64,000 nt of DNA from NCBI GenBank assembly GCA_016872605.1, contig VGZI01000010.1:1-64000 (forward strand), read 5' to 3'. The stretch is from Planctomycetota bacterium. GTDB lineage: Bacteria; Planctomycetota; Planctomycetia; Gemmatales; Gemmataceae. The notes under the pieces are model-generated. The model did not search any database and had not been told where the DNA came from. It was given only the letters and a program-made list of their open reading frames with translations. Below are positions 1 to 64,000 of this stretch, piece by piece; the stretch's first letter is position 1; each line of letters opens with the position of its first letter. A program made the position numbers and the translations under genes.

Positions 1-687
1 TGCGATATCGCAGGCGTCAATACCTTCCCGGTCCAGATCGCAGTGCGATATCGCATCCCGCTCATCTTTTATGCCGAACATGGAGAGAGCGAGTACGGCG
101 GCCGCGTCCTCAACGAACAGTCGGCGAAGATCCGCGATTTCACCGAAGTGGTCGAACACCAGATCGGCGACGATCCTGCAAATTGGGCCGACGAGTCCGT
201 TTCAGCCAGCGCCCTCGCGCCTTATCTCTATCCTGACGCGGCCGAAGTCGAGCGGATTGGGATAAAAGCGATGTATTTCGCCTATTTCTTCAAATGGAGC
301 ATGTACGAAAACTACAAGTACATCAGAGAGAAAATCGATTTCCGAACAGCGCCCGGCGGCCGCACTGACGGCACCTTTACCGACTTCGACAGCTTGGACG
401 ACAAAATCGACACGCTCTACTACCACATGCAGTTCGTGAAGTTCGGCTTCGGACGAGCCGTACGCGACGCCAGCCGCTTGATCCAGAACGGCCACATCAG
501 CCGAGACGAAGGCTTGCGATTGGCGCGGGCCTATGACGCGGAGTTTCCCGCCACCCACCACGTCGAGCAAATCGAGTATCTCGGCATGGACGAGTCCGAG
601 TTCGCACAGACGATCGATCTGCATCGGAACCCAGAAGTGTGGCGCTTCTCCGGGAACGCGTGGCAACTTCGTTTCCCACTCGAGTGA
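1..687 (+). CDS. N-acetyl sugar amidotransferase (WbpG/PseA family), 5' partial
   Basis: This is the C-terminal part of a gene cut by the left edge: the frame is open from base 1 and ends in TGA at 685-687, leaving about 228 residues. The visible part carries family hallmarks: a strand reading PLIFYAEHGESEYGG, a TDGTFTDFDSLDDK block, FGFGRAVRDASRLI and a GHISRDEGLRL segment. The family transfers ammonia to an N-acetyl group to make an acetamidino sugar, for example on pseudaminic or legionaminic acid. The N-terminal PP-loop ATPase motif lies outside the window. The NeuB, PseB and CMP-sugar synthetase genes downstream fit this role. A GTG at 43 is an internal codon, not a convincing start. Family call is confident; the exact substrate is inference. 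Confidence 0.82.
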   Translation, partial: CDIAGVNTFPVQIAVRYRIPLIFYAEHGESEYGGRVLNEQSAKIRDFTEVVEHQIGDDPANWADESVSASALAPYLYPDAAEVERIGIKAMYFAYFFKWSMYENYKYIREKIDFRTAPGGRTDGTFTDFDSLDDKIDTLYYHMQFVKFGFGRAVRDASRLIQNGHISRDEGLRLARAYDAEFPATHHVEQIEYLGMDESEFAQTIDLHRNPEVWRFSGNAWQLRFPLE

Positions 688-693
688 GCGCCT

Positions 694-1599
694 ATGGCCA
701 CCGACGTCCCCTGCGATATCTGCGGCTGCATAAACGCCGTGGAGATTCCCGCTGCCCGTATCTACACCGGCGGCCATCCGATTCACGTCTGCACCGGTTG
801 CGGTTTGGTCCACTGCCGAGATCGTCGGAGTTCGGAAGAAATAGCGGCTCTCTGGAGCAGGGAGATCTATGGGGCACCGGATGGCGACGAAAAAGGACGG
901 GGCGAGCTCAGCGCCGGCGCTATGCAGCGATACTCAGCGTTAACGCCTTTTGTACGGGCACGCCACGTTTTCGTTGCCGAGATGATCGACCAATTGATCG
1001 GATTGAACGGCAAACGTGTCGTTGACGTCGGTGCAGGGCAGGGTGAGTTCCTGCGCTTGCTACGGACGGAGTACGGCGCCCAGGTATTCGGGGTCGAGCC
1101 GTCGGAGGTCAATTGCGGCCGCATGCAACAGCTTGGAATCGACAACTTCTGCGGCACGGCGGAAGCCTTCGCCGCGAGTGCGGCATCGCTCTATGAGGTC
1201 GCCACAATCGTTTGGACGCTGGAGAATTGTCAAAGCTGCGCCGCGGTCATCGACGCTACATACCGTTCCCTCGACGACGGCGGGCACATCGTTGTTGCTA
1301 CGGGCAGCCGCATTCTCGTTCCATTCAAGAAGCCGCTGCAATACTTCTTTTCGAACACGCTGCCCCAAGATACGCATCCGTTTTACTTTTCCAACAATAC
1401 GCTGACCGGAGCGCTTGCGCGGGCTGGTTTCGAAGTAGTCCACCGCAACCGCTTCATCGACAGCGACTATCTGGTGTTGATCGCTCGTAAAACCGATCGC
1501 TCTCGACCGATTGCCTGGGAGAGAGATGATCCTGGGGCGGTGCTGGATTTCTTCGATCGGTGGCACCGTGAGACGCAAGCGTACTACCGCTCGATGTAG
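694..1599 (+). CDS. SAM-dependent methyltransferase with N-terminal zinc-binding cysteines
   Basis: A 301-residue protein. The N-terminus has paired cysteines (CDICGC at about 7-12 and CTGCGLVHC at about 34-42) that resemble the zinc-binding element of sugar C-methyltransferases of the TylCIII type. A class I Rossmann methyltransferase follows, with motif I VVDVGAGQGEFLRLL near residue 109. It is shorter than the roughly 400-residue sugar C-methyltransferases and lacks their long C-terminal domain, so the substrate is unknown. It starts 6 nt after the amidotransferase and its stop TAG abuts the ATG of the next gene, so co-transcription is likely. Methylation of a nucleotide sugar or a glycan residue is inferred from context. 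Confidence 0.75.
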   Translation: MATDVPCDICGCINAVEIPAARIYTGGHPIHVCTGCGLVHCRDRRSSEEIAALWSREIYGAPDGDEKGRGELSAGAMQRYSALTPFVRARHVFVAEMIDQLIGLNGKRVVDVGAGQGEFLRLLRTEYGAQVFGVEPSEVNCGRMQQLGIDNFCGTAEAFAASAASLYEVATIVWTLENCQSCAAVIDATYRSLDDGGHIVVATGSRILVPFKKPLQYFFSNTLPQDTHPFYFSNNTLTGALARAGFEVVHRNRFIDSDYLVLIARKTDRSRPIAWERDDPGAVLDFFDRWHRETQAYYRSM

Positions 1600-2664
1600 A
1601 TGGAGGGCCTGGCTGTGACGTCAGACGCAGATCGCACGAACATGGACTACATTGACCGTGTCGAACGGGTCGATGTCGAACAGGTCTTGCAGGCTACTCT
1701 CGGGGCGAAATTCGGCCGGCGCTTCACCGACTACCGACGCGACTATGTGAAGAGTTTAAACTACGACAAGAATGGCTTCTTGCCAGATTTTCCGATCACC
1801 CTCGGGCTGGAACTCGTAAATCGGTGCAATCTCTCGTGCATCATGTGCTACACCGTCAATCACGATCTTCCGAAAGCGACGCTTTCGAAGGCGACAGTTA
1901 AAAAGATCATGGAGCAGGCGGCGGCCGGTGGTTTGCAGGCCGTCCAGATCGGCCTTGGATCTGAAGCGCTTCTCTACAAGAACATCGACGACGTATTCGC
2001 TGCCGCCGAAGGCGCAGCAGTTATGGACATTTTTCTGGCGACCAACGGCGTGCTCCTAACAGAAAAAATCTGCGAGCGAATCGTAAAACGTGGCGTGAGT
2101 CGCGTGTACGTGTCCCTCGACGCCGCCACGCCCGAAACGTTCAAGACGATCCGCGGCAAGGATGAACTACCGCTGATTGAACGGAATATTCATACCCTGA
2201 TCAATACCAAACGCCGCCATGGGTCACAGTTGCCGCTGATCCGCGTCTCATTCTGCGTGCAAAAAGAAAACGTCCACGAGAGACAGTTGTTCGCTGACAA
2301 GTGGCGCGATGTCGTCGACCACGTCGATTTTCAGATGATGACTGATTTCTCTCAAGTGGACGCTATCGCAGAAACGGGTCAAGCGCCGGCACCACGGTTT
2401 TTCGATGCGAGCGCCCTGGAAAAACCCTACTGCCCGCAGCCCTTCAACCGGCTCGACGTTTGGGCCAATGGCGACGTAACACCGTGCTGCACGTTCTACG
2501 CAAAGAACCTCGTGCTCGGGAACATCGCGCATCAATCGCTGCAGGAAATCTGGCACGGCGAAAAGATCGAAAAATTGCGCGATCAATTCCGCCACGGGCG
2601 GCTCAACCCGAATTGCGAGATGTGCTTAGCGGGCCGGGATGTCGACACGTTCAACGGCAGCTAG
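1600..2664 (+). CDS. radical SAM/SPASM domain protein
   Basis: A 354-residue protein with the radical SAM CxxxCxxC motif CNLSCIMC (C76, C80, C83), which binds a 4Fe-4S cluster and cleaves S-adenosylmethionine. The C-terminal region from about 275 has a SPASM-like auxiliary cluster pattern: CPQPFNRLDVWANGDVTPCC, then a distal CEMCLAGRD. The N-terminal 60 residues match nothing I recognise. The ATG directly abuts the stop of the methyltransferase gene. SPASM enzymes act on peptides, but members also occur in polysaccharide and aminoglycoside clusters (dehydrogenation, epimerisation). Here a sugar or carrier modification is likely, but the reaction cannot be read from the sequence. Confidence 0.85.
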   Translation: MEGLAVTSDADRTNMDYIDRVERVDVEQVLQATLGAKFGRRFTDYRRDYVKSLNYDKNGFLPDFPITLGLELVNRCNLSCIMCYTVNHDLPKATLSKATVKKIMEQAAAGGLQAVQIGLGSEALLYKNIDDVFAAAEGAAVMDIFLATNGVLLTEKICERIVKRGVSRVYVSLDAATPETFKTIRGKDELPLIERNIHTLINTKRRHGSQLPLIRVSFCVQKENVHERQLFADKWRDVVDHVDFQMMTDFSQVDAIAETGQAPAPRFFDASALEKPYCPQPFNRLDVWANGDVTPCCTFYAKNLVLGNIAHQSLQEIWHGEKIEKLRDQFRHGRLNPNCEMCLAGRDVDTFNGS

Positions 2665-2688
2665 CGGCGCCGGTAGCCACTGAGCAGC

Positions 2689-4299
2689 GTGGTTCCCCTG
2701 GTTTCTGCCTCCTGCACCGAGGACGTTCCGTTGGGCAGAGCTCCGTCGGTAAACAATCCCGAGCGCCTGCGAGGCGGAACGCTGGTTGTCTACATGTCCA
2801 ACCAGTTCGCAAATTTTGTGACGCCTTTCTGCCGCCGCTTGAAACGTACACATGGGATAAAAGCGGTGCTGATCTGCACGCGAAAAAGCGATCTTCCCCG
2901 CGCCGACTTGTTCGACTTCGACGTCACGGCTTTCGACGAGGTGGTCGAAATCGGCGATGCGATGGAGCCGCGACAGGCAGGCAGCCTGCCGGCGCCGGCT
3001 GAACTGGCACAGTGGGCACAGCGAGTCGAGACGGAACTCGGCGTGAGCCTGCTGGACATCATCCGCACGGATCGGCACCTCGGCATCGGCTTCGTATCGG
3101 GTGGATCGTTTATGCGATCTCGCTATGCGAACGGCCTCGGATATCCCCAGACCGTCGATTTAGCGGGGCGGCTATGTCAGTTTTTTGCCGATCTCTTGGA
3201 CAAGCAGCGCCCGTTCGCCGTTATTTCGGGGTACGGCGCCGCCCATATTGCTGCGCTCACCAGCGTCGCTAGCGTTCGCGGCATACCGATGCGATGGCCG
3301 ATATTTTCGCGCACCGGCAAAAAGATGTTTTGGACTGAGAATCGTTTCAACTGGCCGGCCGGCCTGCGGGCTGCTTATGAGCGACGCCTCGCGCAGACCG
3401 ATGTCCAACCTGTTGAGGAAGTCCGGTTGGACACCCCGTACGTAGCGCAACTAATTCAGTCAACCAACCGAACGAACCTAGGGCTGCGCAGTTTAGTTCA
3501 CCGCCTCTTCAAGATACTGCGCCTTGAGATCAGCGATCGGCTAAGGGGAAGAACCTTTCGATACGGCAGCTACTTGTTCCGCGACCGAGTTTGGTTGATG
3601 TGCGAACGTTGGTGGTGGCGCCGCCGGGCGATCCAGCAAAAGCCGGTAATGTCCGGGCTCCCCGATAGACTTCCCTACGTTTTCTTTCCACTGCATATCG
3701 AGCCAGAAGTCGCAATCATGTCCGAGGCTCAGGCGTCCGATCAACAGATGACGTTCATCGAATGGCTCGCCAAGACGGTCCCTGGCGGTTGGTATGTCGT
3801 GGTCAAAGAGCACCCGAACGCGACGACGCCACGACCGCGTGGCTTCCGCGAACGCCTGAGGACAATTCCCAATGTGATCGTCGCCGCCCCCCTAGAGAAC
3901 GGTGAGAATCTCGCCTACGCGGCGCAAGCGGTGGCGGTTATCAACGGTACGCTTGGCGTGCAGGCGGCCATCGCCGGTAAGCCCGTGATTACCTTTCATC
4001 GCCACTTTCAGGGTCTGATGATGCCGCATGTGCTGTTCGCGGATAGTTACGATACCACCCGCGCTGCCATCCAAAGCATCGCGCGCGGCGAGGTTACGCC
4101 GGTTCTCGAACGTCGGCGGGCTGGCGCCGCGTTCAAGGCAGCACTCGATGACTGCGCTTTTTCGGTCGGCAATCCCGGCCTGCTCGTGGGGCGAGCTGGC
4201 GATACGAAGCTTCAGTCGGATGAGGTGGAGCTATTCGCAACGCGCTTCCTTGCAACATTCGACGCGATTGGGTCGGCACAGCATAGTAGTGCAGCCTAG
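2689..4299 (+). CDS. capsule-synthesis-like protein (KpsC/KpsS-like C-terminal half)
   Basis: A 536-residue protein starting at GTG. The first real strand, GGTLVVYMSN, lies at about 29-38, so a start at the internal ATG 2794 would delete it. The C-terminal half resembles the Capsule_synth and CDP-glycerol transferase type of GT-B proteins: YVFFPLHIEPE near 325, WYVVVKEHPN near 365, then a segment with an NGTLGVQAAIAGKPVITF pattern. I could not assign the N-terminal half. A role as glycosyltransferase for an unusual residue such as a nonulosonate is plausible from fold and position. The stop overlaps the next start by one base (TAGTG). Confidence 0.6.
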   Translation: MVPLVSASCTEDVPLGRAPSVNNPERLRGGTLVVYMSNQFANFVTPFCRRLKRTHGIKAVLICTRKSDLPRADLFDFDVTAFDEVVEIGDAMEPRQAGSLPAPAELAQWAQRVETELGVSLLDIIRTDRHLGIGFVSGGSFMRSRYANGLGYPQTVDLAGRLCQFFADLLDKQRPFAVISGYGAAHIAALTSVASVRGIPMRWPIFSRTGKKMFWTENRFNWPAGLRAAYERRLAQTDVQPVEEVRLDTPYVAQLIQSTNRTNLGLRSLVHRLFKILRLEISDRLRGRTFRYGSYLFRDRVWLMCERWWWRRRAIQQKPVMSGLPDRLPYVFFPLHIEPEVAIMSEAQASDQQMTFIEWLAKTVPGGWYVVVKEHPNATTPRPRGFRERLRTIPNVIVAAPLENGENLAYAAQAVAVINGTLGVQAAIAGKPVITFHRHFQGLMMPHVLFADSYDTTRAAIQSIARGEVTPVLERRRAGAAFKAALDDCAFSVGNPGLLVGRAGDTKLQSDEVELFATRFLATFDAIGSAQHSSAA

Positions 4300-5030
4300 T
4301 GTCGGTGGTCTGTGAGTCACAACCCTTCGACACTGAGCAGTTCGGCGTTCCCGTTGTCCGTCTCCGAATATGCGGAAATGTCACGCAGAAGCAATTTGCT
4401 CAGGCTGTCCGGCAGCATATCGGGGCTTGGCGCGCCGAAGGCGTGTGGCTCGCTTCGTGCCGAATTCCTTCAACCGAAACCACGCTTGCCGAGATTCTGA
4501 GCGAATGCGGCTTCCGACACGTCGAGACGTTGATCACGCTGAGCCGACACGTCACTCCAAATCTGCCGAGCGAGCTTGCGAGCGTGTCACCAGCAACCCC
4601 CGACGACATCCCTGGGTGCATGGAAATAGCCAGGGTTGAGTTCCATCATGATCGTTATCATGCTGATCCGGAGATCGACCGTGGCGCGGCCGACCGGCTC
4701 AAGGCGCAGTGGGTCAAGAATTCCATGCTCGGCCGCGCCGACGCCGTGTTCGTCACCCGCGACGACGTCGGACCATCCGGCTTCCTGCTGTGCAACCGTA
4801 CTGCTGATAAGGCAATCATCGATTTGATTGCGGTCGCCAAGCGGAGCCGAGGAAAAGGGTTGGGTATGGCGATGATCGGCGCCGCCTTGCAGCACTATTC
4901 TGGCGTCGCGGCGACAATGCTTGTGGGAACCCAAGCGGAGAATCTTGCATCACTCGCGCTCTACCGACGCTGTGCGTTTGTGCCGTCCATGCGCTCGCTA
5001 ACGTTCCATTGGTCTAGTCAGTACCGATGA
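4299..5030 (+). CDS. GNAT N-acetyltransferase (WecD-like)
   Basis: A 243-residue protein starting at GTG inside the preceding TAG stop. The C-terminal half (about 110-240) is a GNAT fold with the acetyl-CoA binding segment VAKRSRGKGLGMAMIGAA and a closing NLASLALYRRCAF strand. The N-terminal half is a separate small domain, as in WecD-type dTDP-4-amino-4,6-dideoxygalactose acetyltransferases. It probably N-acetylates a 4-amino sugar made by one of the DegT aminotransferases encoded just downstream. The stop overlaps the next start (ATGA). Confidence 0.72.
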   Translation: MSVVCESQPFDTEQFGVPVVRLRICGNVTQKQFAQAVRQHIGAWRAEGVWLASCRIPSTETTLAEILSECGFRHVETLITLSRHVTPNLPSELASVSPATPDDIPGCMEIARVEFHHDRYHADPEIDRGAADRLKAQWVKNSMLGRADAVFVTRDDVGPSGFLLCNRTADKAIIDLIAVAKRSRGKGLGMAMIGAALQHYSGVAATMLVGTQAENLASLALYRRCAFVPSMRSLTFHWSSQYR

Positions 5031-6028
5031 AGCCTCTGCTTGCCGGTGTGATCGGGCTAGGGGTCGGCCAGCGTCACGTCGCGACTTACCAGTCGCTCGA
5101 AGGAGTGCGGGTTAAATCGGTGTGCGATCTTGATCCCACTCGTCTCGAGAGTGTTGCCGACGCTTACGGAATCGAACGTAAGGCAGACGACTATCGGGCG
5201 GTCACCGAGGATCCCGACATCGACGTGATCTCGATCTGCAGCTACGACGATAGCCACGCCGAGCAGGCGATATCGGCGCTTCGGCACGGTAAGCACGTGA
5301 TGATCGAGAAACCGATCGCCCTGCATCCGAAGGAAGCCGAGGGTATCGTCCGGGCGATGCAGGAGTCGGGCAAGCGGATCACATCCAACCTGATCCTGCG
5401 GCAGAGCCCACGCTTCCGCCACATCAAGGCGATGATCGAAGCCGGCGAGTTCGGTGACATCTTCTGCATCGAAGGCGACTACCTGCACCAAATACTGTGG
5501 AAAATCACCGACGGATGGCGCGGCAGGATGAAGTTCTACTGCACCGTCTATGGCGGCGGCATCCACCTGATCGACCTGATGCGCTGGCTACTGGGGCAGG
5601 AGGTCGAGTCGGTTTGCGGCATGGCGACCGACATGCCAACGCGCGGGAGCCCCTACCCCCGCGATGATACTTTCATCAACGTCCTTCGATTCAGTAACGG
5701 CACGCTTGGCAAGTGCCTCACGTCATTTGCCGTGCAGCGGCCGATCTTCCACTCGCTCAACGTTTACGGCACAAAGCGGACGTTCGTGAACGACGTACCG
5801 GACGCGAAGATTTTTAGCGGAGACACAGCGGCCGATCAGGCACCGTTCACGACACCTTATCCGGGCATGGAAAAAGGCGACCTACTGCCCGACTTCATCG
5901 ATGCCATCCGCACCGGCCGCGAGCCTATGGTGAGCGCGCGCGACGTGTTTCGTGTGATGGATATCTGCTTCGCCGCCTGGGAGGCAACCAACCAGGGGCG
6001 GACCGTGCAGGTTCAATACCTTCTGTGA
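5027..6028 (+). CDS. Gfo/Idh/MocA family NAD(P)-dependent oxidoreductase
   Basis: A 333-residue protein of typical family length. It has the N-terminal Rossmann motif GVIGLGVGQRH, a central MIEKPIALHPKEAEG containing the catalytic-site EKP signature, and the C-terminal substrate domain with GGGIHLIDLMRWLLG. Family members oxidise or reduce sugar hydroxyls or ketones, for example the 3-position of UDP-sugars before transamination. It sits immediately before a DegT aminotransferase, as expected for an oxidase and transaminase pair. ATGA overlap with the upstream gene indicates translational coupling. The substrate is unknown. Confidence 0.85.
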   Translation: MKPLLAGVIGLGVGQRHVATYQSLEGVRVKSVCDLDPTRLESVADAYGIERKADDYRAVTEDPDIDVISICSYDDSHAEQAISALRHGKHVMIEKPIALHPKEAEGIVRAMQESGKRITSNLILRQSPRFRHIKAMIEAGEFGDIFCIEGDYLHQILWKITDGWRGRMKFYCTVYGGGIHLIDLMRWLLGQEVESVCGMATDMPTRGSPYPRDDTFINVLRFSNGTLGKCLTSFAVQRPIFHSLNVYGTKRTFVNDVPDAKIFSGDTAADQAPFTTPYPGMEKGDLLPDFIDAIRTGREPMVSARDVFRVMDICFAAWEATNQGRTVQVQYLL

Positions 6029-6044
6029 GACCGACAAAATAGCC

Positions 6045-7202
6045 GTGAGCGCCCCTCTCATCCCGTTCGGCAAACCCCTACTCGATCAGGCAGAGATTGA
6101 CGCCGTCGTGGCCGTGCTTTCGGGCACCGTGCTGGTGCACGGTCCGATTACTCACGAGTTCGAACAGCGGTTCGCCGCCCGCATCGGCGCCAAGCACGCG
6201 GTGAGCGTCAGTAGCTGCACCGCGGCCCTGCATCTGTCGCTGTTTGCCAACAGCATCGGACCCGGTGACCTGGTCGTCGTGCCCGCCATGACCCACGTCG
6301 CGACCGCTCACGCGGCAGAGTTCTGCGGCGCTCGCCCGGTCTTCGTCGATGTTGCCGCGGACACAGGCAATCTCGATCCTGCGGCGCTCGCGAGCGCGAT
6401 GTCGCCTGCGGTCAGGACGGTCATGCCCGTGCATTACCTGGGCCTTCCCTGCGACATGGAGGCCATATCCGGCATCTGCGAGCGGAATGGCGCTTTCATC
6501 GTCGAGGACTGCGCTCTCGCAATCGACGCCGACTACGACGGACGGAAGGTGGGCACGTTTGGCCTTACCGGCTGTTTCTCGTTCTACCCGATCAAGCACA
6601 TTACTTCGATCGAAGGCGGCATGGTGACGACCGACGACCCGGCCGTGGCAATCGCCATCCGCCAGCGGCGCGCCTTCGGCTACGACCGCACGGTGGGCGA
6701 GCGCACGCGGCCAGGCATCTACGACGTCACAGTGCTGGGCTACAACTACCGGATGAATGAGGTCGAAGCAGCCGTGGGTCTAGCGCAGCTCAAGAAGCTC
6801 GATGCCTTCCAAGGTGCGCGCGCCACGAATTTTGCGCGACTTCGGGAGGCGCTGGTCGGCATCGACGAGCTCACGGTGTTCGCGCCGCGCAAGGGCAAAG
6901 CTACGTCCTCGCATTATTGCCTGAATGCGGTGTTGCCGCGTGACGGCAGCATCGACCGCGATGCCGTCGTCGCCCGCCTCAACGCAGCTGGAATCGGCAC
7001 CAGCGTGCACTATCCGTGCGCGGTACCGATGACGAGCTACTACCGCGAGAAATACGGCTACAAGACAGGGCAGTTCCCCGTTTCAGAATGGCTCGCGGCG
7101 CAAACCATTTCCCTTCCGATCGGTCCGCACCTTTCCGAGCGCGACATGCTTCGCATCGGCGCGGCCTTCAAAGATGCCGTTCACACATCGCGAGCGCAGT
7201 GA
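6045..7202 (+). CDS. DegT/DnrJ/EryC1/StrS aminotransferase (sugar transaminase)
   Basis: A 385-residue fold type I PLP enzyme. The Schiff-base lysine is K184 in FYPIKHITSIEGG, so this is an aminotransferase and not one of the dehydratases that carry histidine there. Other landmarks are SSCTAALHLSLF near residue 51 (phosphate binding) and VEDCALAIDADYDG near 150. It starts at GTG 6045, 16 nt after the Gfo/Idh stop. It likely converts a keto nucleotide sugar to an amino sugar with glutamate as donor, and resembles PseC/perosamine synthase. It is one candidate for the transamination step after the PseB-type dehydratase at 21093. Confidence 0.87.
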   Translation: MSAPLIPFGKPLLDQAEIDAVVAVLSGTVLVHGPITHEFEQRFAARIGAKHAVSVSSCTAALHLSLFANSIGPGDLVVVPAMTHVATAHAAEFCGARPVFVDVAADTGNLDPAALASAMSPAVRTVMPVHYLGLPCDMEAISGICERNGAFIVEDCALAIDADYDGRKVGTFGLTGCFSFYPIKHITSIEGGMVTTDDPAVAIAIRQRRAFGYDRTVGERTRPGIYDVTVLGYNYRMNEVEAAVGLAQLKKLDAFQGARATNFARLREALVGIDELTVFAPRKGKATSSHYCLNAVLPRDGSIDRDAVVARLNAAGIGTSVHYPCAVPMTSYYREKYGYKTGQFPVSEWLAAQTISLPIGPHLSERDMLRIGAAFKDAVHTSRAQ

Positions 7203-7210
7203 GAGAGCAT

Positions 7211-8293
7211 ATGGACACAAGCTACGAGAACGTCCGAAACCGACTGCGGGACCAGCGCATCCTCTTGGTCGGAGGCGCCGGCTTTATCGGCCACAATCTT
7301 GCCCTCGAGCTGCGCTCGGTCGGTGCCGACGTGATGGTCGTCGACAACCTCATGGTCAACAGCCTGATCGAAAACGTCTACGACGGCGGCCAGAATCCGG
7401 TGCAAAACCGCGCTTACCGTAATTTCCTGCTGGACCGCTTCGAACTGCTACGCGGCGCCGGTGTAGCTCTACGTAATGCCGACGCTCGAATCCTCGGCGA
7501 TCTCAACCGAGTGTTCGACGAATACCAGCCGACTAAAGCGGTACATCTTGCCGCCATTTCGAGCGCCGTCGATGCGCGCCTCAATCCGGGCCTCTGCTTC
7601 GACTTGCAGCTCATCACCTTGCGCAACGTCCTCGAGTTGTGTCGAACCTCGCACCGGCAGCAGGTGAACCAAGTCATGCTGCTCAGTTCGAGCACGGTCT
7701 ACGGCGACTTTGAGGGTGATACGGTCGACGAAGCGACGCGGCCACGGCCGCGCGGCATTTACGCCAACGCCAAGTACATGGCCGAGCGGCTGCTGCGGAC
7801 CTACAGTCACCAGGAGGGTCTCGGCATCTCGATCGTTCGCCCGAGCGCGCTTTACGGCGAGCGCTGCAAGAGCCGCCGTGTCAGCCAGGTGTTCATCGAG
7901 AACGCCCTTACCGGCAAGCCGCTTCGTCTTGAAGGCGGCGGTTCGGGGCGCCTCGATTTCACCTACATCGCCGACCTCGTCGATGGCATCGCGCGCGCGC
8001 TCGCGTTCCATCGCGGACCCAAAACTTCCGATACCTTCAACATCACGTTCGGCAACGCCCGTACGGTCGCCGAGTTGGCGGCGGTGGTAAAGGACGTCGT
8101 CCACGATGCAAACGTCGTCGAGGCCCCGCGCGCCGAGGGCAAACCGGTACGCGGCACGCTGTCGACTGTCCGAGCTGAACGTGAACTGGGTTTCAAGGCT
8201 AAGTGGCCCTTGGAGGTCGGCTACCGAAAGTACTGTGAGTGGTATGCCGAACAGTGGCAGCGCGCGAAGGTCGACGCTCTCGCCAACCGGTGA
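7211..8293 (+). CDS. NAD-dependent sugar epimerase/dehydratase (extended SDR)
   Basis: A 360-residue protein beginning at ATG 7211. The frame is open further upstream, but that part overlaps the aminotransferase gene and lacks family similarity. It has the cofactor motif GGAGFIGHNLALEL, the LSSSTVYGDF catalytic strand and active-site Y-x-x-x-K in YANAKYMAE. C-terminal blocks (RLDFTYIADLVDGIARAL, then AERELGF) match nucleotide-sugar epimerases. It probably epimerises or dehydrates a nucleotide sugar in the same pathway as its neighbours. The stop overlaps the next GTG by four bases. Confidence 0.83.
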   Translation: MDTSYENVRNRLRDQRILLVGGAGFIGHNLALELRSVGADVMVVDNLMVNSLIENVYDGGQNPVQNRAYRNFLLDRFELLRGAGVALRNADARILGDLNRVFDEYQPTKAVHLAAISSAVDARLNPGLCFDLQLITLRNVLELCRTSHRQQVNQVMLLSSSTVYGDFEGDTVDEATRPRPRGIYANAKYMAERLLRTYSHQEGLGISIVRPSALYGERCKSRRVSQVFIENALTGKPLRLEGGGSGRLDFTYIADLVDGIARALAFHRGPKTSDTFNITFGNARTVAELAAVVKDVVHDANVVEAPRAEGKPVRGTLSTVRAERELGFKAKWPLEVGYRKYCEWYAEQWQRAKVDALANR

Positions 8294-8982
8294 AAATCGG
8301 CCTCGTCATATTCGCGCGCTTTGATTCGCGGCGCCTGCCCGGCAAGGCGTTGCGGCTGCTCGCCGGCAAACCGCTGCTGAGCCATGTCATCGAGCGGGCG
8401 GCGGCGGTGGGCGACTATTCGATCATTGTCGCCACCTCGGATAGAGCGATCGACGACCGCATCGCCGCCTTTGCCCTCGCGGCGGGCGTCCAGGTTTTTC
8501 GCGGGTCGGCGGAGGATGTCTTGGGACGTGCGAATGCCTGCGCGCGCTCCTTCGGCCTCGACTGCCTGGTGCGTATTTGCGGCGATAGCCCCTTCTTCGA
8601 CAGCGCGCTCGCTGCGCGCATGTTGACCGACGCCAGACCAGGACAATTCGACCTGCTCACTAATGTTTGGCCCCGAACTTTCCCGAAAGGCTTGAGCGTC
8701 GAGACAATTGCCGCCGAAGCCCTTGGGGCTGCGGCGGCGGCCGCCAGCGTCGACGAGCGCGAACACATGACCCGACATTTCTATGCCCACCCCCAGCGCT
8801 TCCGGATCGCGAACTATGAGTCGGGCAATCCTGCTTTCGCAGATTGCTCGCTTGCGGTCGACACCGAATCGGATTTGGCGCGTGCGAGTTGGATATACGA
8901 GCGTTGTAACGGCAAGATCCCTACCCCACCGGCTCTTGTCGCGCTGGCGCAGAAGTGGCGCCCGTCCATCGCGGTTCAGTAG
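8290..8982 (+). CDS. SpsF-like cytidylyltransferase (CTP_transf_3 family), copy 1
   Basis: A 230-residue protein starting at GTG 8290 inside the preceding stop (GTGA). The nucleotide-binding N-terminus is IFARFDSRRLPGKAL, the SpsF variant of the acylneuraminate and Kdo cytidylyltransferase signature. RICGDSPFFD near 95 carries a metal-binding aspartate, and a VDTESDLARA block is near the C-terminus. It likely transfers CMP from CTP to an acidic sugar such as a nonulosonate or a Kdo analogue. This is the first of three paralogues in the window (also at 10320 and 34928). Which one serves the NeuB product is not resolvable from sequence alone. Confidence 0.78.
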   Translation: MKIGLVIFARFDSRRLPGKALRLLAGKPLLSHVIERAAAVGDYSIIVATSDRAIDDRIAAFALAAGVQVFRGSAEDVLGRANACARSFGLDCLVRICGDSPFFDSALAARMLTDARPGQFDLLTNVWPRTFPKGLSVETIAAEALGAAAAAASVDEREHMTRHFYAHPQRFRIANYESGNPAFADCSLAVDTESDLARASWIYERCNGKIPTPPALVALAQKWRPSIAVQ

Positions 8983-9007
8983 GCAACAAGCACTGCAAGG
9001 CAAACGT

Positions 9008-10306
9008 ATGTCAGATCTCGCGCTCTTAGGCGGCGATCCGGTGATTCGCGCACCGCTTCGTCCGTATCGCTCGATGGGTGAGGCGGAAAAACAGGCGGTC
9101 ATCGAGGTCATGGACAGCGGCAAGCTCTCCGGCTTCTACGGCAGTCCGGGTCCGGAGTTCCTCGGCGGCCCCAAAGTAAAGGCCTTCGAGGAGCTGTGGC
9201 GCCAACGCTACGGCGTCGCGCACGCGGTTTCGGTCAATTCGGCCACGTCGGGGTTGATCGCGGCGATCGGCGCTATCGGCGTCAGTCCGGGCGACGAAGT
9301 GATCGTACCGCCGTGGACCATGTCGGCCACGGTCGTGGCGCCGCTGTTCTACGGCGCCATCCCGGTGTTTGCCGATGTAGACCGCCGCACGTTTTGCCTC
9401 GAGCCGAATGCCGTCCGCGAAGCGATCACGCCACGGACCCGCGCGATTCTCGCGGTTAACTTGTTCGGGCATCCAGCGCCGCTGCGGGAACTCGTTGGGC
9501 TCGCGCGCGAAAAAGGTCTCTACCTGATCGAGGATAGCGCACAGGCGCCCTGGGCCGCGGATGAGCACGGACAACGCGCCGGCACAGTCGGCGACATCGG
9601 GGTCTACAGCCTCAATTACCACAAGCACATCCACACCGGTGAAGGCGGCATGTGCGTTACCGCCAACGCGGACCTGGCGCAGCGCCTCCGACTGATCCGC
9701 AACCATGGCGAGAACGCGGTCGCGGGCGAAGACGTTGATTCACTAGTGAATATCGTCGGCTTCAACTTTCGCTTACCCGAGCTTTCCGCGGCGATCGGAA
9801 TAGCGCAGCTCAACCGGGTCGACGATCACGTCGCGGCTCGCGAGCGTGTGGCCGTCCGCCTGACCGAAGAAGCCCAGAATCTTGAAGGGCTGTATCCGCC
9901 GGTCGTGCGCGACGGCTGCCGGCACAACTACTACTGCTGGACTATGCGTTTCGATCCCGAGCGCCTCGGCGTGACGCGGGCGACGTTCAGCGCGGCACTT
10001 GCTGCCGAAGGGTTCCCGCACGCCGTCGGCTACGTGAAGCCGCTCTACCTACTGCCGCTGTTTCGCCAGCGAGTAGCCTTCGGCCGGAACGGCTGGCCAT
10101 TCACGCCCACGAGTCAGCGATACGAAAAGGGTCTATGTCCGGTTACCGAGCGCCTGCACGAGCACGAAGCGATCGTCTTCGAGCCGTGCGCCTATGAAAT
10201 TTCTGAAGGCGAGGTTGCGCAACTCGGCGATGCCCTGCGCAAGGTGCATAGGCATTTATCTGCGCTGCGAAAATACGAGAAGGCGAGCGCGGAAAAGCGG
10301 GCGTAG
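9008..10306 (+). CDS. DegT/DnrJ/EryC1/StrS aminotransferase, second copy
   Basis: A 432-residue PLP enzyme with Schiff-base lysine K206 in NYHKHIHTGEGGM. It has SVNSATSGLIAAIGA for phosphate binding and YLIEDSAQAPWAA for the cofactor aspartate. It is about 50 residues longer than the copy at 6045 and carries a distinct C-terminal region, so the two are not a recent duplication. Start chosen at ATG 9008 because MSDLALLGGDPVIRAP is a typical family N-terminus. It pairs with the downstream cytidylyltransferase and Gfo/Idh genes. It probably transaminates a 3-keto or 4-keto sugar. Substrate unknown. Confidence 0.85.
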   Translation: MSDLALLGGDPVIRAPLRPYRSMGEAEKQAVIEVMDSGKLSGFYGSPGPEFLGGPKVKAFEELWRQRYGVAHAVSVNSATSGLIAAIGAIGVSPGDEVIVPPWTMSATVVAPLFYGAIPVFADVDRRTFCLEPNAVREAITPRTRAILAVNLFGHPAPLRELVGLAREKGLYLIEDSAQAPWAADEHGQRAGTVGDIGVYSLNYHKHIHTGEGGMCVTANADLAQRLRLIRNHGENAVAGEDVDSLVNIVGFNFRLPELSAAIGIAQLNRVDDHVAARERVAVRLTEEAQNLEGLYPPVVRDGCRHNYYCWTMRFDPERLGVTRATFSAALAAEGFPHAVGYVKPLYLLPLFRQRVAFGRNGWPFTPTSQRYEKGLCPVTERLHEHEAIVFEPCAYEISEGEVAQLGDALRKVHRHLSALRKYEKASAEKRA

Positions 10307-10319
10307 TAGGCTAGGCGCG

Positions 10320-11060
10320 ATGCCGCGAGTAGTTGCCAGCATTGAAGCACGGATGAATTCCAGCCGACTGCCACGGAAAGTGATGGCTGATATCTGTGGC
10401 GAGCCGGCATTGGCGCGAATCCTCGCACGACTGCGTCGCTGCGAGCGTCTCGACGATGTCGTCGTCGCGACCACGGACTCGCCGGAGGACGATCCGATCG
10501 CCGCGTGGGCTAGCGCGGCCGGAGTCGCGACCTACCGCGGAAGCGAAAACGACGTCCTCAATCGGGTAGTTGAAGCGCATCGCGACATGACGTCGGACGT
10601 CATTGTCGAGGTATGCGGCGATACGCCGCTTCTAGACCCGCAAGTGATCGACATGGCGGTCGACACGTTCTTCGCCAATGACTGCGATGTCGTCTCCAAT
10701 ACCTGCCGCTTGTCGTTCCCGCAGGGCGTCGACGCCCAGGTATTTCGCTTCACGGATCTCGCTACGGTTGAGCGCTCGATCGACGACCCCGCGGTTCGGG
10801 AACACGTGTCGCTGTACTTCTACGAAAATCCGCAGCGGTTTCGCTTGTATCACCTGATGGCGCCGCCGTGTTGGCGCGGCGCGCGATACCGCTTCCAGCT
10901 CGATTACCGCGAGGATCTCGAATTCATCACCGCGGTCTATCGGGAGTTGCTACCCGGGCACGGGCCCTTGTTTTCTACCGGCGACGTGCTGGCGCTGCTG
11001 GCCCGCCAGCCAGCTTTGGCGGCAATTAACCGGCACTGCGAGGAGAAGCCTGTTCGTTGA
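10320..11060 (+). CDS. SpsF-like cytidylyltransferase (CTP_transf_3 family), copy 2
   Basis: A 246-residue protein beginning at ATG 10320, 13 nt after the aminotransferase stop. It has the signature SIEARMNSSRLPRKVM at the N-terminus, VEVCGDTPLLDP near 98 with the metal-binding aspartate, and FQLDYREDLEF near 188. It is clearly related to the proteins at 8290 and 34928 but diverged. Activation of a sugar acid with CTP is the expected role. Its last four bases overlap the TTG start of the Gfo/Idh gene. Confidence 0.78.
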   Translation: MPRVVASIEARMNSSRLPRKVMADICGEPALARILARLRRCERLDDVVVATTDSPEDDPIAAWASAAGVATYRGSENDVLNRVVEAHRDMTSDVIVEVCGDTPLLDPQVIDMAVDTFFANDCDVVSNTCRLSFPQGVDAQVFRFTDLATVERSIDDPAVREHVSLYFYENPQRFRLYHLMAPPCWRGARYRFQLDYREDLEFITAVYRELLPGHGPLFSTGDVLALLARQPALAAINRHCEEKPVR

Positions 11061-12079
11061 GTGAACTGGCCCGCTTGCGAACCGTCATCATCGGCTTTGG
11101 AGAGGTCGCTGCCGGCATGTCGCACGATGACCGGATGGCACGCTTTTTCAGGTACGCGACACACGCAGAGGCACTGGCCAATCACCCGGCCTACGAGTGG
11201 GCGGCCGTTGTCGATATCGATTCACGGGCGCGGGCCTGCGCGCGTACCGAATGGCATATTCCCCATTGCGCGGCACGCATCGAGGAGCTTGTCGCTTCCT
11301 ATCAGCCCGAGGTAGCCGTTCTTACCGCTCCCCATTGGGTATGGAAGGGTGTGATCGAAGCCACGCCGACGTTGCGCGCCATCGTTGCCGAGAAACCGCT
11401 GGGACTCACGGATGAAGAGCGAGACGTTTTCCTCAACCTTTGTCGGCAGCGGAATATCGTGGTCCAGGTCAACTATTGGCGCCGATTCGCGACTGGGCTA
11501 CGCGAGTTAGCCAACGGCAAGCTTCTCGAGTACGTGGGTGAGCCTCAGGCCGTGTTTGCGACCTACGGACGCGGGTTGCACAACAACGGCTCGCACTTAA
11601 TCGACTTTCTTCGCATGCTGTTCGGCGAGGTCTTGGCCGCTCAGACGATTGGCGCTGCACGCCCTACTCCGCGGCCCAGATTCTCCGACGATATCGACGT
11701 CCCGTTTGCGCTTACCCATGCGAGCGGGGTCAAGAGCATCGCCGGAGTCCTTGATTTCGATCACTACCGCGAGGTCGGCATCGACGTCTGGGGATCGCTT
11801 GGCCGGCTGACCTTGCTCCAGGAGAGCCTCGTTGCCACGGTCTTCCCGCGCGCCGAGAACCGGGGCGTCACAGGCGCGGCCGAAATCGCCAGTGACACGG
11901 GTCGCATCGTGGAGTGCCCGGTGGGCGACGCTTTTTTCCGCATGTACGATAACCTATCCGATTCTATCCGCCATGGATCGCCGGTTTGGAGTAGCGGGGA
12001 GAACGCCGCCCGGACCGAGCGCGCGCTCTCCGCGCTGCATGAGTCGATCGACCGGGGCGGCATTCCGGTGCGGCTTTGA
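11057..12079 (+). CDS. Gfo/Idh/MocA family oxidoreductase, second copy
   Basis: A 340-residue protein with a Rossmann N-terminus (VIIGFGEVAAGM), the AEKPLGLTDEER signature near 115 and a NNGSHLIDFLRMLFGE block. The start is TTG 11057, overlapping the upstream TGA (TTGA). No ATG or GTG follows before the Rossmann motif, so TTG is well supported. It is diverged from the copy at 5027. It likely catalyses redox chemistry on a nucleotide sugar. Together with the genes at 9008 and 10320 it repeats the gene set found at 5027-8982. Confidence 0.82.
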   Translation: MSELARLRTVIIGFGEVAAGMSHDDRMARFFRYATHAEALANHPAYEWAAVVDIDSRARACARTEWHIPHCAARIEELVASYQPEVAVLTAPHWVWKGVIEATPTLRAIVAEKPLGLTDEERDVFLNLCRQRNIVVQVNYWRRFATGLRELANGKLLEYVGEPQAVFATYGRGLHNNGSHLIDFLRMLFGEVLAAQTIGAARPTPRPRFSDDIDVPFALTHASGVKSIAGVLDFDHYREVGIDVWGSLGRLTLLQESLVATVFPRAENRGVTGAAEIASDTGRIVECPVGDAFFRMYDNLSDSIRHGSPVWSSGENAARTERALSALHESIDRGGIPVRL

Positions 12080-13209
12080 GCGCGACGCCCGGATCACGCG
12101 ACGCTCTCATCTTCGCCGAGGATCCGGGCGCGGCGAACTTCGTCGCCGACCTGCCGGCGGCGATCGAAGCCCGAGGCGCTACGGCGGTTCTGTTAGCGAA
12201 AGCCGACGCCGCTCCGCATTTGCAACGGCTCGGAGTGGCCTACGTCCGCGCCCCCCAAAGCGCCGCCGAGCTGCTTTCAACCTACCAACCGAAAATAATG
12301 CTGGTCGGCACCTCCGAGAACACCAACACCGTGGGTCTAGACCTACTCGAGTTAGCTCCGGTCCGGCGGATAACTTCGATCGGGCTTGTCGACCATCCGG
12401 CTAATCCGGCCCACCGTTTTCCAGGGCGTGACGGCTCACCCCTCGGACGTGCACCCGACGTGATCGTTGTAGCCGACGAAACCACGCGCCAAGCTTTCAT
12501 ACGGTTGGGTCAGCCAGCGGCCGATGTCGTCTCGTGCGGCCACCCGGTTTACGATCGGGCGCGACGGAGCCGGCAACAGCTCGAGAGCGTCGGCCGAACC
12601 GCGTTGCGCGCGAAGTGGTACGCCGCCGCCGGCCCTCGTCCGGTGGTTATGTTCCTCAGCGAGATTTCTGACGGCGTGGACACGAGCGCGTTCAAAAGGT
12701 CCAAGGAATATTCGCTGCATGGACGCGGCGACACAGCTGCTCGAACCCTTATCGTACTGGAAGAGGTACTGGACGCGCTAAGGTCTCTGCAAGTCAGGCC
12801 GTTTCTTGTCCTGCGCCTGCACCCCAAGGATACTCGCGAAACATACGACGCCTATCGCGAAGAGCTGGATCTGGTCTTGGGTCCGGAGGGCGGTTTGGAG
12901 TCGGTATTCGCAGCGGATGTGGTCGTCGGACTCACCACGACGCTGCTGGTCGAAGCGACGATACTCGGGCGGCCCACTTTGTCGGTCGTGCCGCGGCGCG
13001 TGGAACGGAACTGGCTTCCTGGCATTCATGCTGGCTTGATCGCCTGTGCCGACGAGCGACAAGAGTTGCGGCAGCAATTGAGCATCGTTTTCGGACGCCA
13101 ATCCTATGAACGGTCGGATGACCACGAGGTTGAGCGTGAGTTTCCTTCAGGCGCTGCCGATCGCGTCGCCGAACTCGTGCATCGACTGGTGGTGGCCCCC
13201 GTGTGCTGA
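12076..13209 (+). CDS. GT-B-like protein, possible glycosyltransferase or nucleotide-sugar hydrolase
   Basis: A 377-residue protein starting at TTG in a TTGA overlap. It reads as two Rossmann-like halves: an N-terminal one with ALIFAEDPGAANF and VGTSENTNTVGLDLLE, and a C-terminal one with LVLRLHPKDTRETY followed by ADVVVGLTTTLLVEATILGRP. The latter recalls the donor-binding half of UDP-GlcNAc 2-epimerase, CDP-glycerol transferase or PseG-type proteins. I do not recognise a specific family. It could be the missing UDP-sugar hydrolase of a nonulosonate pathway or a transferase. Both are inference from fold and context. Confidence 0.5.
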   Translation: MSATPGSRDALIFAEDPGAANFVADLPAAIEARGATAVLLAKADAAPHLQRLGVAYVRAPQSAAELLSTYQPKIMLVGTSENTNTVGLDLLELAPVRRITSIGLVDHPANPAHRFPGRDGSPLGRAPDVIVVADETTRQAFIRLGQPAADVVSCGHPVYDRARRSRQQLESVGRTALRAKWYAAAGPRPVVMFLSEISDGVDTSAFKRSKEYSLHGRGDTAARTLIVLEEVLDALRSLQVRPFLVLRLHPKDTRETYDAYREELDLVLGPEGGLESVFAADVVVGLTTTLLVEATILGRPTLSVVPRRVERNWLPGIHAGLIACADERQELRQQLSIVFGRQSYERSDDHEVEREFPSGAADRVAELVHRLVVAPVC

Positions 13210-13748
13210 AAATGGCTAGTTCGCGGGCCCTCGAAACTGAACGCTTGCGGATCATGCCTTTCGCCGCGGCGTTCTTGACCGAAAAATACGTCGGCTGGCT
13301 GAATGACCCCGAAGTCGTCCGCTTTAGCGAACAACGACACCGCCGGCATACGATGGAAAGCTGCCGCGACTATTGGTGGTCTTTCGAAAACTCACCGCAC
13401 TTCTTTTGGGCCATCACTCTTCGCGATGGCTCTGCAGCCCATATCGGAAATATCACCGCCCACGTCGACCCGCCGAATCGCGTCGCAGACGTTGGCATCC
13501 TGATCGGCGAGCGAAAGGTATGGGGCCGGAACTACGGCAGCGAAGCGTGGGAAGCGGTCTGCGAGTACCTGCTGAACGACGCCGGGATACGCAAAGTGAC
13601 GGCCGGAACCATGGCGGACAACCACGGTATGCTGGGCATCATGCGCAAGACCGGTATGGTCGCCGAGGGTCGTCGCCTAAGACAGTTCTTGCTCGACGGC
13701 CGCGAGGTTGACTTGGTGGAAGCGGCCCGCTTCCGGAAGTCCGCATGA
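13203..13748 (+). CDS. GNAT N-acetyltransferase (RimJ/RimL, PseH-like)
   Basis: A 181-residue protein. GTG 13203 overlaps the upstream stop, and ATG 13212 is an equally plausible start three codons in. It has the N-terminal LETERLRIMPF strand typical of RimJ/RimL-type GNATs, GILIGERKVWGRNYGSEAW as the acetyl-CoA binding segment, and TMADNHGMLGIMRKTGM. PseH, which acetylates the 4-amino group in pseudaminic acid synthesis, belongs to this type. It lies just before the phosphoramidate cassette. Acetylation of an amino sugar is the most likely role. Confidence 0.75.
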   Translation: MLKMASSRALETERLRIMPFAAAFLTEKYVGWLNDPEVVRFSEQRHRRHTMESCRDYWWSFENSPHFFWAITLRDGSAAHIGNITAHVDPPNRVADVGILIGERKVWGRNYGSEAWEAVCEYLLNDAGIRKVTAGTMADNHGMLGIMRKTGMVAEGRRLRQFLLDGREVDLVEAARFRKSA

Positions 13749-13776
13749 GCTTGAGCGCCGCCTTCGGAATGATCAC

Positions 13777-16098
13777 GTGAATTTCGCCTTTGGCACCAAG
13801 GGCGAAAGCCTGCTGCGGCTGCAGGGCCGTCTGCAGGCAGCGAGCATTTGCCCCTCGCTTCTTTTTGATGTCGGCGACTGGCGACGCAGATCGAAGCTGA
13901 TCGTGTCGGAGGTGGTAGAGCGTTTCCCGCGAAGCCGCTTGGCGATCCGTTCGAGCGCCCGAGGGGAGGATAGCTGGCAGTCGTCGATGGCCGGCGTTCA
14001 TCTCAGCCTCACCGGCATCGCCGCCCGGCACGACGATGTGGCCGCGGCCATCGAAGAGGTTGTCGCCAGCTATCCCGACGACCACGAACTCCATCAGGTC
14101 CTCGTCCAACCCATGGTCGAGGACGTGGCTGTGTCCGGCGTGGCGTTGACCCGCGATTTGGATACCGGCGCGCCGTACTACGTCGTCAACTATGACGATA
14201 CCAGCGGGCGTACCGATTCCGTCACCGGCGGCGCCGAAAGCAAGACCATCCTGGTACATCGCTCCAGGCCAGATGCCTTGTTGTCGGCACGCTTCCGCAA
14301 ACTCATCGATGTCGTGAAGGAGATCGAAGCGGTCACCGATTGCTCGACATTGGACATCGAATTCTGCATCACCGCACGGGAAGAGGTTTATGTGCTGCAG
14401 GTACGGCCGCTCGCCGCCCGGTCGCGCTGGCAAACGGTCGGAGACGATGCGATCGATACCGCCCTCGACGAAACTCGCGCCGCGCTGGAGCGCTCGTCGG
14501 GCCCCGAAGACGGTGCGCATGGGTTGACGACGGCCTACGGCGAGATGCCGGACTGGAACCCGGCCGAAATGATCGGCTCGACGCCACGCAACCTGGCGCT
14601 CTCGCTGTATCGAAGGCTGATCACGGACGACGTCTGGCTGAAGGCGCGCGTGCTGATGGGGTACCGCGCAATGACGCCACGGCCGCTGCTGACGGCGTTC
14701 GCCGGCCGGCCTTATATCGACGTGCGGCGCAGCCTCAATTCGTTCCTGCCGCCGAATTGCGATTCCGGTTTCGCCGACGACCTCCTCACGTTCCAGCTCG
14801 CCAAACTTCAGGCCAACCGGGATCTGCACGATCGCATTGAATTCGCCATTGCCTACACGTGCCGAACACCCGAATTCGCAGCTTGCGCCGCCGATCTGCG
14901 CGCGGCCGGTTTCGCCGCGGCGCAGGTGAGCCGGTTCGGCGACGGTCTTGGCGCGCTGACCGCGAAAATCCTCGGCCAAGGCCGCCAACAGATCAGCCGG
15001 CTCCTAACTCTCGGCGAAGGACTGGACGAACGCCGACGGGCGGCAAATTCCTTGCCACCCCGCGGGCGGGCCATTCGCCTCCTTGATGACTGCATCGAAC
15101 TAGGCACCCTGCCTTTTGCCCAACTTGCCCGCTATGCCTTCATCGGAATTTCTTTCATTCGTGCGCTCGCCGCCCGCGAGGCGCTGAGCACCGAAGACTG
15201 TGACCGTTTTCTCGAGTCGATCAGTACCGTGGCGACCGAATTCGTGCACGACCTGGCGCTTGTCGCGAACGCTGGCGGCGACCATGCCGCGTTTCTTGCT
15301 CGTTACGGACACCTGCGCCCCGGCACATACGACATTACCTCGTGGCGGTATGACGAGAGACCGGATCTGTATCTGGGCCGCCTTTCCACGCGGATGCCGG
15401 TCAAGAGCGCGTTCACGGCGACCGCACGGCAGCGCAGCGCGATCGAAAAGTTGCTGCGCGAAGAAGGCTTCGCCGTCTCCGCCGAGGAGCTGCTCGGCTA
15501 CGTCACGGCCGCGGTCGTCGCCCGCGAAAAATCGAAATTTCTTTTTTCGCGCAACATCAGCGACGCGCTGAGTGCGCTCGCCGACTGGGGCGACGCGCTC
15601 GGGCTCGATCGCGAAGAGATCGCGCACTTACCGATTGAGGCGATCGCCGCAGGCCTTGATCGCGCTCGAGCCGCCGAGCTCGTCGCCGAGGGTCGTGCCG
15701 CCTATGCAGTTACCCGTGCGGTTCGCCTACCGCATCTCATCTTCGGGCCGCGTGATATCGACGTGGTGCGGCTGCCCCTCGGCCATCCGAATTTCATCAC
15801 GCATCGCACCGTGACGGCGCCCACCTGCCGGCTCGATGCCCGCACCATGCCGGATATCGGCGGCCATATCGTGCTGATCGAAAGCGCCGACCCCGGTTTC
15901 GATTGGATATTCTCGCACCCGATCGCCGGGCTCGTGACCAAGTACGGCGGCGCCAATTCGCACATGGCGATCCGTTGCGCCGAGTTTGCGGTTCCGGCAG
16001 CGATCGGATGCGGCGAGCGGCTATACGACGGACTCGCCAAAGCTGCCATCATCGAACTGGACTGCGCCAGCCACCGGGTCCGGGTCATCCGTTCATGA
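13777..16098 (+). CDS. PEP-synthase-like L-glutamine kinase (Cj1418-type), first step of phosphoramidate synthesis
   Basis: A 773-residue protein starting at GTG 13777; an earlier TTG at 13708 lies deep in the preceding gene. The N-terminal ATP-grasp part begins FAFGTKGESLLRL and has RLAIRSSARGEDSW and YVLQVRPLA. The C-terminal mobile domain has the phospho-histidine H729 in GGANSHMAIRCAEF. This is the architecture of PEP synthase, but in C. jejuni the homologue Cj1418 phosphorylates the amide nitrogen of L-glutamine. The next three genes are homologues of its pathway partners in order, which decides the assignment over a metabolic PEP synthase. ATGA overlap with the next gene. Biochemical function is inferred from synteny. 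Confidence 0.8.
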   Translation: MNFAFGTKGESLLRLQGRLQAASICPSLLFDVGDWRRRSKLIVSEVVERFPRSRLAIRSSARGEDSWQSSMAGVHLSLTGIAARHDDVAAAIEEVVASYPDDHELHQVLVQPMVEDVAVSGVALTRDLDTGAPYYVVNYDDTSGRTDSVTGGAESKTILVHRSRPDALLSARFRKLIDVVKEIEAVTDCSTLDIEFCITAREEVYVLQVRPLAARSRWQTVGDDAIDTALDETRAALERSSGPEDGAHGLTTAYGEMPDWNPAEMIGSTPRNLALSLYRRLITDDVWLKARVLMGYRAMTPRPLLTAFAGRPYIDVRRSLNSFLPPNCDSGFADDLLTFQLAKLQANRDLHDRIEFAIAYTCRTPEFAACAADLRAAGFAAAQVSRFGDGLGALTAKILGQGRQQISRLLTLGEGLDERRRAANSLPPRGRAIRLLDDCIELGTLPFAQLARYAFIGISFIRALAAREALSTEDCDRFLESISTVATEFVHDLALVANAGGDHAAFLARYGHLRPGTYDITSWRYDERPDLYLGRLSTRMPVKSAFTATARQRSAIEKLLREEGFAVSAEELLGYVTAAVVAREKSKFLFSRNISDALSALADWGDALGLDREEIAHLPIEAIAAGLDRARAAELVAEGRAAYAVTRAVRLPHLIFGPRDIDVVRLPLGHPNFITHRTVTAPTCRLDARTMPDIGGHIVLIESADPGFDWIFSHPIAGLVTKYGGANSHMAIRCAEFAVPAAIGCGERLYDGLAKAAIIELDCASHRVRVIRS

Positions 16099-16784
16099 CG
16101 CGCCTCGCCCTCACCATGCGCGTGGTGGAGGAAGCCGCGTACGCGGAGACTCGCGACGCGCTGAGTCACGACTGGCAGCGCTGGCTAAGCGAGCATGAGT
16201 ACGGGTTCGCGCTCGTACCTAATTGCGTCGACGAACCGGGCGCGTTCCTGGGGAGTCTCTCGGTCGACGGACTGATTCTCACCGGCGGCAACGATCTAGT
16301 TGCTAGCAGCGCCGGCTCGGGCTCGATATCGGCCCAGCGTACCCTCACCGAGAACGCGCTTCTAAGAGCCGCGATCGACTGGTCGCTGCCGGTGTTCGCA
16401 ACCTGTAGGGGCTTGCACCTCGTCAACGCATTCTTTGGCGGGAGCCTTTCCGCCGATCTCGGCCGGACGAGCAACGGCTCCCACCCCCACGTGAACTGCA
16501 CCCACCCAATCGAAATTAGTCCCGCGTTCCAGCCGTGGGCGCGTGGTCCGGCGTTGGACGTCAATTCGTTCCACAAACAGGGATTTTCCGAAGCGCAACG
16601 GGGCGCTGGGTTGACGGTTATCGCGACCAGTCCGGCCGATGGAGTTGTTGAGGGCGTGGTTCACGATAGCTACCCGATCGTCGCCGTGCAGTGGCATCCG
16701 GAGCGACCGAATCCAGCCGCCGCTTTCGACAACACTCTGATCGAGCAACTGCTGGCACGCGGAGCCTTTTGGTGCCGGGCGTGA
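16095..16784 (+). CDS. class I glutamine amidotransferase-like hydrolase (Cj1417-type gamma-glutamyl-CDP-amidate hydrolase)
   Basis: A 229-residue PuuD/peptidase C26-like protein. The catalytic triad is visible: nucleophile C104 in FATCRGLHLVN, with H201 and E203 in QWHPERP. LILTGGNDLV near 56 is the oxyanion-strand region. In the C. jejuni phosphoramidate pathway the homologue removes glutamate from gamma-glutamyl-CDP-amidate to release CDP-amidate. Tight coupling to the kinase upstream (ATGA) and the cytidylyltransferase downstream (GTGA) supports that role over polyamine or GABA catabolism. Family certain; substrate inferred. Confidence 0.82.
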   Translation: MTRLALTMRVVEEAAYAETRDALSHDWQRWLSEHEYGFALVPNCVDEPGAFLGSLSVDGLILTGGNDLVASSAGSGSISAQRTLTENALLRAAIDWSLPVFATCRGLHLVNAFFGGSLSADLGRTSNGSHPHVNCTHPIEISPAFQPWARGPALDVNSFHKQGFSEAQRGAGLTVIATSPADGVVEGVVHDSYPIVAVQWHPERPNPAAAFDNTLIEQLLARGAFWCRA

Positions 16785-17563
16785 AGCAGGCCATCATTCT
16801 GGCAGCCGGTCGCGGCTCCCGGTTGCGGCCGCATACCGACTCCGCCCCCAAATGCCTGCTGCCGTTCGCCGGCCACTGCTTGTTCGACTGGCAACGCTCG
16901 GCACTCGGCGCCAATGGCGTCACCGACATCGGCGTCGTGAGGGGGTATCGGGGAGAGGCTTTCGACAATTCGGGCGTCCGCCTCTGGGACAATCGCGAGT
17001 GGGACCGGTCCAACATGGTGCACAGCCTGTTCTGCGCCCGCGACGCACTGGAGTCGGCCGAAGGCCTCGTGATCGCCTATGGCGACATCATCTATGAGGC
17101 ACGCGTCGTACAGGCGGTGCTCGAAACCTCAGGCGATATCGTCGTCGCGGTCGATCGCAATTGGCTCGACCTGTGGCGGGCAAGGTCCGAGAACCCGCTC
17201 GACGATGCCGAAACGCTACGTATCGATGCTGACGGCCACATCGTCGATATTGGCCGGAAACCAACTTCGCTAGCCGAGATCGAAGCGCAGTACATCGGCC
17301 TCCTTCGGTTGAGTAAAGCCGGCCTGCACCAGCTTTGCGCCTTTTACGATGCAGCCGCGGAAGGCAGCACGTGGATGATGGGACGGCCGCGCATCAACTG
17401 TTACATGACCGATCTGTTGCGCGGCCTGGCCGAGTCGGGTGTCCGGCTAACCGCGGCCCCGTTTGCCGGCGGATGGCTCGAATTCGACACGTCCGACGAT
17501 CTACGGCTGTACGAGGCGATGCTGGCCGAGGGCCGTCTCGACCGGTTTTTCCGGACCGCTTAA
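16781..17563 (+). CDS. sugar-nucleotidyltransferase-like CTP:phosphoglutamine cytidylyltransferase (Cj1416-type)
   Basis: A 260-residue NTP-transferase-fold protein. GTG 16781 overlaps the previous TGA; a GTG three codons upstream (16772) is possible. It has the nucleotide-binding loop IILAAGRGSRLRPHT, then PKCLLPFAG with the conserved lysine, WDRSNMVHSLFCA near 69 and VIAYGDIIYEA near 91 with a metal-binding aspartate. It resembles LicC-like cytidylyltransferases and the C. jejuni enzyme that transfers CMP to phospho-L-glutamine. Its position between the hydrolase and the APS-kinase-like gene matches that pathway. On its own it would be called a generic phosphocholine or sugar cytidylyltransferase. 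Confidence 0.8.
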   Translation: MKQAIILAAGRGSRLRPHTDSAPKCLLPFAGHCLFDWQRSALGANGVTDIGVVRGYRGEAFDNSGVRLWDNREWDRSNMVHSLFCARDALESAEGLVIAYGDIIYEARVVQAVLETSGDIVVAVDRNWLDLWRARSENPLDDAETLRIDADGHIVDIGRKPTSLAEIEAQYIGLLRLSKAGLHQLCAFYDAAAEGSTWMMGRPRINCYMTDLLRGLAESGVRLTAAPFAGGWLEFDTSDDLRLYEAMLAEGRLDRFFRTA

Positions 17564-17567
17564 GACG

Positions 17568-18080
17568 ATGGTCATCTGGCTTATCGGCCTGTCGGGGGCC
17601 GGCAAGACAACGATCGGCGCCGAGTTGGTGCGTCAGCTCCGGCCTCGAATTGCCAACCTCGTCTTCGTCGACGGCGATGCGATCCGTGAAGTATGGGGTG
17701 ACAGTCCCGGGCACGACATCGCCGGGCGCCAGGTGAATGCGGCTCGAGCCTCGCGGCTCTGCGCAATGCTGGACTCGCAGGGCATCCACGCGGTCGCCGC
17801 TATCCTATCGATCTTCCCCGAATGGCAGGCCTGGAACCGGCAGCATTTCTCGAGCTATTTCGAGGTGTTTCTTGACACGCCGATGGACGTGTTGGAGCGG
17901 CGTGATCACAAAGGTCTGTATGCCGCCGCCCGGCGGGGCGAGATGAAAAACGTTGTGGGGGTCGACATACCTTTTCCTCGGCCGCCACGACCTGATCTCG
18001 TACTGGCGCCGCCGGCGGTCCTGGAGCCACCGCACGCTATTGTCGATCGGATTCTGACCCGCTTGCCAGCCATTACATGA
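17568..18080 (+). CDS. APS-kinase-like CDP-amidate 3'-kinase (Cj1415-type)
   Basis: A 170-residue P-loop kinase with Walker A GLSGAGKTT (K13), FVDGDAIREVWG near 35 and the family block RRDHKGLYAAARRGEMKN. NVVGVDIPFPRP follows where true APS kinases have the FTGIDSPYE-type stretch. In C. jejuni the homologue phosphorylates the 3' position of CDP-amidate to give 3'-phosphocytidine-5'-diphosphoramidate. No ATP sulfurylase gene (cysD, cysN or sat) is in the window, so a sulfate-activation role is less likely. It starts 4 nt after the previous stop and overlaps the next gene (ATGA). Confidence 0.82.
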   Translation: MVIWLIGLSGAGKTTIGAELVRQLRPRIANLVFVDGDAIREVWGDSPGHDIAGRQVNAARASRLCAMLDSQGIHAVAAILSIFPEWQAWNRQHFSSYFEVFLDTPMDVLERRDHKGLYAAARRGEMKNVVGVDIPFPRPPRPDLVLAPPAVLEPPHAIVDRILTRLPAIT

Positions 18081-18658
18081 CCGAATACCCGTATGGACAG
18101 CGCGATCTGTTCGCCGAGCCGGAGACGTATTTTTTCGCCAAGTGCCACCAGCGTGACTATCTTGCCGCCTGGCGGGCGAGCCGCGATCGTTTCCTAGCCA
18201 GCCTCGTCGCCCGCGCACGGCAGCAGTCGGCTATTTGCGCTTCGTGCCAGCCTGCTCTACCCGGCAGTTTCGCGCTTGCCGAACGGATTTCCGTGGCGTT
18301 CGAGGAACTACGACTTGGCACCATGGACGCGGCCGACTTTGCGAGTGCAATCGAACCCTTCGTCGTGAAATACGAGGTGTTCAAGCGCCTGTTCGAACAC
18401 TATTCGGCGGACGGCAAACGGGACCCGCGATCGCTGCCGGCATCGCTCGCCACCTACGTCCTGTTCGCGCAGTGCCTCGCTGCGCTGGCGCAACGAACGG
18501 GCTCGCTCAAGCATCTGTCGACGCTGCTCAAGCTCTGCGACGCGCTCGCCTCGCAATCGCCAGCAAGTTTTTCCGCAGCGGACGCACAAACCCTGAGCAA
18601 CGTGATCGAGACCGAACGATTCCTCGTCGAGCGCCTGGCAATGCAATGCGCCGCCTAA
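18077..18658 (+). CDS. hypothetical helical protein in the phosphoramidate cassette
   Basis: A 193-residue protein I do not recognise. It starts MTEYPYGQRDLFAEPETYFF and is predicted from composition to be almost entirely helical. It has one close cysteine pair, CASC, near residue 54, and no transmembrane segment or signal peptide. It is coupled to the kinase upstream (ATGA), and its last 13 bases contain the ATG of the formyltransferase-like gene. The tight insertion between pathway genes suggests an accessory or carrier-binding role, but nothing in the sequence shows one. Confidence 0.7.
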   Translation: MTEYPYGQRDLFAEPETYFFAKCHQRDYLAAWRASRDRFLASLVARARQQSAICASCQPALPGSFALAERISVAFEELRLGTMDAADFASAIEPFVVKYEVFKRLFEHYSADGKRDPRSLPASLATYVLFAQCLAALAQRTGSLKHLSTLLKLCDALASQSPASFSAADAQTLSNVIETERFLVERLAMQCAA

Positions 18659-19380
18659 CCGATGTGGCCATGCTCTGCGCGCCGACCTGGCGCTCGCGGG
18701 CCTATGCGCAGTGCTTTGCAGCGCTGGATGTTTGGCCGGCACTGGTCGTTTATCTGCCCGGGCACGAGCCCGATTGGGACGGGGCGCCCGTCGTCGAGGT
18801 CGACCTCGGGCAGACCGATGGACCGATTCGGTTCCAGCCGGCGACGACCGCGCAACAGGTTTTTTCGGGTGCGGGGGTCGAGACCCTGATGTCGCCTGCG
18901 ACGGACATCAATCAGCCATCGGTGCGAGGTCTACTGCGCGACCTGCCGCAGCCCGTGGTGCTCTATTCCGGTCCGGGCGGACTCATCCTACGGGAACCGA
19001 CGCTCTCGATCGGCAAACGCTATCTGCACGTCCATGGCGGGTATGCGCCGCAATACCGCGGTAGCACCGCCTTCTACTACAGCATCCTGCGGCAAGGCAC
19101 CATCGGCGCGACCGCGCTGTGGTTGGACTCCCGGATCGATACCGGGCCCATCCTTTTGCGTCGGAGTTACCCGGTACCGAAGGGCGTGGAGGTCGATCGC
19201 GTCCTCGATCCCTTAGTCCGGAGCGACGTGTTGCGTCAGGTGCTGATCGAGCGGCTGCGTAGTGGTGGCTTCTCCGCCGGCAAGCCGAGCGAAGATGAAG
19301 CGGCCGAGACGTTTCACGTTATCCATCCGGTGCTCAAGCACCTCGCCCTTGGCCGCTGCGGCCTGGTGGACCGACCGTGA
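18646..19380 (+). CDS. formyltransferase-like protein with atypical catalytic motif
   Basis: A 244-residue protein starting at ATG 18646 inside the end of the preceding gene; the frame is open upstream, but that part is antisense-free coding sequence of its neighbour. The core YLHVHGGYAPQYRGST and SRIDTGPILLRR match the folate-dependent formyltransferase fold (Fmt, PurN, sugar N-formyltransferases). The catalytic histidine H130 and aspartate D165 are present, but the usual asparagine two residues before the histidine is H128. It is also shorter than Fmt and lacks its C-terminal domain. It may formylate an amino sugar or use another one-carbon or carbamoyl donor. Substrate unknown. Confidence 0.7.
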   Translation: MRRLTDVAMLCAPTWRSRAYAQCFAALDVWPALVVYLPGHEPDWDGAPVVEVDLGQTDGPIRFQPATTAQQVFSGAGVETLMSPATDINQPSVRGLLRDLPQPVVLYSGPGGLILREPTLSIGKRYLHVHGGYAPQYRGSTAFYYSILRQGTIGATALWLDSRIDTGPILLRRSYPVPKGVEVDRVLDPLVRSDVLRQVLIERLRSGGFSAGKPSEDEAAETFHVIHPVLKHLALGRCGLVDRP

Positions 19381-20153
19381 GGGCGACGCACCGTTCGCAT
19401 GGCGGCAACCGCGACTACTGGCGGCTGCGTTGGGAGGCGATCGAGGCTGACGGCACGACACTCAACTTGGCGCGTTATCCGGGACGCCACGCGGAGGCAA
19501 CCCTGGCGAGAGCCTCGGGTGCGGTGCTCGAGGCAGGCTGCGGCCCCGGTCGGGTACTGCGATACTACCACGGACAGGGACGCCGCATCGTGGGGCTCGA
19601 TTTCATCGAAGCGCCGCTGCACAAATTGCACGGCGTCGACGACACGCTGCCCCTTTTGGCCGGCGATATCCTGCAGCTGCCGTTTGCCAGCGGCGTTTTC
19701 GGCTGCGTGTTGGCGTTCGGTCTCTATCACAACCTCGAAAACGGCCTAAACGACGCGCTTTCGGAGACGAGACGCGTCCTTCGACATTCCGGCGTGCTTT
19801 GCGCCAGTTTTCGCGCCGACAACCTGCAGAACCGCATTCTCGATGCGCTTTCCGATTCGGACGGCAGTAGTGCAGGGACGCACTTTCACAAGATGAACTA
19901 TACCGAACCGGAAATCCGCCGCTGCTTGAGTGCCGCCGGATTCGCTGTCACCGATCTCGAATACGTCCAGAACATGCCGTTCCTGCACAAGCTCGCATTG
20001 TTGCGGCATCGCCACGATCGTTTTGACGAACACAGTGCCCGAGCGAAGGGCTATCAATTGTCGACGTTGGGCGAAGCGCTGCAGCGAACATCAATGACGT
20101 TGTGGCCGCGCCATTTCTGCAACGTCTACGTCGCGACCGCCACGGCGGTCTGA
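19377..20153 (+). CDS. SAM-dependent methyltransferase (candidate phosphoramidate pathway methyltransferase)
   Basis: A 258-residue class I methyltransferase starting at GTG in a GTGA overlap. Motif I is VLEAGCGPGRVLRYY near 46, the acidic cofactor strand is IVGLDFIEAPL, and a post-motif is VLAFGLYHNLEN. In C. jejuni two methyltransferases (Cj1419, Cj1420) accompany the phosphoramidate genes and produce the O-methyl group. This gene sits in the corresponding relative place, but only one copy is adjacent. Alternative: it methylates a sugar. Methyltransferase identity is firm; the substrate is inference. Confidence 0.78.
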   Translation: MRATHRSHGGNRDYWRLRWEAIEADGTTLNLARYPGRHAEATLARASGAVLEAGCGPGRVLRYYHGQGRRIVGLDFIEAPLHKLHGVDDTLPLLAGDILQLPFASGVFGCVLAFGLYHNLENGLNDALSETRRVLRHSGVLCASFRADNLQNRILDALSDSDGSSAGTHFHKMNYTEPEIRRCLSAAGFAVTDLEYVQNMPFLHKLALLRHRHDRFDEHSARAKGYQLSTLGEALQRTSMTLWPRHFCNVYVATATAV

Positions 20154-20172
20154 TCCATCCAAAGGTCCCGCC

Positions 20173-21096
20173 GTGACGCCTGTCCAACACTATGTCTTTA
20201 CGGTCTTTACCGGCCGCGGCGGTGGCGCGCAGACCACCGCGTTTCTCAATCGCACGGTTCCTGGCTGTTGGGCGGCCAACGAGTTCCCCGAGTACGTCCC
20301 TACCCTGCCCGGTCGCCTCGGGAGATGGCAGCACCGCTTCCATCGCCGGTTCATCGAGACTCACGAGTTGCTCGGCCGGGGCGAGGTCATCAAGGCATTC
20401 GTGCGCGGCGACGACGACTACATCGAAAAGGTCGTGCGTCGGCGAATGAAGCTCGTCGAAGAAGAAGCGGCTCGCCGCGGCGCCACGATCTATGTCGACG
20501 TCACTAAATTCTTTGCCCGCGGTCTGCACCGCGGGATCATCCGCACTATCCCCCGGTTCTCGCTGCTGTTCATGGTGAGGAATCCGCTCACCAACATGCG
20601 CAGCTTCCTAAACCGCCGGAAAAACTTCCCTCTTGACAACAATCGCCCGGGCGACCGCTGCAACGTCCTGCGCCTCGACGACGCCGACATGGAGAAGGGC
20701 GAACTTTATCTATGGATGTGGTGCGAGCTGCACTTGCGGTTTCAGGAACTCGCCCGACTGCCGAACGTCGAGCGTACAGCGACGATCCGCACGGAAGCGA
20801 TGAACGATGCGAACGTCTGGCGGCACACGCTCGACGGGCTGCACCTTCCCCATTTGGGAATCGAGATTGCGCCGCCCCCCAATCGAAATGTCGCCTTGGG
20901 CTACGGCGAGACCCAGGTCTCCGCGGATGACGCCCGACTGTTCGAAAGGTTCGTGCGGAGGCTACCGGTCGACGTGCGGCGCCGACTCACCTATCTGGAC
21001 GATTTCGATCCGTGGCAATCGGTCGAGAAAAAACAAGGCAGCACGCCCGCGCCAGCAACGGGTACGGTTGCCAAGCAATTGGGAGCATCATCGTGA
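20173..21096 (+). CDS. sulfotransferase-fold protein, candidate phosphoramidyl transferase
   Basis: A 307-residue protein starting at GTG 20173. The N-terminus carries a P-loop-like 5'-phosphosulfate-binding motif (FTGRGGGAQTT, residues 12-22). LLFMVRNPLTNMRSF (R136, S144) matches the 3'-phosphate-binding element of PAPS-dependent sulfotransferases. No PAPS-producing genes are present, but the four genes at 13777-18080 should make a 3'-phosphonucleotide donor of similar shape. I therefore suggest it may transfer phosphoramidate rather than sulfate to the glycan. No signal peptide, so a cytoplasmic acceptor is expected. Fold assignment moderate; donor is inference. Confidence 0.65.
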   Translation: MTPVQHYVFTVFTGRGGGAQTTAFLNRTVPGCWAANEFPEYVPTLPGRLGRWQHRFHRRFIETHELLGRGEVIKAFVRGDDDYIEKVVRRRMKLVEEEAARRGATIYVDVTKFFARGLHRGIIRTIPRFSLLFMVRNPLTNMRSFLNRRKNFPLDNNRPGDRCNVLRLDDADMEKGELYLWMWCELHLRFQELARLPNVERTATIRTEAMNDANVWRHTLDGLHLPHLGIEIAPPPNRNVALGYGETQVSADDARLFERFVRRLPVDVRRRLTYLDDFDPWQSVEKKQGSTPAPATGTVAKQLGASS

Positions 21097-22118
21097 CCAT
21101 GGATTTCGACAACAAGGTCATCCTCGTCACCGGAGGAACGGGCTCATTCGGACAGAAGTTCATCGAGGTGCTGTTGAACCGTTTTCGGCCTCGCAAAGTG
21201 ATTGTCTTCTCGCGCGACGAGTCCAAGCAGTTCGACATGCGGCAGCGCCCGGCGTTCCGGGACAACGGATCGCTGCGCTACTTTATCGGTGATGTGCGCG
21301 ACGTCGAGCGGCTGGAGATGGCGTTTCGCGACGTTGATTATGTGGTTCACGCCGCCGCTCTCAAACACGTTCCGGTCGCCGAGTACAATCCGTTCGAGTG
21401 TATTCGCACCAACGTGCACGGCGCGGAAAACGTGGTAACGGCGGCGATCCGTACCGGCGTCAAGCACGTAATCGCGTTGTCGACAGACAAAGCCGCCAAC
21501 CCGATCAACCTCTACGGCGCGAGCAAACTCGCCTCCGACAAAATTTTCGTCGCCGCCAAGTGGCTGGTCGGGGCCAGCAATCGACCCAGCTTTTCCGTGG
21601 TGCGCTACGGCAACGTCATCGGTTCGCGCGGCAGCGTCGTCCTGCACTTCAAGGAGCTCATCGACGAAGGCGCGACGAGCTTGCCAATCACCGACCCGCG
21701 CATGACGCGCTTCTGGATCACCCTCGAGCAAGGGGTCGACTTTGTACTGTCGTGCTTCGGGATGATGCAGGGAGGCGAGATTTTCGTACCGAAGATTCCG
21801 AGCATGCGGGTCGTCGACGTAGCCCGGACCATGGCACCGAACCTGGCGACCCACGTCATCGGAATCCGCCCCGGCGAAAAGCTGCATGAGGTCTTGATTA
21901 CCGAGGAGGATGCGCGCACGACACTGCAGCTTCCGGATCGGTACGTGATCCGCCCCATGCTGTACGGGGAACAGCGGCATTACCACGCCGACGAGAAGCC
22001 GCTGCCCGAGGGCTTCCGTTACGCCAGCGACAACAACGATGAGTGGCTGAGCGCGAGCGCGCTGCAAGCGGTACTGCCGCCTTCGCTTTCCGTCAGCCGG
22101 CGCCTGGTGGCGGAGTAG
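21093..22118 (+). CDS. pseB: UDP-N-acetylglucosamine 4,6-dehydratase (inverting), PseB
   Basis: A 341-residue extended SDR. GTG 21093 overlaps the upstream TGA and has GGGAG seven bases before it; ATG 21099 is the alternative. It has NAD motif VTGGTGSFGQKF, the PseB-typical HAAALKHVPVAEYNP, NLYGASKLASDK with active-site Y and K, and a C-terminal GIRPGEKLHEVL. These blocks match PseB rather than FnlA, which lacks the HVPVAEYNP form. PseB converts UDP-GlcNAc to UDP-2-acetamido-2,6-dideoxy-arabino-4-hexulose, the first step of pseudaminic acid synthesis. NeuB and CMP-sugar synthetase genes follow downstream. Confidence 0.9.
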   Translation: MTMDFDNKVILVTGGTGSFGQKFIEVLLNRFRPRKVIVFSRDESKQFDMRQRPAFRDNGSLRYFIGDVRDVERLEMAFRDVDYVVHAAALKHVPVAEYNPFECIRTNVHGAENVVTAAIRTGVKHVIALSTDKAANPINLYGASKLASDKIFVAAKWLVGASNRPSFSVVRYGNVIGSRGSVVLHFKELIDEGATSLPITDPRMTRFWITLEQGVDFVLSCFGMMQGGEIFVPKIPSMRVVDVARTMAPNLATHVIGIRPGEKLHEVLITEEDARTTLQLPDRYVIRPMLYGEQRHYHADEKPLPEGFRYASDNNDEWLSASALQAVLPPSLSVSRRLVAE

Positions 22119-22124
22119 CGGTTC

Positions 22125-22958
22125 TTGATCGTCGTCGTCACCGGGAGCACCGGGTTGCTTGGGCCGTATATCTGCGAGGCGATAGCGGGGCGTCATCGCG
22201 TGGAGGCGATCTCCCGGCATGGCCCGCATCGTTGCGACTTAACCGATCCGGCAGCCACGCGTCGAACCCTCCACGACATCGGCGCGTCAGCCATCGTCCA
22301 TGCCGCCGCCCTCACCGACGTCGACCAATGCGAACGCGACCCGAACGGGGCTGACCGCAGCAACCGGCTCGTGGTGGCGAACGTCGTCGCCGCCTTGGCC
22401 GAGAACGTACGCTGCATCTACATCTCGACCGATCAGGTCTATCCTGACCGAGCCGGTCCGCACCTCGAAGGTGGCGAGGCACCCGTCAACGCCTACGGCC
22501 GAAGCAAGCTGGCCGGGGAGGCCGAAGCCCTCAAGCATCCTGACACGCTCGTGTTGCGTACCAACTTATTCGGACCATCGCGGAGCGTACACCGGCGAAG
22601 CTTGAGCGATTTCGTGGTCGACGGATTGCGCGGTGGAAAACCCATCACCCTGTTCAGGGACTCTCTGTTTTCACCGCTGCATATGGCAACGCTTGCAAGC
22701 CTGATCGCGGAACTTCTCGAGACCGAAGCACGCGGTGTCTTCAACCTTGGATGCCGCGAAGGAACGTCGAAAGCGGAGTTCGGCCTTGCGGTTGCCCGTC
22801 ACCTCGGACTTTCCATCAGCAGCGCGCGCGTCGGCACGTCCGAATCAATACCGGGGCGCGCTCCGCGGCCCCACGACCTGAGGATGGAGAATGGTCGGGC
22901 CGAAGCCCTCCTTGGTCGGGCATTACCGACGCTGGAAGAGGAAATACGCAAGCTATGA
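22125..22958 (+). CDS. RmlD-like sugar reductase (SDR)
   Basis: A 277-residue protein starting at TTG 22125; the cofactor motif VVVTGSTGLLG begins at residue 3, so the start cannot be much later. It has IVHAAALTDVDQCE, CIYISTDQVYPD and active-site YGRSK. Length and blocks match dTDP-4-dehydrorhamnose reductase-like proteins. Lying between PseB and NeuB, it probably reduces a keto group of the nucleotide sugar or acts after PseB in a variant pathway. ATGA overlap with NeuB indicates coupling. Confidence 0.82.
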   Translation: MIVVVTGSTGLLGPYICEAIAGRHRVEAISRHGPHRCDLTDPAATRRTLHDIGASAIVHAAALTDVDQCERDPNGADRSNRLVVANVVAALAENVRCIYISTDQVYPDRAGPHLEGGEAPVNAYGRSKLAGEAEALKHPDTLVLRTNLFGPSRSVHRRSLSDFVVDGLRGGKPITLFRDSLFSPLHMATLASLIAELLETEARGVFNLGCREGTSKAEFGLAVARHLGLSISSARVGTSESIPGRAPRPHDLRMENGRAEALLGRALPTLEEEIRKL

Positions 22959-24025
22959 CGCGGGAGTTGCACATCGGCCGTCATATCATTGGACTAAGTC
23001 GCCCGACTTACATGATTGCCGATATCGCCGCCAATCACGACGGCGATCTCGAGCGCGCCAAGGATCTGGTGTTCCTCTGCGCCGAAGCCGGGGCGAACGC
23101 GGCGAAGTTCCAGAATTTTCGGGCCGAGACCATCGTGTCGGACTATGGCTTCGCGACGATGGGAAGCCGGCAGTCCCACCAGTCGACATGGGGGAAAAGC
23201 GTCTTCGAAGTATACCGGGATGCCTCGATCCCGGTGCACTGGGCCCACACGCTACGCGAGACATGCGATGCGGCCGGCATCGACTATTTCACGGCTCCCT
23301 ACGATCTCGAACTCATTCCAGAATTGTCGCCCTATGTTTGCGCCTGGAAGCTCGGCTCCGGTGACATCACCTGGCATGACAACATCGAACGCCTGGCACG
23401 CGACGGAAAACCGCTGCTAATGGCAACAGGCGCCGCCGAAATCGACGAGGTGCGGATGGCCGTCGACGTAGCGCGGCGGCACACGGACGATATCGTGCTG
23501 ATGCAATGCAACACCAACTACACTGCATCGGTCGAAAACTTTCATCACATTAGCCTGAACGTCCTGAAGACTTATGCGCGGGAGTTCCCGGATCTGATCC
23601 TCGGTCTCTCCGACCACACGCCGGGCCACGCGACGGTGCTTGGCGCTGTCGCGCTCGGCGCCCGCGCGGTTGAGAAGCATTTCACCGACGACCCCGAGCG
23701 TTTCGGCCCGGACCACAAGTTCTCCATGGATCCGGTGAGCTGGCGCGAGATGGTGTTACGGACGCGCGAGTTGGAGGCGGCCCTCGGATCGGAGACCAAG
23801 CGCGTTATGGACAACGAGCAGGAAACCGTAGTGCTGCAGCGCCGCGCGGTGCGGGCGGCGCAGCCAATAAAGGCCGGTGCTGCTATACGGGCCGCGGACT
23901 TGACCGTCCTGCGTCCGTGCCCGCGCGACGCCCTGCCGCCCTACCGCCTCAGCTACGTGATCGGCCGGGTCGCCCGACACGATATTCCATCCGGAGAGTG
24001 CGTCCGCCTGTCCGACCTGCTGTGA
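22955..24025 (+). CDS. neuB: NeuB-family nonulosonic acid synthase
   Basis: A 356-residue protein starting at ATG 22955 in an ATGA overlap. The TIM-barrel part starts MIADIAANHDGDLERA (PEP and metal binding), then KLGSGDITW, LGLSDHTPGH and VEKHFTDD, all NeuB landmarks. The C-terminal SAF (antifreeze-like) domain runs from about 285 to the end. It condenses PEP with a six-carbon amino sugar to give a nine-carbon nonulosonate (sialic, pseudaminic or legionaminic type). It lies beside PseB, but whether the product is pseudaminic acid is not provable here. Confidence 0.92.
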   Translation: MTRELHIGRHIIGLSRPTYMIADIAANHDGDLERAKDLVFLCAEAGANAAKFQNFRAETIVSDYGFATMGSRQSHQSTWGKSVFEVYRDASIPVHWAHTLRETCDAAGIDYFTAPYDLELIPELSPYVCAWKLGSGDITWHDNIERLARDGKPLLMATGAAEIDEVRMAVDVARRHTDDIVLMQCNTNYTASVENFHHISLNVLKTYAREFPDLILGLSDHTPGHATVLGAVALGARAVEKHFTDDPERFGPDHKFSMDPVSWREMVLRTRELEAALGSETKRVMDNEQETVVLQRRAVRAAQPIKAGAAIRAADLTVLRPCPRDALPPYRLSYVIGRVARHDIPSGECVRLSDLL

Positions 24026-24711
24026 ACGTTGCGATCGTCATTCCCGCGCTTAACGAAGCGGCGACCATTGCCCAGGTAGTGCGGTCGGTTTCAGTCCACG
24101 GCAACGCTATCGTCGTCGACGATGGTTCGACCGACGCGACGGGCGATGCCGCACGTGCGGCGGGCGCGAGCGTGGTTCGTCATCCTGAGAACCGGGGTTA
24201 CGATGCAGCGATCGATAGTGGATTCCGGGCGGCGCAAGAGGCCGGCGCCGAGCTCGTCATCACGTTCGATGCCGACGGCCAGCACAGCGCGGCGACGCTG
24301 GCGAAGATGATATCCCTGGCCGAGGCCGGCCAGATCGACATGGTCCTGGGTATTCGCCCGACAGCGGCCCGCTTCGGCGAGCAACTGTTCAACCTCTACG
24401 TACGTCGCCGGTTCGGCGTTGCCGACATTCTCTGTGGGCTCAAAGCTTACCGAATGCATCTATATAGCGCCTATGGTCCGTTCGACCGAGAACGCTCGGT
24501 CGGCACCCGACTCGCGCTCGATGCGTTGCGCGGCGGTGTCAGGACGGCCACGGTGGCTGTGCCGATTACGAACCGTGCGGATCATCCACGGATGGGCACA
24601 AGCCGGCGTGCCAACGCGCGAATCGTCGCTGCACTCGCTCGGGCGATCGGAGCCGATCTTCGTAGTTCTTGGCGGGCCTTGACCGGAAATTCGGCGCGGA
24701 GGGCACCATGA
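24022..24711 (+). CDS. family 2 glycosyltransferase (DPM1-like)
   Basis: A 229-residue GT-A protein starting at GTG 24022 (GTGA overlap with neuB). It has AIVIPALNEAATIAQVV, VVDDGSTDATGDAA and ITFDADGQHSAATL with the DxD-like metal site DADG. It lacks C-terminal membrane helices, unlike GtrB-type enzymes. It resembles polyprenyl-phosphate or nucleotide-sugar GT2 enzymes. It likely builds or primes the glycan; the donor is unknown. Overlaps the next gene (ATGA). Confidence 0.85.
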   Translation: MNVAIVIPALNEAATIAQVVRSVSVHGNAIVVDDGSTDATGDAARAAGASVVRHPENRGYDAAIDSGFRAAQEAGAELVITFDADGQHSAATLAKMISLAEAGQIDMVLGIRPTAARFGEQLFNLYVRRRFGVADILCGLKAYRMHLYSAYGPFDRERSVGTRLALDALRGGVRTATVAVPITNRADHPRMGTSRRANARIVAALARAIGADLRSSWRALTGNSARRAP

Positions 24712-26015
24712 TGCGGCAGGGCCACAACATGCCCCCGGTATACGCACAGTCACTCGAATTGTTGCAACGCGCCGAACGCGCGATTCCCGCCCAGACGCAG
24801 ACGTTCTCCAAGGGCTGGACCCAATATCCGCGCGGCGCAGCACCGGTTTTCGCCGTCCGGGCCGAGGGAGGGCACCTGTGGGACGCTGATGGCAACGAGT
24901 ACATCGACTGGCCGATGGCGCTGGGGCCGCTGCTGCTCGGCCACAACCACCCGGCGGTGAACCTGGCGGTTCGACGTCAACTCGACGATGGCATTGCGTT
25001 TTCCCTCCCAACGAAAGGCGAGCTCGAGCTCGCAGAGCGCCTGATCGAATGGTTTCCGTACGCCGAGCGCGCTCGGTTCGGCAAGAACGGCTCGGACGCC
25101 ACCTCCGGCGCGGTGCGCGCCGCGCGCGCTGCGACGGGCCGCGACATCGTGCTGTGCTGCGGCTACCACGGCTGGCAGGACTGGTTCATCGGCACCACGA
25201 CACGTAACGCCGGCGTCCCGCGGGCCGTGCGCGAACTGACCATCGCCTTTCCGTACAACGACGCCGACCGGCTGGCGCAACTGCTCGAGCAACACCGCGG
25301 CGCCGTCGCCGCCATTATCATGGAGCCGATGGGCCTGATCGAGCCGAAGTCAGGGTATCTGGAGCAAGTGCGGGCGTTGGCGACCGCGCACGGTGCGATC
25401 CTGATTTTCGATGAATGCTGGACCGGATTTCGCATCCACCGACAAGGCGCCTTCGGAAAATTCGGCGTCGCTCCCGATCTCGCCTGCTTCGGCAAGGCAC
25501 TAGGCAACGGCGTGCCGATTTCAGTGATCGTCGGTCGCGCCGCAGTGATGGAGGTGTTCAACGAGATCTTCTTCTCGTTCACCTTCGGCGGCGACATGCT
25601 GGGGATTGCCGCCGCCGGCGCCGTCCTCGACGTTCTGCAGCGCGAGCCGGTGCTCGAGGACGTCGCCGCCATCGGATCCCAACTGGTTGCCGGGATCCAG
25701 AAGCTGATTACGACCCACGAACTTGGCGATCATATCTCGGTAGCGGGCTATTCGGCGCGGCACTTCATCCTTTTCCGCAATGACGGCGCCGACGGCCTGC
25801 TGCTCAAGAGCGTTTTTCAGCAGGAAGCGCTCCGGGGCGGCATCTTGGCTGCAGGTTGGCACGCGCCGTCGTGGGCGCATAACGGTGACGACGTCGATCG
25901 GACGCTCGCGGTATACGACCAAGTGTTTAGCCGCCTCCGCAGCTGGATCAGCCAGGGTCGCCTGGCGGACGCCCTTAAGGGTGATCGCGTCCTGCCGGTG
26001 TTTCGGGCCCCCTAG
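24708..26015 (+). CDS. class III aminotransferase (glutamate-1-semialdehyde aminotransferase-like)
   Basis: A 435-residue PLP enzyme starting at ATG 24708. It has GKNGSDATSGAVRAARAATG for phosphate binding, ILIFDECWTGFR with the cofactor aspartate, and Schiff-base lysine K263 in CFGKALGNGVP. The N-terminal segment around FSKGWTQYPRGAAP matches the GSA-aminotransferase-like proteins often found beside NeuB genes in flagellin and O-antigen nonulosonate clusters. It probably transaminates a chain aldehyde or ketone of the nonulosonate or its precursor. A haem-biosynthetic role is unlikely here. Confidence 0.85.
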   Translation: MMRQGHNMPPVYAQSLELLQRAERAIPAQTQTFSKGWTQYPRGAAPVFAVRAEGGHLWDADGNEYIDWPMALGPLLLGHNHPAVNLAVRRQLDDGIAFSLPTKGELELAERLIEWFPYAERARFGKNGSDATSGAVRAARAATGRDIVLCCGYHGWQDWFIGTTTRNAGVPRAVRELTIAFPYNDADRLAQLLEQHRGAVAAIIMEPMGLIEPKSGYLEQVRALATAHGAILIFDECWTGFRIHRQGAFGKFGVAPDLACFGKALGNGVPISVIVGRAAVMEVFNEIFFSFTFGGDMLGIAAAGAVLDVLQREPVLEDVAAIGSQLVAGIQKLITTHELGDHISVAGYSARHFILFRNDGADGLLLKSVFQQEALRGGILAAGWHAPSWAHNGDDVDRTLAVYDQVFSRLRSWISQGRLADALKGDRVLPVFRAP

Positions 26016-26049
26016 GGAGGCCAGCAACCGCGATGCACGGGTGGTACCA

Positions 26050-27318
26050 ATGAAGCTCCGCTACATCTATTCGGCGTGCGTCACTATCGAGACGCCAACC
26101 GTGCGCATTCTCTGCGATCCGTGGTTTACGCCCGGTGCCGATGGTGGCTCGTGGCTGCAATATCCGCCGCTCGGCCACCCGGCCGTCGATGTCATCGGCC
26201 CCACCGACCTTATTTATATCTCGCACATCCACTCAGACCACTACGATCCGCTGTTCCTGCGCACCTATCTGCAACGGTATCCGAAGGCTCAAGTCGTGGT
26301 GGGCGAAAGCAAGTTAAAGCTGCTCGAGAAGCGAATGCACCTGGACGGGTTCACTCCGCAGGTTGTCGGCTCCGATAACTACGGCGGGACTAAGTTGGCG
26401 ATTTTTCCTAATCGCAGCAGTCCGCTCGATCACGACACTGCGTTGATCGTCACGCATGGCGAGCAAGCAATCGTCAACATGAACGACAACCACATCGACG
26501 AAGCGCAGATTAAGGCGATACGGGCGGCATGCCCCACGGGGCGCCCAGACCTCGCACTCCTGCCCTACTGCGGCGCCGGTCCTTACCCACAGACATACCG
26601 TTTCGACGACGACGCCCAGCGCGATGCGGCCGCGGCGCGCAAGCAAGCCCAGTTCCTCGGCTACTACCAGCGCTACGTCGAGTTGTTGAATCCGGTGCGC
26701 GCCATGCCGTTCGCCGGCACCTACGTTCTCGGCGGACCGCTTGCCCGCCTCAACCGATATCGTGGCATGCCCGATGCGACCGCTGTGTTGTCGCTGAACG
26801 GCTGCGGCGAGCGATCGATCGTTCTCGCCGATGGCGGCGATGCGGTGTACGACCTGGACACCATGACCGCGAATCGTCTCCGAACCCAGCCCTACGACAA
26901 CAAGGCGATCGCTGCCTATCTTCAGTCCATCCCGTTCAACGGCTACGACTACGAACGCGAGTTCCGGCCGATCGGCAATCGGCCGATCCCCATCGTGCCA
27001 ATGGTCGATGCCGCCCAGCGTCGGGCCCGCTCCGTCCGACCATCGTCCGAGCCATGGTGGATCTGCCTCAAACCGTCGACCTCGACGGACTTCATCGTGA
27101 TCAACAGCAAGGACGATGTCCCGCTGCGCATTACCAATTCGGTGACCGACCTAGAACCGCGCTGGGAGATTCACATCGATGACCGGCTGCTGTTTCTGAC
27201 CCTTACTCGCTACTATCACTGGGAAGAGGTCGAGGGCGGGTCGTTGTTCGCGTCGGTGCGTCGGCCCGATGTCTACCGCAAGGACGTCGAAGACTTCCTG
27301 TATTTCCTCAGCATCTAG
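26050..27318 (+). CDS. metallo-beta-lactamase-fold hydrolase, CMAH-like
   Basis: A 422-residue protein starting at ATG 26050. The N-terminal MBL domain has ILCDPWFTPG then the metal site ISHIHSDHYDP (H59, H61, D63, H64), with a later VNMNDNHID that resembles the corresponding region of CMP-N-acetylneuraminate hydroxylase and related UlaG-like proteins. It has no N-terminal Rieske cluster. The C-terminal 150 residues match nothing I recognise. It follows the aminotransferase by 34 nt in the NeuB operon, so it may act on a CMP-nonulosonate or precursor. Enzymatic reaction unknown. Confidence 0.7.
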   Translation: MKLRYIYSACVTIETPTVRILCDPWFTPGADGGSWLQYPPLGHPAVDVIGPTDLIYISHIHSDHYDPLFLRTYLQRYPKAQVVVGESKLKLLEKRMHLDGFTPQVVGSDNYGGTKLAIFPNRSSPLDHDTALIVTHGEQAIVNMNDNHIDEAQIKAIRAACPTGRPDLALLPYCGAGPYPQTYRFDDDAQRDAAAARKQAQFLGYYQRYVELLNPVRAMPFAGTYVLGGPLARLNRYRGMPDATAVLSLNGCGERSIVLADGGDAVYDLDTMTANRLRTQPYDNKAIAAYLQSIPFNGYDYEREFRPIGNRPIPIVPMVDAAQRRARSVRPSSEPWWICLKPSTSTDFIVINSKDDVPLRITNSVTDLEPRWEIHIDDRLLFLTLTRYYHWEEVEGGSLFASVRRPDVYRKDVEDFLYFLSI

Positions 27319-27333
27319 CGTCGATCTGCCGTT

Positions 27334-28125
27334 GTGCCCGAGGCAGTCCGAGTTTTGGCCAACGAGTGGCGTCAGTGCGGTGTCAAGCAAGGCGACGTGC
27401 TGCTTCTGCACAGCGCAGTCTCCCGAACGCTCCGGCGCCTGGTCCGATACGGCCGGAAGCCGGATGTCAACGACATCTTGGCCTCGTTTATGGCGGCTCT
27501 CGGGGACTCGGGAACCCTGCTATTACCCTTGTTCAATTTCGATTTTTCGGCCGGGGTGCCGTTCGATATCCGCACCACTCCCTCCAAGATGGGAGCGTTG
27601 ACCGAGGCTGGCCGGTTGCACGCTGACGCGGTTCGCACCGGCCATCCGATCTACTCCTTCGCCGCCATCGGCGCGCACGCCGATCAGTTCCGGGGCGTCA
27701 CCAACTACAGTGGGTACGGCGCGGATTCGCCGTTCGGTATCTTGCACCGACTGGGCGGAAGCATCGCGATCCTCGACCTCAGCGAGCAGGAGAGCATGAC
27801 CTTCTACCACTACGTCGAGGAAGCCTTGGACGTGCCTTACCGCTACCACAAGGCGTTCGAGGGCGACTACACCGACGACCAGGGTTGTACCAGCCGTCGT
27901 GCCTTTGGGCTGTTTGTCCGCGATCTCGACCGGGGTATCGAAACTGCAGTCGACCCGATGGGCGAGCGCTTGTGGGAAATGGGCCTGTATACCGGCTGCC
28001 GCCACGGCCAAGGAGCGGGCTTGCGCGTGATCGAGGCGAACGCCGTTTATGATGCTACCGCCGGCGTCATTCGCGCCGGGCAGGCGCACGGATTGCTGTA
28101 TACCACTGAACCCCAATCGAGCTGA
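27334..28125 (+). CDS. AAC(3)-family N-acetyltransferase
   Basis: A 263-residue protein starting at GTG 27334. It has LLLHSAVSRTL, GTLLLPLFNFDF, SKMGALTEAGRLHADA and HPIYSFAAIGAHA, the characteristic blocks of aminoglycoside 3-N-acetyltransferase-like enzymes. Several members act in surface-glycan clusters as sugar N-acyltransferases, and the genomic context argues for that over antibiotic resistance. It probably acylates an amino group of the nonulosonate or its precursor. Family firm; acceptor inferred. Confidence 0.82.
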   Translation: MPEAVRVLANEWRQCGVKQGDVLLLHSAVSRTLRRLVRYGRKPDVNDILASFMAALGDSGTLLLPLFNFDFSAGVPFDIRTTPSKMGALTEAGRLHADAVRTGHPIYSFAAIGAHADQFRGVTNYSGYGADSPFGILHRLGGSIAILDLSEQESMTFYHYVEEALDVPYRYHKAFEGDYTDDQGCTSRRAFGLFVRDLDRGIETAVDPMGERLWEMGLYTGCRHGQGAGLRVIEANAVYDATAGVIRAGQAHGLLYTTEPQSS

Positions 28126-28131
28126 TATCCG

Positions 28132-28854
28132 ATGTCCGCAAAATTCCAACGACTCGACCAACGCTACTTCGACGCCCGAAAGGAGCTCTCGAAACGTGTA
28201 GGCACGCGTGAATTGTGGTCGTTGATCGACCAGTGGCCGCTTTATTGCGGCATCGCCAACCTCGGCCGCTATCTGGCCGTCTCCGATATCCTGCGACAGA
28301 CGCTCGAAGTACCCGGCGACGTAGTTGAGTTCGGCTCCTGGCGTGGGGCCAACCTGATGCTGTTGGCCAAGCTGCTTCGCATCTTCGATCCGCACGGCTG
28401 CAAGAGAGTGCATTGCTTCGATAGCTTCAAGGGCCTCACCGAATTCGCACCCGAAGACGGGCAAGCAACGCAGTTTAGCGGCCTATACAAAGGTGCCCTC
28501 GATGAACTCAAAGCGGTGATCGAGCTCTATGAGCTGCAGGACGAGATCGAAATCCATCAGGGCGTGATCGAGAGCTCGCTGCCGCCGTTCATCGAGGCGC
28601 AGAAGGAGGCCTCGTTCTCCTTCATCTATTGCGATACCGACCTCTACAAATCGACGAAGCTGATCCTGGAGCTGCTGCATCCCCGGTTGAGCAAGCACGG
28701 CGTCTTCGTCTTCGACGAGTGGAACTACAAGGACTATCCAGGTGAAACCGTCGCCGCAAAGGAGTTCCTGGAGACCTACGGCGACAAGTACGAAGTGATG
28801 CACGTGCGCCATGCGCGGCAGCCGACGATGTATCTGCGCAAGCTTAGTTATTGA
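28132..28854 (+). CDS. TylF/MycF-family O-methyltransferase
   Basis: A 240-residue protein starting at ATG 28132. VVEFGSWRGANLMLLAKLL is the SAM motif, VHCFDSFKGL follows, and IYCDTDLYKSTK with VFDEWNYKDYPGE gives the metal-binding acidic residues of macrocin-type sugar O-methyltransferases. It probably O-methylates a sugar of the cluster's glycan. Its TGA overlaps the next ATG. Confidence 0.85.
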   Translation: MSAKFQRLDQRYFDARKELSKRVGTRELWSLIDQWPLYCGIANLGRYLAVSDILRQTLEVPGDVVEFGSWRGANLMLLAKLLRIFDPHGCKRVHCFDSFKGLTEFAPEDGQATQFSGLYKGALDELKAVIELYELQDEIEIHQGVIESSLPPFIEAQKEASFSFIYCDTDLYKSTKLILELLHPRLSKHGVFVFDEWNYKDYPGETVAAKEFLETYGDKYEVMHVRHARQPTMYLRKLSY

Positions 28855-30185
28855 TGATGCATCGGGGTGAGATGATAGCCGCGAGCAGCGATGCCAATTC
28901 GCGCATGCACGACCTGCTGTCGCGCCTGTGGCCGTTGCACCGGACGTTGAACTGCGACGACATGGATCGCGCCCTCGACATGTGCGGGGGTTATCTGTCC
29001 GATCCGCGCTGGACCATTCACCGGTATCCGGTCGGGGCCGACGTTTACACTTGGTACATTCCCGAGCGCTACAAGGTGAAGGAGGCTTGGCTCGAGATCG
29101 GCGGCGAGCGCATCGCCGACTTCGCCTCGAACCCGCTCCATTTGTTGTCGTATTCGCTGCCGCAGCGGATCTCCGGGCGGCTCGGCGATATTCGCAGCCA
29201 CCTGTGGACCAGCAAGTCCCGGCCAAACGCCATCCCCTGGGAGTTCAAGTACTACGAGCGCTCCTGGGGTTTTTGCTTGCGGCACGCCGACCTGGATCGT
29301 TTCGACGACTCGGCGCCGGTGCGCGGCGTCATCGACGTCGAGTTCGGCCGCGAAGATTTCCGCCTGGGTGAGATCTACCTGCCGGGCGAGACCGACCAGG
29401 ATGTCCTGTTCCTGACCAACATCTGCCATCCCCGGCAAGTCAATGACTCGATCGCCGGGCTCGTGGTCGGCCTTGAGATGTGCCGTGCGCTATCCGCCCA
29501 GTCGCGTCGCCGCTACGGTTTCCGCTTGCTAGTGGTGCCCGAGACCATCGGCACGATTGCGTGGTTTGCGCACAACGAGGCGCTTGCCGCGCGCATCAAA
29601 TTTGCGTGGTTTTGTGAAATGGTCGGGCATGACCAGCCGTTCCATCTGCAGCACTCCCGCCAGGCGGATGCACTGATCGACCGTGCGTTCGTGACATTGT
29701 TGCCGGATTTTCGGCGGCATGGCACCGAGCGGCGCGGCGCTTTCCGCGAGGTGGTCGCCAGTGACGAGATGGTGACAAACGGGCCCGGGTTCGACATCCC
29801 AACCCCCTCGCTGACCCGCTGGCCGTACGACGAGTACCACACCAGCGACGACAATCCTGCCATCATACGGCCGGAGAACCTCGGCGAGACGCTCGCGTTC
29901 TTCCTCGCCCTTTGGCGGAATCTCGAAGACAACTACTATCCGCGCCGTACCTTCAAAGGGCCCGTCATGCTGTCGAGGTTCAGCCTTTGGGTCGACTGGC
30001 GCGAGGATCGGGCGCTCAATCTAGCGACCGAGAAGATCATGCAAAGCCTGGAAGGCGATCGCTCGGTGATCGACATCGCCTTCGATCTGAAACTGCCGCT
30101 GCAGACCATCCGGCGTTATCTCGATCGCTTCCACGAGGCGGGACTCATCGAGAAGTCGTCAACACCATGGCCCGCTACGCGCTAG
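28854..30185 (+). CDS. DUF4910 aminopeptidase-like protein with C-terminal winged helix
   Basis: A 443-residue protein. ATG 28854 overlaps the upstream stop (TGATG), with other ATGs nearby at 28857 and 28872. M28-like metal ligands are visible: NICHPRQVNDSIAG (H and D), VVPETIGT (E) and DEYHTSDDN (H). The last 60 residues form a winged-helix-like segment (SVIDIAFDLKLPLQTIRRYLDR). The family recurs in polysaccharide and nonulosonate clusters, but its substrate is not established to my knowledge. It could deacylate or hydrolyse an amide of a glycan intermediate. Confidence 0.75.
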   Translation: MMHRGEMIAASSDANSRMHDLLSRLWPLHRTLNCDDMDRALDMCGGYLSDPRWTIHRYPVGADVYTWYIPERYKVKEAWLEIGGERIADFASNPLHLLSYSLPQRISGRLGDIRSHLWTSKSRPNAIPWEFKYYERSWGFCLRHADLDRFDDSAPVRGVIDVEFGREDFRLGEIYLPGETDQDVLFLTNICHPRQVNDSIAGLVVGLEMCRALSAQSRRRYGFRLLVVPETIGTIAWFAHNEALAARIKFAWFCEMVGHDQPFHLQHSRQADALIDRAFVTLLPDFRRHGTERRGAFREVVASDEMVTNGPGFDIPTPSLTRWPYDEYHTSDDNPAIIRPENLGETLAFFLALWRNLEDNYYPRRTFKGPVMLSRFSLWVDWREDRALNLATEKIMQSLEGDRSVIDIAFDLKLPLQTIRRYLDRFHEAGLIEKSSTPWPATR

Positions 30186-30201
30186 CGTTTTCGGACCCAC
30201 C

Positions 30202-31653
30202 ATGTTTGCCGCTTCGCCTTTCCTAGGCTCCATCGTCGACGCCCAGAGCGGACGCGAGTGGAGCGCCCAGGCGCTTCGTTCGGCCGTGGCCGCGCGGACG
30301 GCGGCGTTGGTCAACGCCGGTCTCGGGCGCGACGCGCGGCTTGCCCTCTACCATGGCGGAAGTGCCGCGTTTTTTGCCGACCTCTTCGCCGTATGGGAGA
30401 TCGGCGCCTGCGCGGTGTGCCTGAATCCCGGTTTGACACCGGAGGAACTCGCCAATGTGAGCGCATTTATCGAACCGGCGGCGATCCTTGTTGGCTCCAA
30501 CTCGGCAATGGGACTCCCCCCAGGCACACGCAGCTTCTGCCTTGCAGAAGAGAGAGGCGGGCCCCGTCGCACCGCGGGCAGCCAAGGCGCTCGGCTCGAC
30601 GATCCGGCGCTGATGCTGCTCACCTCGGGCACCACCGGCACACCTAAGCTTGTGGTGCACAGCTTCCGTTCGATCCTTTCCCGCGTCGCCCTCAACGCAT
30701 TGTTTATCGGCCGCGCTGATCTGGCACGGACGCTGTGCGTCCTACCCACCCATTTCGGGCACGGGCTCATCGGCAACTGCCTGACGCCGCTGCTGGCCGG
30801 ACAGACCCTGGTGCTGGCCGGCGGCGATGGGTTGAGCGCAGCCCGTGACGTATCGCGCTTGATCGACCAGTACGCGGTGACGTTCTTGAGTTCGGTTCCT
30901 GCCTTTTGGAAGCTCGCGACGCGGATAGCCGGGTCCCCTACGGCGGGAACGCTCAAGCGGGTACATATGGGTTCGGCCCCGCTTTCGAGTGATCTCTGGC
31001 ACCAGGTGATCGAGTGGAGCAGAACCCGCAACGTCGTCAACATGTACGGAATCACCGAAACCGCGAACTGGGTGGCAGGCGCTTCCGCACTCGACCGCGA
31101 GCCGCAGGATGGCGCCATCGGTACCCCATGGGGCGGGTGGACGGCGGTCCGCCGTGAGGATGGCACCATCGCGGCCCATGGCGACGGCGAGTTGGTCGTG
31201 CAGGGTCCAAGCGTGATGAGCGGTTACTTCCGCCGGGCGGATTTGACCGAGGCCGTGCTCGCGGACGGATGGTACCGGACCGGCGACAGCGGCCACATCG
31301 ACGAGAGTGGATACGCCTATCTTACTGGCAGGCGAAAATTCGAGATCAACCGTGCCGGCATCAAGGTGCAACCTGAAGACATCGACCTTCTGATCGAACG
31401 GCATGATTCGGTGCGCGAGGCATGTGCCTTCGGGATGCCCGACAAAGTGGCCGGCGAAACCGTCGCGGTCGCCGTGTGTCCGAACGAGAGGGCGACATTC
31501 GACATCGAGACGCTGAAAAAATGGTGCAGCGAGCGCCTTACACGCGAAAAATTGCCGGCACGCTGGTTCGTCGTCGACGAGATCCCGAAGACGGACCGCG
31601 GCAAGATCAACCGCGACGTCGTCGCCCGGCACTGCCTCTCGCTCCCCAACTAG
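30202..31653 (+). CDS. AMP-dependent acyl/aminoacyl ligase
   Basis: A 483-residue adenylate-forming enzyme starting at ATG 30202. It has the P-loop-like core LLTSGTTGTPK near 139, MYGITETANWV near 281, GWYRTGDSGHID and the C-terminal hinge with PKTDRGKINR containing the adenylation lysine. With the acyl carrier protein and the GNAT encoded just downstream, it probably activates a carboxylic acid and loads it on the carrier for transfer to an amino sugar. The acid is unknown. Confidence 0.87.
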   Translation: MFAASPFLGSIVDAQSGREWSAQALRSAVAARTAALVNAGLGRDARLALYHGGSAAFFADLFAVWEIGACAVCLNPGLTPEELANVSAFIEPAAILVGSNSAMGLPPGTRSFCLAEERGGPRRTAGSQGARLDDPALMLLTSGTTGTPKLVVHSFRSILSRVALNALFIGRADLARTLCVLPTHFGHGLIGNCLTPLLAGQTLVLAGGDGLSAARDVSRLIDQYAVTFLSSVPAFWKLATRIAGSPTAGTLKRVHMGSAPLSSDLWHQVIEWSRTRNVVNMYGITETANWVAGASALDREPQDGAIGTPWGGWTAVRREDGTIAAHGDGELVVQGPSVMSGYFRRADLTEAVLADGWYRTGDSGHIDESGYAYLTGRRKFEINRAGIKVQPEDIDLLIERHDSVREACAFGMPDKVAGETVAVAVCPNERATFDIETLKKWCSERLTREKLPARWFVVDEIPKTDRGKINRDVVARHCLSLPN

Positions 31654-31660
31654 CTCTTCC

Positions 31661-32230
31661 GTGGGCGCCCACGTTCCCGGCACACCGGTCCGGCTCGAAA
31701 CCGACCGCTTCATCATCCGCTCGATGACGACCGACGATGTCGGCGAACACTATCTCGCGTGGTTGCACGATCCCGAGGTCACCCGTTTTCTGCAGGTCGG
31801 GATCGATCCGCCCGATCTCGCGCAATTGCGCGACTACGTCGCCGGCCACGACAATCGCACCAGTTACTTGCTGGGCATCTTCACCCGATCCGGGCAGCAC
31901 ATCGGCAACCAGCGGGCCCGGATCATGCCGCATCATCGCGTCGCCAACTTGAGCGTCATGATCGGCGAAAAGGAGTACTGGGGCCGGCAGGTCGTACTCG
32001 AATGCCGGGCACGCGTGCTCGACTTTTTGCTGCGCGATCTCGATCTGCACAAGGTGCAGGGCGGTTGCACATCGGACAACCGCGCGGCGATCTTCAACTA
32101 CAAACGACAAGGCTGGCGCGAGGACGGCATTCACCGGGAGCAGTATGTGAGCGCGGGCAACAGGGTCGATCTGATCTACTTCGCTATGTTCCGGCGCGAC
32201 TGGACCGCGAGGAGCGACGGTGCGCGCTGA
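31661..32230 (+). CDS. GNAT acyltransferase (RimJ/RimL type)
   Basis: A 189-residue protein starting at GTG 31661, 7 nt after the ligase stop. It has RLETDRFIIRSMTTDD at the N-terminus, LSVMIGEKEYWGRQVVLE as the CoA or pantetheine binding segment, and GCTSDNRAAIFNYKRQGW. It lies between the AMP-ligase and the acyl carrier protein genes, so it may use an acyl-ACP donor instead of acetyl-CoA, to N-acylate the nonulosonate precursor (PseH or LegH position). Its last 11 bases overlap the ACP gene. Confidence 0.77.
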   Translation: MGAHVPGTPVRLETDRFIIRSMTTDDVGEHYLAWLHDPEVTRFLQVGIDPPDLAQLRDYVAGHDNRTSYLLGIFTRSGQHIGNQRARIMPHHRVANLSVMIGEKEYWGRQVVLECRARVLDFLLRDLDLHKVQGGCTSDNRAAIFNYKRQGWREDGIHREQYVSAGNRVDLIYFAMFRRDWTARSDGAR

Positions 32231-32456
32231 AGAGATTCTGGCGAGCGCTTTGGCGGTGCCGATCGAATCGGTACCGGGTGACGCGTCGATTGCCACGTTC
32301 GAACCATGGGATAGCCTCGGCCACGTCGCGGTGATCGAGACACTTGAAGCTGCGATCGGCCGTAAACTCGACGCCAATGAGGTGTTGACGATCGTCGACG
32401 TGGCGACAATTCGCTCCGCCCTCGAGCGAGGCAGCTCGGCGAAAGCGGTACGATGA
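32220..32456 (+). CDS. acyl carrier protein
   Basis: A 78-residue acidic helical protein starting at GTG 32220. EPWDSLGHVAVIE contains the phosphopantetheine-attachment serine S32 in the classic DSL context. It is separate from fatty-acid synthesis genes and is flanked by an AMP-ligase, a GNAT and a GT-B-like protein, so it is a dedicated carrier for glycan acylation. It overlaps both neighbours. Confidence 0.88.
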   Translation: MRAEEILASALAVPIESVPGDASIATFEPWDSLGHVAVIETLEAAIGRKLDANEVLTIVDVATIRSALERGSSAKAVR

Positions 32457-34048
32457 TGCTAGCGGTTCCGTTCGATGCGGCCATGGCAGCGAGCGAGGGA
32501 GTTCGCAATATCAGGATCGCTTGGCCGATCTCTCCCACGTTCGTATCCGATGCATACCGCGCCACGCTCGCACGGTTTCTGATTTTGGTTAGCGACCTTT
32601 CTAACGACCGGCGCGACGTTGCCTACCTCGGCGGGGCCGCGCTCGGAGTCATCGCTGTCGAGATGCTGGAAGCTGCGCTTTGCGTGCAGCATGGCGATGC
32701 GCGCGGTATAGCTCCTTATGGCAACAGTCCGTTGCTCGCCTATTTCGGTACAAAAAAAGACAGTTCTCCCGAGCAATTGCCGTTCACAACCGTCAAACCA
32801 GGACCGGTCTCCGCGCCTCGGATTCCGGCGCTGACCTCGCTTCGCGTCACCGCGCAATGGGAGTCTCCCGCCCGACTCATCCGAACAGTCTTCGGCGACG
32901 GGCCTGCGGTTATCAGCCTCAACGATCTGGTCCGCGAAACGATTCAACTGCGGCCCGCCCGCTACGTGTATCGCGATGCGGGAGGCATCCTCGCGCGCGG
33001 GCGTAGAGGCGCGTCCTCGAAAACCGACATCGAGCCGGAGCTGGCCGCAGCAGTGGCGGGTGCTTTGGCCGACAGCCCGGCCCTCGATGAGCTTCGGCGC
33101 CGCAGGCTGCGCGCCGCGCTCCTGCCGCTTGCGGAGAAGTTCATGGCCCGGGCCTCGACCGACCTTCACGCGCTGTCGTCACTTCCGCGTTTACCGAAAG
33201 AAATTCTTTCTGGTACTGGTGCCAAGTATGCGAGTCGCGCGGTCGGCTTGGCTTCCCTGCGGCGTGGCGGCAATGTCTTCCGTTGCGCCCATTCCGTGAC
33301 CCTCGGCCTTCTCCACGCACCAGAACTCGCCGCGGCGTCCGAACTTTGCGTCAGCTCGTCGTTCATCATGGCGACACCGCGGCTCGCCGGTGCCCTGGAG
33401 CGCAGCAAGGCGCCCAACCTCCTGCCATCCGGTCGCCGGGTGGAAATACACGGACTAGCGGGTGATCCCAAGATACGGAAATTGCCCCTTTTACGCCGCA
33501 GACGGCCGGCTTCGCGGCCGACCGTCGTCTACGCGCCGACGATGATCCGGGCTGTGGCCCGGCACGCGTTCTCGACGCTCGCCCCGATCGTCTATCTGGA
33601 CTGGCAGCTCCGCCTCGCCCGCAAGCTCAGCCGCCTGCCGTTGCGGCTGATCTGCAAGCCGCATCCCGAAGGTGTGTTCCAGGACAAACGACATCCGCTC
33701 GAGGACATCGCCGAGACTGTTTATGTACCCTTCGAGCAGGTGATCGAGAGCGCCGACATCTTCGTCTTCGACCGCCCGATCAGCACCACCTTCGGCGAGG
33801 CCCTCTGCACCGATCGACCCATCGTTTATGTCGACCTGGGACCGCCAGACTTCACCGCTGAGGTCAAGCCTCTCATAGACCGACGTTGCCGCGTGATTAC
33901 TGCCACGTACGGCGGTGACAACGTGCCCCAGGTGGATGAGGGACAACTCGCTGATGCCTTCCGGGATCTGCATGACACCGTCGAGCCTCTCGATTTTGCG
34001 GACATGATCATCGGGAACTCGAACCGTTCGGCTGTTCGGGCGAACTAG
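32453..34048 (+). CDS. GT-B-like protein, possible nonulosonate or polyol-phosphate transferase
   Basis: A 531-residue protein starting at ATG 32453 in an ATGA overlap with the ACP gene. The C-terminal half has TVVYAPTMIRAV, LRLICKPHPEGVF near 400 and SADIFVFDRPISTTFGEALC near 437, patterns seen in CDP-glycerol glycerophosphotransferase and capsule-synthesis GT-B enzymes (CMP or CDP donors). I do not recognise the N-terminal half. It may transfer the CMP-activated nonulosonate made by this cluster. Confidence in the gene is high, in the function low. Confidence 0.55.
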   Translation: MMLAVPFDAAMAASEGVRNIRIAWPISPTFVSDAYRATLARFLILVSDLSNDRRDVAYLGGAALGVIAVEMLEAALCVQHGDARGIAPYGNSPLLAYFGTKKDSSPEQLPFTTVKPGPVSAPRIPALTSLRVTAQWESPARLIRTVFGDGPAVISLNDLVRETIQLRPARYVYRDAGGILARGRRGASSKTDIEPELAAAVAGALADSPALDELRRRRLRAALLPLAEKFMARASTDLHALSSLPRLPKEILSGTGAKYASRAVGLASLRRGGNVFRCAHSVTLGLLHAPELAAASELCVSSSFIMATPRLAGALERSKAPNLLPSGRRVEIHGLAGDPKIRKLPLLRRRRPASRPTVVYAPTMIRAVARHAFSTLAPIVYLDWQLRLARKLSRLPLRLICKPHPEGVFQDKRHPLEDIAETVYVPFEQVIESADIFVFDRPISTTFGEALCTDRPIVYVDLGPPDFTAEVKPLIDRRCRVITATYGGDNVPQVDEGQLADAFRDLHDTVEPLDFADMIIGNSNRSAVRAN

Positions 34049-34049
34049 A

Positions 34050-34931
34050 ATGCCCAAGCTGGCCCTTGGCACCGTGCAGTTCGGCCTGGATTACGGGATT
34101 TCGAACCCGCGCGGGCGCGTGCCTTTGGACGAGGTGCGCCGGATACTTGACACCGCGGAGTCCGGCGGCATCAAAGTCGTGGATACGGCTGCGGACTATG
34201 GCGAGTGCGAGTCCGTGCTCGGACAGTGCCTGCCGGCATCGCTTTCGGTCATCACCAAGACCGGGCGATTTGCGGAGCCGGAGCTGACGGAGGCGTCTAT
34301 CACCGCTTTCCGCGCACGGGTGGCCGAGTCGCTGGCACGGCTGCGTCGCGATCGGCTGTACGGGCTGCTCGTGCACTACTGCGAGGACCTCGTCAAACCC
34401 GGGGGCGCCCGGCTGTTCGCAGCATTAGAGGAACTGAAGGCCGATCGTGTCGTCGAGCGCGTTGGAATCTCCGCATACCGCCGCGATCAGATCGAGCCGC
34501 TCATGGAGCGTTACCGCGTCGACCTCGTGCAGGCGCCCCTCAACGTGCTCGACCAGCGTCTCACGGGTAGCAACTTCCTGCGGACATTGAAATCTGCCGG
34601 CGTCGAAGTGCATGTTCGTTCGGTGTTTCTGCAAGGCCTGTTGTTCCTCGATCCGGACGAGGTGCGCCCCTATTTCGCGCCGATCCGCCCGCTGCTGCGG
34701 GCTTACCACGATGCGCTGCGGCGCCGCGGCCTGACCCCCGTCGAAGGGGCGCTGGCGTTCGTCAGGAGTTGCGCCGAGGTCGACTACGTCGTTGTCGGCA
34801 CCACGGGCGCAGCCGAGCTATCCGAAGTGCTGGGCGCCTGGAACTCGACGCGCGGCAGCGATTTCGATTTCGCGCCGTTCGCCGTCGCCGAGGATGCCAT
34901 GGTCAATCCCTCACGCTGGGCGCACGTTTGA
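34050..34931 (+). CDS. aldo/keto reductase
   Basis: A 293-residue TIM-barrel reductase starting at ATG 34050. The catalytic tetrad is visible: D and Y in VVDTAADYGECES, K in SVITKTGRF and H in YGLLVHYCED. The length is usual for the family. Such reductases are frequent beside SpsF-like and NeuB genes in nonulosonate clusters. It likely reduces a carbonyl in the sugar pathway using NADPH. It overlaps the next gene (TTGA). Confidence 0.87.
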   Translation: MPKLALGTVQFGLDYGISNPRGRVPLDEVRRILDTAESGGIKVVDTAADYGECESVLGQCLPASLSVITKTGRFAEPELTEASITAFRARVAESLARLRRDRLYGLLVHYCEDLVKPGGARLFAALEELKADRVVERVGISAYRRDQIEPLMERYRVDLVQAPLNVLDQRLTGSNFLRTLKSAGVEVHVRSVFLQGLLFLDPDEVRPYFAPIRPLLRAYHDALRRRGLTPVEGALAFVRSCAEVDYVVVGTTGAAELSEVLGAWNSTRGSDFDFAPFAVAEDAMVNPSRWAHV

Positions 34932-35713
34932 TCCTCGCCATCATCCAGGCCCGGTTTTCCTCGACCCGATTGCCGGGCAAGGTCTTGTTGCCGCTCCTCG
35001 GCGAGCCGATGCTGCTTCGGCAGGCCGAGCGGGTCCGGCGCGCCCTGTTGATCGACCAGCTCGTGGTCGCCACCAGCACCGACCGCTCGGACGACGCGGT
35101 CGCCGAAGCCTGTGCCAGCCGTTCGATAGCATGTGGCCGCGGCAGCCTCGACGATGTCCTCGACCGTTTCCTGCACGTGGCCAAGGGCTATCCTGCCGAC
35201 TACATCGTCCGTTTGACCGGCGACTGCCCGCTGTCGGACCCGGCAATCATCGACTCGGTGATCGCGTTCACTGTCGGCGGCAACTACGACTACGGCAGCA
35301 ACACGCTGCAGCCGACCTTTCCTGACGGCCTCGACGTAGAGGTTTTCCGGACCGAGGCGCTGGCCACTGCCAGCCGCGAGGCTCAGCTCCCTTCCGAGCG
35401 CGAGCATGTCACGCCGTTTCTATACAAATCGGGACAGTTTCGCATCGGCAACTTTACCAACGACGTGGATCTTTCCAGCCATCGCTGGACGGTGGACGAA
35501 CCCGCCGACTTCGAACTCGTGGCCAGCATCTTCGAGGCTCTCTATCCCTCCAAAAGAGATTTCGGCTGGCATGACGTCCTGGCACTGCTCGAGCGCATGC
35601 CCGATCTCGCCAAGATCAACGCCGGCTTCGCACGCAATGAAGGCTACGCCAAGAGCCTGCGCGCCGATGTCGCGTACTTGCGCGGTCGTTCGAACGACCG
35701 AATTTCCCGATGA
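34928..35713 (+). CDS. SpsF-like cytidylyltransferase (CMP-sugar synthetase), copy 3
   Basis: A 261-residue protein starting at TTG 34928; the motif ILAIIQARFSSTRLPGKVLL begins at residue 2, which fixes the start. It has VRLTGDCPLSDP near 97 with the metal-binding aspartate and HRWTVDEPADFELV near 184. It is the paralogue closest in position to neuB, so it is the best candidate for CMP activation of the nonulosonate. ATGA overlap with the ABC transporter gene links activation and export. Confidence 0.8.
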   Translation: MILAIIQARFSSTRLPGKVLLPLLGEPMLLRQAERVRRALLIDQLVVATSTDRSDDAVAEACASRSIACGRGSLDDVLDRFLHVAKGYPADYIVRLTGDCPLSDPAIIDSVIAFTVGGNYDYGSNTLQPTFPDGLDVEVFRTEALATASREAQLPSEREHVTPFLYKSGQFRIGNFTNDVDLSSHRWTVDEPADFELVASIFEALYPSKRDFGWHDVLALLERMPDLAKINAGFARNEGYAKSLRADVAYLRGRSNDRISR

Positions 35714-37482
35714 TCAGGCCGAGCGACGTTCCCATCAGGGCGGGCGATTCGCACGGCTTCCGCCTGCTCGTCGCACTTATCCGCCTAGCACCGCTCCGCA
35801 GCTTGGTGGTGGTGGTCTTGCTGCTGATCTCCGGGCTCGCAGAGGGCATCGGTATCGCGTCGCTGTTGCCGTTGCTGGGACAAACCGGGTTGGTGGGCAC
35901 ACCGACCGCCGCGGGTAGCGGCTCGGAACTGGAGCGGGCGATCGCCCATGTCTTCGAAGTGATTGGCTACAATCCGAGCTTTGCCGAGCTTTTGCTGCTG
36001 ATCGTGGGCGTGTTTGCAGTGAAGGCTGCCACGATCATGCTGGCGACCACCCAAATGGGCTATGCCGCGGCGCACTTCGGTACGCGCCTGCGCATCGCGC
36101 TGTCGCACGCCCTCATGCGGGCGCGATGGAGTTACTTCGTGCGCTTGCCGTCGGGCTCGGCCGCCAATGCCATCACTACCGAGATCGGGCACGCTGGCGG
36201 CGCCTACGGCAGTGCCTTCGAGATGGTCGCCTCCAGCATCCAGGTCGTCATCTATCTTGCGATCGCGGCGCTCCTATCCTGGACGATCACGGCCGCAGCG
36301 ATCGTGGCAGGTCTCGTTCTGTTTGCCATGATGCACTTCCTGGTCGTCATCGCCCGCAAGGCCGGCAACGACCAACAATCCTCTTTCGAGAGCATGGTGA
36401 CCAAGCTTGTCGACGGATTGAACGGCGTCAAGCCGATCAAAGCCATGGCTCGGGAAGATCAGATCGGCCCGCTGCTGATCTCGGAGTCGCAGCGGTTGGA
36501 ACGGGCGATGCGGATAGGGATCATCAGCAAGACCGGATTCCAGGCGCTGAGCGAACCGCTTCTGATCGGCATCGTTTGTCTTGGCATCTACCTGGCAGTC
36601 CGTGTACTTGGCGCGGACCTTGTCGGGCTGATGGTGATGGCGCTGGTGTTCTATCGCGGCATGAACCGTATCACTATGTTGCAGCGGCTCTACCAGGACA
36701 TGGCGGGACGGGAAGCCTTCATACGCTCGATCGCCTGCAAGCTCGAAGACGCGGTGGCCGCGCGCGAGACGTTCCAGGGTCGAAATGCCGTCAGCTTCGA
36801 GCACGAGATCCGATTCGATTCGGTAGAGTTCGCTTTTGACGACATGCCGGTTCTCAAAAAGGTGTCCGCGCGAATAGCGGCAGGGTCGATAACCTCGATC
36901 GTTGGCCCCTCCGGCAGCGGCAAGACGACTCTCATCGACCTCCTGGTCGGCTTCTTCACTCCCGCCGCGGGCGCTATCTATGTCGACGGTGCGCGTCTGG
37001 ACAGTCTCGACATGACTGCCTGGCGCCGACAATTGGGGTACGTTCCGCAGGAGCTGTATTTGTTCAACGACTCGATCCTGGCGAACGTCACGCTCGGCCA
37101 TCGTGAGTTCAGCGAAGCAAACGCCGAAGCGGCGCTGCGGGCTGCGGGCGCCTGGGACTTCGTCCAGAGGATGCCAGCGGGCGTGCACACGCAGGTCGGC
37201 GAACGGGGCGCGCAGTTATCCGGTGGTCAGCGCCAGCGAATTGCGATCGCGCGGGCGCTGATTCACTCGCCTCGCCTGCTGATCCTGGACGAACCTACCA
37301 GCGCCCTCGACAACGAGGCCGAAGCCGAGGTTTGCAGCACGCTCGCTCAGTTGCGCGGCCGGATCACCATCCTCGCGATCTCGCACAGGCCGGCACTGGT
37401 CAACATCGCCGACGTGGTGTACCGGCTGGTAGACGGTGTCCTGGTCGACGAAGCGCCCAACCGCTTGCTCGCGGCCCGATAA
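35710..37482 (+). CDS. ABC transporter, fused permease and ATPase (MsbA/PglK-like flippase)
   Basis: A 590-residue half-transporter. The N-terminal 330 residues hold the membrane domain, with hydrophobic segments such as SLVVVVLLLISGLAEGIGI and LLLIVGVFAVKAATIML. The nucleotide-binding domain has Walker A GPSGSGKTT (K405), signature LSGGQRQRIAIARAL and Walker B LLILDEPTSALD. The PglK type flips lipid-linked oligosaccharides. It is the only recognisable export protein in the window and ends the tightly coupled NeuB region. Confidence 0.88.
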   Translation: MIRPSDVPIRAGDSHGFRLLVALIRLAPLRSLVVVVLLLISGLAEGIGIASLLPLLGQTGLVGTPTAAGSGSELERAIAHVFEVIGYNPSFAELLLLIVGVFAVKAATIMLATTQMGYAAAHFGTRLRIALSHALMRARWSYFVRLPSGSAANAITTEIGHAGGAYGSAFEMVASSIQVVIYLAIAALLSWTITAAAIVAGLVLFAMMHFLVVIARKAGNDQQSSFESMVTKLVDGLNGVKPIKAMAREDQIGPLLISESQRLERAMRIGIISKTGFQALSEPLLIGIVCLGIYLAVRVLGADLVGLMVMALVFYRGMNRITMLQRLYQDMAGREAFIRSIACKLEDAVAARETFQGRNAVSFEHEIRFDSVEFAFDDMPVLKKVSARIAAGSITSIVGPSGSGKTTLIDLLVGFFTPAAGAIYVDGARLDSLDMTAWRRQLGYVPQELYLFNDSILANVTLGHREFSEANAEAALRAAGAWDFVQRMPAGVHTQVGERGAQLSGGQRQRIAIARALIHSPRLLILDEPTSALDNEAEAEVCSTLAQLRGRITILAISHRPALVNIADVVYRLVDGVLVDEAPNRLLAAR

Positions 37483-37489
37483 GACTCCG

Positions 37490-38827
37490 ATGCCGGTCGT
37501 TCTCCCGTACAGGCTGTCGATCGCGCCATCGCTCGCGCGTTTTGAGCCGGAGTTGGCGCTGGTCTGCCGTTTTCTAGACCGCTGCTACTGTGTCGAGCGT
37601 AGCGAGGCAGCGACCGTCGTCCTGCATTACGGCCCCGACCCGCCGCCCGGCGCGGTTACGGTTCCGGCCAGATTTTTCCCCGACGCGGTTCGGATCGATG
37701 AAGACGGGCTCCATCCCGAACGTGACGGGCTCGCACGATTCGAAAACGGCTTCCACCGATCCTGGGGCGAACACAAGCTTGCGACGGCACCGCTGCAGAA
37801 CGAAGCAGGTGAGCGAACGCTGCGATATGACGCGCTCGGATTGATGTTCATGCTGCTGTCGCGCATCGAGGAGCGGGGGCACCCGGCTACCGTGACCGAT
37901 CGTTACGGCCGGTTTCCCTACCACGCTGCATTTCTGCACCGGCTATTTTCGCTCGAGTTTCCACTCACCGATATTGCAGCGGAGCACGTCGCGTCGGCGC
38001 TGCTGCAGGACCCCGCACCGCCGAAGCGCACGACTTACACCGTCCATCTTACCCACGACATGGACATGCTGCGGGGCTATCACACGCCGCTCGAGCCCAT
38101 ACGCCGGGCCGCTGCCGATATCCTTCTGCAGCGCGACTGGCGTTCGGCATTCCAGCGGATCCACGCGGCGTATTTCACCGGCGAGCCCTGGCGGTCGGTT
38201 CGCCTGCTGATGGAGCTCTCGGAACAGCGCGGGCTCAAGAGCCGGTTCTTCTTCATGGGACCAAGTTCCGATACGCGTGACAGCCCCTATGTAAACCGCG
38301 AGCCGCGCACGTTGCGGGGCGTGGCTAGTGAAGTTCTCGCCCGCGGCCACGAGGTCGGCTTTCATCCGGGGTTCCGCGCTCGGCGCGACCCGGTGGAATG
38401 GCGACGGCAGAGAGAGGGGTTGGAGCAAGCCCTGGGCGTGGGGGTCGCAGAAGGCCGCCACCACGGCCTCCTGTTCGATATCGATACCACGTGGGACATC
38501 TGGAACGACTCCGCGATGACCGCTGACATGACGTTGGGCTTCCCGGAGCGGTCGGGGTTCAGATCGGGCACGTGCCGTGCCCATCCCACCTACAGCTTGA
38601 GGCAACGACGCACGTTGCAATTGCTTGAGTACCCGTCGAACATTCTCGATTTCGGCTTTTTTGGCGGACGTTATCGCGATCTCAGCGTGGAGAGCGCTCT
38701 CGAAGAATGCCGTCGTGTGGTTTCAGTGAGCCGTCGATTCAACGGCGACATGGTCGTGCTCTATCACACCGGCAATCTTCGGCCGATGTGGCTGGACTTC
38801 TACACCCGCTTACTGCCGCTCCTGTGA
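37490..38827 (+). CDS. polysaccharide deacetylase-like protein
   Basis: A 445-residue protein starting at ATG 37490, 7 nt after the transporter. The central region has YTVHLTHDMDMLRGYH (NodB-type HDMD metal motif), a GHEVGFHPGFRARRD segment and VVLYHTGNLRP near the C-terminus. The N-terminal 170 residues form an additional domain I cannot name. The family removes acetyl groups from polysaccharides or acts on related substrates. No signal peptide is visible, so it may be cytoplasmic and work on a precursor. Confidence 0.72.
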   Translation: MPVVLPYRLSIAPSLARFEPELALVCRFLDRCYCVERSEAATVVLHYGPDPPPGAVTVPARFFPDAVRIDEDGLHPERDGLARFENGFHRSWGEHKLATAPLQNEAGERTLRYDALGLMFMLLSRIEERGHPATVTDRYGRFPYHAAFLHRLFSLEFPLTDIAAEHVASALLQDPAPPKRTTYTVHLTHDMDMLRGYHTPLEPIRRAAADILLQRDWRSAFQRIHAAYFTGEPWRSVRLLMELSEQRGLKSRFFFMGPSSDTRDSPYVNREPRTLRGVASEVLARGHEVGFHPGFRARRDPVEWRRQREGLEQALGVGVAEGRHHGLLFDIDTTWDIWNDSAMTADMTLGFPERSGFRSGTCRAHPTYSLRQRRTLQLLEYPSNILDFGFFGGRYRDLSVESALEECRRVVSVSRRFNGDMVVLYHTGNLRPMWLDFYTRLLPLL

Positions 38828-38828
38828 C

Positions 38829-39569
38829 ATGGCCGAGATTAAATTCGACCATTTTTCGCTAGCCGCCTATCGCGAACTCGTTCGCGATCTACAACGGCGA
38901 GGCTATCGCGTCGTAGACTACAAACTAGCCGACCCTCGTGAGCGACACCTGATCCTTCGACACGATGTCGACTTCGATCTAGGCGCTGCGGTAACGATGG
39001 CGGAAGCCGAAGCGGCGGATGGGCTGCAAGCTACCTATTTCCTGCTGTTGCGGACTGAATTTTACAACGTGCTTTCGGCATCGGCCGGCGCAAATGCCCG
39101 TCGCCTGATCGATCTGGGTCATAGAATCGGCCTGCACTTCGACCGCGCGAACAGTATTGGCAATATAGACGAGCTCGACAGGCTCGTTCGCTTGGATTGC
39201 GATATCCTGGAAAGTGCCGTCGGCGTGCCAGTCGAAAGCGTTAGCTTTCACCGCCCGATGCAAGAGCTCTTTGGCGGCGACCTCGTATTAGGTGGACGCC
39301 TCAACGCCTATAGCCGCCGCTTCACCCTGGAGATGGGCTACTGCTCGGATTCGCGTGGTGGCTGGCATCGCGGTCACCCGCTGCAGCACTCGGCTCTCGA
39401 GCGTGCACAGGCGCTCCATTTGCTTACCCATCCGATTTGGTGGGTCTCGCCGGACCAAACTCTGCCGCGCAAGAAGCTGGCCGACTTCCTGCAGCGGCGC
39501 ATCGGACTGTTAGACCGCGAGATCAGCCAGCACTGCAAGGCCTACGGCATCGACGTGGATGAGCCGTGA
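38829..39569 (+). CDS. small polysaccharide-deacetylase-like protein
   Basis: A 246-residue protein starting at ATG 38829, one base after the preceding stop. It has LILRHDVDFDLGAA with the HDVD metal motif, RIGLHFD near 99 and VSFHRPM near 139. This compact form occurs beside FemAB-like and WbqC proteins in glycan clusters. It pairs with the larger deacetylase-like protein upstream. Substrate unknown. GTGA overlap downstream. Confidence 0.72.
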   Translation: MAEIKFDHFSLAAYRELVRDLQRRGYRVVDYKLADPRERHLILRHDVDFDLGAAVTMAEAEAADGLQATYFLLLRTEFYNVLSASAGANARRLIDLGHRIGLHFDRANSIGNIDELDRLVRLDCDILESAVGVPVESVSFHRPMQELFGGDLVLGGRLNAYSRRFTLEMGYCSDSRGGWHRGHPLQHSALERAQALHLLTHPIWWVSPDQTLPRKKLADFLQRRIGLLDREISQHCKAYGIDVDEP

Positions 39570-40564
39570 CCATCAGGATCGAATGCGACGCCGCGGCTTG
39601 CGCAGAATTGTGGCAGCGCTACCGTCCTTCGGCTTCCATTCATCATGACTGGCAACTCCGTTACGCCATGGCATCTCAAGCCGGTATTCGCCCGATGTTC
39701 GTCGTCGACGACGTCGCGGGGACCGTACTGCCGGGCGGCATCGACTCCCAGTTAGTCCGTTTCTACGGCGGCCGATTCTACACGGAGTTGAACGGGTTCA
39801 TTGGGCCAACTGGAGGCGAGCGGCGCATTTTCGCTCATTTGGATACCAGCCATCCCTCCTTCCGCCTTCTTTCATGGCAAAGCGACCCGGCTCCTTATCT
39901 CGACCCGAACTTCCGACGCTGGGATGTGCCCTACCAAGAGTATTGGTCCCTCCCGGCCGTACGCTCCTTCGATGCCTACTTGGATCAATTCGAGCCGACT
40001 GAGCGGAAAGACATCTCTTACCTGCTGCGGCGCTTCGTTGACGATTCGGTCGTTCACACGTTCGACGTGGGCATCGCCGCAGAAAAGCTCATCGCTCCCT
40101 TCATCGGCCACACGATTCAAAGTTTTCGGCGCCGCGGCAAGTCTTGCGTCTATGAAGATCCGGCCTTCGGAAGCGTCGTCACGATCCTGCTCGACTGTCT
40201 CGCAAAGTCAGGTTGTCTGCGCGTTCTGGAGCTTCGAAACGGGGGCGAGCCGTGTGGGCTCGTCGTGTTCGCTGACAACGACGCCGCAAACGAGATCGTG
40301 TACTACTTCAACCTGTACAAGCCGCGGCCGAGCGGCATCTCCAACGCTGGGCTGCTCGGTTTGATCTTTCACGCAGTCAAGTGCGGCCGTCGCTTGGACG
40401 GCATGCGTGGTAATTTCGGGCTCAAGAGGCGGTATGGACTCAAGCCGCGCCCCAGCTACGCCATCGTCCGGGATTCGCTGTGGAAGATCGGCGGATCATC
40501 GGATCTCGACGCGGCTGAGAAGAAGCAGCTCTATGGGCGGCCATTCGGCGCGCTCCAAATCTAA
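39566..40564 (+). CDS. FemAB/BioF2-like acyltransferase (GNAT superfamily)
   Basis: A 332-residue protein starting at GTG 39566. The C-terminal half has a GNAT-like pattern: VLELRNGGEPCGLVVF, YYFNLYKPRPSGIS and LDGMRGNFGLKRRYGL. This resembles the FemAB-like or acetyltransferase_6 families that act in polysaccharide clusters. The N-terminal half is diverged. It could attach an acyl or aminoacyl group to a sugar amine. It lacks a membrane segment. Confidence 0.55.
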   Translation: MTIRIECDAAACAELWQRYRPSASIHHDWQLRYAMASQAGIRPMFVVDDVAGTVLPGGIDSQLVRFYGGRFYTELNGFIGPTGGERRIFAHLDTSHPSFRLLSWQSDPAPYLDPNFRRWDVPYQEYWSLPAVRSFDAYLDQFEPTERKDISYLLRRFVDDSVVHTFDVGIAAEKLIAPFIGHTIQSFRRRGKSCVYEDPAFGSVVTILLDCLAKSGCLRVLELRNGGEPCGLVVFADNDAANEIVYYFNLYKPRPSGISNAGLLGLIFHAVKCGRRLDGMRGNFGLKRRYGLKPRPSYAIVRDSLWKIGGSSDLDAAEKKQLYGRPFGALQI

Positions 40565-40576
40565 CCAAATGCCGAC

Positions 40577-41113
40577 ATGACCAACGGGACCAAAATCCGC
40601 CTCGCTCCTTTTGAAGAGCGTGACAAAACCATCCTGTTCGCCTGGGCAAACAATCCGGAACTTGCGCACTACAACTCGCCTTACCGACCGGTCCATTGGG
40701 AGGCGCATTGCGATTGGTTTCGCAGTATCGCGTCGGATCGCACCAAGGTTGTATTCGGTCTCCGGACCATCCCGGGCGATACCCTCGTAGGTTATGTACA
40801 GCTGAAGGACATTCATCCCGTTCACCGCAGTGCGGAACTCGCTATCCAGATTGGCGAAGCGGCTGATCGCGGCAGAGGTTACGGAAAGGCAGCGGTCTCG
40901 CTCCTGTTGGCCTATGCATGGTCCGATCTCAACCTGCATCGGGTATCGCTGCGCGTCCTGGCTGACAACGCGGCGGCCATCAATATCTACGAAGCTTGCG
41001 GCCTTGTTATTGAGGGTCGCCTGCGATCGAGCGCCTACGTCGAGGGCGCTTGGCGCGATGAATTGCTGATGGCGATCGTCAATGGCGAGCGCTTTACCGC
41101 GGAGCTGCCTTGA
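40577..41113 (+). CDS. GNAT N-acetyltransferase (PseH-like)
   Basis: A 178-residue protein starting at ATG 40577. It has IRLAPFEERDKTILFAWANN at the N-terminus, the form shared by PseH and related UDP-4-amino-sugar acetyltransferases, then GEAADRGRGYGKAAVSLLL for acetyl-CoA and VLADNAAAINIYEACGL. It is one of four GNATs of possible PseH function in the window (4299, 13203, 31661, 40577). It overlaps the next gene (TTGA). Confidence 0.8.
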   Translation: MTNGTKIRLAPFEERDKTILFAWANNPELAHYNSPYRPVHWEAHCDWFRSIASDRTKVVFGLRTIPGDTLVGYVQLKDIHPVHRSAELAIQIGEAADRGRGYGKAAVSLLLAYAWSDLNLHRVSLRVLADNAAAINIYEACGLVIEGRLRSSAYVEGAWRDELLMAIVNGERFTAELP

Positions 41114-41814
41114 TCGTCGGAATCCATCAGCCGAACTATCTGCCCTGGCTCGGATATTTCCGTAAAATTGCGGCGTGCGACTTGTTCGTCTTCTGTGACA
41201 ATGCGCAGATGTCCGGAAGTCAGACCTACGTGTCTCGCAATGAAATCAAGACCCGGGACGGCAGGTACTGGATCACCATCCCGACGAAAAACAAAGGGGA
41301 CTTCAGCTTCATCCACCAGACTTTAGTGGCCGGCCACACCTGGGTGCGAAAGCACATGCGCACGCTGGAGATCAACTACAGCAAGGCGGGCCGTCTTGAT
41401 GTCCTTGCCGAAGTCGTAGCTCCCGTTCTTTTCCGGGGACATGAGCGGATCGCCGACCTGAACATTGCTTTGATTCGCGCCATTGCCCAGGTTCTAGGCC
41501 TCAATTCGGTGAGGTTCGTCCGCGCTACCGAGCTGCCTCTCCAATCAACGGGCGCGGAGAGCATCCCTGAGATTTTGCAGGTGGTCGGAGCTACCACCTA
41601 CATGTCCGGCCGCGGCGGCGGCGCCAAGCGCTACTTGAACGTTGACTCGTTGCAAAGCATGGGGATCAAAACCGCGTTCGTCTCGACCGTGTTCGAACCT
41701 TACCCGCAGCTGTACGGTAAGTTCGAGCCGAACTTGTCGGTCGTCGATGCACTTCTGAATGTGGGTCCCGAGCGGACGCGAAAGCTGCTAACGGCCAGCG
41801 GGGACTCTGAATAG
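41110..41814 (+). CDS. WbqC-family protein
   Basis: A 234-residue protein starting at TTG 41110; the family motif IVGIHQPNYLPWLGYF starts at residue 2. FVFCDNAQMS and YMSGRGGGAKRYL are further WbqC blocks. The family is widespread in O-antigen and capsule clusters, often described as a glycine or amino-acid transferase-like protein, without firm biochemistry that I know of. Its stop overlaps the next start by one base (TAGTG). Confidence 0.85.
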   Translation: MIVGIHQPNYLPWLGYFRKIAACDLFVFCDNAQMSGSQTYVSRNEIKTRDGRYWITIPTKNKGDFSFIHQTLVAGHTWVRKHMRTLEINYSKAGRLDVLAEVVAPVLFRGHERIADLNIALIRAIAQVLGLNSVRFVRATELPLQSTGAESIPEILQVVGATTYMSGRGGGAKRYLNVDSLQSMGIKTAFVSTVFEPYPQLYGKFEPNLSVVDALLNVGPERTRKLLTASGDSE

Positions 41815-43085
41815 TGCCGACGCTCTCCCGGGAGCCGGCAGCCGCCGATGCCGGTACCGAGTCAATGACGCGCGGCGCGCGGCGCCTGAGGGTACTGTGC
41901 CTCGACATCGAGGGCGGTCACGGTGGTTCATCGCGGAGCTTGCACGCGATGCTGGCTGCGATCGACAGGACGCGCGCGGAACCGGAGGTATGGTGCCGTT
42001 CCCCGGGCGGTCTGAGCTTCTACGCCCAAATCGGCATTCCGTGCCGGGTCGAACCCGAGCTGCCGCGCTTCTCCGCTGGCTCATATCGGCTCCGCGACAA
42101 TCTGTCGCAACTACGCCGCAGCATTCCAAGCTTCCTGCGAGCGCGTTCTTTGGTAAGGCGACTGGCGGAAACGATCGAGCACTGTTTCGACGTCGTCCAC
42201 TTCAACCACACGGCGTTCTTCCTACTCGCCCGATGGCTGCGGCGTTATACCCGCAAGGCTTTCGTGATGCATCTGCGAACTCAAACTCCGAATTCATTTC
42301 TCGGTCGCTGGCAGGCGAGGACGATTCAGCGCACCATGACTAGCTGCGTTTTCATCACCGAGAACGAGGCATCGCATCATGCGTCCCTTTCCCCCTTGCT
42401 GCGGGGAAAGGTGATCTACAACCCGTTCGTCGATGCCGCCGTAGAGCCGCTCCCGTCCGAACTCATGCCGGACGTGCGTGGCAGGACGGTCATCGCTTCG
42501 CTGGGAAATTACTCCTGGTACCGCGGCATCGACCGCCTGATCGACATCGCCCTGGTGCTCAAGGAGCGTGAGCGGCGCGACATCTTGTTTGCAGTCGCTG
42601 GCGATATGCGTCTCTCGGCAAAACTGCCCGGCATCCTTGGCGAGGTCGGAGCCCGCGGCGGGACCTTTGCTGACGTTGCGACCCACTACGGAGTCGAAGA
42701 CGCGTTTACCTTTCTTGGACATATCAGCTCGCCGGAAAGGCTGATCGTGGCGTCCCGGGCCGTGGTGACGCTCACCCGCGAAGCCAATCCCTGGGGAAGA
42801 GCCGTGATCGAAGCGCTGGGGCTCGGGCGTCCCGTGCTGGGGATCGGAACCTGGAGCCGCTTCATCGAGCACGGCACCACCGGTTTTCTGTATCCGCTTT
42901 TCGACGCAAAGCAGGTCGCAAGCGACATCATCCGACTCGCCGACGAGCCGGCTTACGCGGCAACGCTGGGGGCTCAGGGGCGCATGCGCATCTTGAAGCT
43001 TTGCGATGCATCCGATCGTGCCGCCGACCTGCTGGGCGTCTGGGAAAAGGCAGCAGAGTCCGCGACGGCGAGCGTCAGTCATTGA
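41814..43085 (+). CDS. family 4 glycosyltransferase
   Basis: A 423-residue GT-B enzyme starting at GTG 41814; ATG 41865 (residue 18) is an alternative that keeps the first strand RVLCLDIEGGHGGSS. The C-terminal donor domain has SLGNYSWYRGIDRLIDIA and LTREANPWGRAVIEALGLGRP with the E of the E-x7-E motif, then GTTGFLYPL. It transfers a sugar from a nucleotide donor in the cytoplasm. Specificity unknown. Confidence 0.85.
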   Translation: MPTLSREPAAADAGTESMTRGARRLRVLCLDIEGGHGGSSRSLHAMLAAIDRTRAEPEVWCRSPGGLSFYAQIGIPCRVEPELPRFSAGSYRLRDNLSQLRRSIPSFLRARSLVRRLAETIEHCFDVVHFNHTAFFLLARWLRRYTRKAFVMHLRTQTPNSFLGRWQARTIQRTMTSCVFITENEASHHASLSPLLRGKVIYNPFVDAAVEPLPSELMPDVRGRTVIASLGNYSWYRGIDRLIDIALVLKERERRDILFAVAGDMRLSAKLPGILGEVGARGGTFADVATHYGVEDAFTFLGHISSPERLIVASRAVVTLTREANPWGRAVIEALGLGRPVLGIGTWSRFIEHGTTGFLYPLFDAKQVASDIIRLADEPAYAATLGAQGRMRILKLCDASDRAADLLGVWEKAAESATASVSH

Positions 43086-43098
43086 CGCTAGTATCGTC

Positions 43099-44094
43099 AT
43101 GAAGTCTGTTGCCCGTTTCGTGCCAAGGTCGATCAAAAACCTCGTGCCCGGCTATCGTTCGCGATGGCGCGACGCGTACCGGGCACTGTTGGCGGAGATT
43201 GCCGGACTTTATCCAAGCATCGAGTTCGGCCAGACCGGCGACACCCCATGGATCGAGCCGAAGGAAACGGGCCTGCGTCTTCATGGCTTCTGGACGGAAG
43301 GCGCCGAGCTGGAACTCTACGAGAACCTTCGCCCCGATCTCCCCGCGCATCTACCCCGCACCCATTTCCGGTTGTGCAAAGACTTCGTCAACCGATATCG
43401 CTATCCACATTTGAGGCCCGATCTGAAGCCTCAGTACCCACGTGATCAACTCCACGGCTTCCACGGCCAACACAAGGACGCACTCGTCGACCTCCCCGAT
43501 TCGAGCGCGGTCGAAGGCCTGACCGAGCTTTTCCGTCCGAAGCCCGGCGAAATTATCATCGATGGCGGCGCCTTCCTCGGCTTCGGCGACCTCCGGGTGG
43601 CAGCAGAAATCGGCAGTGGGCACATCTACGCGATCGAAGCGGCGGGGGCGTGTCACACGCTGCTAAGGCAAAACGTCGAATTCAACAAAGTTGCAAACGT
43701 CACGCCAATCCATCGTGCCGTCTGGAAGGAAAACGGAACGATGAACCTGGGCACGACCTATGCTCAGGGAAATTCACTCGTGACCGGGAAAGTCAACGGT
43801 TTCGAACCCAGCCCCCACGCCGAGACGGTCGGCGCCGTGACGATCGATACCGTTGTCGACGAGTTCGGCCTCCATCGCGTAGACATGTTGAGCTTTACGT
43901 TGAACGGGGCCGAGCCGGAAGCGGTCATGGGGGCGCAAAATACGTTGCGCCGGTTCCGTCCACGCTTCCGCGCGCCCGGACGATACCTCCGCGGCAACAC
44001 GCCGATCAGCGAAATGCTCCGCGAGTTGCTGACCGCCTGCGGGTATCGCGTTTTTACTGGGCAGCGCGGCAATACGATCGGCATTCCCCTCTAG
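43099..44094 (+). CDS. FkbM-like methyltransferase
   Basis: A 331-residue protein starting at ATG 43099. IIIDGGAFLGFGDLRVAAE is SAM motif I, HIYAIEAAGA the next strand, and FTLNGAEPEAVMGAQ replaces the usual FkbM segment in which an acidic residue precedes EGAE. It also has an extra N-terminal region of about 140 residues. O-methylation of a sugar is the family role, but the altered motif leaves activity open. Confidence 0.72.
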   Translation: MKSVARFVPRSIKNLVPGYRSRWRDAYRALLAEIAGLYPSIEFGQTGDTPWIEPKETGLRLHGFWTEGAELELYENLRPDLPAHLPRTHFRLCKDFVNRYRYPHLRPDLKPQYPRDQLHGFHGQHKDALVDLPDSSAVEGLTELFRPKPGEIIIDGGAFLGFGDLRVAAEIGSGHIYAIEAAGACHTLLRQNVEFNKVANVTPIHRAVWKENGTMNLGTTYAQGNSLVTGKVNGFEPSPHAETVGAVTIDTVVDEFGLHRVDMLSFTLNGAEPEAVMGAQNTLRRFRPRFRAPGRYLRGNTPISEMLRELLTACGYRVFTGQRGNTIGIPL

Positions 44095-44111
44095 CCATTC
44101 CAGCTTGAGGC

Positions 44112-45941
44112 ATGTGCGGCCTGTTTTGTCTGTTCCTGCGCCGGCCGCTGACCGAGGCGGACATAGCCCTCGGCCGCGCCGGCACGGCTGCGCTGGCTCA
44201 CCGCGGGCCGGATGGACAGGGCGAATGGCTGGACCGCGCCGCTGGCGTTTACATCGGCCACCGGCGCCTTGCGATCATCGACCCGACGCCGAGCAGTGCG
44301 CAGCCGATGGTCCGGGATGGCGTTGTCCTCGCGTTCAATGGCGAGATCTACAACTATCCCGAGCTCCGATCATTGTTGCGACAGGATGGCCGCCGCTTCG
44401 AGACCGAGGGCGATGTCGAAGTTCTGTTGCGTGGCTGGCAGCACTGGGGACCGTCATTGCTCGACCGAGTCGAGGGGATGTTCGCATCCGTGGTGTGGGA
44501 CGGCCACACGGCGCAGATCGCGACCGACCCGTTCGGGGAAAAGCCGCTGTTCATGGCGGAGACGAACGACGGAATTTACCTTTCTTCCGAGATAGGGTCG
44601 CTTGCTCGCCTCTTGGACCTCCGCCCATCGTTGAGCGAGACCGACTTGGTCGGCTATCTCGCCCTCGGTTTCATCGCTCCTCCAGCCACCGCCTTCCAGG
44701 ACGTGAGCCGAATCGGCAGTGCGACGCACCTGGAGATACGGGGCGGGCGGATCGCCCATCGACGGACGTATTGGCAGCCGCCGCTTGCTGCCCTAGGGAA
44801 GGGACGCCCGAGACCGCTTTCGGAGGCCGAACTCGATCATGTCCACGAGGCGTTGATCGAAAGCGTCAAGGGAAGGCTCTTGGCCGACGTGCCGGTCGGC
44901 ATCTTCCTGTCCCGCGGTATCGATTCGGCTCTCGTCGCTGCGATCATCAGGCGCGACCACGGGACGTTTCCGCGCTGCCTCACTGTATCTTTTCCCGAAG
45001 GCGGGGTTCCGGATGAGAGCGCCGACGCGGCGCGTATCGCCGCCCACCTCGGTCTCGATCACCAGGTGATCGTCAACAACTCGGCGCCCGATAAGATCAC
45101 TCCGCAGGCGCTGCTGGATATCCTGCAGCAGCCGTCGGAGGGGATCACTATGTTCTCCGTCTATCAGATGAGCCGCGCTGCGGCACCGCAGTTCAAAGTC
45201 GCACTGACCGGCATCGGCGGCGACGAACTATTCAGCGGTTACGGAAGAAACGCTTACTACTACCGGCACCGGCACGTGTATGGCGCGCCGGAGGCGCTGC
45301 GTCGGCTCGCCGCGATGGCGGTACATCCCGTAGCCCGAAGCAACCGGCGCATGGAGCGCGTCGCGTTCGAGTTCGGCGTCCGCAATTGCGAACTGCTGAT
45401 CGCACAGCGGATCTTCCCGGCCATTTCGTGGTTGCGTCAGCTGCGCGCGTTTCCGGCTTGGTGCGAGGAAAACTTTGGCGGAAGCAGGCCCCTGCCGTAC
45501 GGCGCTTACGCCTTCGAATGGAATCCGGTGATGTCCGGATTGCGACTACCCAATTTCGACCTCAGCAGCATGCGCGCTAGCTTGGAACTGCGCACCCCGT
45601 TTGTCTCGCGACGGGTGACGGAAACCCTCGCCCGCTTCGACCCGCGGGCTTTCCTTGCATTTGGTCAGAAGAGCATCGGGCGACGCCTAGTCAAGCGGTA
45701 CTTACCGGATCAACTGATCAGTTTTCCCAAGACGGGCTTCTACTATCCGCTCAAAAGGTTTCTGGCGGCTGCCGGGCCACGATTGCCCCGGGTTCACGGC
45801 GTGCCAGCCAATGCGGTGGAGGACCTGTGGCAGCGCCGGCTCGATGGTCGTGGGTGGACCCGGCTGGCGGTGCGCCTTGTCATGGCGGCGGAGTTCCTTC
45901 GACTCCACGAACGCGAGCACCCCGCTCTTGCGGCTCAATGA
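44112..45941 (+). CDS. asparagine synthetase B-like amidotransferase with altered PP-loop
   Basis: A 609-residue protein with N-terminal Ntn glutaminase domain (MCGLFCLF with catalytic C2, AHRGPDG, LAFNGEIYNY) and a C-terminal synthetase domain. The ATP-binding PP-loop reads FLSRGIDSA (S267-S272), where AsnB enzymes have SGGxDS, so the first glycine of the pair is arginine. GIGGDELFSGYGR is conserved. AsnB-like proteins in glycan clusters amidate uronic or other sugar acids. Whether ATP is still bound normally is uncertain. It starts 17 nt after the FkbM-like gene. Confidence 0.85.
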   Translation: MCGLFCLFLRRPLTEADIALGRAGTAALAHRGPDGQGEWLDRAAGVYIGHRRLAIIDPTPSSAQPMVRDGVVLAFNGEIYNYPELRSLLRQDGRRFETEGDVEVLLRGWQHWGPSLLDRVEGMFASVVWDGHTAQIATDPFGEKPLFMAETNDGIYLSSEIGSLARLLDLRPSLSETDLVGYLALGFIAPPATAFQDVSRIGSATHLEIRGGRIAHRRTYWQPPLAALGKGRPRPLSEAELDHVHEALIESVKGRLLADVPVGIFLSRGIDSALVAAIIRRDHGTFPRCLTVSFPEGGVPDESADAARIAAHLGLDHQVIVNNSAPDKITPQALLDILQQPSEGITMFSVYQMSRAAAPQFKVALTGIGGDELFSGYGRNAYYYRHRHVYGAPEALRRLAAMAVHPVARSNRRMERVAFEFGVRNCELLIAQRIFPAISWLRQLRAFPAWCEENFGGSRPLPYGAYAFEWNPVMSGLRLPNFDLSSMRASLELRTPFVSRRVTETLARFDPRAFLAFGQKSIGRRLVKRYLPDQLISFPKTGFYYPLKRFLAAAGPRLPRVHGVPANAVEDLWQRRLDGRGWTRLAVRLVMAAEFLRLHEREHPALAAQ

Positions 45942-46017
45942 CGGGGCTCGAGCCGGCCGGTTCCGTAGCTCCACCGTCGACTGCAGTCATGGTGCCCATC
46001 GCCTCCGCGGCATCCTG

Positions 46018-47166
46018 ATGCAGAGCGACGTACTCCTGATTATCGGTCACCTGGGTGAAGGCGGCGCGCAGAAAACCGTAAGCCTGCTTGCCAACACGTG
46101 GGCCGGCCGCGGGGTGCGCGTTTGCGTAGCTACCTTCGCGGACCGGGAAACCGATCGCTACCGCCTCGATGCGAGGGTCGAGCGTGTTCAGCTGGCGGCA
46201 AAGAGCTCCCGATCGTTCCCGCTTCGGCGCGTTACCGACAATCTCCGACGCGTAGCAGCCATCCGGGCGCTCATTCGCAGAACCCGAGTACCGACGGCCA
46301 TCGCTCTAGTAGCAGCCACCAACGTGCTAACCGTCTTGGCAGCGTGGCGGATGCCAGTTCGAGTCATCATCTCCGAGCGCAACGACCCGGACCGACAGTC
46401 GCATGGCAGAGTCTGGGATTTTCTCCGCCGTACAGTCTATCGCTACGCCGACATCGTGACAGCGAACAGCCAGGGGGCGGTGCAATCGCTCGCCCGTTAC
46501 GTTCCCCGGCAGAAGCTCGCGCTAGTTCCCAATCTTCTCGAACGCCGGTTCACACCCGGCGCAAGCAGCGAACGGCGGCCGGTCGTGCTCGCCGTCGGCC
46601 GGCTGGTACCCCAAAAGGGCTTCGACATCCTGCTCGAAGCTTTTGCGATCGTCGTTCGTTCGTATCCGGGCTGGCGCCTGCGCATCGCGGGAGACGGGCC
46701 GGAAGCGTTATCGCTGCGCAACCTGGCGCGCTCGCTCGAGCTGGAAGCGCACGTGGACTGGTTGGGGCATATTGGGGACGTCACGCCGGAATATGCAGGC
46801 GCGGCCATTTTCGTCCTGTCGTCGCGGTTCGAAGGGACACCAAACACGTTGCTGGAGGCGATGGCAGCTGGCTTGCCTGCTGTTGTGACGAATGCGTCTC
46901 CCGGCCCATTGGAACTCATCGCTGACGGAAAAACGGGTTTCGTGGTCCCGGTCGGTGATGCGCCGCGGCTCGCAGAAGCGATCCTGCAGCTGATCAGTCA
47001 GCCTGACTTTCGGGCCAAATTGGGGTCCGCCGCCTGCGCGGTGGCGGCGCCGTTCGACCTTAGCACCGCAATCGTCAGCTGGGATCGGCTGATCGAAGGC
47101 CGGAATCCGGAGGCGGCTAGGTCCGACTCTGCTCGACTTGGCCAAAGACCAAGGCCGTCTTCGTGA
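46018..47166 (+). CDS. family 4 glycosyltransferase
   Basis: A 382-residue GT-B enzyme starting at ATG 46018, 76 nt after asnB-like; the frame is open upstream, but family similarity starts at VLLIIGHLGEGGAQKTV. The donor domain has LAVGRLVPQKGFDILLEAF and SSRFEGTPNTLLEAMAAGLP. The 3' end overlaps the convergent methyltransferase gene by 50 nt. Cytoplasmic sugar transfer, specificity unknown. Confidence 0.87.
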   Translation: MQSDVLLIIGHLGEGGAQKTVSLLANTWAGRGVRVCVATFADRETDRYRLDARVERVQLAAKSSRSFPLRRVTDNLRRVAAIRALIRRTRVPTAIALVAATNVLTVLAAWRMPVRVIISERNDPDRQSHGRVWDFLRRTVYRYADIVTANSQGAVQSLARYVPRQKLALVPNLLERRFTPGASSERRPVVLAVGRLVPQKGFDILLEAFAIVVRSYPGWRLRIAGDGPEALSLRNLARSLELEAHVDWLGHIGDVTPEYAGAAIFVLSSRFEGTPNTLLEAMAAGLPAVVTNASPGPLELIADGKTGFVVPVGDAPRLAEAILQLISQPDFRAKLGSAACAVAAPFDLSTAIVSWDRLIEGRNPEAARSDSARLGQRPRPSS

Positions 47167-48004
47167 ACAGTTCTTCGTTCGTGTAACGCAAGCGCCAGTA
47201 GTCGCTCACCATTTCATCGAAGTCCTCCGGAGCCGATACGTAGGTCGCATAGTCGGCGTCAAACCCGCTGCGACGCAAGGTATTCACCACATCCGTGGGC
47301 CTGAGCAGATTAACGTGCCGGCCGTATCGGGCGAAATATTCCGCGGGTTCCCCTTGGTACATCCCTGAAAACGGGCTTCGCGTCGCGCGATGGTTGCCGA
47401 AATCCACGAGGTGAATGAAGCGGGCCTGCGGTTGAGCCAATGCTCGCAATCGAACGAGCGATTTATCCAAGGGCGAAATGTGTTCGAGGCAGGAATTCGA
47501 AAGGATTATGTCCGCCGGCAGCGAGAAATCGGCGTCGTTCAACGGTTGCCGGTAGATGACGGCGCGCTCACGCAAGGCATCGAGGAACACGTCGAATGTC
47601 ATCCGGGGGCCGAAAAGCGCGGTGAGATCCTTGAACACCGGCCGGAAGTAGCGCGTGACGAAGTCCTCGCGTTGAAGCACCAGGGGATTGAACTGGGGCT
47701 CGATACCGACGAAGGACCCGCACCCGCGAAACAGTGCGAGGGGCGCCCAGCCGAGGAGCGGACCGCAGCCTATTTCGAGAACGCGCGCGCCTTCGAACTC
47801 GAGGTTGGCCCAGCCCGCAGCCCGTCGCAAAATTGTCTCGTAGCGATTCAGGAAATCGTAGTATCGCTGAGGCCGGATGTGCTTTGTCGACTCGCTGATC
47901 TCGTCGAGGTCGAAGCTGTCTCTCGGCGACCGCAGCAGCTTCCGTCTGACCTTTCTGAACAGAGTTCTCGGCGCTGTTCGCCAGATCAATCCGAACATGT
48001 TCAT
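47117..48004 (-). CDS. SAM-dependent methyltransferase
   Basis: A 295-residue protein on the minus strand, the first strand switch in the window. VLEIGCGPLLGWAPL near 75 is SAM motif I, FVGIEPQFNPL the cofactor strand, and LSNSCLEHISPLD the post-motif. It is divergently placed from the SGNH hydrolase gene with only 26 nt between start codons, so the promoters must lie in neighbouring coding sequence or overlap. Probably methylates a glycan sugar. Confidence 0.8.
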   Translation of the reverse strand: MNMFGLIWRTAPRTLFRKVRRKLLRSPRDSFDLDEISESTKHIRPQRYYDFLNRYETILRRAAGWANLEFEGARVLEIGCGPLLGWAPLALFRGCGSFVGIEPQFNPLVLQREDFVTRYFRPVFKDLTALFGPRMTFDVFLDALRERAVIYRQPLNDADFSLPADIILSNSCLEHISPLDKSLVRLRALAQPQARFIHLVDFGNHRATRSPFSGMYQGEPAEYFARYGRHVNLLRPTDVVNTLRRSGFDADYATYVSAPEDFDEMVSDYWRLRYTNEELFTKTALVFGQVEQSRT

Positions 48005-48030
48005 TGGTGATCCGTATTTTCTATCGTGAC

Positions 48031-49116
48031 ATGAAGTGGCGCGGCAGTGCAGTCAGCCGAGCGTTCGGCAACATAGCATTGCTGGTAGTGAGTGTGATCG
48101 TCGGCTTTGCCGCTCTCGAGTTCAGCAGCCGGGCCCTGATGCCCCTGCGTCCCACCGCGACCTCGGTGAGCGTTTCTGGCGAGCCGATCGAAATCTACGC
48201 TGATCAATTCCGGTTTGTGCCCAACCTTCGCTTCTATCAGGTCTCCAACGAGTTCCGATCAACCGTCACCATTACCCCGCAAGGCCACCGCATACCGGGG
48301 GTGCAAGGAAATCCAGACGTATTGTTCGTGGGCGATTCTTTCACCTTCGGCTACGGTCTATCGGACGAAGACACCTTTCCGTTCATCTATTGCCGACGAG
48401 CGAACCTCTCCTGCGCCAACTTGGGTCGGCCGGGAACCGGCACGGTCCTTCAACTCCAGATCTTGGAGCATTTCCTAAAGACGGAAGGCTGGCGACCGAA
48501 GCAGGTACTCCTCTTCCCGATGGTGATGAGCAATGGTTTGGTATCGGGCAACGATCTGTTTGACAACTTAGGCGAATACAGCCGCACTGCATCGGACCCG
48601 AGGGCCGTACGCCAGGCATCTGAAGCCTGGGGCGCAGCCGACACCGGACGTAGCCTGTTGTCCAAGCTCAACCTAGTTCGCCTCGTCTACTTCCACGCGG
48701 CGCCGTTTTTCCGCAGCTTCTTCACGCCCGAGCCCGAGCAATCGGCGTACAAGCGCGCCCTCGACGTGATGGCCGAGCAGCTTCGGCGGCTTGACTCGCT
48801 TAGCCGCGAGTACGGTTTCGAGTACGTGATTTTCGTGCTGCACCCGATACAGGATATCCTCCGCGGCACTGCCGCAGCCACCTATGACACCATGCGCAGC
48901 CTGGCCGTTACCGACCGAATGGTGCCCACGGCTCACGCTCTTGAGAACAACCCGCGGGCCTTCTACTTCGCCTATGATGGCCATCTGAATCCGCGCGGAT
49001 CTCTCGCAATCGCCGATCTACTGACCTCGTACACGCGGGAGAACGGTTTCTTCCAAATCCACCCTGCGACTAGCCAACGGTTGCAGTCCCAGCCAAGAGA
49101 TCGCGAAATACGTTGA
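48031..49116 (+). CDS. membrane-anchored SGNH/GDSL hydrolase-like protein
   Basis: A 361-residue protein; ATG 48031 is preferred over TTG 48004, which sits against the divergent gene. An N-terminal hydrophobic helix (NIALLVVSVIVGFAALEF) indicates a signal anchor, so the catalytic domain is periplasmic. Block I is VLFVGDSFTFGYGLS and block V YDGHLNPRGSLAIADLL, giving the Ser, Asp and His of SGNH enzymes. Such proteins add or remove O-acetyl groups on exported glycans. The role here is inferred. Confidence 0.75.
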   Translation: MKWRGSAVSRAFGNIALLVVSVIVGFAALEFSSRALMPLRPTATSVSVSGEPIEIYADQFRFVPNLRFYQVSNEFRSTVTITPQGHRIPGVQGNPDVLFVGDSFTFGYGLSDEDTFPFIYCRRANLSCANLGRPGTGTVLQLQILEHFLKTEGWRPKQVLLFPMVMSNGLVSGNDLFDNLGEYSRTASDPRAVRQASEAWGAADTGRSLLSKLNLVRLVYFHAAPFFRSFFTPEPEQSAYKRALDVMAEQLRRLDSLSREYGFEYVIFVLHPIQDILRGTAAATYDTMRSLAVTDRMVPTAHALENNPRAFYFAYDGHLNPRGSLAIADLLTSYTRENGFFQIHPATSQRLQSQPRDREIR

Positions 49117-49467
49117 CGGTCTGGTCTGCATCCGACCAATCGGTGAAATCGCGCTCAGCGAGCGAGCGGCTGAAAGCTCCCAGCCGAGCCTGCGCTCACT
49201 GGTCTTGATCGCCAACGCGTTTGTGAGCGCTGGCAAGCTCCCCTACCCCGGCGCCCACACGTGGTCCTGCGTCGTTGCAATGTGTATCCTGAAGGCACAC
49301 CTCGCCGCGGCGCGCGTCTGCGGCATCCGATGAGTGAAGAAGAAATACGCCTTTCTCACGATGATGAGTAGCATTGGTATTATCGGTACTCTCGACCGCT
49401 CCGCCCGGCGCCGGGAAGGATCGTGTTTGACCGCCGACAGCCGGGGTCTATCGTTCAGGGGCTAGCG
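49117..49467. other. intergenic gap of about 350 bases with a weak hairpin
   Basis: This is the longest non-coding stretch between genes. I see no convincing gene; a 72-codon minus-strand frame across its left part resembles no family. A 6-bp stem (CGGCTG at 49167-49172 with CAGCCG at 49181-49186) lies about 50 nt after the upstream stop and has no T-run. The segment from about 49340 to 49390 is locally AT-richer and could hold a promoter for the radical SAM gene. No clear -35/-10 pair is visible. Confidence 0.35.
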
Positions 49468-51222
49468 ATGACCGCTGTAGGAATGCCCCGCGAAAAACCG
49501 TTCCACAGCGTGTTCGTTCACGCTCCGGACCCCTATTACGCAGACACCCAGAACTACGGCGCGCGTTTTGCGCCCCTGTGGGCCTATACGCTCGCCGCCT
49601 ACATCCCTCGCGATGGACGCTTTACCTGGGCGCTCTGCGACACCCGGTTCGACGACCTCGCTGCGACCGAAGCCGCCGACGTCTTCCTGTTCAGCGGGAT
49701 AAACCAGGACTATTCGTCCCTGCAGCGCGCACGCGCGCTGGTCAAGAATCGCTTCCCGACCGCACGCACCGTCATCGGCGGACCCATTTGCTGGTCCTTC
49801 GATCAAGCCGGCGACCTGGATCGGTTACGCGACTTCGACCACATCGTCATCGGTGACGGTGAGCTCGGTTTCGGACCATTGTTGGAGAATCTATCGAAGG
49901 GTCTTTCGGAGGAGCAGGTCATCAGGGCCAAAGGCCGCTTCCCGATCGATCAGGCGCGGCCGATTGACAGCGCTCTTCTTTCCGGCACCCTCGGGCGCTA
50001 CTACGGCGCAGTTGTCGAAGTCTCCCGCGGTTGCCCTTTCCTATGTGAGTTTTGCGACATTCGCGTCCTCGAGGACAACAACCGACCGCACAACAAGGAA
50101 CCCTCGCTGATCATTGCCGATATCGAGCAATGCTGCCGCCTCGGCGCTCGGCAGATTCTCCTCGCCTGCGACAACTTGATCGGCGACCCGCGATGGGCCG
50201 AGCATCTCGTCGATTGTTTGCTGGAGTGGCAGGAGCGCACCGGCTTCCGGCCAAGCCTATACACCTGGCTCACCGTGAACCTGTTCCGTCATCCGCGCCT
50301 GATGGGCAAGATGCGGCGCGCCGGTTTCGACATGCTATTCGTCGGCATAGAGAGTTTCACCGCCAATTCCCTGCTCGAAACGGCAAAACTGCAAAATTCT
50401 GCGACATCGTTAGTCGACGCCGTCCGGGAGATCCAGAGTCGCGGCTTTATCGTCGTCGCTGGGCTGATTTTCGGTTTTGATTCCGACACGCCCGATAGCT
50501 TCCGAGAAACGCTGGATGGCTTGTCGGCATCTGGCTTGCTCTCGGGCGACCCCTCGCTGCTGACCGCGCTCCCGGGGACCCCGTTGTTCCGTCGCATGAA
50601 GCTCGCCGGACGGCTCCGCGACGTCAGGTACGGCCTTGGCGGTTTCAAGTATCAGACCAACATCAAGTACCTGATGCCGCGCGACGAGATGGTCAATGGC
50701 TATCGGTCTTTCGTTGCCACATACAACAGCGGCGAGTATCAGTTCCAGCGACTTCGCAACTATTTTGCGTTGCTCAACCAGGGAAACTTCGTACCGCTTC
50801 GCAGTGAAGGCTACGGTCAACTGCGGCTGTTCGCAAAAAACGTCGCCCACAATAGGGCCGCCCGACGCCAACTCCTGCTTCGCATCGGCCGCTTCGCCGC
50901 CGCGCCTCGACGCGTGTACTTCGCCCTCCGAGGCTTATTGTTCACGCTGTTGCAGGTCAAAATACCCGGGCGCCTCGGCTACCTGCAATTTTGGCTGTTC
51001 GCCTGGTCCAATTCGGTCCTCAAGTACAGTTCCCTGTCGGAGCGAGACTTCGACATCGAAAGCGTCGCCCCGGGATTCGATATCCGCGACATTCTGCCGG
51101 CCGGGTATGCGGAAACGGCCGACGAGCCAGTACCGGCGAACAAGATCGCCGCGCAATTGCACTCGACGTGCAAGCAGTTACGCCGGCTGATCGAGCGACG
51201 CCTAAACCCGAGCGTTCCCTAG
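49468..51222 (+). CDS. B12-binding domain radical SAM protein
   Basis: A 584-residue protein. ATG 49468 is preferred because AGGGG lies six bases upstream; GTG 49423 in frame is the alternative. The N-terminal part resembles the cobalamin-binding Rossmann domain (HAPDPYYADTQNYGARF, VFLFSGINQDY, TVIGGPICW, IVIGDGELGF). The radical SAM core has SRGCPFLCEFCDIR, and the FVGIESF and GLIFGFD strands follow. Members methylate or rearrange unactivated carbons. It stands after a gap at the start of a new run of glycan genes. Substrate unknown. Confidence 0.83.
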   Translation: MTAVGMPREKPFHSVFVHAPDPYYADTQNYGARFAPLWAYTLAAYIPRDGRFTWALCDTRFDDLAATEAADVFLFSGINQDYSSLQRARALVKNRFPTARTVIGGPICWSFDQAGDLDRLRDFDHIVIGDGELGFGPLLENLSKGLSEEQVIRAKGRFPIDQARPIDSALLSGTLGRYYGAVVEVSRGCPFLCEFCDIRVLEDNNRPHNKEPSLIIADIEQCCRLGARQILLACDNLIGDPRWAEHLVDCLLEWQERTGFRPSLYTWLTVNLFRHPRLMGKMRRAGFDMLFVGIESFTANSLLETAKLQNSATSLVDAVREIQSRGFIVVAGLIFGFDSDTPDSFRETLDGLSASGLLSGDPSLLTALPGTPLFRRMKLAGRLRDVRYGLGGFKYQTNIKYLMPRDEMVNGYRSFVATYNSGEYQFQRLRNYFALLNQGNFVPLRSEGYGQLRLFAKNVAHNRAARRQLLLRIGRFAAAPRRVYFALRGLLFTLLQVKIPGRLGYLQFWLFAWSNSVLKYSSLSERDFDIESVAPGFDIRDILPAGYAETADEPVPANKIAAQLHSTCKQLRRLIERRLNPSVP

Positions 51223-51229
51223 TCGTTCC

Positions 51230-52399
51230 GTGAGCCCGCCTCACACTTCGGGGCTACTTCGCCCGCTCGTCATCGCGTTTGCGGTTGCGGTCGCGGTACG
51301 GCTCGCGGCGGCGCTGCTCACCAGCTTCTGGCCGATTCCGAATGAACAGGGGTTGCCGGTTTCACCGCTCGATCCGGCGCCCAGCAGCGATCTGTCGTTT
51401 TACGAGCGGTCGAAAGACCTGTACCTCGTGCATCCACTAACCCAGATACTAGAAGGCTTTGCCAATTTCTATTCGGCCAAAGACCTCCAGTACCCCTTGA
51501 TCGTCGCAGCGCCGTTGTTCCCGATGCTGCTGGCGGTCTTCGATTATCGTTCTGGCAATACGTTGCCGATGGCGCTCTTCTTCGTCGCCGTCAGCTGCGT
51601 GGTTGCATGGATCTGGTTGCGCCATTTCGAACGCAGCGGCGCCCCGCTCTCGTGGCTGCTGATGCTCGCGTGCCTGCCGCATTTCGTCTGGTTCACGGTC
51701 AACGTCGGCACTGACCTCTTGTCGGCGCTATTCTTCGCCGCGTTCTTCTCGCTCTATTTCAACAAGCCGCTATCCGACCGCCTTCTTCTCTGGTCGCTCA
51801 TTGCGCTGGCCGGCTATCTGCTCACCCGTCCCAACGGAGTGTCGCTGTTGATCTTCGTCGTTTTGGACCAGCTGTTCCTACGCAAGGAAGGCGGTAGCCC
51901 GCTGGTGCGCTACTCGCTACTGGGGGCCTTGCTGGCGACCGGCCCCTTCTCCGTGTTCTATTTCCCCTATCTATCGTCGTTCGTTGATAGCACGTCGAAA
52001 CTTACTTTCTTCGGGGCCCCGGCGGCCGAATATTACAACGGCGTGTTTCCCGATCTGCCACGCTGGATGGACCTGTTCCTTTCCTGGTCGGCGCTTGTCG
52101 TTAGCAAGCTTATTTATTTAGTCGGTTTGCGACCGTCGTACGCAGGCACGAACGACTTGATTGTGTTGGTACGGGCGTTACCGGGACTGCTGTTTTTACC
52201 GGGTATCATCCAAATCATGGTATCCAAGGACCGATCTCTGCAACTCCTCATCGTACTGTTCATCGCACCGATCTTGCTCGGTGCGGCGCAGGACCGATAC
52301 ACCCTGCCGATTCAACCCCTGCTGCTCTATTACGGGTTGGAGTTCTACAAGAACGTTCTGGGCGCGTTGCCCTGGCTTCGCAAGAAGCCGGCGACGTAG
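51230..52399 (+). CDS. polytopic membrane protein, GT39/ArnT-like glycosyltransferase
   Basis: A 389-residue protein starting at GTG 51230 with about nine hydrophobic segments, for example LRPLVIAFAVAVAVRLAAALL and WSALVVSKLIYLVGL. A DLSFYERSKDL segment early in the first periplasmic loop is where GT-C enzymes carry their catalytic acidic residues. It is followed by a GT2 and a DUF2304 protein, the classic set for polyprenyl-phosphate-sugar transfer in the periplasm. Family call is by topology, not a firm motif. Confidence 0.65.
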   Translation: MSPPHTSGLLRPLVIAFAVAVAVRLAAALLTSFWPIPNEQGLPVSPLDPAPSSDLSFYERSKDLYLVHPLTQILEGFANFYSAKDLQYPLIVAAPLFPMLLAVFDYRSGNTLPMALFFVAVSCVVAWIWLRHFERSGAPLSWLLMLACLPHFVWFTVNVGTDLLSALFFAAFFSLYFNKPLSDRLLLWSLIALAGYLLTRPNGVSLLIFVVLDQLFLRKEGGSPLVRYSLLGALLATGPFSVFYFPYLSSFVDSTSKLTFFGAPAAEYYNGVFPDLPRWMDLFLSWSALVVSKLIYLVGLRPSYAGTNDLIVLVRALPGLLFLPGIIQIMVSKDRSLQLLIVLFIAPILLGAAQDRYTLPIQPLLLYYGLEFYKNVLGALPWLRKKPAT

Positions 52400-52404
52400 C
52401 CGCC

Positions 52405-53130
52405 GTGTCGACCACTCGCCCGTTGGACAAGGTACTCGTTGTCGTCCCGACGTATAACGACTCGCGGTTGCTCCGCGACATTTCTGCCGAGATCATTGCG
52501 TTATCCGATGCCTACCGCGTGTTGATCGTCGACGACGGCTCGATGGAACCCGTCGATGTCGACAGCCTTCCAGACGGGCTGATGCTGTTCCGGCTTCCGG
52601 CGAACTTCGGTCTCGGGCTGTGCACCCATGTTGCCTTCGACCATGCCTTGAAGCACGGCTACGCAGCCGTGGTCCGCATCGATGCTGACGGACAACACCC
52701 AGTCCAAGAAATCCCCCGGCTGCTCGAACAGTTGCAGTCCGAGGCCGATCTGGTGGTCGGCACACGGACCAACCGTAACGCCGGCACCGGGCTGCGCGCT
52801 TGGTTTGCCATCTGGGTACGCGGCTATCTTTCTTGGGCCGCAAAGGTCGTGACTCGCGGCTGCGCACCCCGTGACGTCAACAGCGGCTTTTTCGCAGCGA
52901 ACGCGACGGCGATGCGGCTCTTGAACAAGTACCGCCTTGAACGCTACCCAGAGCCGCAAATCTACATTCTGAGCTGCCGCAGAGGCCTTCGCCTCAAGGA
53001 ATTAAACATCGAACAGCGCGAACGACAGTATGGCTCGTCTACGTTGACGGTGACCCACGCTCTTCGGCTGTTCTATCGCTTCAACATCTTTATTGCGGCC
53101 GAGATGCTGCAGGGATCGCGCACCGAATGA
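52405..53130 (+). CDS. family 2 glycosyltransferase (DPM-like)
   Basis: A 241-residue GT-A enzyme starting at GTG 52405. It has VLVVVPTYNDSRLLRDI, LIVDDGSMEPVD and VRIDADGQHPVQEI with the DADG metal site, then DVNSGFFAAN. It likely makes a polyprenyl-phosphate sugar used by the adjacent membrane transferase. ATGA overlap with the DUF2304 gene. Confidence 0.87.
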   Translation: MSTTRPLDKVLVVVPTYNDSRLLRDISAEIIALSDAYRVLIVDDGSMEPVDVDSLPDGLMLFRLPANFGLGLCTHVAFDHALKHGYAAVVRIDADGQHPVQEIPRLLEQLQSEADLVVGTRTNRNAGTGLRAWFAIWVRGYLSWAAKVVTRGCAPRDVNSGFFAANATAMRLLNKYRLERYPEPQIYILSCRRGLRLKELNIEQRERQYGSSTLTVTHALRLFYRFNIFIAAEMLQGSRTE

Positions 53131-53528
53131 AACTGGTCGCCGTTGTCGCTCTTGCCGTCAGCCTTATCGTACTGGTTAGGCGCAACCTCCTACAGGTCGA
53201 CCTGTCGTTTCCGCTGTTCGCGGGCGTGGTCATTCTCGGCGTGGCGAGCCTCAGCGAAGGCTTCATTCATTGGACCGCCGCCCAATTAGGCTTCATCGAT
53301 CCTCCGTTCGCCATCATCATGATCGCCATCGCGTTGCTGCTGGCGATGATCACGATCCTCTCGATTGCCCTTAGCCGCATCCAGTACCGGCAAATGATGC
53401 TGGTACGACATCTGGCGATGACCGAGCTGGCCCAGCGGGAGACCGAGCTCCGGCACAGGTCGCAAGGTCATCCCTCGGAGTCGAACCCCCAGGGCGCGCG
53501 GCCAGACGCTAGCAACTCTTCAAGGTAG
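53127..53528 (+). CDS. DUF2304 membrane protein
   Basis: A 133-residue protein with hydrophobic segments at about 2-17, 29-43 and 60-82, then a charged amphipathic tail ending in SNSSR. This is the DUF2304 layout, a family regularly encoded beside DPM-like GT2 genes and presumed to assist them in the membrane. Its 3' end overlaps the convergent rfbF gene by 61 nt, so the tail sequence is constrained by coding on both strands. Confidence 0.75.
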   Translation: MKLVAVVALAVSLIVLVRRNLLQVDLSFPLFAGVVILGVASLSEGFIHWTAAQLGFIDPPFAIIMIAIALLLAMITILSIALSRIQYRQMMLVRHLAMTELAQRETELRHRSQGHPSESNPQGARPDASNSSR

Positions 53529-54244
53529 GACTTGTCCCGAATGGTATCCATCGGATGCCAGAAGCCGTCATGCATGTACGCCATCAACTGGCCGTCCTGC
53601 GCCAGCCGGGTGAGCGGTTGCTGCTCTAAGGCGGTATTGTCGCCCTCGATGTAGTCGAGGACTTGCGGCTCGAACACGAAAAATCCTCCGTTGATCCAGG
53701 CCTCGCCGGCTGGATCCTTCTCGGCGAAGCGGGCGACTTTGTTGGCCGCGAGTGAAAGGTTGCCGAAGCGCGCTGGAGGATGAACCGATGTCACCGTTGC
53801 CAACTTGCCGTGCGACTTGTGAAACGCCACTAAACGGGCGATGTCGACGTTGGCTACGCCGTCGCCGTAAGTGCACATGAATGGCTCGTTTCCGAGCCGA
53901 TCACGAAGCCGCACCAGTCGGCCACCGGTCTTGGTCGTCAGTCCGGTTTCAACGATCGATACGGTCCAATCCCGCTGCTGCGGGTTTTCTACGGTGCAGG
54001 TACCGTCGGCGAGCGACACGGTAAGATCGCCATGCATGTGGTAATAGTCGACGAAGTAACGCTTGATAACGTGAGCCTTGTAGCCAGCGGCGACGATGAA
54101 CCGATTGTATTTGTACCGGCCGTAAATACTCATGATGTGCATGATGATCGGTACGCCGCCGATTTCCACCATAGGCTTCGGGCGAGTATTGGTTTCTTCT
54201 GCCAGCCGCGTACCCAATCCGCCCGCGAGAATTACCGTCTTCAT
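53468..54244 (-). CDS. rfbF: glucose-1-phosphate cytidylyltransferase RfbF
   Basis: A 258-residue minus-strand protein; start chosen at the ATG ending at 54244 because MKTVILAGGLGTRLAEET is the usual RfbF N-terminus. A GTG four codons upstream (54256) is possible. It has the nucleotide loop GGLGTR, RPKPMVEIGG with the conserved lysine, TYGDGVANVD with metal-binding aspartate, and INGGFFVFEPQVLDY. It makes CDP-glucose from CTP and glucose-1-phosphate for the CDP-6-deoxyhexose route. It is divergent from rfbG with 113 nt between starts. Confidence 0.92.
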   Translation of the reverse strand: MKTVILAGGLGTRLAEETNTRPKPMVEIGGVPIIMHIMSIYGRYKYNRFIVAAGYKAHVIKRYFVDYYHMHGDLTVSLADGTCTVENPQQRDWTVSIVETGLTTKTGGRLVRLRDRLGNEPFMCTYGDGVANVDIARLVAFHKSHGKLATVTSVHPPARFGNLSLAANKVARFAEKDPAGEAWINGGFFVFEPQVLDYIEGDNTALEQQPLTRLAQDGQLMAYMHDGFWHPMDTIRDKSYLEELLASGRAPWGFDSEG

Positions 54245-54326
54245 CGTACCGCTCACTCGAGGTCAAACCGTAAAACGTGGGCGAGTACGCTTGCCCTTGT
54301 TCGTGAATAGTCTTCTACGCCCATCG

Positions 54327-54338
54327 GGCGGCCGCCCC
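54327..54338. promoter_or_regulatory. 12-bp GC palindrome upstream of rfbG
   Basis: A perfect palindrome GGGCGGCCGCCC lies in the 113-base divergent spacer between rfbF and rfbG, ending 19 nt before the rfbG ATG. Its position suits an operator acting on one or both genes, but short GC palindromes are common in GC-rich DNA. I see no clear -35/-10 elements next to it. Confidence 0.25.
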
Positions 54339-54357
54339 AGCTTTATGAGATGGAATC

Positions 54358-55446
54358 ATGGCGTTCGACAGCGAATGGTACAAGTATTACGCGGGCAAGC
54401 GGGTGCTAATCACCGGTCACACGGGGTTCAAGGGTACATGGCTGTCCGTATGGCTTCGTCTCCTCGAGGCGGAAGTGGCAGGAGTTGCCCTCGCGCCGGA
54501 CCAGGAGCCGAGCATGTACGCAGCCATCGGTGGCGACAAGCTTTTCCATTCGTTTCTTTGTGATATTCGCGACGCCGACCGCGTATTCGACATTTTCACC
54601 GACTTCAAACCAGAGGTTGTGTTTCACCTGGCCGCGCAATCGTTGGTCGGCCGCGGCTACAGCGATCCCGTCGGGACGGTAACGACCAATGTGGGCGGCA
54701 CCGTCGTCGTGCTCGAAGCGATTCGACGCGTCGCGACGGTGCGAGCGGTCGTAAACGTAACCAGCGACAAATGCTACGAGAACAAAGAATGGGCTTGGCC
54801 CTATCGCGAAAGCGATACTCTTGGCGGAGCGGATCCCTACAGCGCTAGCAAGGCCGCCGTGGAGATCGTTGCCGCCGCATATCGGCGATCGTTCTTCGGA
54901 CCGGAACGAGGCGCGGCGATGGCGACCGCCCGAGCCGGTAATGTTATCGGCGGAGGCGATTGGGCCGCCGACCGGCTTATCCCCGACGTCGTAAGGGCGC
55001 TGGCCGGAGGCAGCAAGATCGTTCTGCGTCAGCCCAGCGCCGTTCGCCCGTGGCAGCACGTCCTAGAACCGCTGCACGGCTATCTACGGTTGGGTTGTGC
55101 GCTGGCTACGATGGGAAGTCGGTTTGCGGCGGGCTGGAATTTCGGACCGGCCGACGCTGGCGCAGTCTCGGTCGGCGAGCTAGCCCGCGAGGTGTTAGCC
55201 GCGTGGGGCAACGACAACGCCAACGAGCCCATCGTCGACGCAGCGGTCGTGCCATACGCTGAGAGCCGAGTATTGCGCCTCGACGTTAGCAAAGCGCGGC
55301 AGGAATTGAATTGGCGTCCTTTCTTGACCATCGGTGAAGCCGTCCAACTCACCGTCGACTGGTATCGCGACTATTATGCCGGTCGACGCAATCTCCACGA
55401 AAAGACGATCTCTCAGATCACCGAATTCATGCAACGGATGGCGTGA
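54358..55446 (+). CDS. rfbG: CDP-glucose 4,6-dehydratase RfbG
   Basis: A 362-residue extended SDR starting at ATG 54358. ITGHTGFKGTWLSVWLR is the characteristic cofactor region, and NVTSDKCYENKEW and DPYSASKAAVE with active-site Y and K follow. RPWQHVLEPLHGYL is a further family block. It converts CDP-glucose to CDP-4-keto-6-deoxyglucose, the precursor of CDP-abequose, paratose, tyvelose and ascarylose. rfbF is divergent upstream and the dehydratase follows 27 nt downstream. Confidence 0.93.
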   Translation: MAFDSEWYKYYAGKRVLITGHTGFKGTWLSVWLRLLEAEVAGVALAPDQEPSMYAAIGGDKLFHSFLCDIRDADRVFDIFTDFKPEVVFHLAAQSLVGRGYSDPVGTVTTNVGGTVVVLEAIRRVATVRAVVNVTSDKCYENKEWAWPYRESDTLGGADPYSASKAAVEIVAAAYRRSFFGPERGAAMATARAGNVIGGGDWAADRLIPDVVRALAGGSKIVLRQPSAVRPWQHVLEPLHGYLRLGCALATMGSRFAAGWNFGPADAGAVSVGELAREVLAAWGNDNANEPIVDAAVVPYAESRVLRLDVSKARQELNWRPFLTIGEAVQLTVDWYRDYYAGRRNLHEKTISQITEFMQRMA

Positions 55447-55473
55447 GAAACCAGCAAGAGGGGGATACCAGTC

Positions 55474-56688
55474 GTGTCATCTAATCTACGCGTTACGTAC
55501 GGCCAAAGCGTTCACGGTGAGGCGGAAATTGACGCCGTGGTGCGTGTCCTCCGGACGTCCACCCAGATGGGCACGCATGTACGAACTTTTGAGAGCCAGG
55601 TGGCCGCGCTGCTCGGCAAGAAATTCGGCATTATGGTCAATTCCGGATCTTCGGCCCTCTCACTTGCCGTTCAAGTGCTCGACCTGAAGCCCGGCGCCGA
55701 GGTCATTACCCCCGTGCTGACGTTCGCGACCACGGTCGCCCCAATCGTGCGGGCGGGACTCGTGCCCGCATTCATCGACGTGGAGGAAGCAACCTACAAC
55801 ATCGATGTCGGCCAGATCGAGGAAATGGTCAACGAGCGAACCGTCGCGGTGCTGATCCCGAACCTGATCGGCAACGTTCCCGATTGGGACGCAATCCGCG
55901 AGATTGCTGACCGGCACAACCTGCGGGTCGTCGAGGACTCGGCCGATACCCTGGGTGCTACCCTCCACGGTTCCGCGACTGGGCGGCGCTCGGACATCAG
56001 CACCACCAGCTTCTACGGTTCCCACATCATCAATTGCGCCGGGAACGGCGGCTTCATCGGAGTTGATGCCGAAGCGACGGCCCGTCGTTTGTTACTGCTT
56101 AGGAGCTGGGGACGCAGCTCCTCACTGTTTGATCCATCTGCCGCAGAATCGATCGATACGCGTTTTGATATCGACCTCGAAGGGATTCGATACGACCGCA
56201 AGTTTGTGTTCGAAGAGATGGGCTTCAACTACGAGCCCTCGGAACTCGGCGCAGCGTTTGGGTTGGAACAACTGAAACGCCTCAGCGCGAACATCGAACG
56301 CCGGCGATCGAATTTTACGTTCTTGCGGTCGTTTTTTTCCGTGTACGAGGATCTGTTCATTCTCCCTCGGGAAACGGCCGGTGTTCGAACGGGGTGGCTT
56401 GCGTTTCCCCTGACTGTGCGGGCAAGTGCGCCATTCAGCCGAACGGAGATGCAGATGTTCCTCGAGGCGCACAACATCCAAACCAGGCCGGTGTTCACCG
56501 GGAACATCCTCAAGCAACCTGCGTTCAGCCGTATCGAGCGGCGCGAACTCCCCCACGGCTACCCCGAAGCCGACAAGGTCATGCTCGGCGGACTATTGCT
56601 GGGATGCCACCATGGACTGTTCCAGGAACACCTCGACTACGTGTGCAGCAAGGTTACGACGTTCATCGACTCGCGAGTAGGTCGGTGA
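55474..56688 (+). CDS. PLP/PMP-dependent sugar 3-dehydratase, ColD/RfbH-like without iron-sulfur ligands
   Basis: A 404-residue DegT-fold protein starting at GTG 55474. At the Schiff-base position it has H184 in SFYGSHIINCAGNGG, the histidine that defines 3-dehydratases rather than aminotransferases. Known CDP-sugar E1 enzymes (RfbH, DdhC) also carry four cysteines for a [2Fe-2S] cluster after an RSWGR-type block. Here RSWGRSSSLFDPS has none, and the protein has only C188, C378 and C391. RPVFTGNILKQ is shared with ColD. It should make CDP-4-keto-3,6-dideoxyglucose by a ColD-like route. Confidence 0.8.
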   Translation: MSSNLRVTYGQSVHGEAEIDAVVRVLRTSTQMGTHVRTFESQVAALLGKKFGIMVNSGSSALSLAVQVLDLKPGAEVITPVLTFATTVAPIVRAGLVPAFIDVEEATYNIDVGQIEEMVNERTVAVLIPNLIGNVPDWDAIREIADRHNLRVVEDSADTLGATLHGSATGRRSDISTTSFYGSHIINCAGNGGFIGVDAEATARRLLLLRSWGRSSSLFDPSAAESIDTRFDIDLEGIRYDRKFVFEEMGFNYEPSELGAAFGLEQLKRLSANIERRRSNFTFLRSFFSVYEDLFILPRETAGVRTGWLAFPLTVRASAPFSRTEMQMFLEAHNIQTRPVFTGNILKQPAFSRIERRELPHGYPEADKVMLGGLLLGCHHGLFQEHLDYVCSKVTTFIDSRVGR

Positions 56689-57602
56689 AACGGGCGCTTG
56701 TCACCGGCGGAACCGGTTACATCGGTCGCGCACTCCTCCGTCGATTGATGGAAATCGGTGTGGATACGACCGTTATTGTCCGGCCCGCATCCGAGCGACG
56801 GTTGGCAGCGACGGCTCGTATCATCGTCGATACCGGCGACTCCGCCAATCTGGCAGCGTGCATCCACGAATCCGAACCGGACGTTATCTTCCATCTTGCG
56901 GCTCACACGGGGCTCGCAAACACCCTGCCAAACGTCGATTCGCTCGTTACATCCAACGTGCTGTTCGGCGCGCGCCTACTGGAAGCGGCGGCGGGCACGA
57001 GTCGAGTCCGGTTCGTGAATACCGCATCGTTCTGGCAGCATGCCGACGGTTCGCCGCGGTATTCTCCGAACACGTTGTATGCGGCGACAAAGCAAGCTTT
57101 CCAGGACATTCTGACTTACTATGTCAATAGACGAGAAATCGCCGCCCTAACGCTGCGACTGTCGGACGTATATGGGCCGAATGATCCGCGGAGAAAGCTG
57201 CTAACGCAGCTCGTCGATGCCCAGGCCGAAGGCCAAGTCCTCAAATTGTCACCGGGGTACCAGCTCATCGACCTCGTTCACGTTGACGACGTCGTGGATG
57301 CAATAATTTTTGCGGACGACCTTCTAGCGCGAAAACCGGAACTTTCTGGAAACGTCTACTCGGTTGCCAGCGGACGCCTCCGCAGCATACGCGAGGTGGT
57401 CGCGTGTCTTGAGCGTGTGAGCGGCAAACCGGTCGCGGTCGAGTGGGGCGGGAGAGCGTATCGACCGGGGGAAGTCATGCATCCCTTCCTTGGCGATCCG
57501 CTGCCGGGTTGGCATGCCTCGGTCGATCTCGACGCCGCGCTTGTTGAAATGTTGACCCCGGCCGAACGCGCCGAGTCATTGCGCCGGAACGAGCGATCAT
57601 GA
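56685..57602 (+). CDS. NAD-dependent reductase/epimerase (CDP-abequose or paratose synthase-like)
   Basis: A 305-residue SDR starting at GTG 56685 (GTGA overlap with the dehydratase). It has ALVTGGTGYIGRALL, VNTASFWQHADG, active-site Y and K in LYAATKQAF, and a LIDLVHVDDVVDAI block. Directly after rfbG and a 3-dehydratase, it is most likely the 4-ketoreductase that finishes the CDP-3,6-dideoxyhexose, as RfbJ or RfbS do. Which stereoisomer is made cannot be read from the sequence. Confidence 0.8.
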   Translation: MKRALVTGGTGYIGRALLRRLMEIGVDTTVIVRPASERRLAATARIIVDTGDSANLAACIHESEPDVIFHLAAHTGLANTLPNVDSLVTSNVLFGARLLEAAAGTSRVRFVNTASFWQHADGSPRYSPNTLYAATKQAFQDILTYYVNRREIAALTLRLSDVYGPNDPRRKLLTQLVDAQAEGQVLKLSPGYQLIDLVHVDDVVDAIIFADDLLARKPELSGNVYSVASGRLRSIREVVACLERVSGKPVAVEWGGRAYRPGEVMHPFLGDPLPGWHASVDLDAALVEMLTPAERAESLRRNERS

Positions 57603-58624
57603 GTTCGCCCCGAACGCTAATCACCGTTCTTGTCCCGGTCTATAACGAGGAAGAGAACGTCGAGCGCGCCTATGAAGCGGTAACGCGCGTTTTCGCCAGC
57701 ATGACCGATGAGTACGAGCTCGACCTTGTGTTTACCGATAATTGCAGCACCGATCGAACCCGGGAGAAGCTGGTTCAGCTGGCTAGTCGCGACTCCCGCG
57801 TCCGCGCTTTTCGCTTTTCGCGGAATTTCGGCTACCAAAAATCGATAATGTGGGGCTACTGCACGGCCCGCGGCGAGGCGGCCATCCAACTCGACTGCGA
57901 CTTACAAGATCCTCCCGAACTGATCCCTGAGTTCCTTCGGCTTTGGCGTCAAGGCTACAAGGTCGTGTACGGAATCCGGCGCACAAGGCGAGAACCAATC
58001 CTGATGCAGGTGGCTCGCCGTCTGTTCTATCGACTCGTCGAGTCCTTCAGCAGCGACAACCTGCCGCGGGACGCCGGTGACTTTCGGCTCGTCGACCGGC
58101 GGCTGCTTCAAGAAATCCGCGGCGTTGATGACGCAAGGCCCTATTTGCGCGGACTGATCGCGTCGATGGGATTCACACAGATAGGTGTCCCCTATGACCG
58201 AGCTGCCCGGACCCAAGGAACGAGCAAGTTTCCGGTACGAGAACTTCTTCGCCTGGCACTCGACGCTTTCGTCAATCACTCTCTTCTGCCTTTGCGACTC
58301 GCGACGTTCTTCGGCCTGACGTTGGCGGTCGGAACCCTCCTCGCCATCGTTGCGTTCCTCACAGGTAAATTCCTGTTCGGCCAAGATTGGCCAGCGGGTT
58401 TCGCCACGACAACCCTGCTGATCTTGTTTGGCATCAGTCTGAACGCACTGTTCCTCGGTATCATCGGCGAATATCTTGCAAGGATATTTCTTCAGGTGCG
58501 AAGAAGGCCCCTGGTCATCGTCGACGAAGTTATCGGCCGGGGCGGGAACGCCGGCGACCGGCCCGTCGAAGGTAGCGCCCCCCATGTCAGCTGCGGCCCA
58601 GGTGGCCGTACGACTCCGCCCTGA
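57599..58624 (+). CDS. family 2 glycosyltransferase with C-terminal membrane helices (GtrB-like)
   Basis: A 341-residue protein starting at ATG 57599 (ATGA overlap). The GT-A domain has TVLVPVYNEEENVERAY, FTDNCSTDRTREK and IQLDCDLQDPPELIPEF. Two hydrophobic segments follow (about 237-256 and 272-300), the GtrB or ArnC layout. It is predicted to load a sugar on undecaprenyl phosphate at the cytoplasmic face. The dideoxyhexose made by the neighbours is a plausible donor, but this is inference. Confidence 0.87.
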   Translation: MSSPRTLITVLVPVYNEEENVERAYEAVTRVFASMTDEYELDLVFTDNCSTDRTREKLVQLASRDSRVRAFRFSRNFGYQKSIMWGYCTARGEAAIQLDCDLQDPPELIPEFLRLWRQGYKVVYGIRRTRREPILMQVARRLFYRLVESFSSDNLPRDAGDFRLVDRRLLQEIRGVDDARPYLRGLIASMGFTQIGVPYDRAARTQGTSKFPVRELLRLALDAFVNHSLLPLRLATFFGLTLAVGTLLAIVAFLTGKFLFGQDWPAGFATTTLLILFGISLNALFLGIIGEYLARIFLQVRRRPLVIVDEVIGRGGNAGDRPVEGSAPHVSCGPGGRTTPP

Positions 58625-58681
58625 CAGGCGCTTCTCTTTGACCCGGCGCACGTCGGACAAGTCGAAATCGTAGGTTGCTGG

Positions 58682-60100
58682 ATGCCCTGGCGCGAATTGC
58701 TTCGAAGCAGTGGATGGATGCTAGCCCTCGTCTTTGCGACCTACGTCGTCGCCTGGGCGCTGTTGCTACCCGCGGTGCAGAGTTGCTTCATCGCCGATTC
58801 AGAATGTGGTGGCAACGTGTATCGTTCGCTCTATCCACTGCAGGCGTTCCTGCAAACGGGACGGCTGCTCGAGTATGCCGACTCCGAGACGCCGTACACG
58901 ACGCATCCCATAGGGTACTCCATCGTTCTCGCAGCGACTCTCTGGATTAGTCAAAGTCAGCCGTTGCTGCCGATCGTTGTGCTTCAGCTTCTGCTGCTTT
59001 TTTCCTGCGGCATCGCCGTCGCCGTCATCCTTAGCCCACTGGGTCGCGGGCCGGCTCTGACGGGTCTGGCACTCACGGCATTCAACCCGAATGCCTGGTT
59101 CGTGGCGGTTCAGCCGCGGACCGACCTGGTATTCAGCGCGTTCCTAGCGGTGACCCTCCTGGCCGCGTTCTCCTATCTCCGACGCCCTCGCCTGGCGACA
59201 GCCGTGATCGGCGGCACCAGCCTCGGCTTGGCGACGATGGTAAGGCCGGTAAGCGAGCACTTGATTTATGCGCTGCCGATCGCCTTCGTTCTCCTCGGCA
59301 TGCTCGCCGATAACCGCCGACGCCCCTTGCTCGCGTTACGCGATGGTATCATCGCCGGCGCGGTCGGGCTGGCGCTTGTCCTGCCATGGTTCTTGTACAT
59401 GGCGGCTAACGGTCAAGGATGGAGCTTGACGGGGTGGGATATCCGCAGCCAGTGGATTCGCGATATTCACGCCACGTTGGAGTTCACCAAAAGACGAGAC
59501 GCGCCGATGACCGCCATATTGTTCTCCGGTTACGATTCCGCCCCCCGGAAGGACATGAAAAATGAGTACGACAGGGCCCATCTCGCGCAAGTCGCAGCCG
59601 TGACCACAGGATGGGACAGCCTATCCCGCAATCAGCAACAGAAGTTGATTGCCGAAGAACGCTATCGACAGGTGAAGCAGTACGGTTTGTCGACGCACGT
59701 TGCTGCCGCTCTCCAGAACTGGAAATGGACGTTGCTCTCGGGCGGCGAAGGAGAACTGTTCAAAGCGCTCGGCAAAGAGGATGAAATCGACGGCCTGCCG
59801 CAGAATGAGCCACTGTTTTATTGGGCGGTAAAATTCCTATTCATCGGCTTTTCGTTGAGCCTGAAGGTTTTGGCATTGATAGGTATCGTTGGCTGTATCG
59901 TCTATCGACGTTACGGTGTGCTACTGCTTTCGCTGACACCGATCGTGTACATAATGGCCGCCCACGCCTACTACGGCGGGCCACGCTATCGGCTGCCGAT
60001 CGAGCCTTGCTTTGTGATCCTAGCCGTGTTCGGGCTTGAGTATCTGCGGCGACCCTGGGCTTACGTGCTCAAGCACCGGCGTCTTGTCTCGGCTGCTTGA
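58682..60100 (+). CDS. polytopic GT39-like membrane glycosyltransferase
   Basis: A 472-residue protein starting at ATG 58682 with about ten hydrophobic segments, among them LLLLFSCGIAVAVIL and VIGGTSLGLATMVRPVSEH. The N-terminal loop LFIADSECGG-type region and RTDLVFSAFL resemble PMT/ArnT-like GT-C enzymes. With the GtrB-like protein upstream it could transfer a polyprenyl-linked sugar in the periplasm. Its 3' end overlaps the convergent polymerase-like gene by 81 nt. Confidence 0.65.
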   Translation: MPWRELLRSSGWMLALVFATYVVAWALLLPAVQSCFIADSECGGNVYRSLYPLQAFLQTGRLLEYADSETPYTTHPIGYSIVLAATLWISQSQPLLPIVVLQLLLLFSCGIAVAVILSPLGRGPALTGLALTAFNPNAWFVAVQPRTDLVFSAFLAVTLLAAFSYLRRPRLATAVIGGTSLGLATMVRPVSEHLIYALPIAFVLLGMLADNRRRPLLALRDGIIAGAVGLALVLPWFLYMAANGQGWSLTGWDIRSQWIRDIHATLEFTKRRDAPMTAILFSGYDSAPRKDMKNEYDRAHLAQVAAVTTGWDSLSRNQQQKLIAEERYRQVKQYGLSTHVAAALQNWKWTLLSGGEGELFKALGKEDEIDGLPQNEPLFYWAVKFLFIGFSLSLKVLALIGIVGCIVYRRYGVLLLSLTPIVYIMAAHAYYGGPRYRLPIEPCFVILAVFGLEYLRRPWAYVLKHRRLVSAA

Positions 60101-61225
60101 GCGTGCTCGCGACGTCTGCACCCAACGTATGTACACCTGCCGGGAGAGGAATGTCGCACACACCACGATCACCAAGATCACCCACCCACTCCGATAGCGT
60201 ATTGCCGATCCCGGATTCATGACGCCGACCGGGTAGTTCACGAACCCAATCCAGAACAACACGAAAGAAGCAACGATCACCGAGTAGGCCGGCAACCTCG
60301 GCAATTCTCGCAGCGCTAGGAAGCCAAGAACCGCGATCAAGACCGAGCTTTCGAGGAACGCGATCATGTGAAGCGGGCTGAGGCCGACCTGCTCGAGGGA
60401 GGGACCGAAAAAGGCCCGAAGCATCCCCTCCGGTGCGCGCCAAAAAACGTCGTAGGGGTCGACAAAAAACAGCTCGGCACGCGTACTGCGGCCAAAATTG
60501 GTGCCGGTAAGGATCAAGGTCTGGACGCTGTCTGCCATGCGGTCGACTTTATCGCGCACGACGTAAAGCACCGTGAGCGAGGCGAGCCCGGCGACAAGCG
60601 CGAACGCTGCACGTTGTCGAAAGAAGCGTCCGACGACCGTAACGGTCCAGAAATAAGCGATAGCGGCCAAATAGTGGGCCTTAAAGACATATAAGACCAC
60701 GGCCGCGAACAATTCCATCGGCCCTAATCGGCCACGGTGGTCATACATCTTGACGATGTACGCTGAGAGAATCGTAAGCGCCATCGTCACGATCGCTTCT
60801 TTGGACGCAATCGACGTCCACAGCGAAAACGACGGGAGAAGGACGAGGGCCGCCGCATACTTCCGCTTCGGCCCCGAGACAGCGCTCAGGAGCCGCACCA
60901 AACCAACGAAAGCGATCGTCTGGAATCCGATGTTGATGAGGATCGGATTGCCGCCGAATACGCGTCCGAATACGCTTCCGATCCAGGCCGTAATGCCCGT
61001 CGCGAGGATCGTTTGACCCCACTCGGTTAGAGAGTCGACGCCAAACGTTTCCCAGTATTCGGCTTGCTCAAAGGTTCCCGTTTGGTAGGCGCGCGTATCC
61101 GAAATTGGGGTGACGCGCATTACGAGCACTTCGCCAAGGACGGAGTAGGCGCAGCGGTAGAAATACAGGAACGCGTAGAAGATCCCCCACGTGATCCGGG
61201 TTGTCCGCACCTCGGATCTAGCCAT
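60020..61225 (-). CDS. polytopic membrane protein, candidate O-antigen polymerase
   Basis: A 401-residue minus-strand protein with about ten hydrophobic segments and conserved-looking charged loops (SIASKEAIVTMAL near 135, and a large loop around 240-265 before further helices). The SKEA sequence in a hydrophobic context and co-orientation with the wzz-like gene 12 nt upstream suggest a Wzy- or EpsG-type polymerase. Polymerases share little sequence, so this rests on topology and neighbours. The last 81 nt are antisense to the preceding plus-strand gene. Confidence 0.55.
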   Translation of the reverse strand: MARSEVRTTRITWGIFYAFLYFYRCAYSVLGEVLVMRVTPISDTRAYQTGTFEQAEYWETFGVDSLTEWGQTILATGITAWIGSVFGRVFGGNPILINIGFQTIAFVGLVRLLSAVSGPKRKYAAALVLLPSFSLWTSIASKEAIVTMALTILSAYIVKMYDHRGRLGPMELFAAVVLYVFKAHYLAAIAYFWTVTVVGRFFRQRAAFALVAGLASLTVLYVVRDKVDRMADSVQTLILTGTNFGRSTRAELFFVDPYDVFWRAPEGMLRAFFGPSLEQVGLSPLHMIAFLESSVLIAVLGFLALRELPRLPAYSVIVASFVLFWIGFVNYPVGVMNPGSAIRYRSGWVILVIVVCATFLSRQVYIRWVQTSRARSSSRDKTPVLEHVSPGSPQILKPEHG

Positions 61226-61237
61226 CAGGCACCAACA

Positions 61238-62188
61238 TTACTCGTTACGCAGGAACGCAATCAGGACGATGAGCGACAGCGAGGCGGCAAACGCTATAAA
61301 CGCCGGCAAGAGCACTAGCCGCATCTTGTCGGGCTGCGACAGGAACTTAGAGCTGTAGGGAGGATCGATCACGCGCACGACGAAGGGCGCGTCGCCCTGG
61401 AACATCATCGCGCGGCGCTCCTCGGTCGCCAGCAAGCTAACCAACGACGCGCGCAGGTCGACCATTGTGGTCTTGCTGAGGCGTTCCTCCAGGTAGCGCT
61501 TCTGCTCGACGATTTGCTTTTGGCTGTCCTCGCGCATCTTGGCCAGCGCCTCGTCGAGGACAATTTTCAACAGATACAATGCGAGATCGGGATCGGGGTG
61601 TGCAAACGAAATGCTCTTGAATGATGTCCCCTTGATTTCCTTCACTTCAAACTTGGCACCGAGATACTTGGCCAGGTCCTCTAGATCCGGCGGCGACCAT
61701 CCGGCGAGGTTAAAAAAACGTCGTGCACGCTCGGACCGTTCGTGCGCTTGTCCTGTGGGCTCGCGCCACGACTGAGTCGTTTCGTCCCAGGCGCTTTTGT
61801 AGACTATCTGCAGCACGCCGTACTTCTCTTGCAATCGTTTCGCGAGGGTTATGGTCGATACCGAGTGGACAAACCGATCGAACTGCGTTCCGGACCTGGT
61901 CGCTTGTCCGAATCCAAGGTTCAGCAGCGCTCCCTGCAGTCCGCCGCCCTCGGTACCAATGTTGTCACCCCCGTCGAGCGGAGCGACGATCATCGTCGCC
62001 ACATGCGTGGGTTGATAATTGTGCATGTCCCAGAGCCCGCGCGTCGCCGCGATGGTTACGGCCAACGCCACGACCCAGAACCACCGGCGAACGATCGGGA
62101 AGAGGTACCGGAGGTCGATGATCCGGTCGTCGCTCCGAGAGGGCGCGGACAAAATTTCGCGTTGAGTCTTGGCGTCCACGTCATTCAT
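61238..62188 (-). CDS. Wzz-type polysaccharide chain-length regulator
   Basis: A 316-residue minus-strand protein with the Wzz layout: cytoplasmic N-terminus, TM1 near 37-52 (WVVALAVTIAATRGLW), a long periplasmic region with helical coiled-coil character around 200-240, a proline-bearing VIDPPYSSKF segment, and TM2 near 291-313. There is no C-terminal tyrosine kinase domain. It sets glycan chain length with the polymerase. The two genes are co-oriented 12 nt apart. Confidence 0.85.
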   Translation of the reverse strand: MNDVDAKTQREILSAPSRSDDRIIDLRYLFPIVRRWFWVVALAVTIAATRGLWDMHNYQPTHVATMIVAPLDGGDNIGTEGGGLQGALLNLGFGQATRSGTQFDRFVHSVSTITLAKRLQEKYGVLQIVYKSAWDETTQSWREPTGQAHERSERARRFFNLAGWSPPDLEDLAKYLGAKFEVKEIKGTSFKSISFAHPDPDLALYLLKIVLDEALAKMREDSQKQIVEQKRYLEERLSKTTMVDLRASLVSLLATEERRAMMFQGDAPFVVRVIDPPYSSKFLSQPDKMRLVLLPAFIAFAASLSLIVLIAFLRNE

Positions 62189-62206
62189 GTCGCTACGGGT
62201 GATGAC

Positions 62207-62227
62207 GGGGCGCGGTCAGCGCGCCCC
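62207..62227. promoter_or_regulatory. 8-bp stem hairpin in the wzz / GT4 divergent spacer
   Basis: GGGGCGCG (62207-62214) and CGCGCCCC (62220-62227) are perfect inverted repeats around a 5-base loop. It lies 18 nt upstream of the wzz start and within the 153-base spacer shared with the divergent glycosyltransferase gene. It could be an operator, an mRNA leader structure for wzz, or chance in GC-rich DNA. No T-run follows, so it is not a typical terminator. Confidence 0.3.
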
Positions 62228-62341
62228 CTGTTGCGGTAATAGCAAACTCCGCCGTCAATTGCATCCACGTTCGCCTTTCAGCCGGCGAGCGCACGGCGCA
62301 ACCGGGTTGGCTCGGCGGTTCAAAGGTCACCAACGGGAACC

Positions 62342-63502
62342 ATGACTCACGACAGACCTTTCTCGGGCGGTGTCTGCCACGTCATCACCGCCTTGCCGGT
62401 CGGGGGTGCCCAAACGATCTTGGCCAGCGTCGTTCGGGGCCTTTCCGACGAATTCCCAATGGACGTCGTTTCGCTCACCGACACCGGCGATGTCGGGCGG
62501 CAGCTTCAGCAGACAAACGTTAGGGTAACGGCCCTTGGCATGGCACCCGGGGTACCGGATCCCGCCGGCCTTTTCCGACTAATCCAGTACTTGCGAGGGC
62601 GCGCTCCCAAGGTGGTCCAAACCTGGATGTACCATGGCGACCTACTTGGCGGGTTGGCTTCGCACTTTGCCCACCGCATCCCTTGCATTTGGAATGTCCG
62701 CAACGTCGACCTCAGCGCCGCCCACGTCAAATGGCAGACGCGTTGGGTCGCCAAACTCTGCGCGCGGCTCTCGCATCGGCTCCCTAGGCGAATAATTTGC
62801 AATTCACATGTCGCCGCGCGGACGCACGCGCAGATTGGCTATGCTGCCGACAAGTTGATTATCGTGCCCAACGGAATAGATGTGGAACGGTTCCGGCCCT
62901 ACCCTGCGGCGCGCGAAAGGCTTCGTGCCGAACTCGGTATTCCGAGAGATGCCTTCATCGTGGGATTGGTGGGTCGCCTTCATCCTCACAAGGACCATCA
63001 ATCGTTCGTCGGAGCCGCAGGCATACTCAACAGTCGAATGCACGGTTCGGCGCATTTCGTGCTTTGCGGGGAGAATGTCGAGCCCACGAACCCTGAACTC
63101 GCAGGATGGGTAAAGGACGCCGGTCTGGGGACTGCCGTCCATCTGCTGGGTGTTCGCAACGATATCGAGCAAGTAACTTCTGCATTCGACGTAGCGGTGT
63201 CCTCTTCGGTCGGCGAGTCCTTCAGCAACTCTATCGGCGAAGCAATGGCGTGCGGTGTACCTTGCGTCGCAACTGACGTTGGCGATTCGGCGCTCATCGT
63301 CGCCGATGCAGGACGGACTGTCCGTCCCCGATCGCCGCCTGCGCTGGCATCTGCAGTGGAAGAACTGAGTCTTCTGAGCCCAAAGCAGCGGCAAGAACTT
63401 GGCACGCGCGCGCGCAACAGGATTGTCACCAACTATTCGTTGGGAGCCATGCTCAGAAAGTATGCTGAGATCTATGAAGCTTTCTCAAGGGATGGAAGGT
63501 GA
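62342..63502 (+). CDS. family 4 glycosyltransferase
   Basis: A 386-residue GT-B enzyme starting at ATG 62342. The acceptor half has VITALPVGGAQTILASVV; the donor half has VGLVGRLHPHKDHQSFV and SSSVGESFSNSIGEAMACGVP with the acidic E-x7-E region, then AGRTVRPRSP. It is the last complete gene of the cluster and is transcribed away from wzz. It adds one sugar to the growing unit; specificity unknown. Confidence 0.88.
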   Translation: MTHDRPFSGGVCHVITALPVGGAQTILASVVRGLSDEFPMDVVSLTDTGDVGRQLQQTNVRVTALGMAPGVPDPAGLFRLIQYLRGRAPKVVQTWMYHGDLLGGLASHFAHRIPCIWNVRNVDLSAAHVKWQTRWVAKLCARLSHRLPRRIICNSHVAARTHAQIGYAADKLIIVPNGIDVERFRPYPAARERLRAELGIPRDAFIVGLVGRLHPHKDHQSFVGAAGILNSRMHGSAHFVLCGENVEPTNPELAGWVKDAGLGTAVHLLGVRNDIEQVTSAFDVAVSSSVGESFSNSIGEAMACGVPCVATDVGDSALIVADAGRTVRPRSPPALASAVEELSLLSPKQRQELGTRARNRIVTNYSLGAMLRKYAEIYEAFSRDGR

Positions 63503-63538
63503 CGCTGCCTGAAGACTCCCTCGCGACGAGTCGAGCGA

Positions 63539-63584
63539 TTGAACCCGAACGGTCGCCCCACGCCTAGCGTCAAGCGGGGTTCAA
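63539..63584. terminator. inverted repeat downstream of the last glycosyltransferase
   Basis: TTGAACCC (63539-63546) pairs with GGGTTCAA (63577-63584) across a 30-base loop, starting 37 nt after the stop of the GT4 gene. Stem and position fit a weak transcription end, but no T-run follows and the loop is long. It might also be a boundary repeat. I checked for a tRNA-like fold and did not find one. Confidence 0.3.
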
Positions 63585-63692
63585 CTGCCCAAATCTTAGA
63601 TATCACCCCACGTTAACTAATTGGTAGCGGCCGGGGCCTCCGAATACCCGGTAACCGACCGCTCACGTATAGTTGATAGAATTCGAAGTGGC

Positions 63693-63947
63693 ATGACGAA
63701 GCAGCCGAGCGAGATCCGCTTAGGCGATGCTGATAGCGCGCTGATCCCGAATGATCCGCAGTTCGGCGCGCAATCGCACCTGTCTGGCTCGCTCGGCAGC
63801 CTGAATACGACCGCCGCGTGGTTCGACTACACCGGCTTGGGCGTGCGTGTCGCCGTGCTGGACGACGGCGTCGACTACATGCACCCGGATCTCGTCTACC
63901 CTAGCCAGTTCCACTCGCAATTGGTGATCTCCGCGAAGAAAAAGTAG
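63693..63947 (+). pseudogene. truncated subtilisin-like (S8) serine protease remnant
   Basis: 84 residues from ATG 63693; an in-frame TTG at 63621 gives a longer version. After NDPQFGAQSHLSGSLGS and TTAAWFDYTGLGVRV comes VAVLDDGVDYMHPDL, the catalytic-aspartate block of S8 proteases of the kind that carry P-domains or RTX repeats. Similarity ends at VYPSQF, and the frame stops at TAG after a KKK run. Neither other forward frame continues the family in the remaining 53 bases. A full protease is several hundred residues, so this is a 5' fragment left by recombination, or a frameshift at the edge. Confidence 0.7.
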
Positions 63948-64000
63948 GTCAACTCTTGTTCGAAAACAGTGACTTTCGCCAGAATTTTCAACGAACGATT

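Follow-up and report, generated by a model that had tools for sequence, protein, structure and literature searches.

A conserved ligase, GNAT, and acyl carrier protein trio in a planctomycete nonulosonate locus: a putative CoA-independent N-acylation module

The window analyzed here is a 64,000-nucleotide stretch of a Planctomycetota bacterium genome (GenBank assembly GCA_016872605.1, contig VGZI01000010.1). The 16S sequence of this genome matches the targets of the PLA46 and EUB338-II probes exactly, which identifies the host as a planctomycete. On its forward strand, three open reading frames (ORFs) follow one another closely: an AMP-forming acid ligase of the ANL superfamily (positions 30202 to 31653; 483 aa; PF00501, E = 6.4e-55; PF13193, E = 3.2e-12), a GNAT-fold N-acyltransferase (31661 to 32230; 189 aa; PF13302, E = 4.7e-16 and 60.2 bits against a cutoff of 25.4), and a dedicated acyl carrier protein (ACP) (32220 to 32456; 78 aa). 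The ligase carries the A5 (YGITETANW) and A10 (PKTDRGK, with the catalytic lysine) motifs of ANL enzymes, and Ser32 of the ACP lies within a WDSLGH motif (Ser codon at 32313 to 32315). Sixteen nucleotides separate the end of the preceding gene from the ligase, a 7-nt gap separates the ligase from the GNAT gene, the GNAT and ACP genes overlap by 11 nt, and the ACP stop overlaps the start of the following gene (ATG at 32453) by 4 nt; ORF starts in the window were set by rule and are thus predicted, and the gap and overlap values depend on them. The initial annotation had described a ligase, a GNAT, and a carrier protein packed near NeuB, and the three ORFs bear this out.

The trio is embedded in a string of sugar genes, all of those below on the forward strand. 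A NeuB-family synthase (22751 to 24025; PF03102, E = 5.4e-63; 66% identical to the NeuB of locus L038) lies about 6 kb upstream of the trio, followed by a class III, glutamate-1-semialdehyde-aminomutase-like aminotransferase (24669 to 26015; PF00202, E = 1.4e-53) that is common to loci L038 and L039. Downstream is an SpsF/cytidylyltransferase-like protein (34769 to 35713; labeled by eye), with tblastn matches at 40% identity in L039 and 52% in L038. Directly before the ligase is a DUF4910/DUF2172 peptidase-like protein (28851 to 30185; PF16254, E = 6.8e-56; PF09940, E = 5.6e-20; Protein Data Bank [PDB] entry 3k9t, a putative peptidase, E = 6.7e-48). None of the other 15 ligase loci, L038 included, contained a match to this gene, which appears to be a local accessory. 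PseB- and NeuB-like genes, SpsF, and the aminotransferase surround the trio in the window, L038, and L039. The L038 locus is closely syntenic with the window, sharing PseB, RmlD, NeuB, GT2, aldo/keto reductase, SpsF, a 531-aa protein, the trio, the aminotransferase, and ABC genes.

The 531-aa protein (32453 to 34048, forward strand) follows the ACP gene and has no assigned family. It had no Pfam match and no PDB sequence match, and by eye it is possibly a glycosyltransferase. Relatives occur just before the ligase in genomes G498 and G493, and in G504 a relative lies about 1 kb from NeuB; the protein may be a nonulosonate transferase. We rejected it as a general partner of the module, as relatives (E ≤ 1e-6) were found in only 2 of 15 ligase genomes and in 1 of 22 others.

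The carrier scored 14.2 bits against the Pfam PP-binding model (PF00550), below the cutoff of 20.8, as did its relative in locus L015 (18.5 bits). Its AlphaFold model (pLDDT 88.4) has four helices, with Ser32 opening helix II, and is confidently that of an ACP. A Foldseek search with the model ranked acyl carrier proteins first (best E = 1.1e-3; none of 337 matches at E ≤ 0.001). They also topped the VIA fold list with a Z score of 11.2, a value that, as the tool itself remarks, helical bundles may attain by chance. The serine of the WDS motif was present in all 15 carriers compared, the window carrier among them. The host genome has six PP-binding places, five of them above the cutoff, and the window ACP lies outside all six; tblastn similarity between them was weak everywhere (best E = 0.029, to L005). 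The initial annotation had named the housekeeping ACP as the identity that would count against a dedicated unit. This identity was ruled out, as the AcpP-like protein of the genome (GADSLDIVE, locus L001) is encoded on another contig and is not close to the window ACP. One phosphopantetheinyl transferase, of the ACPS family, is encoded in the host genome. Another small ACP-like protein, with the motif GWDSLTQ, is also present (L071, contig C8, 9798 to 10055); no ligase was recognized by eye within 20 kb of it.

Next, we considered how widely the trio occurs. When a strict limit was set (E = 1e-75 or 1e-80), a sample of 392 genomes from the host phylum yielded the ligase once, in the host itself, and no match was detected in the other 391 planctomycetes. 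The result was the same in the host order (1 of 102 genomes, again the host), where up to 15 candidates were scored per genome. Around G493, the genome of L015 and a Rhodospirillaceae record (an alphaproteobacterial relative), 13 of 385 genomes of the class carried the ligase, as did 2 of 15 of the order and 3 of 398 of the phylum; these samples overlap, and each includes G493. In the host-phylum search and two of the searches around G493, no more than four first-look candidates were scored for each genome, so that a lower-ranked ligase would escape them. The combined yield was 15 ligase loci outside the window, with ligases 40 to 55% identical to that of the window. The window ligase had no resolved position in the ligase tree.

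Ligase, GNAT, and ACP genes were adjacent in 12 of these 15 loci, giving 13 trios with the window. This recurrence indicates a real module, and the packing noted in the initial annotation is therefore beyond chance. Intergenic distances in 12 trios (the window and 11 others) ranged from an 11-nt overlap to a 26-nt gap, and in L053 the order differed (ligase-ACP-GNAT). In L057, neither a GNAT nor an ACP was found within 12 kb of the ligase, and L062 and L063 had an ACP but no module GNAT. Among the matches listed, the neighbors of the trio varied between most loci, those of L059 to L061 being mutually alike; the trio thus seems to be retained for its own sake. Outside L038 and L039, the trios had no further sugar genes of the window type except for occasional ABC or AMP-ligase matches. 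Searches of plasmids gave no match to the ligase (limit of 1e-60) or the GNAT (limit of 1e-8), and among viral contigs, 231 stretches fit a peptide pattern but none was a relative. The GC content of the window (0.61) resembles that of other stretches of the host genome (0.59 to 0.62) and so gives no sign of recent transfer.

We consider it fairly probable, if well short of certain, that the trio is a self-contained carrier-protein N-acylation module. In the proposed route, the ligase would adenylate a small carboxylic acid lacking a free alpha-amino group and would attach it to the phosphopantetheine arm carried by Ser32 of the dedicated ACP. With this ACP, and not acetyl-CoA, as the direct donor, the GNAT would then pass the acyl group to an amine, which in the window locus is most likely that of a NeuB-pathway amino sugar. 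Sequence or structure modeling shows the three genes, the fold of the ACP, the recurrent association, and the lack of CoA signatures in the ligase and GNAT, whereas loading of the ACP, transfer from it, the class of cargo, and the acceptor are inferences.

The best-surviving alternative keeps the same ligase-ACP-GNAT chemistry and places the acyl group on some other amine (of a sugar, lipid, peptide, or small metabolite), with the window locus merely hosting a portable module. We regard this as unlikely but deserving of weight. A NeuB match turned up in 5 of the 14 genomes carrying the ligase, compared with 17 of 22 others (G924 was left out, 13 of the 22 other genomes come from one order, and genome completeness was not stated). 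With no NeuB match in the remaining nine ligase genomes, NeuB is ruled out as an obligate partner, the module does not follow NeuB as part of an obligate nonulosonic acid pathway would, and it is therefore not specific to nonulosonic acids. Moreover, 10 of the 13 trios (the window counted) had no NeuB match in the 13 to 20 kb examined, and three loci (L059 to L061) have an ATP-grasp-like gene immediately upstream of the trio. Against this alternative, the missing NeuB may be an assembly gap in some of these genomes, which come without completeness figures, and in the window, L038, and L039, the trio sits within the sugar gene string and shares SpsF, the aminotransferase, and the 531-aa neighbor. 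The amino-sugar target proposed in the initial annotation thus fits the window and two relatives, which have the trio in NeuB/PseB loci, but does not extend to the ligase genomes in which NeuB was not found. The ATP-grasp-like genes (L059, 8070 to 9233; L060, 8074 to 9258; L061, on the reversed strand) were called above the Pfam cutoff in L059, below it in L060, and from blastp clustering alone in L061. They suggest an amide- or peptide-like product at those loci.

The proposed use of an ACP in place of CoA is backed by two independent signs in the sequences, the first of them in the GNAT. Canonical CoA-using GNATs have a pyrophosphate loop of the form Q/RxxGxG/A. In the window GNAT, this loop is replaced by WGRQVVLECR, and the consensus of the module GNATs is WGxxVVxExR or WGxxIVxExR. 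A valine at the Gly/Ala position, together with an arginine four residues on, was present in all 13 module GNATs and in none of 27 others; an earlier, smaller comparison covered 12 module GNATs and 20 others. The first loop glycine was retained in 4 of the 13 compared with 25 of the 27. The comparison set is a nonrandom sample, composed of other GNATs of the window, relatives found by similarity, and two GNATs encoded away from the ligase (in L062 and L063), and picked mostly by similarity to the window GNAT. The GNAT of L015 is 44 to 45% identical to that of the window. As the structure model of the GNAT was poor (pLDDT 52.7), the loop argument is drawn from sequence only. A literature search combining GNAT, P-loop, and acyl-ACP gave no match. 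A second GNAT of the window (13203 to 13748) has the loop WGRNYGSEA and lacks only the first glycine.

The loop also bears on the possibility that an ordinary acetyl-CoA-dependent GNAT N-acetylates the sugar while an unrelated ligase-ACP pair makes something else. In loci L008 and L009, from the same phylum, a GNAT with the canonical CoA loop adjoins SpsF and aminotransferase genes, so that simple acetylation seems to be the norm at loci of this kind, and the module GNATs still hit general acetyltransferase models. We nevertheless find this possibility improbable, given that the canonical loop is missing from every module GNAT and that 12 of 15 loci have the GNAT alongside the ligase and ACP. 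By comparison with the canonical GNATs of L008 and L009, the module GNAT may take the place of simple N-acetylation at the window locus.

The ligase likewise lacks a CoA signature. In 4-chlorobenzoyl-CoA ligase (CBAL), Phe473 accommodates the CoA adenine, according to section 3.4 of PMC10455477. A phmmer match to this enzyme placed query position 472 opposite chain position 496; if the alignment is ungapped, its end points would make Glu449 of the window ligase the equivalent of Phe473. In a motif alignment with E. coli controls, the position was Glu in 14 and Asp in 2 of the 16 module ligases and thus acidic throughout. The CoA ligases, in contrast, had an aromatic residue there, namely, Tyr in FadD and Phe in CaiC and MenE by alignment and Phe in AAE3 and Tyr in FadD13 by phmmer. 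An unrelated AMP ligase in one of the loci (OUT_L053) had Tyr, and the AMP ligases OUT_L059 to OUT_L061 aligned too poorly to be judged and stand outside the comparison. EntE and EntF of E. coli adenylate their substrates and pass them to a carrier protein, as we propose for the window ligase, although these substrates are an aryl acid or serine. EntF has His at the adenine position, but EntE keeps Phe, unlike the Glu or Asp of the module, so the acidic residue is no proof of carrier use. Because both the GNAT and the ligase lack a CoA-binding signature, a route from acid to acyl-AMP to ACP to amine without CoA is favored. The suggestion of a dedicated mini thiotemplate unit, in which the carrier replaces CoA, is thereby supported, if indirectly, by a nonhousekeeping ACP and by two enzymes whose motifs lack that signature.

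The A4 motif narrows the choice of cargo. In adenylation domains of the nonribosomal peptide synthetase (NRPS) type, an A4 aspartate binds the alpha-amine, and the EntF control reads SFDVS. The module ligases read THFGHG (14 of 16), SHFGHG (1 of 16), or LHFGHG (1 of 16), with no acidic residue in any of them, which makes an alpha-amino acid unlikely; of the hydroxy or amino acids put forward in the initial annotation, an alpha-amino acid thus finds no support. An NRPS-like path, in which the ligase would charge the ACP with an amino acid and the GNAT would act on the aminoacyl-ACP, is very improbable. In its favor, the ligase does match the amino acid adenylation model TIGR01733, although at 169.7 bits, below the curated cutoff of 317.4. 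Against it, the acidic A4 residue of EntF is missing, and the solved chains ranked first by phmmer were oxalyl-CoA synthetases (top), the fatty acyl ligase FadD13, the succinylbenzoyl ligase MenE, and malonyl ligases.

In L062 (11137 to 12285) and L063 (10628 to 11699), the ACP is fused to or lies beside an enzyme of the PEP-mutase/isocitrate lyase family, with a KxCGH motif recognized by eye. The closest relatives of this lyase are petal death protein, carboxyphosphonate phosphorylmutase, methylisocitrate lyase, and dimethylmalate lyase. Together with the phmmer ranking, it gives a loose hint of a small hydroxy, keto, or dicarboxylic acid as the possible cargo.

The general ligase-carrier-GNAT chemistry is already established in altemicidin biosynthesis, as described in the consulted sections of PMC6331615. 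There, SbzL loads a free ACP (SbzG or SbzK) and the GNAT SbzI moves 2-sulfamoylacetate to an amine in vitro, and SbzB plus SbzC gave no product when CoA replaced the carrier. By description, the Sbz system resembles the window trio in that the adenylating enzyme stands alone, the ACP is free, and a GNAT serves as the N-acyltransferase, but it belongs to a Streptomyces antibiotic cluster and not to a glycan locus. In Vibrio cholerae O1, RfbL (WbeL), with CoA or the carrier RfbK, has been proposed to activate 2,4-dihydroxybutanoate, and the acid ends as the N-acyl group (tetronate) on the amino sugar perosamine (PMC12208996, PMC3441752). Here too a ligase and a carrier are proposed for amino-sugar N-acylation, although the choice between CoA and carrier is left open and, in the sections consulted, no GNAT of the window type is named. 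Group II flagellin glycosylation islands of Aeromonas have an ACP and an AMP-dependent synthetase amid pseudaminic acid genes (PMC7874193). They differ from the window in an additional ACP-reductase, luxE, and luxC, and the consulted parts of that paper describe neither a ligase-GNAT-ACP trio nor a tested function.

The peptidase-like gene upstream of the ligase also has a possible counterpart, Cj1295 of Campylobacter jejuni, which we take to be a DUF2172 member. Cj1295 is needed for di-O-methylglyceroyl pseudaminic acid and has been proposed, in the parts of PMC3068675 consulted, to remove the N5 acetyl group. It would thus deacetylate a nonulosonic acid before N5 receives di-O-methylglycerate, as the DUF4910/DUF2172 gene of the window might, but the term "acyl carrier" is absent from the text of that paper. 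By this analogy, the window protein is possibly a sugar N-deacylase, and a deacylate-then-reacylate scheme at the locus is reasonable but unproven.

Among the matches listed, and as far as the sources were seen, the open literature describes no ligase-GNAT-ACP unit in a nonulosonate locus. What seems new is a conserved ligase-GNAT-ACP trio that jointly lacks CoA signatures, its spread, and its location in a planctomycete nonulosonate locus. More tentatively, the trio could be an undescribed portable cassette in which GNAT and ligase have both lost CoA recognition. Such a cassette, thinly distributed in Alphaproteobacteria, would have reached a planctomycete and would place different small acids (keto or oxalyl-like in the lyase-linked branch of L062 and L063) onto different amines, with nonulosonic acids as the acceptors here. 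If the carrier-dependent reading is true, the valine and arginine of the GNAT loop, the acidic ligase residue, and the WDS carrier make up a small and testable genetic signature. It would mark surface sugars or other amines bearing non-acetyl acyl groups, so that unusual N-acyl groups could be predicted from genome sequences, and the trio itself would offer a compact set of tools for forming amides without CoA.

The sugar locus also holds a PPDK_N/PEP-utilizer protein (13708 to 16098) and an APS-kinase-like protein (17463 to 18080). An aminoglycoside 3-N-acetyltransferase-like gene (27334 to 28125) is followed by a TylF-type methyltransferase gene (28132 to 28854); the products of these two genes may both act on one sugar or acyl group.
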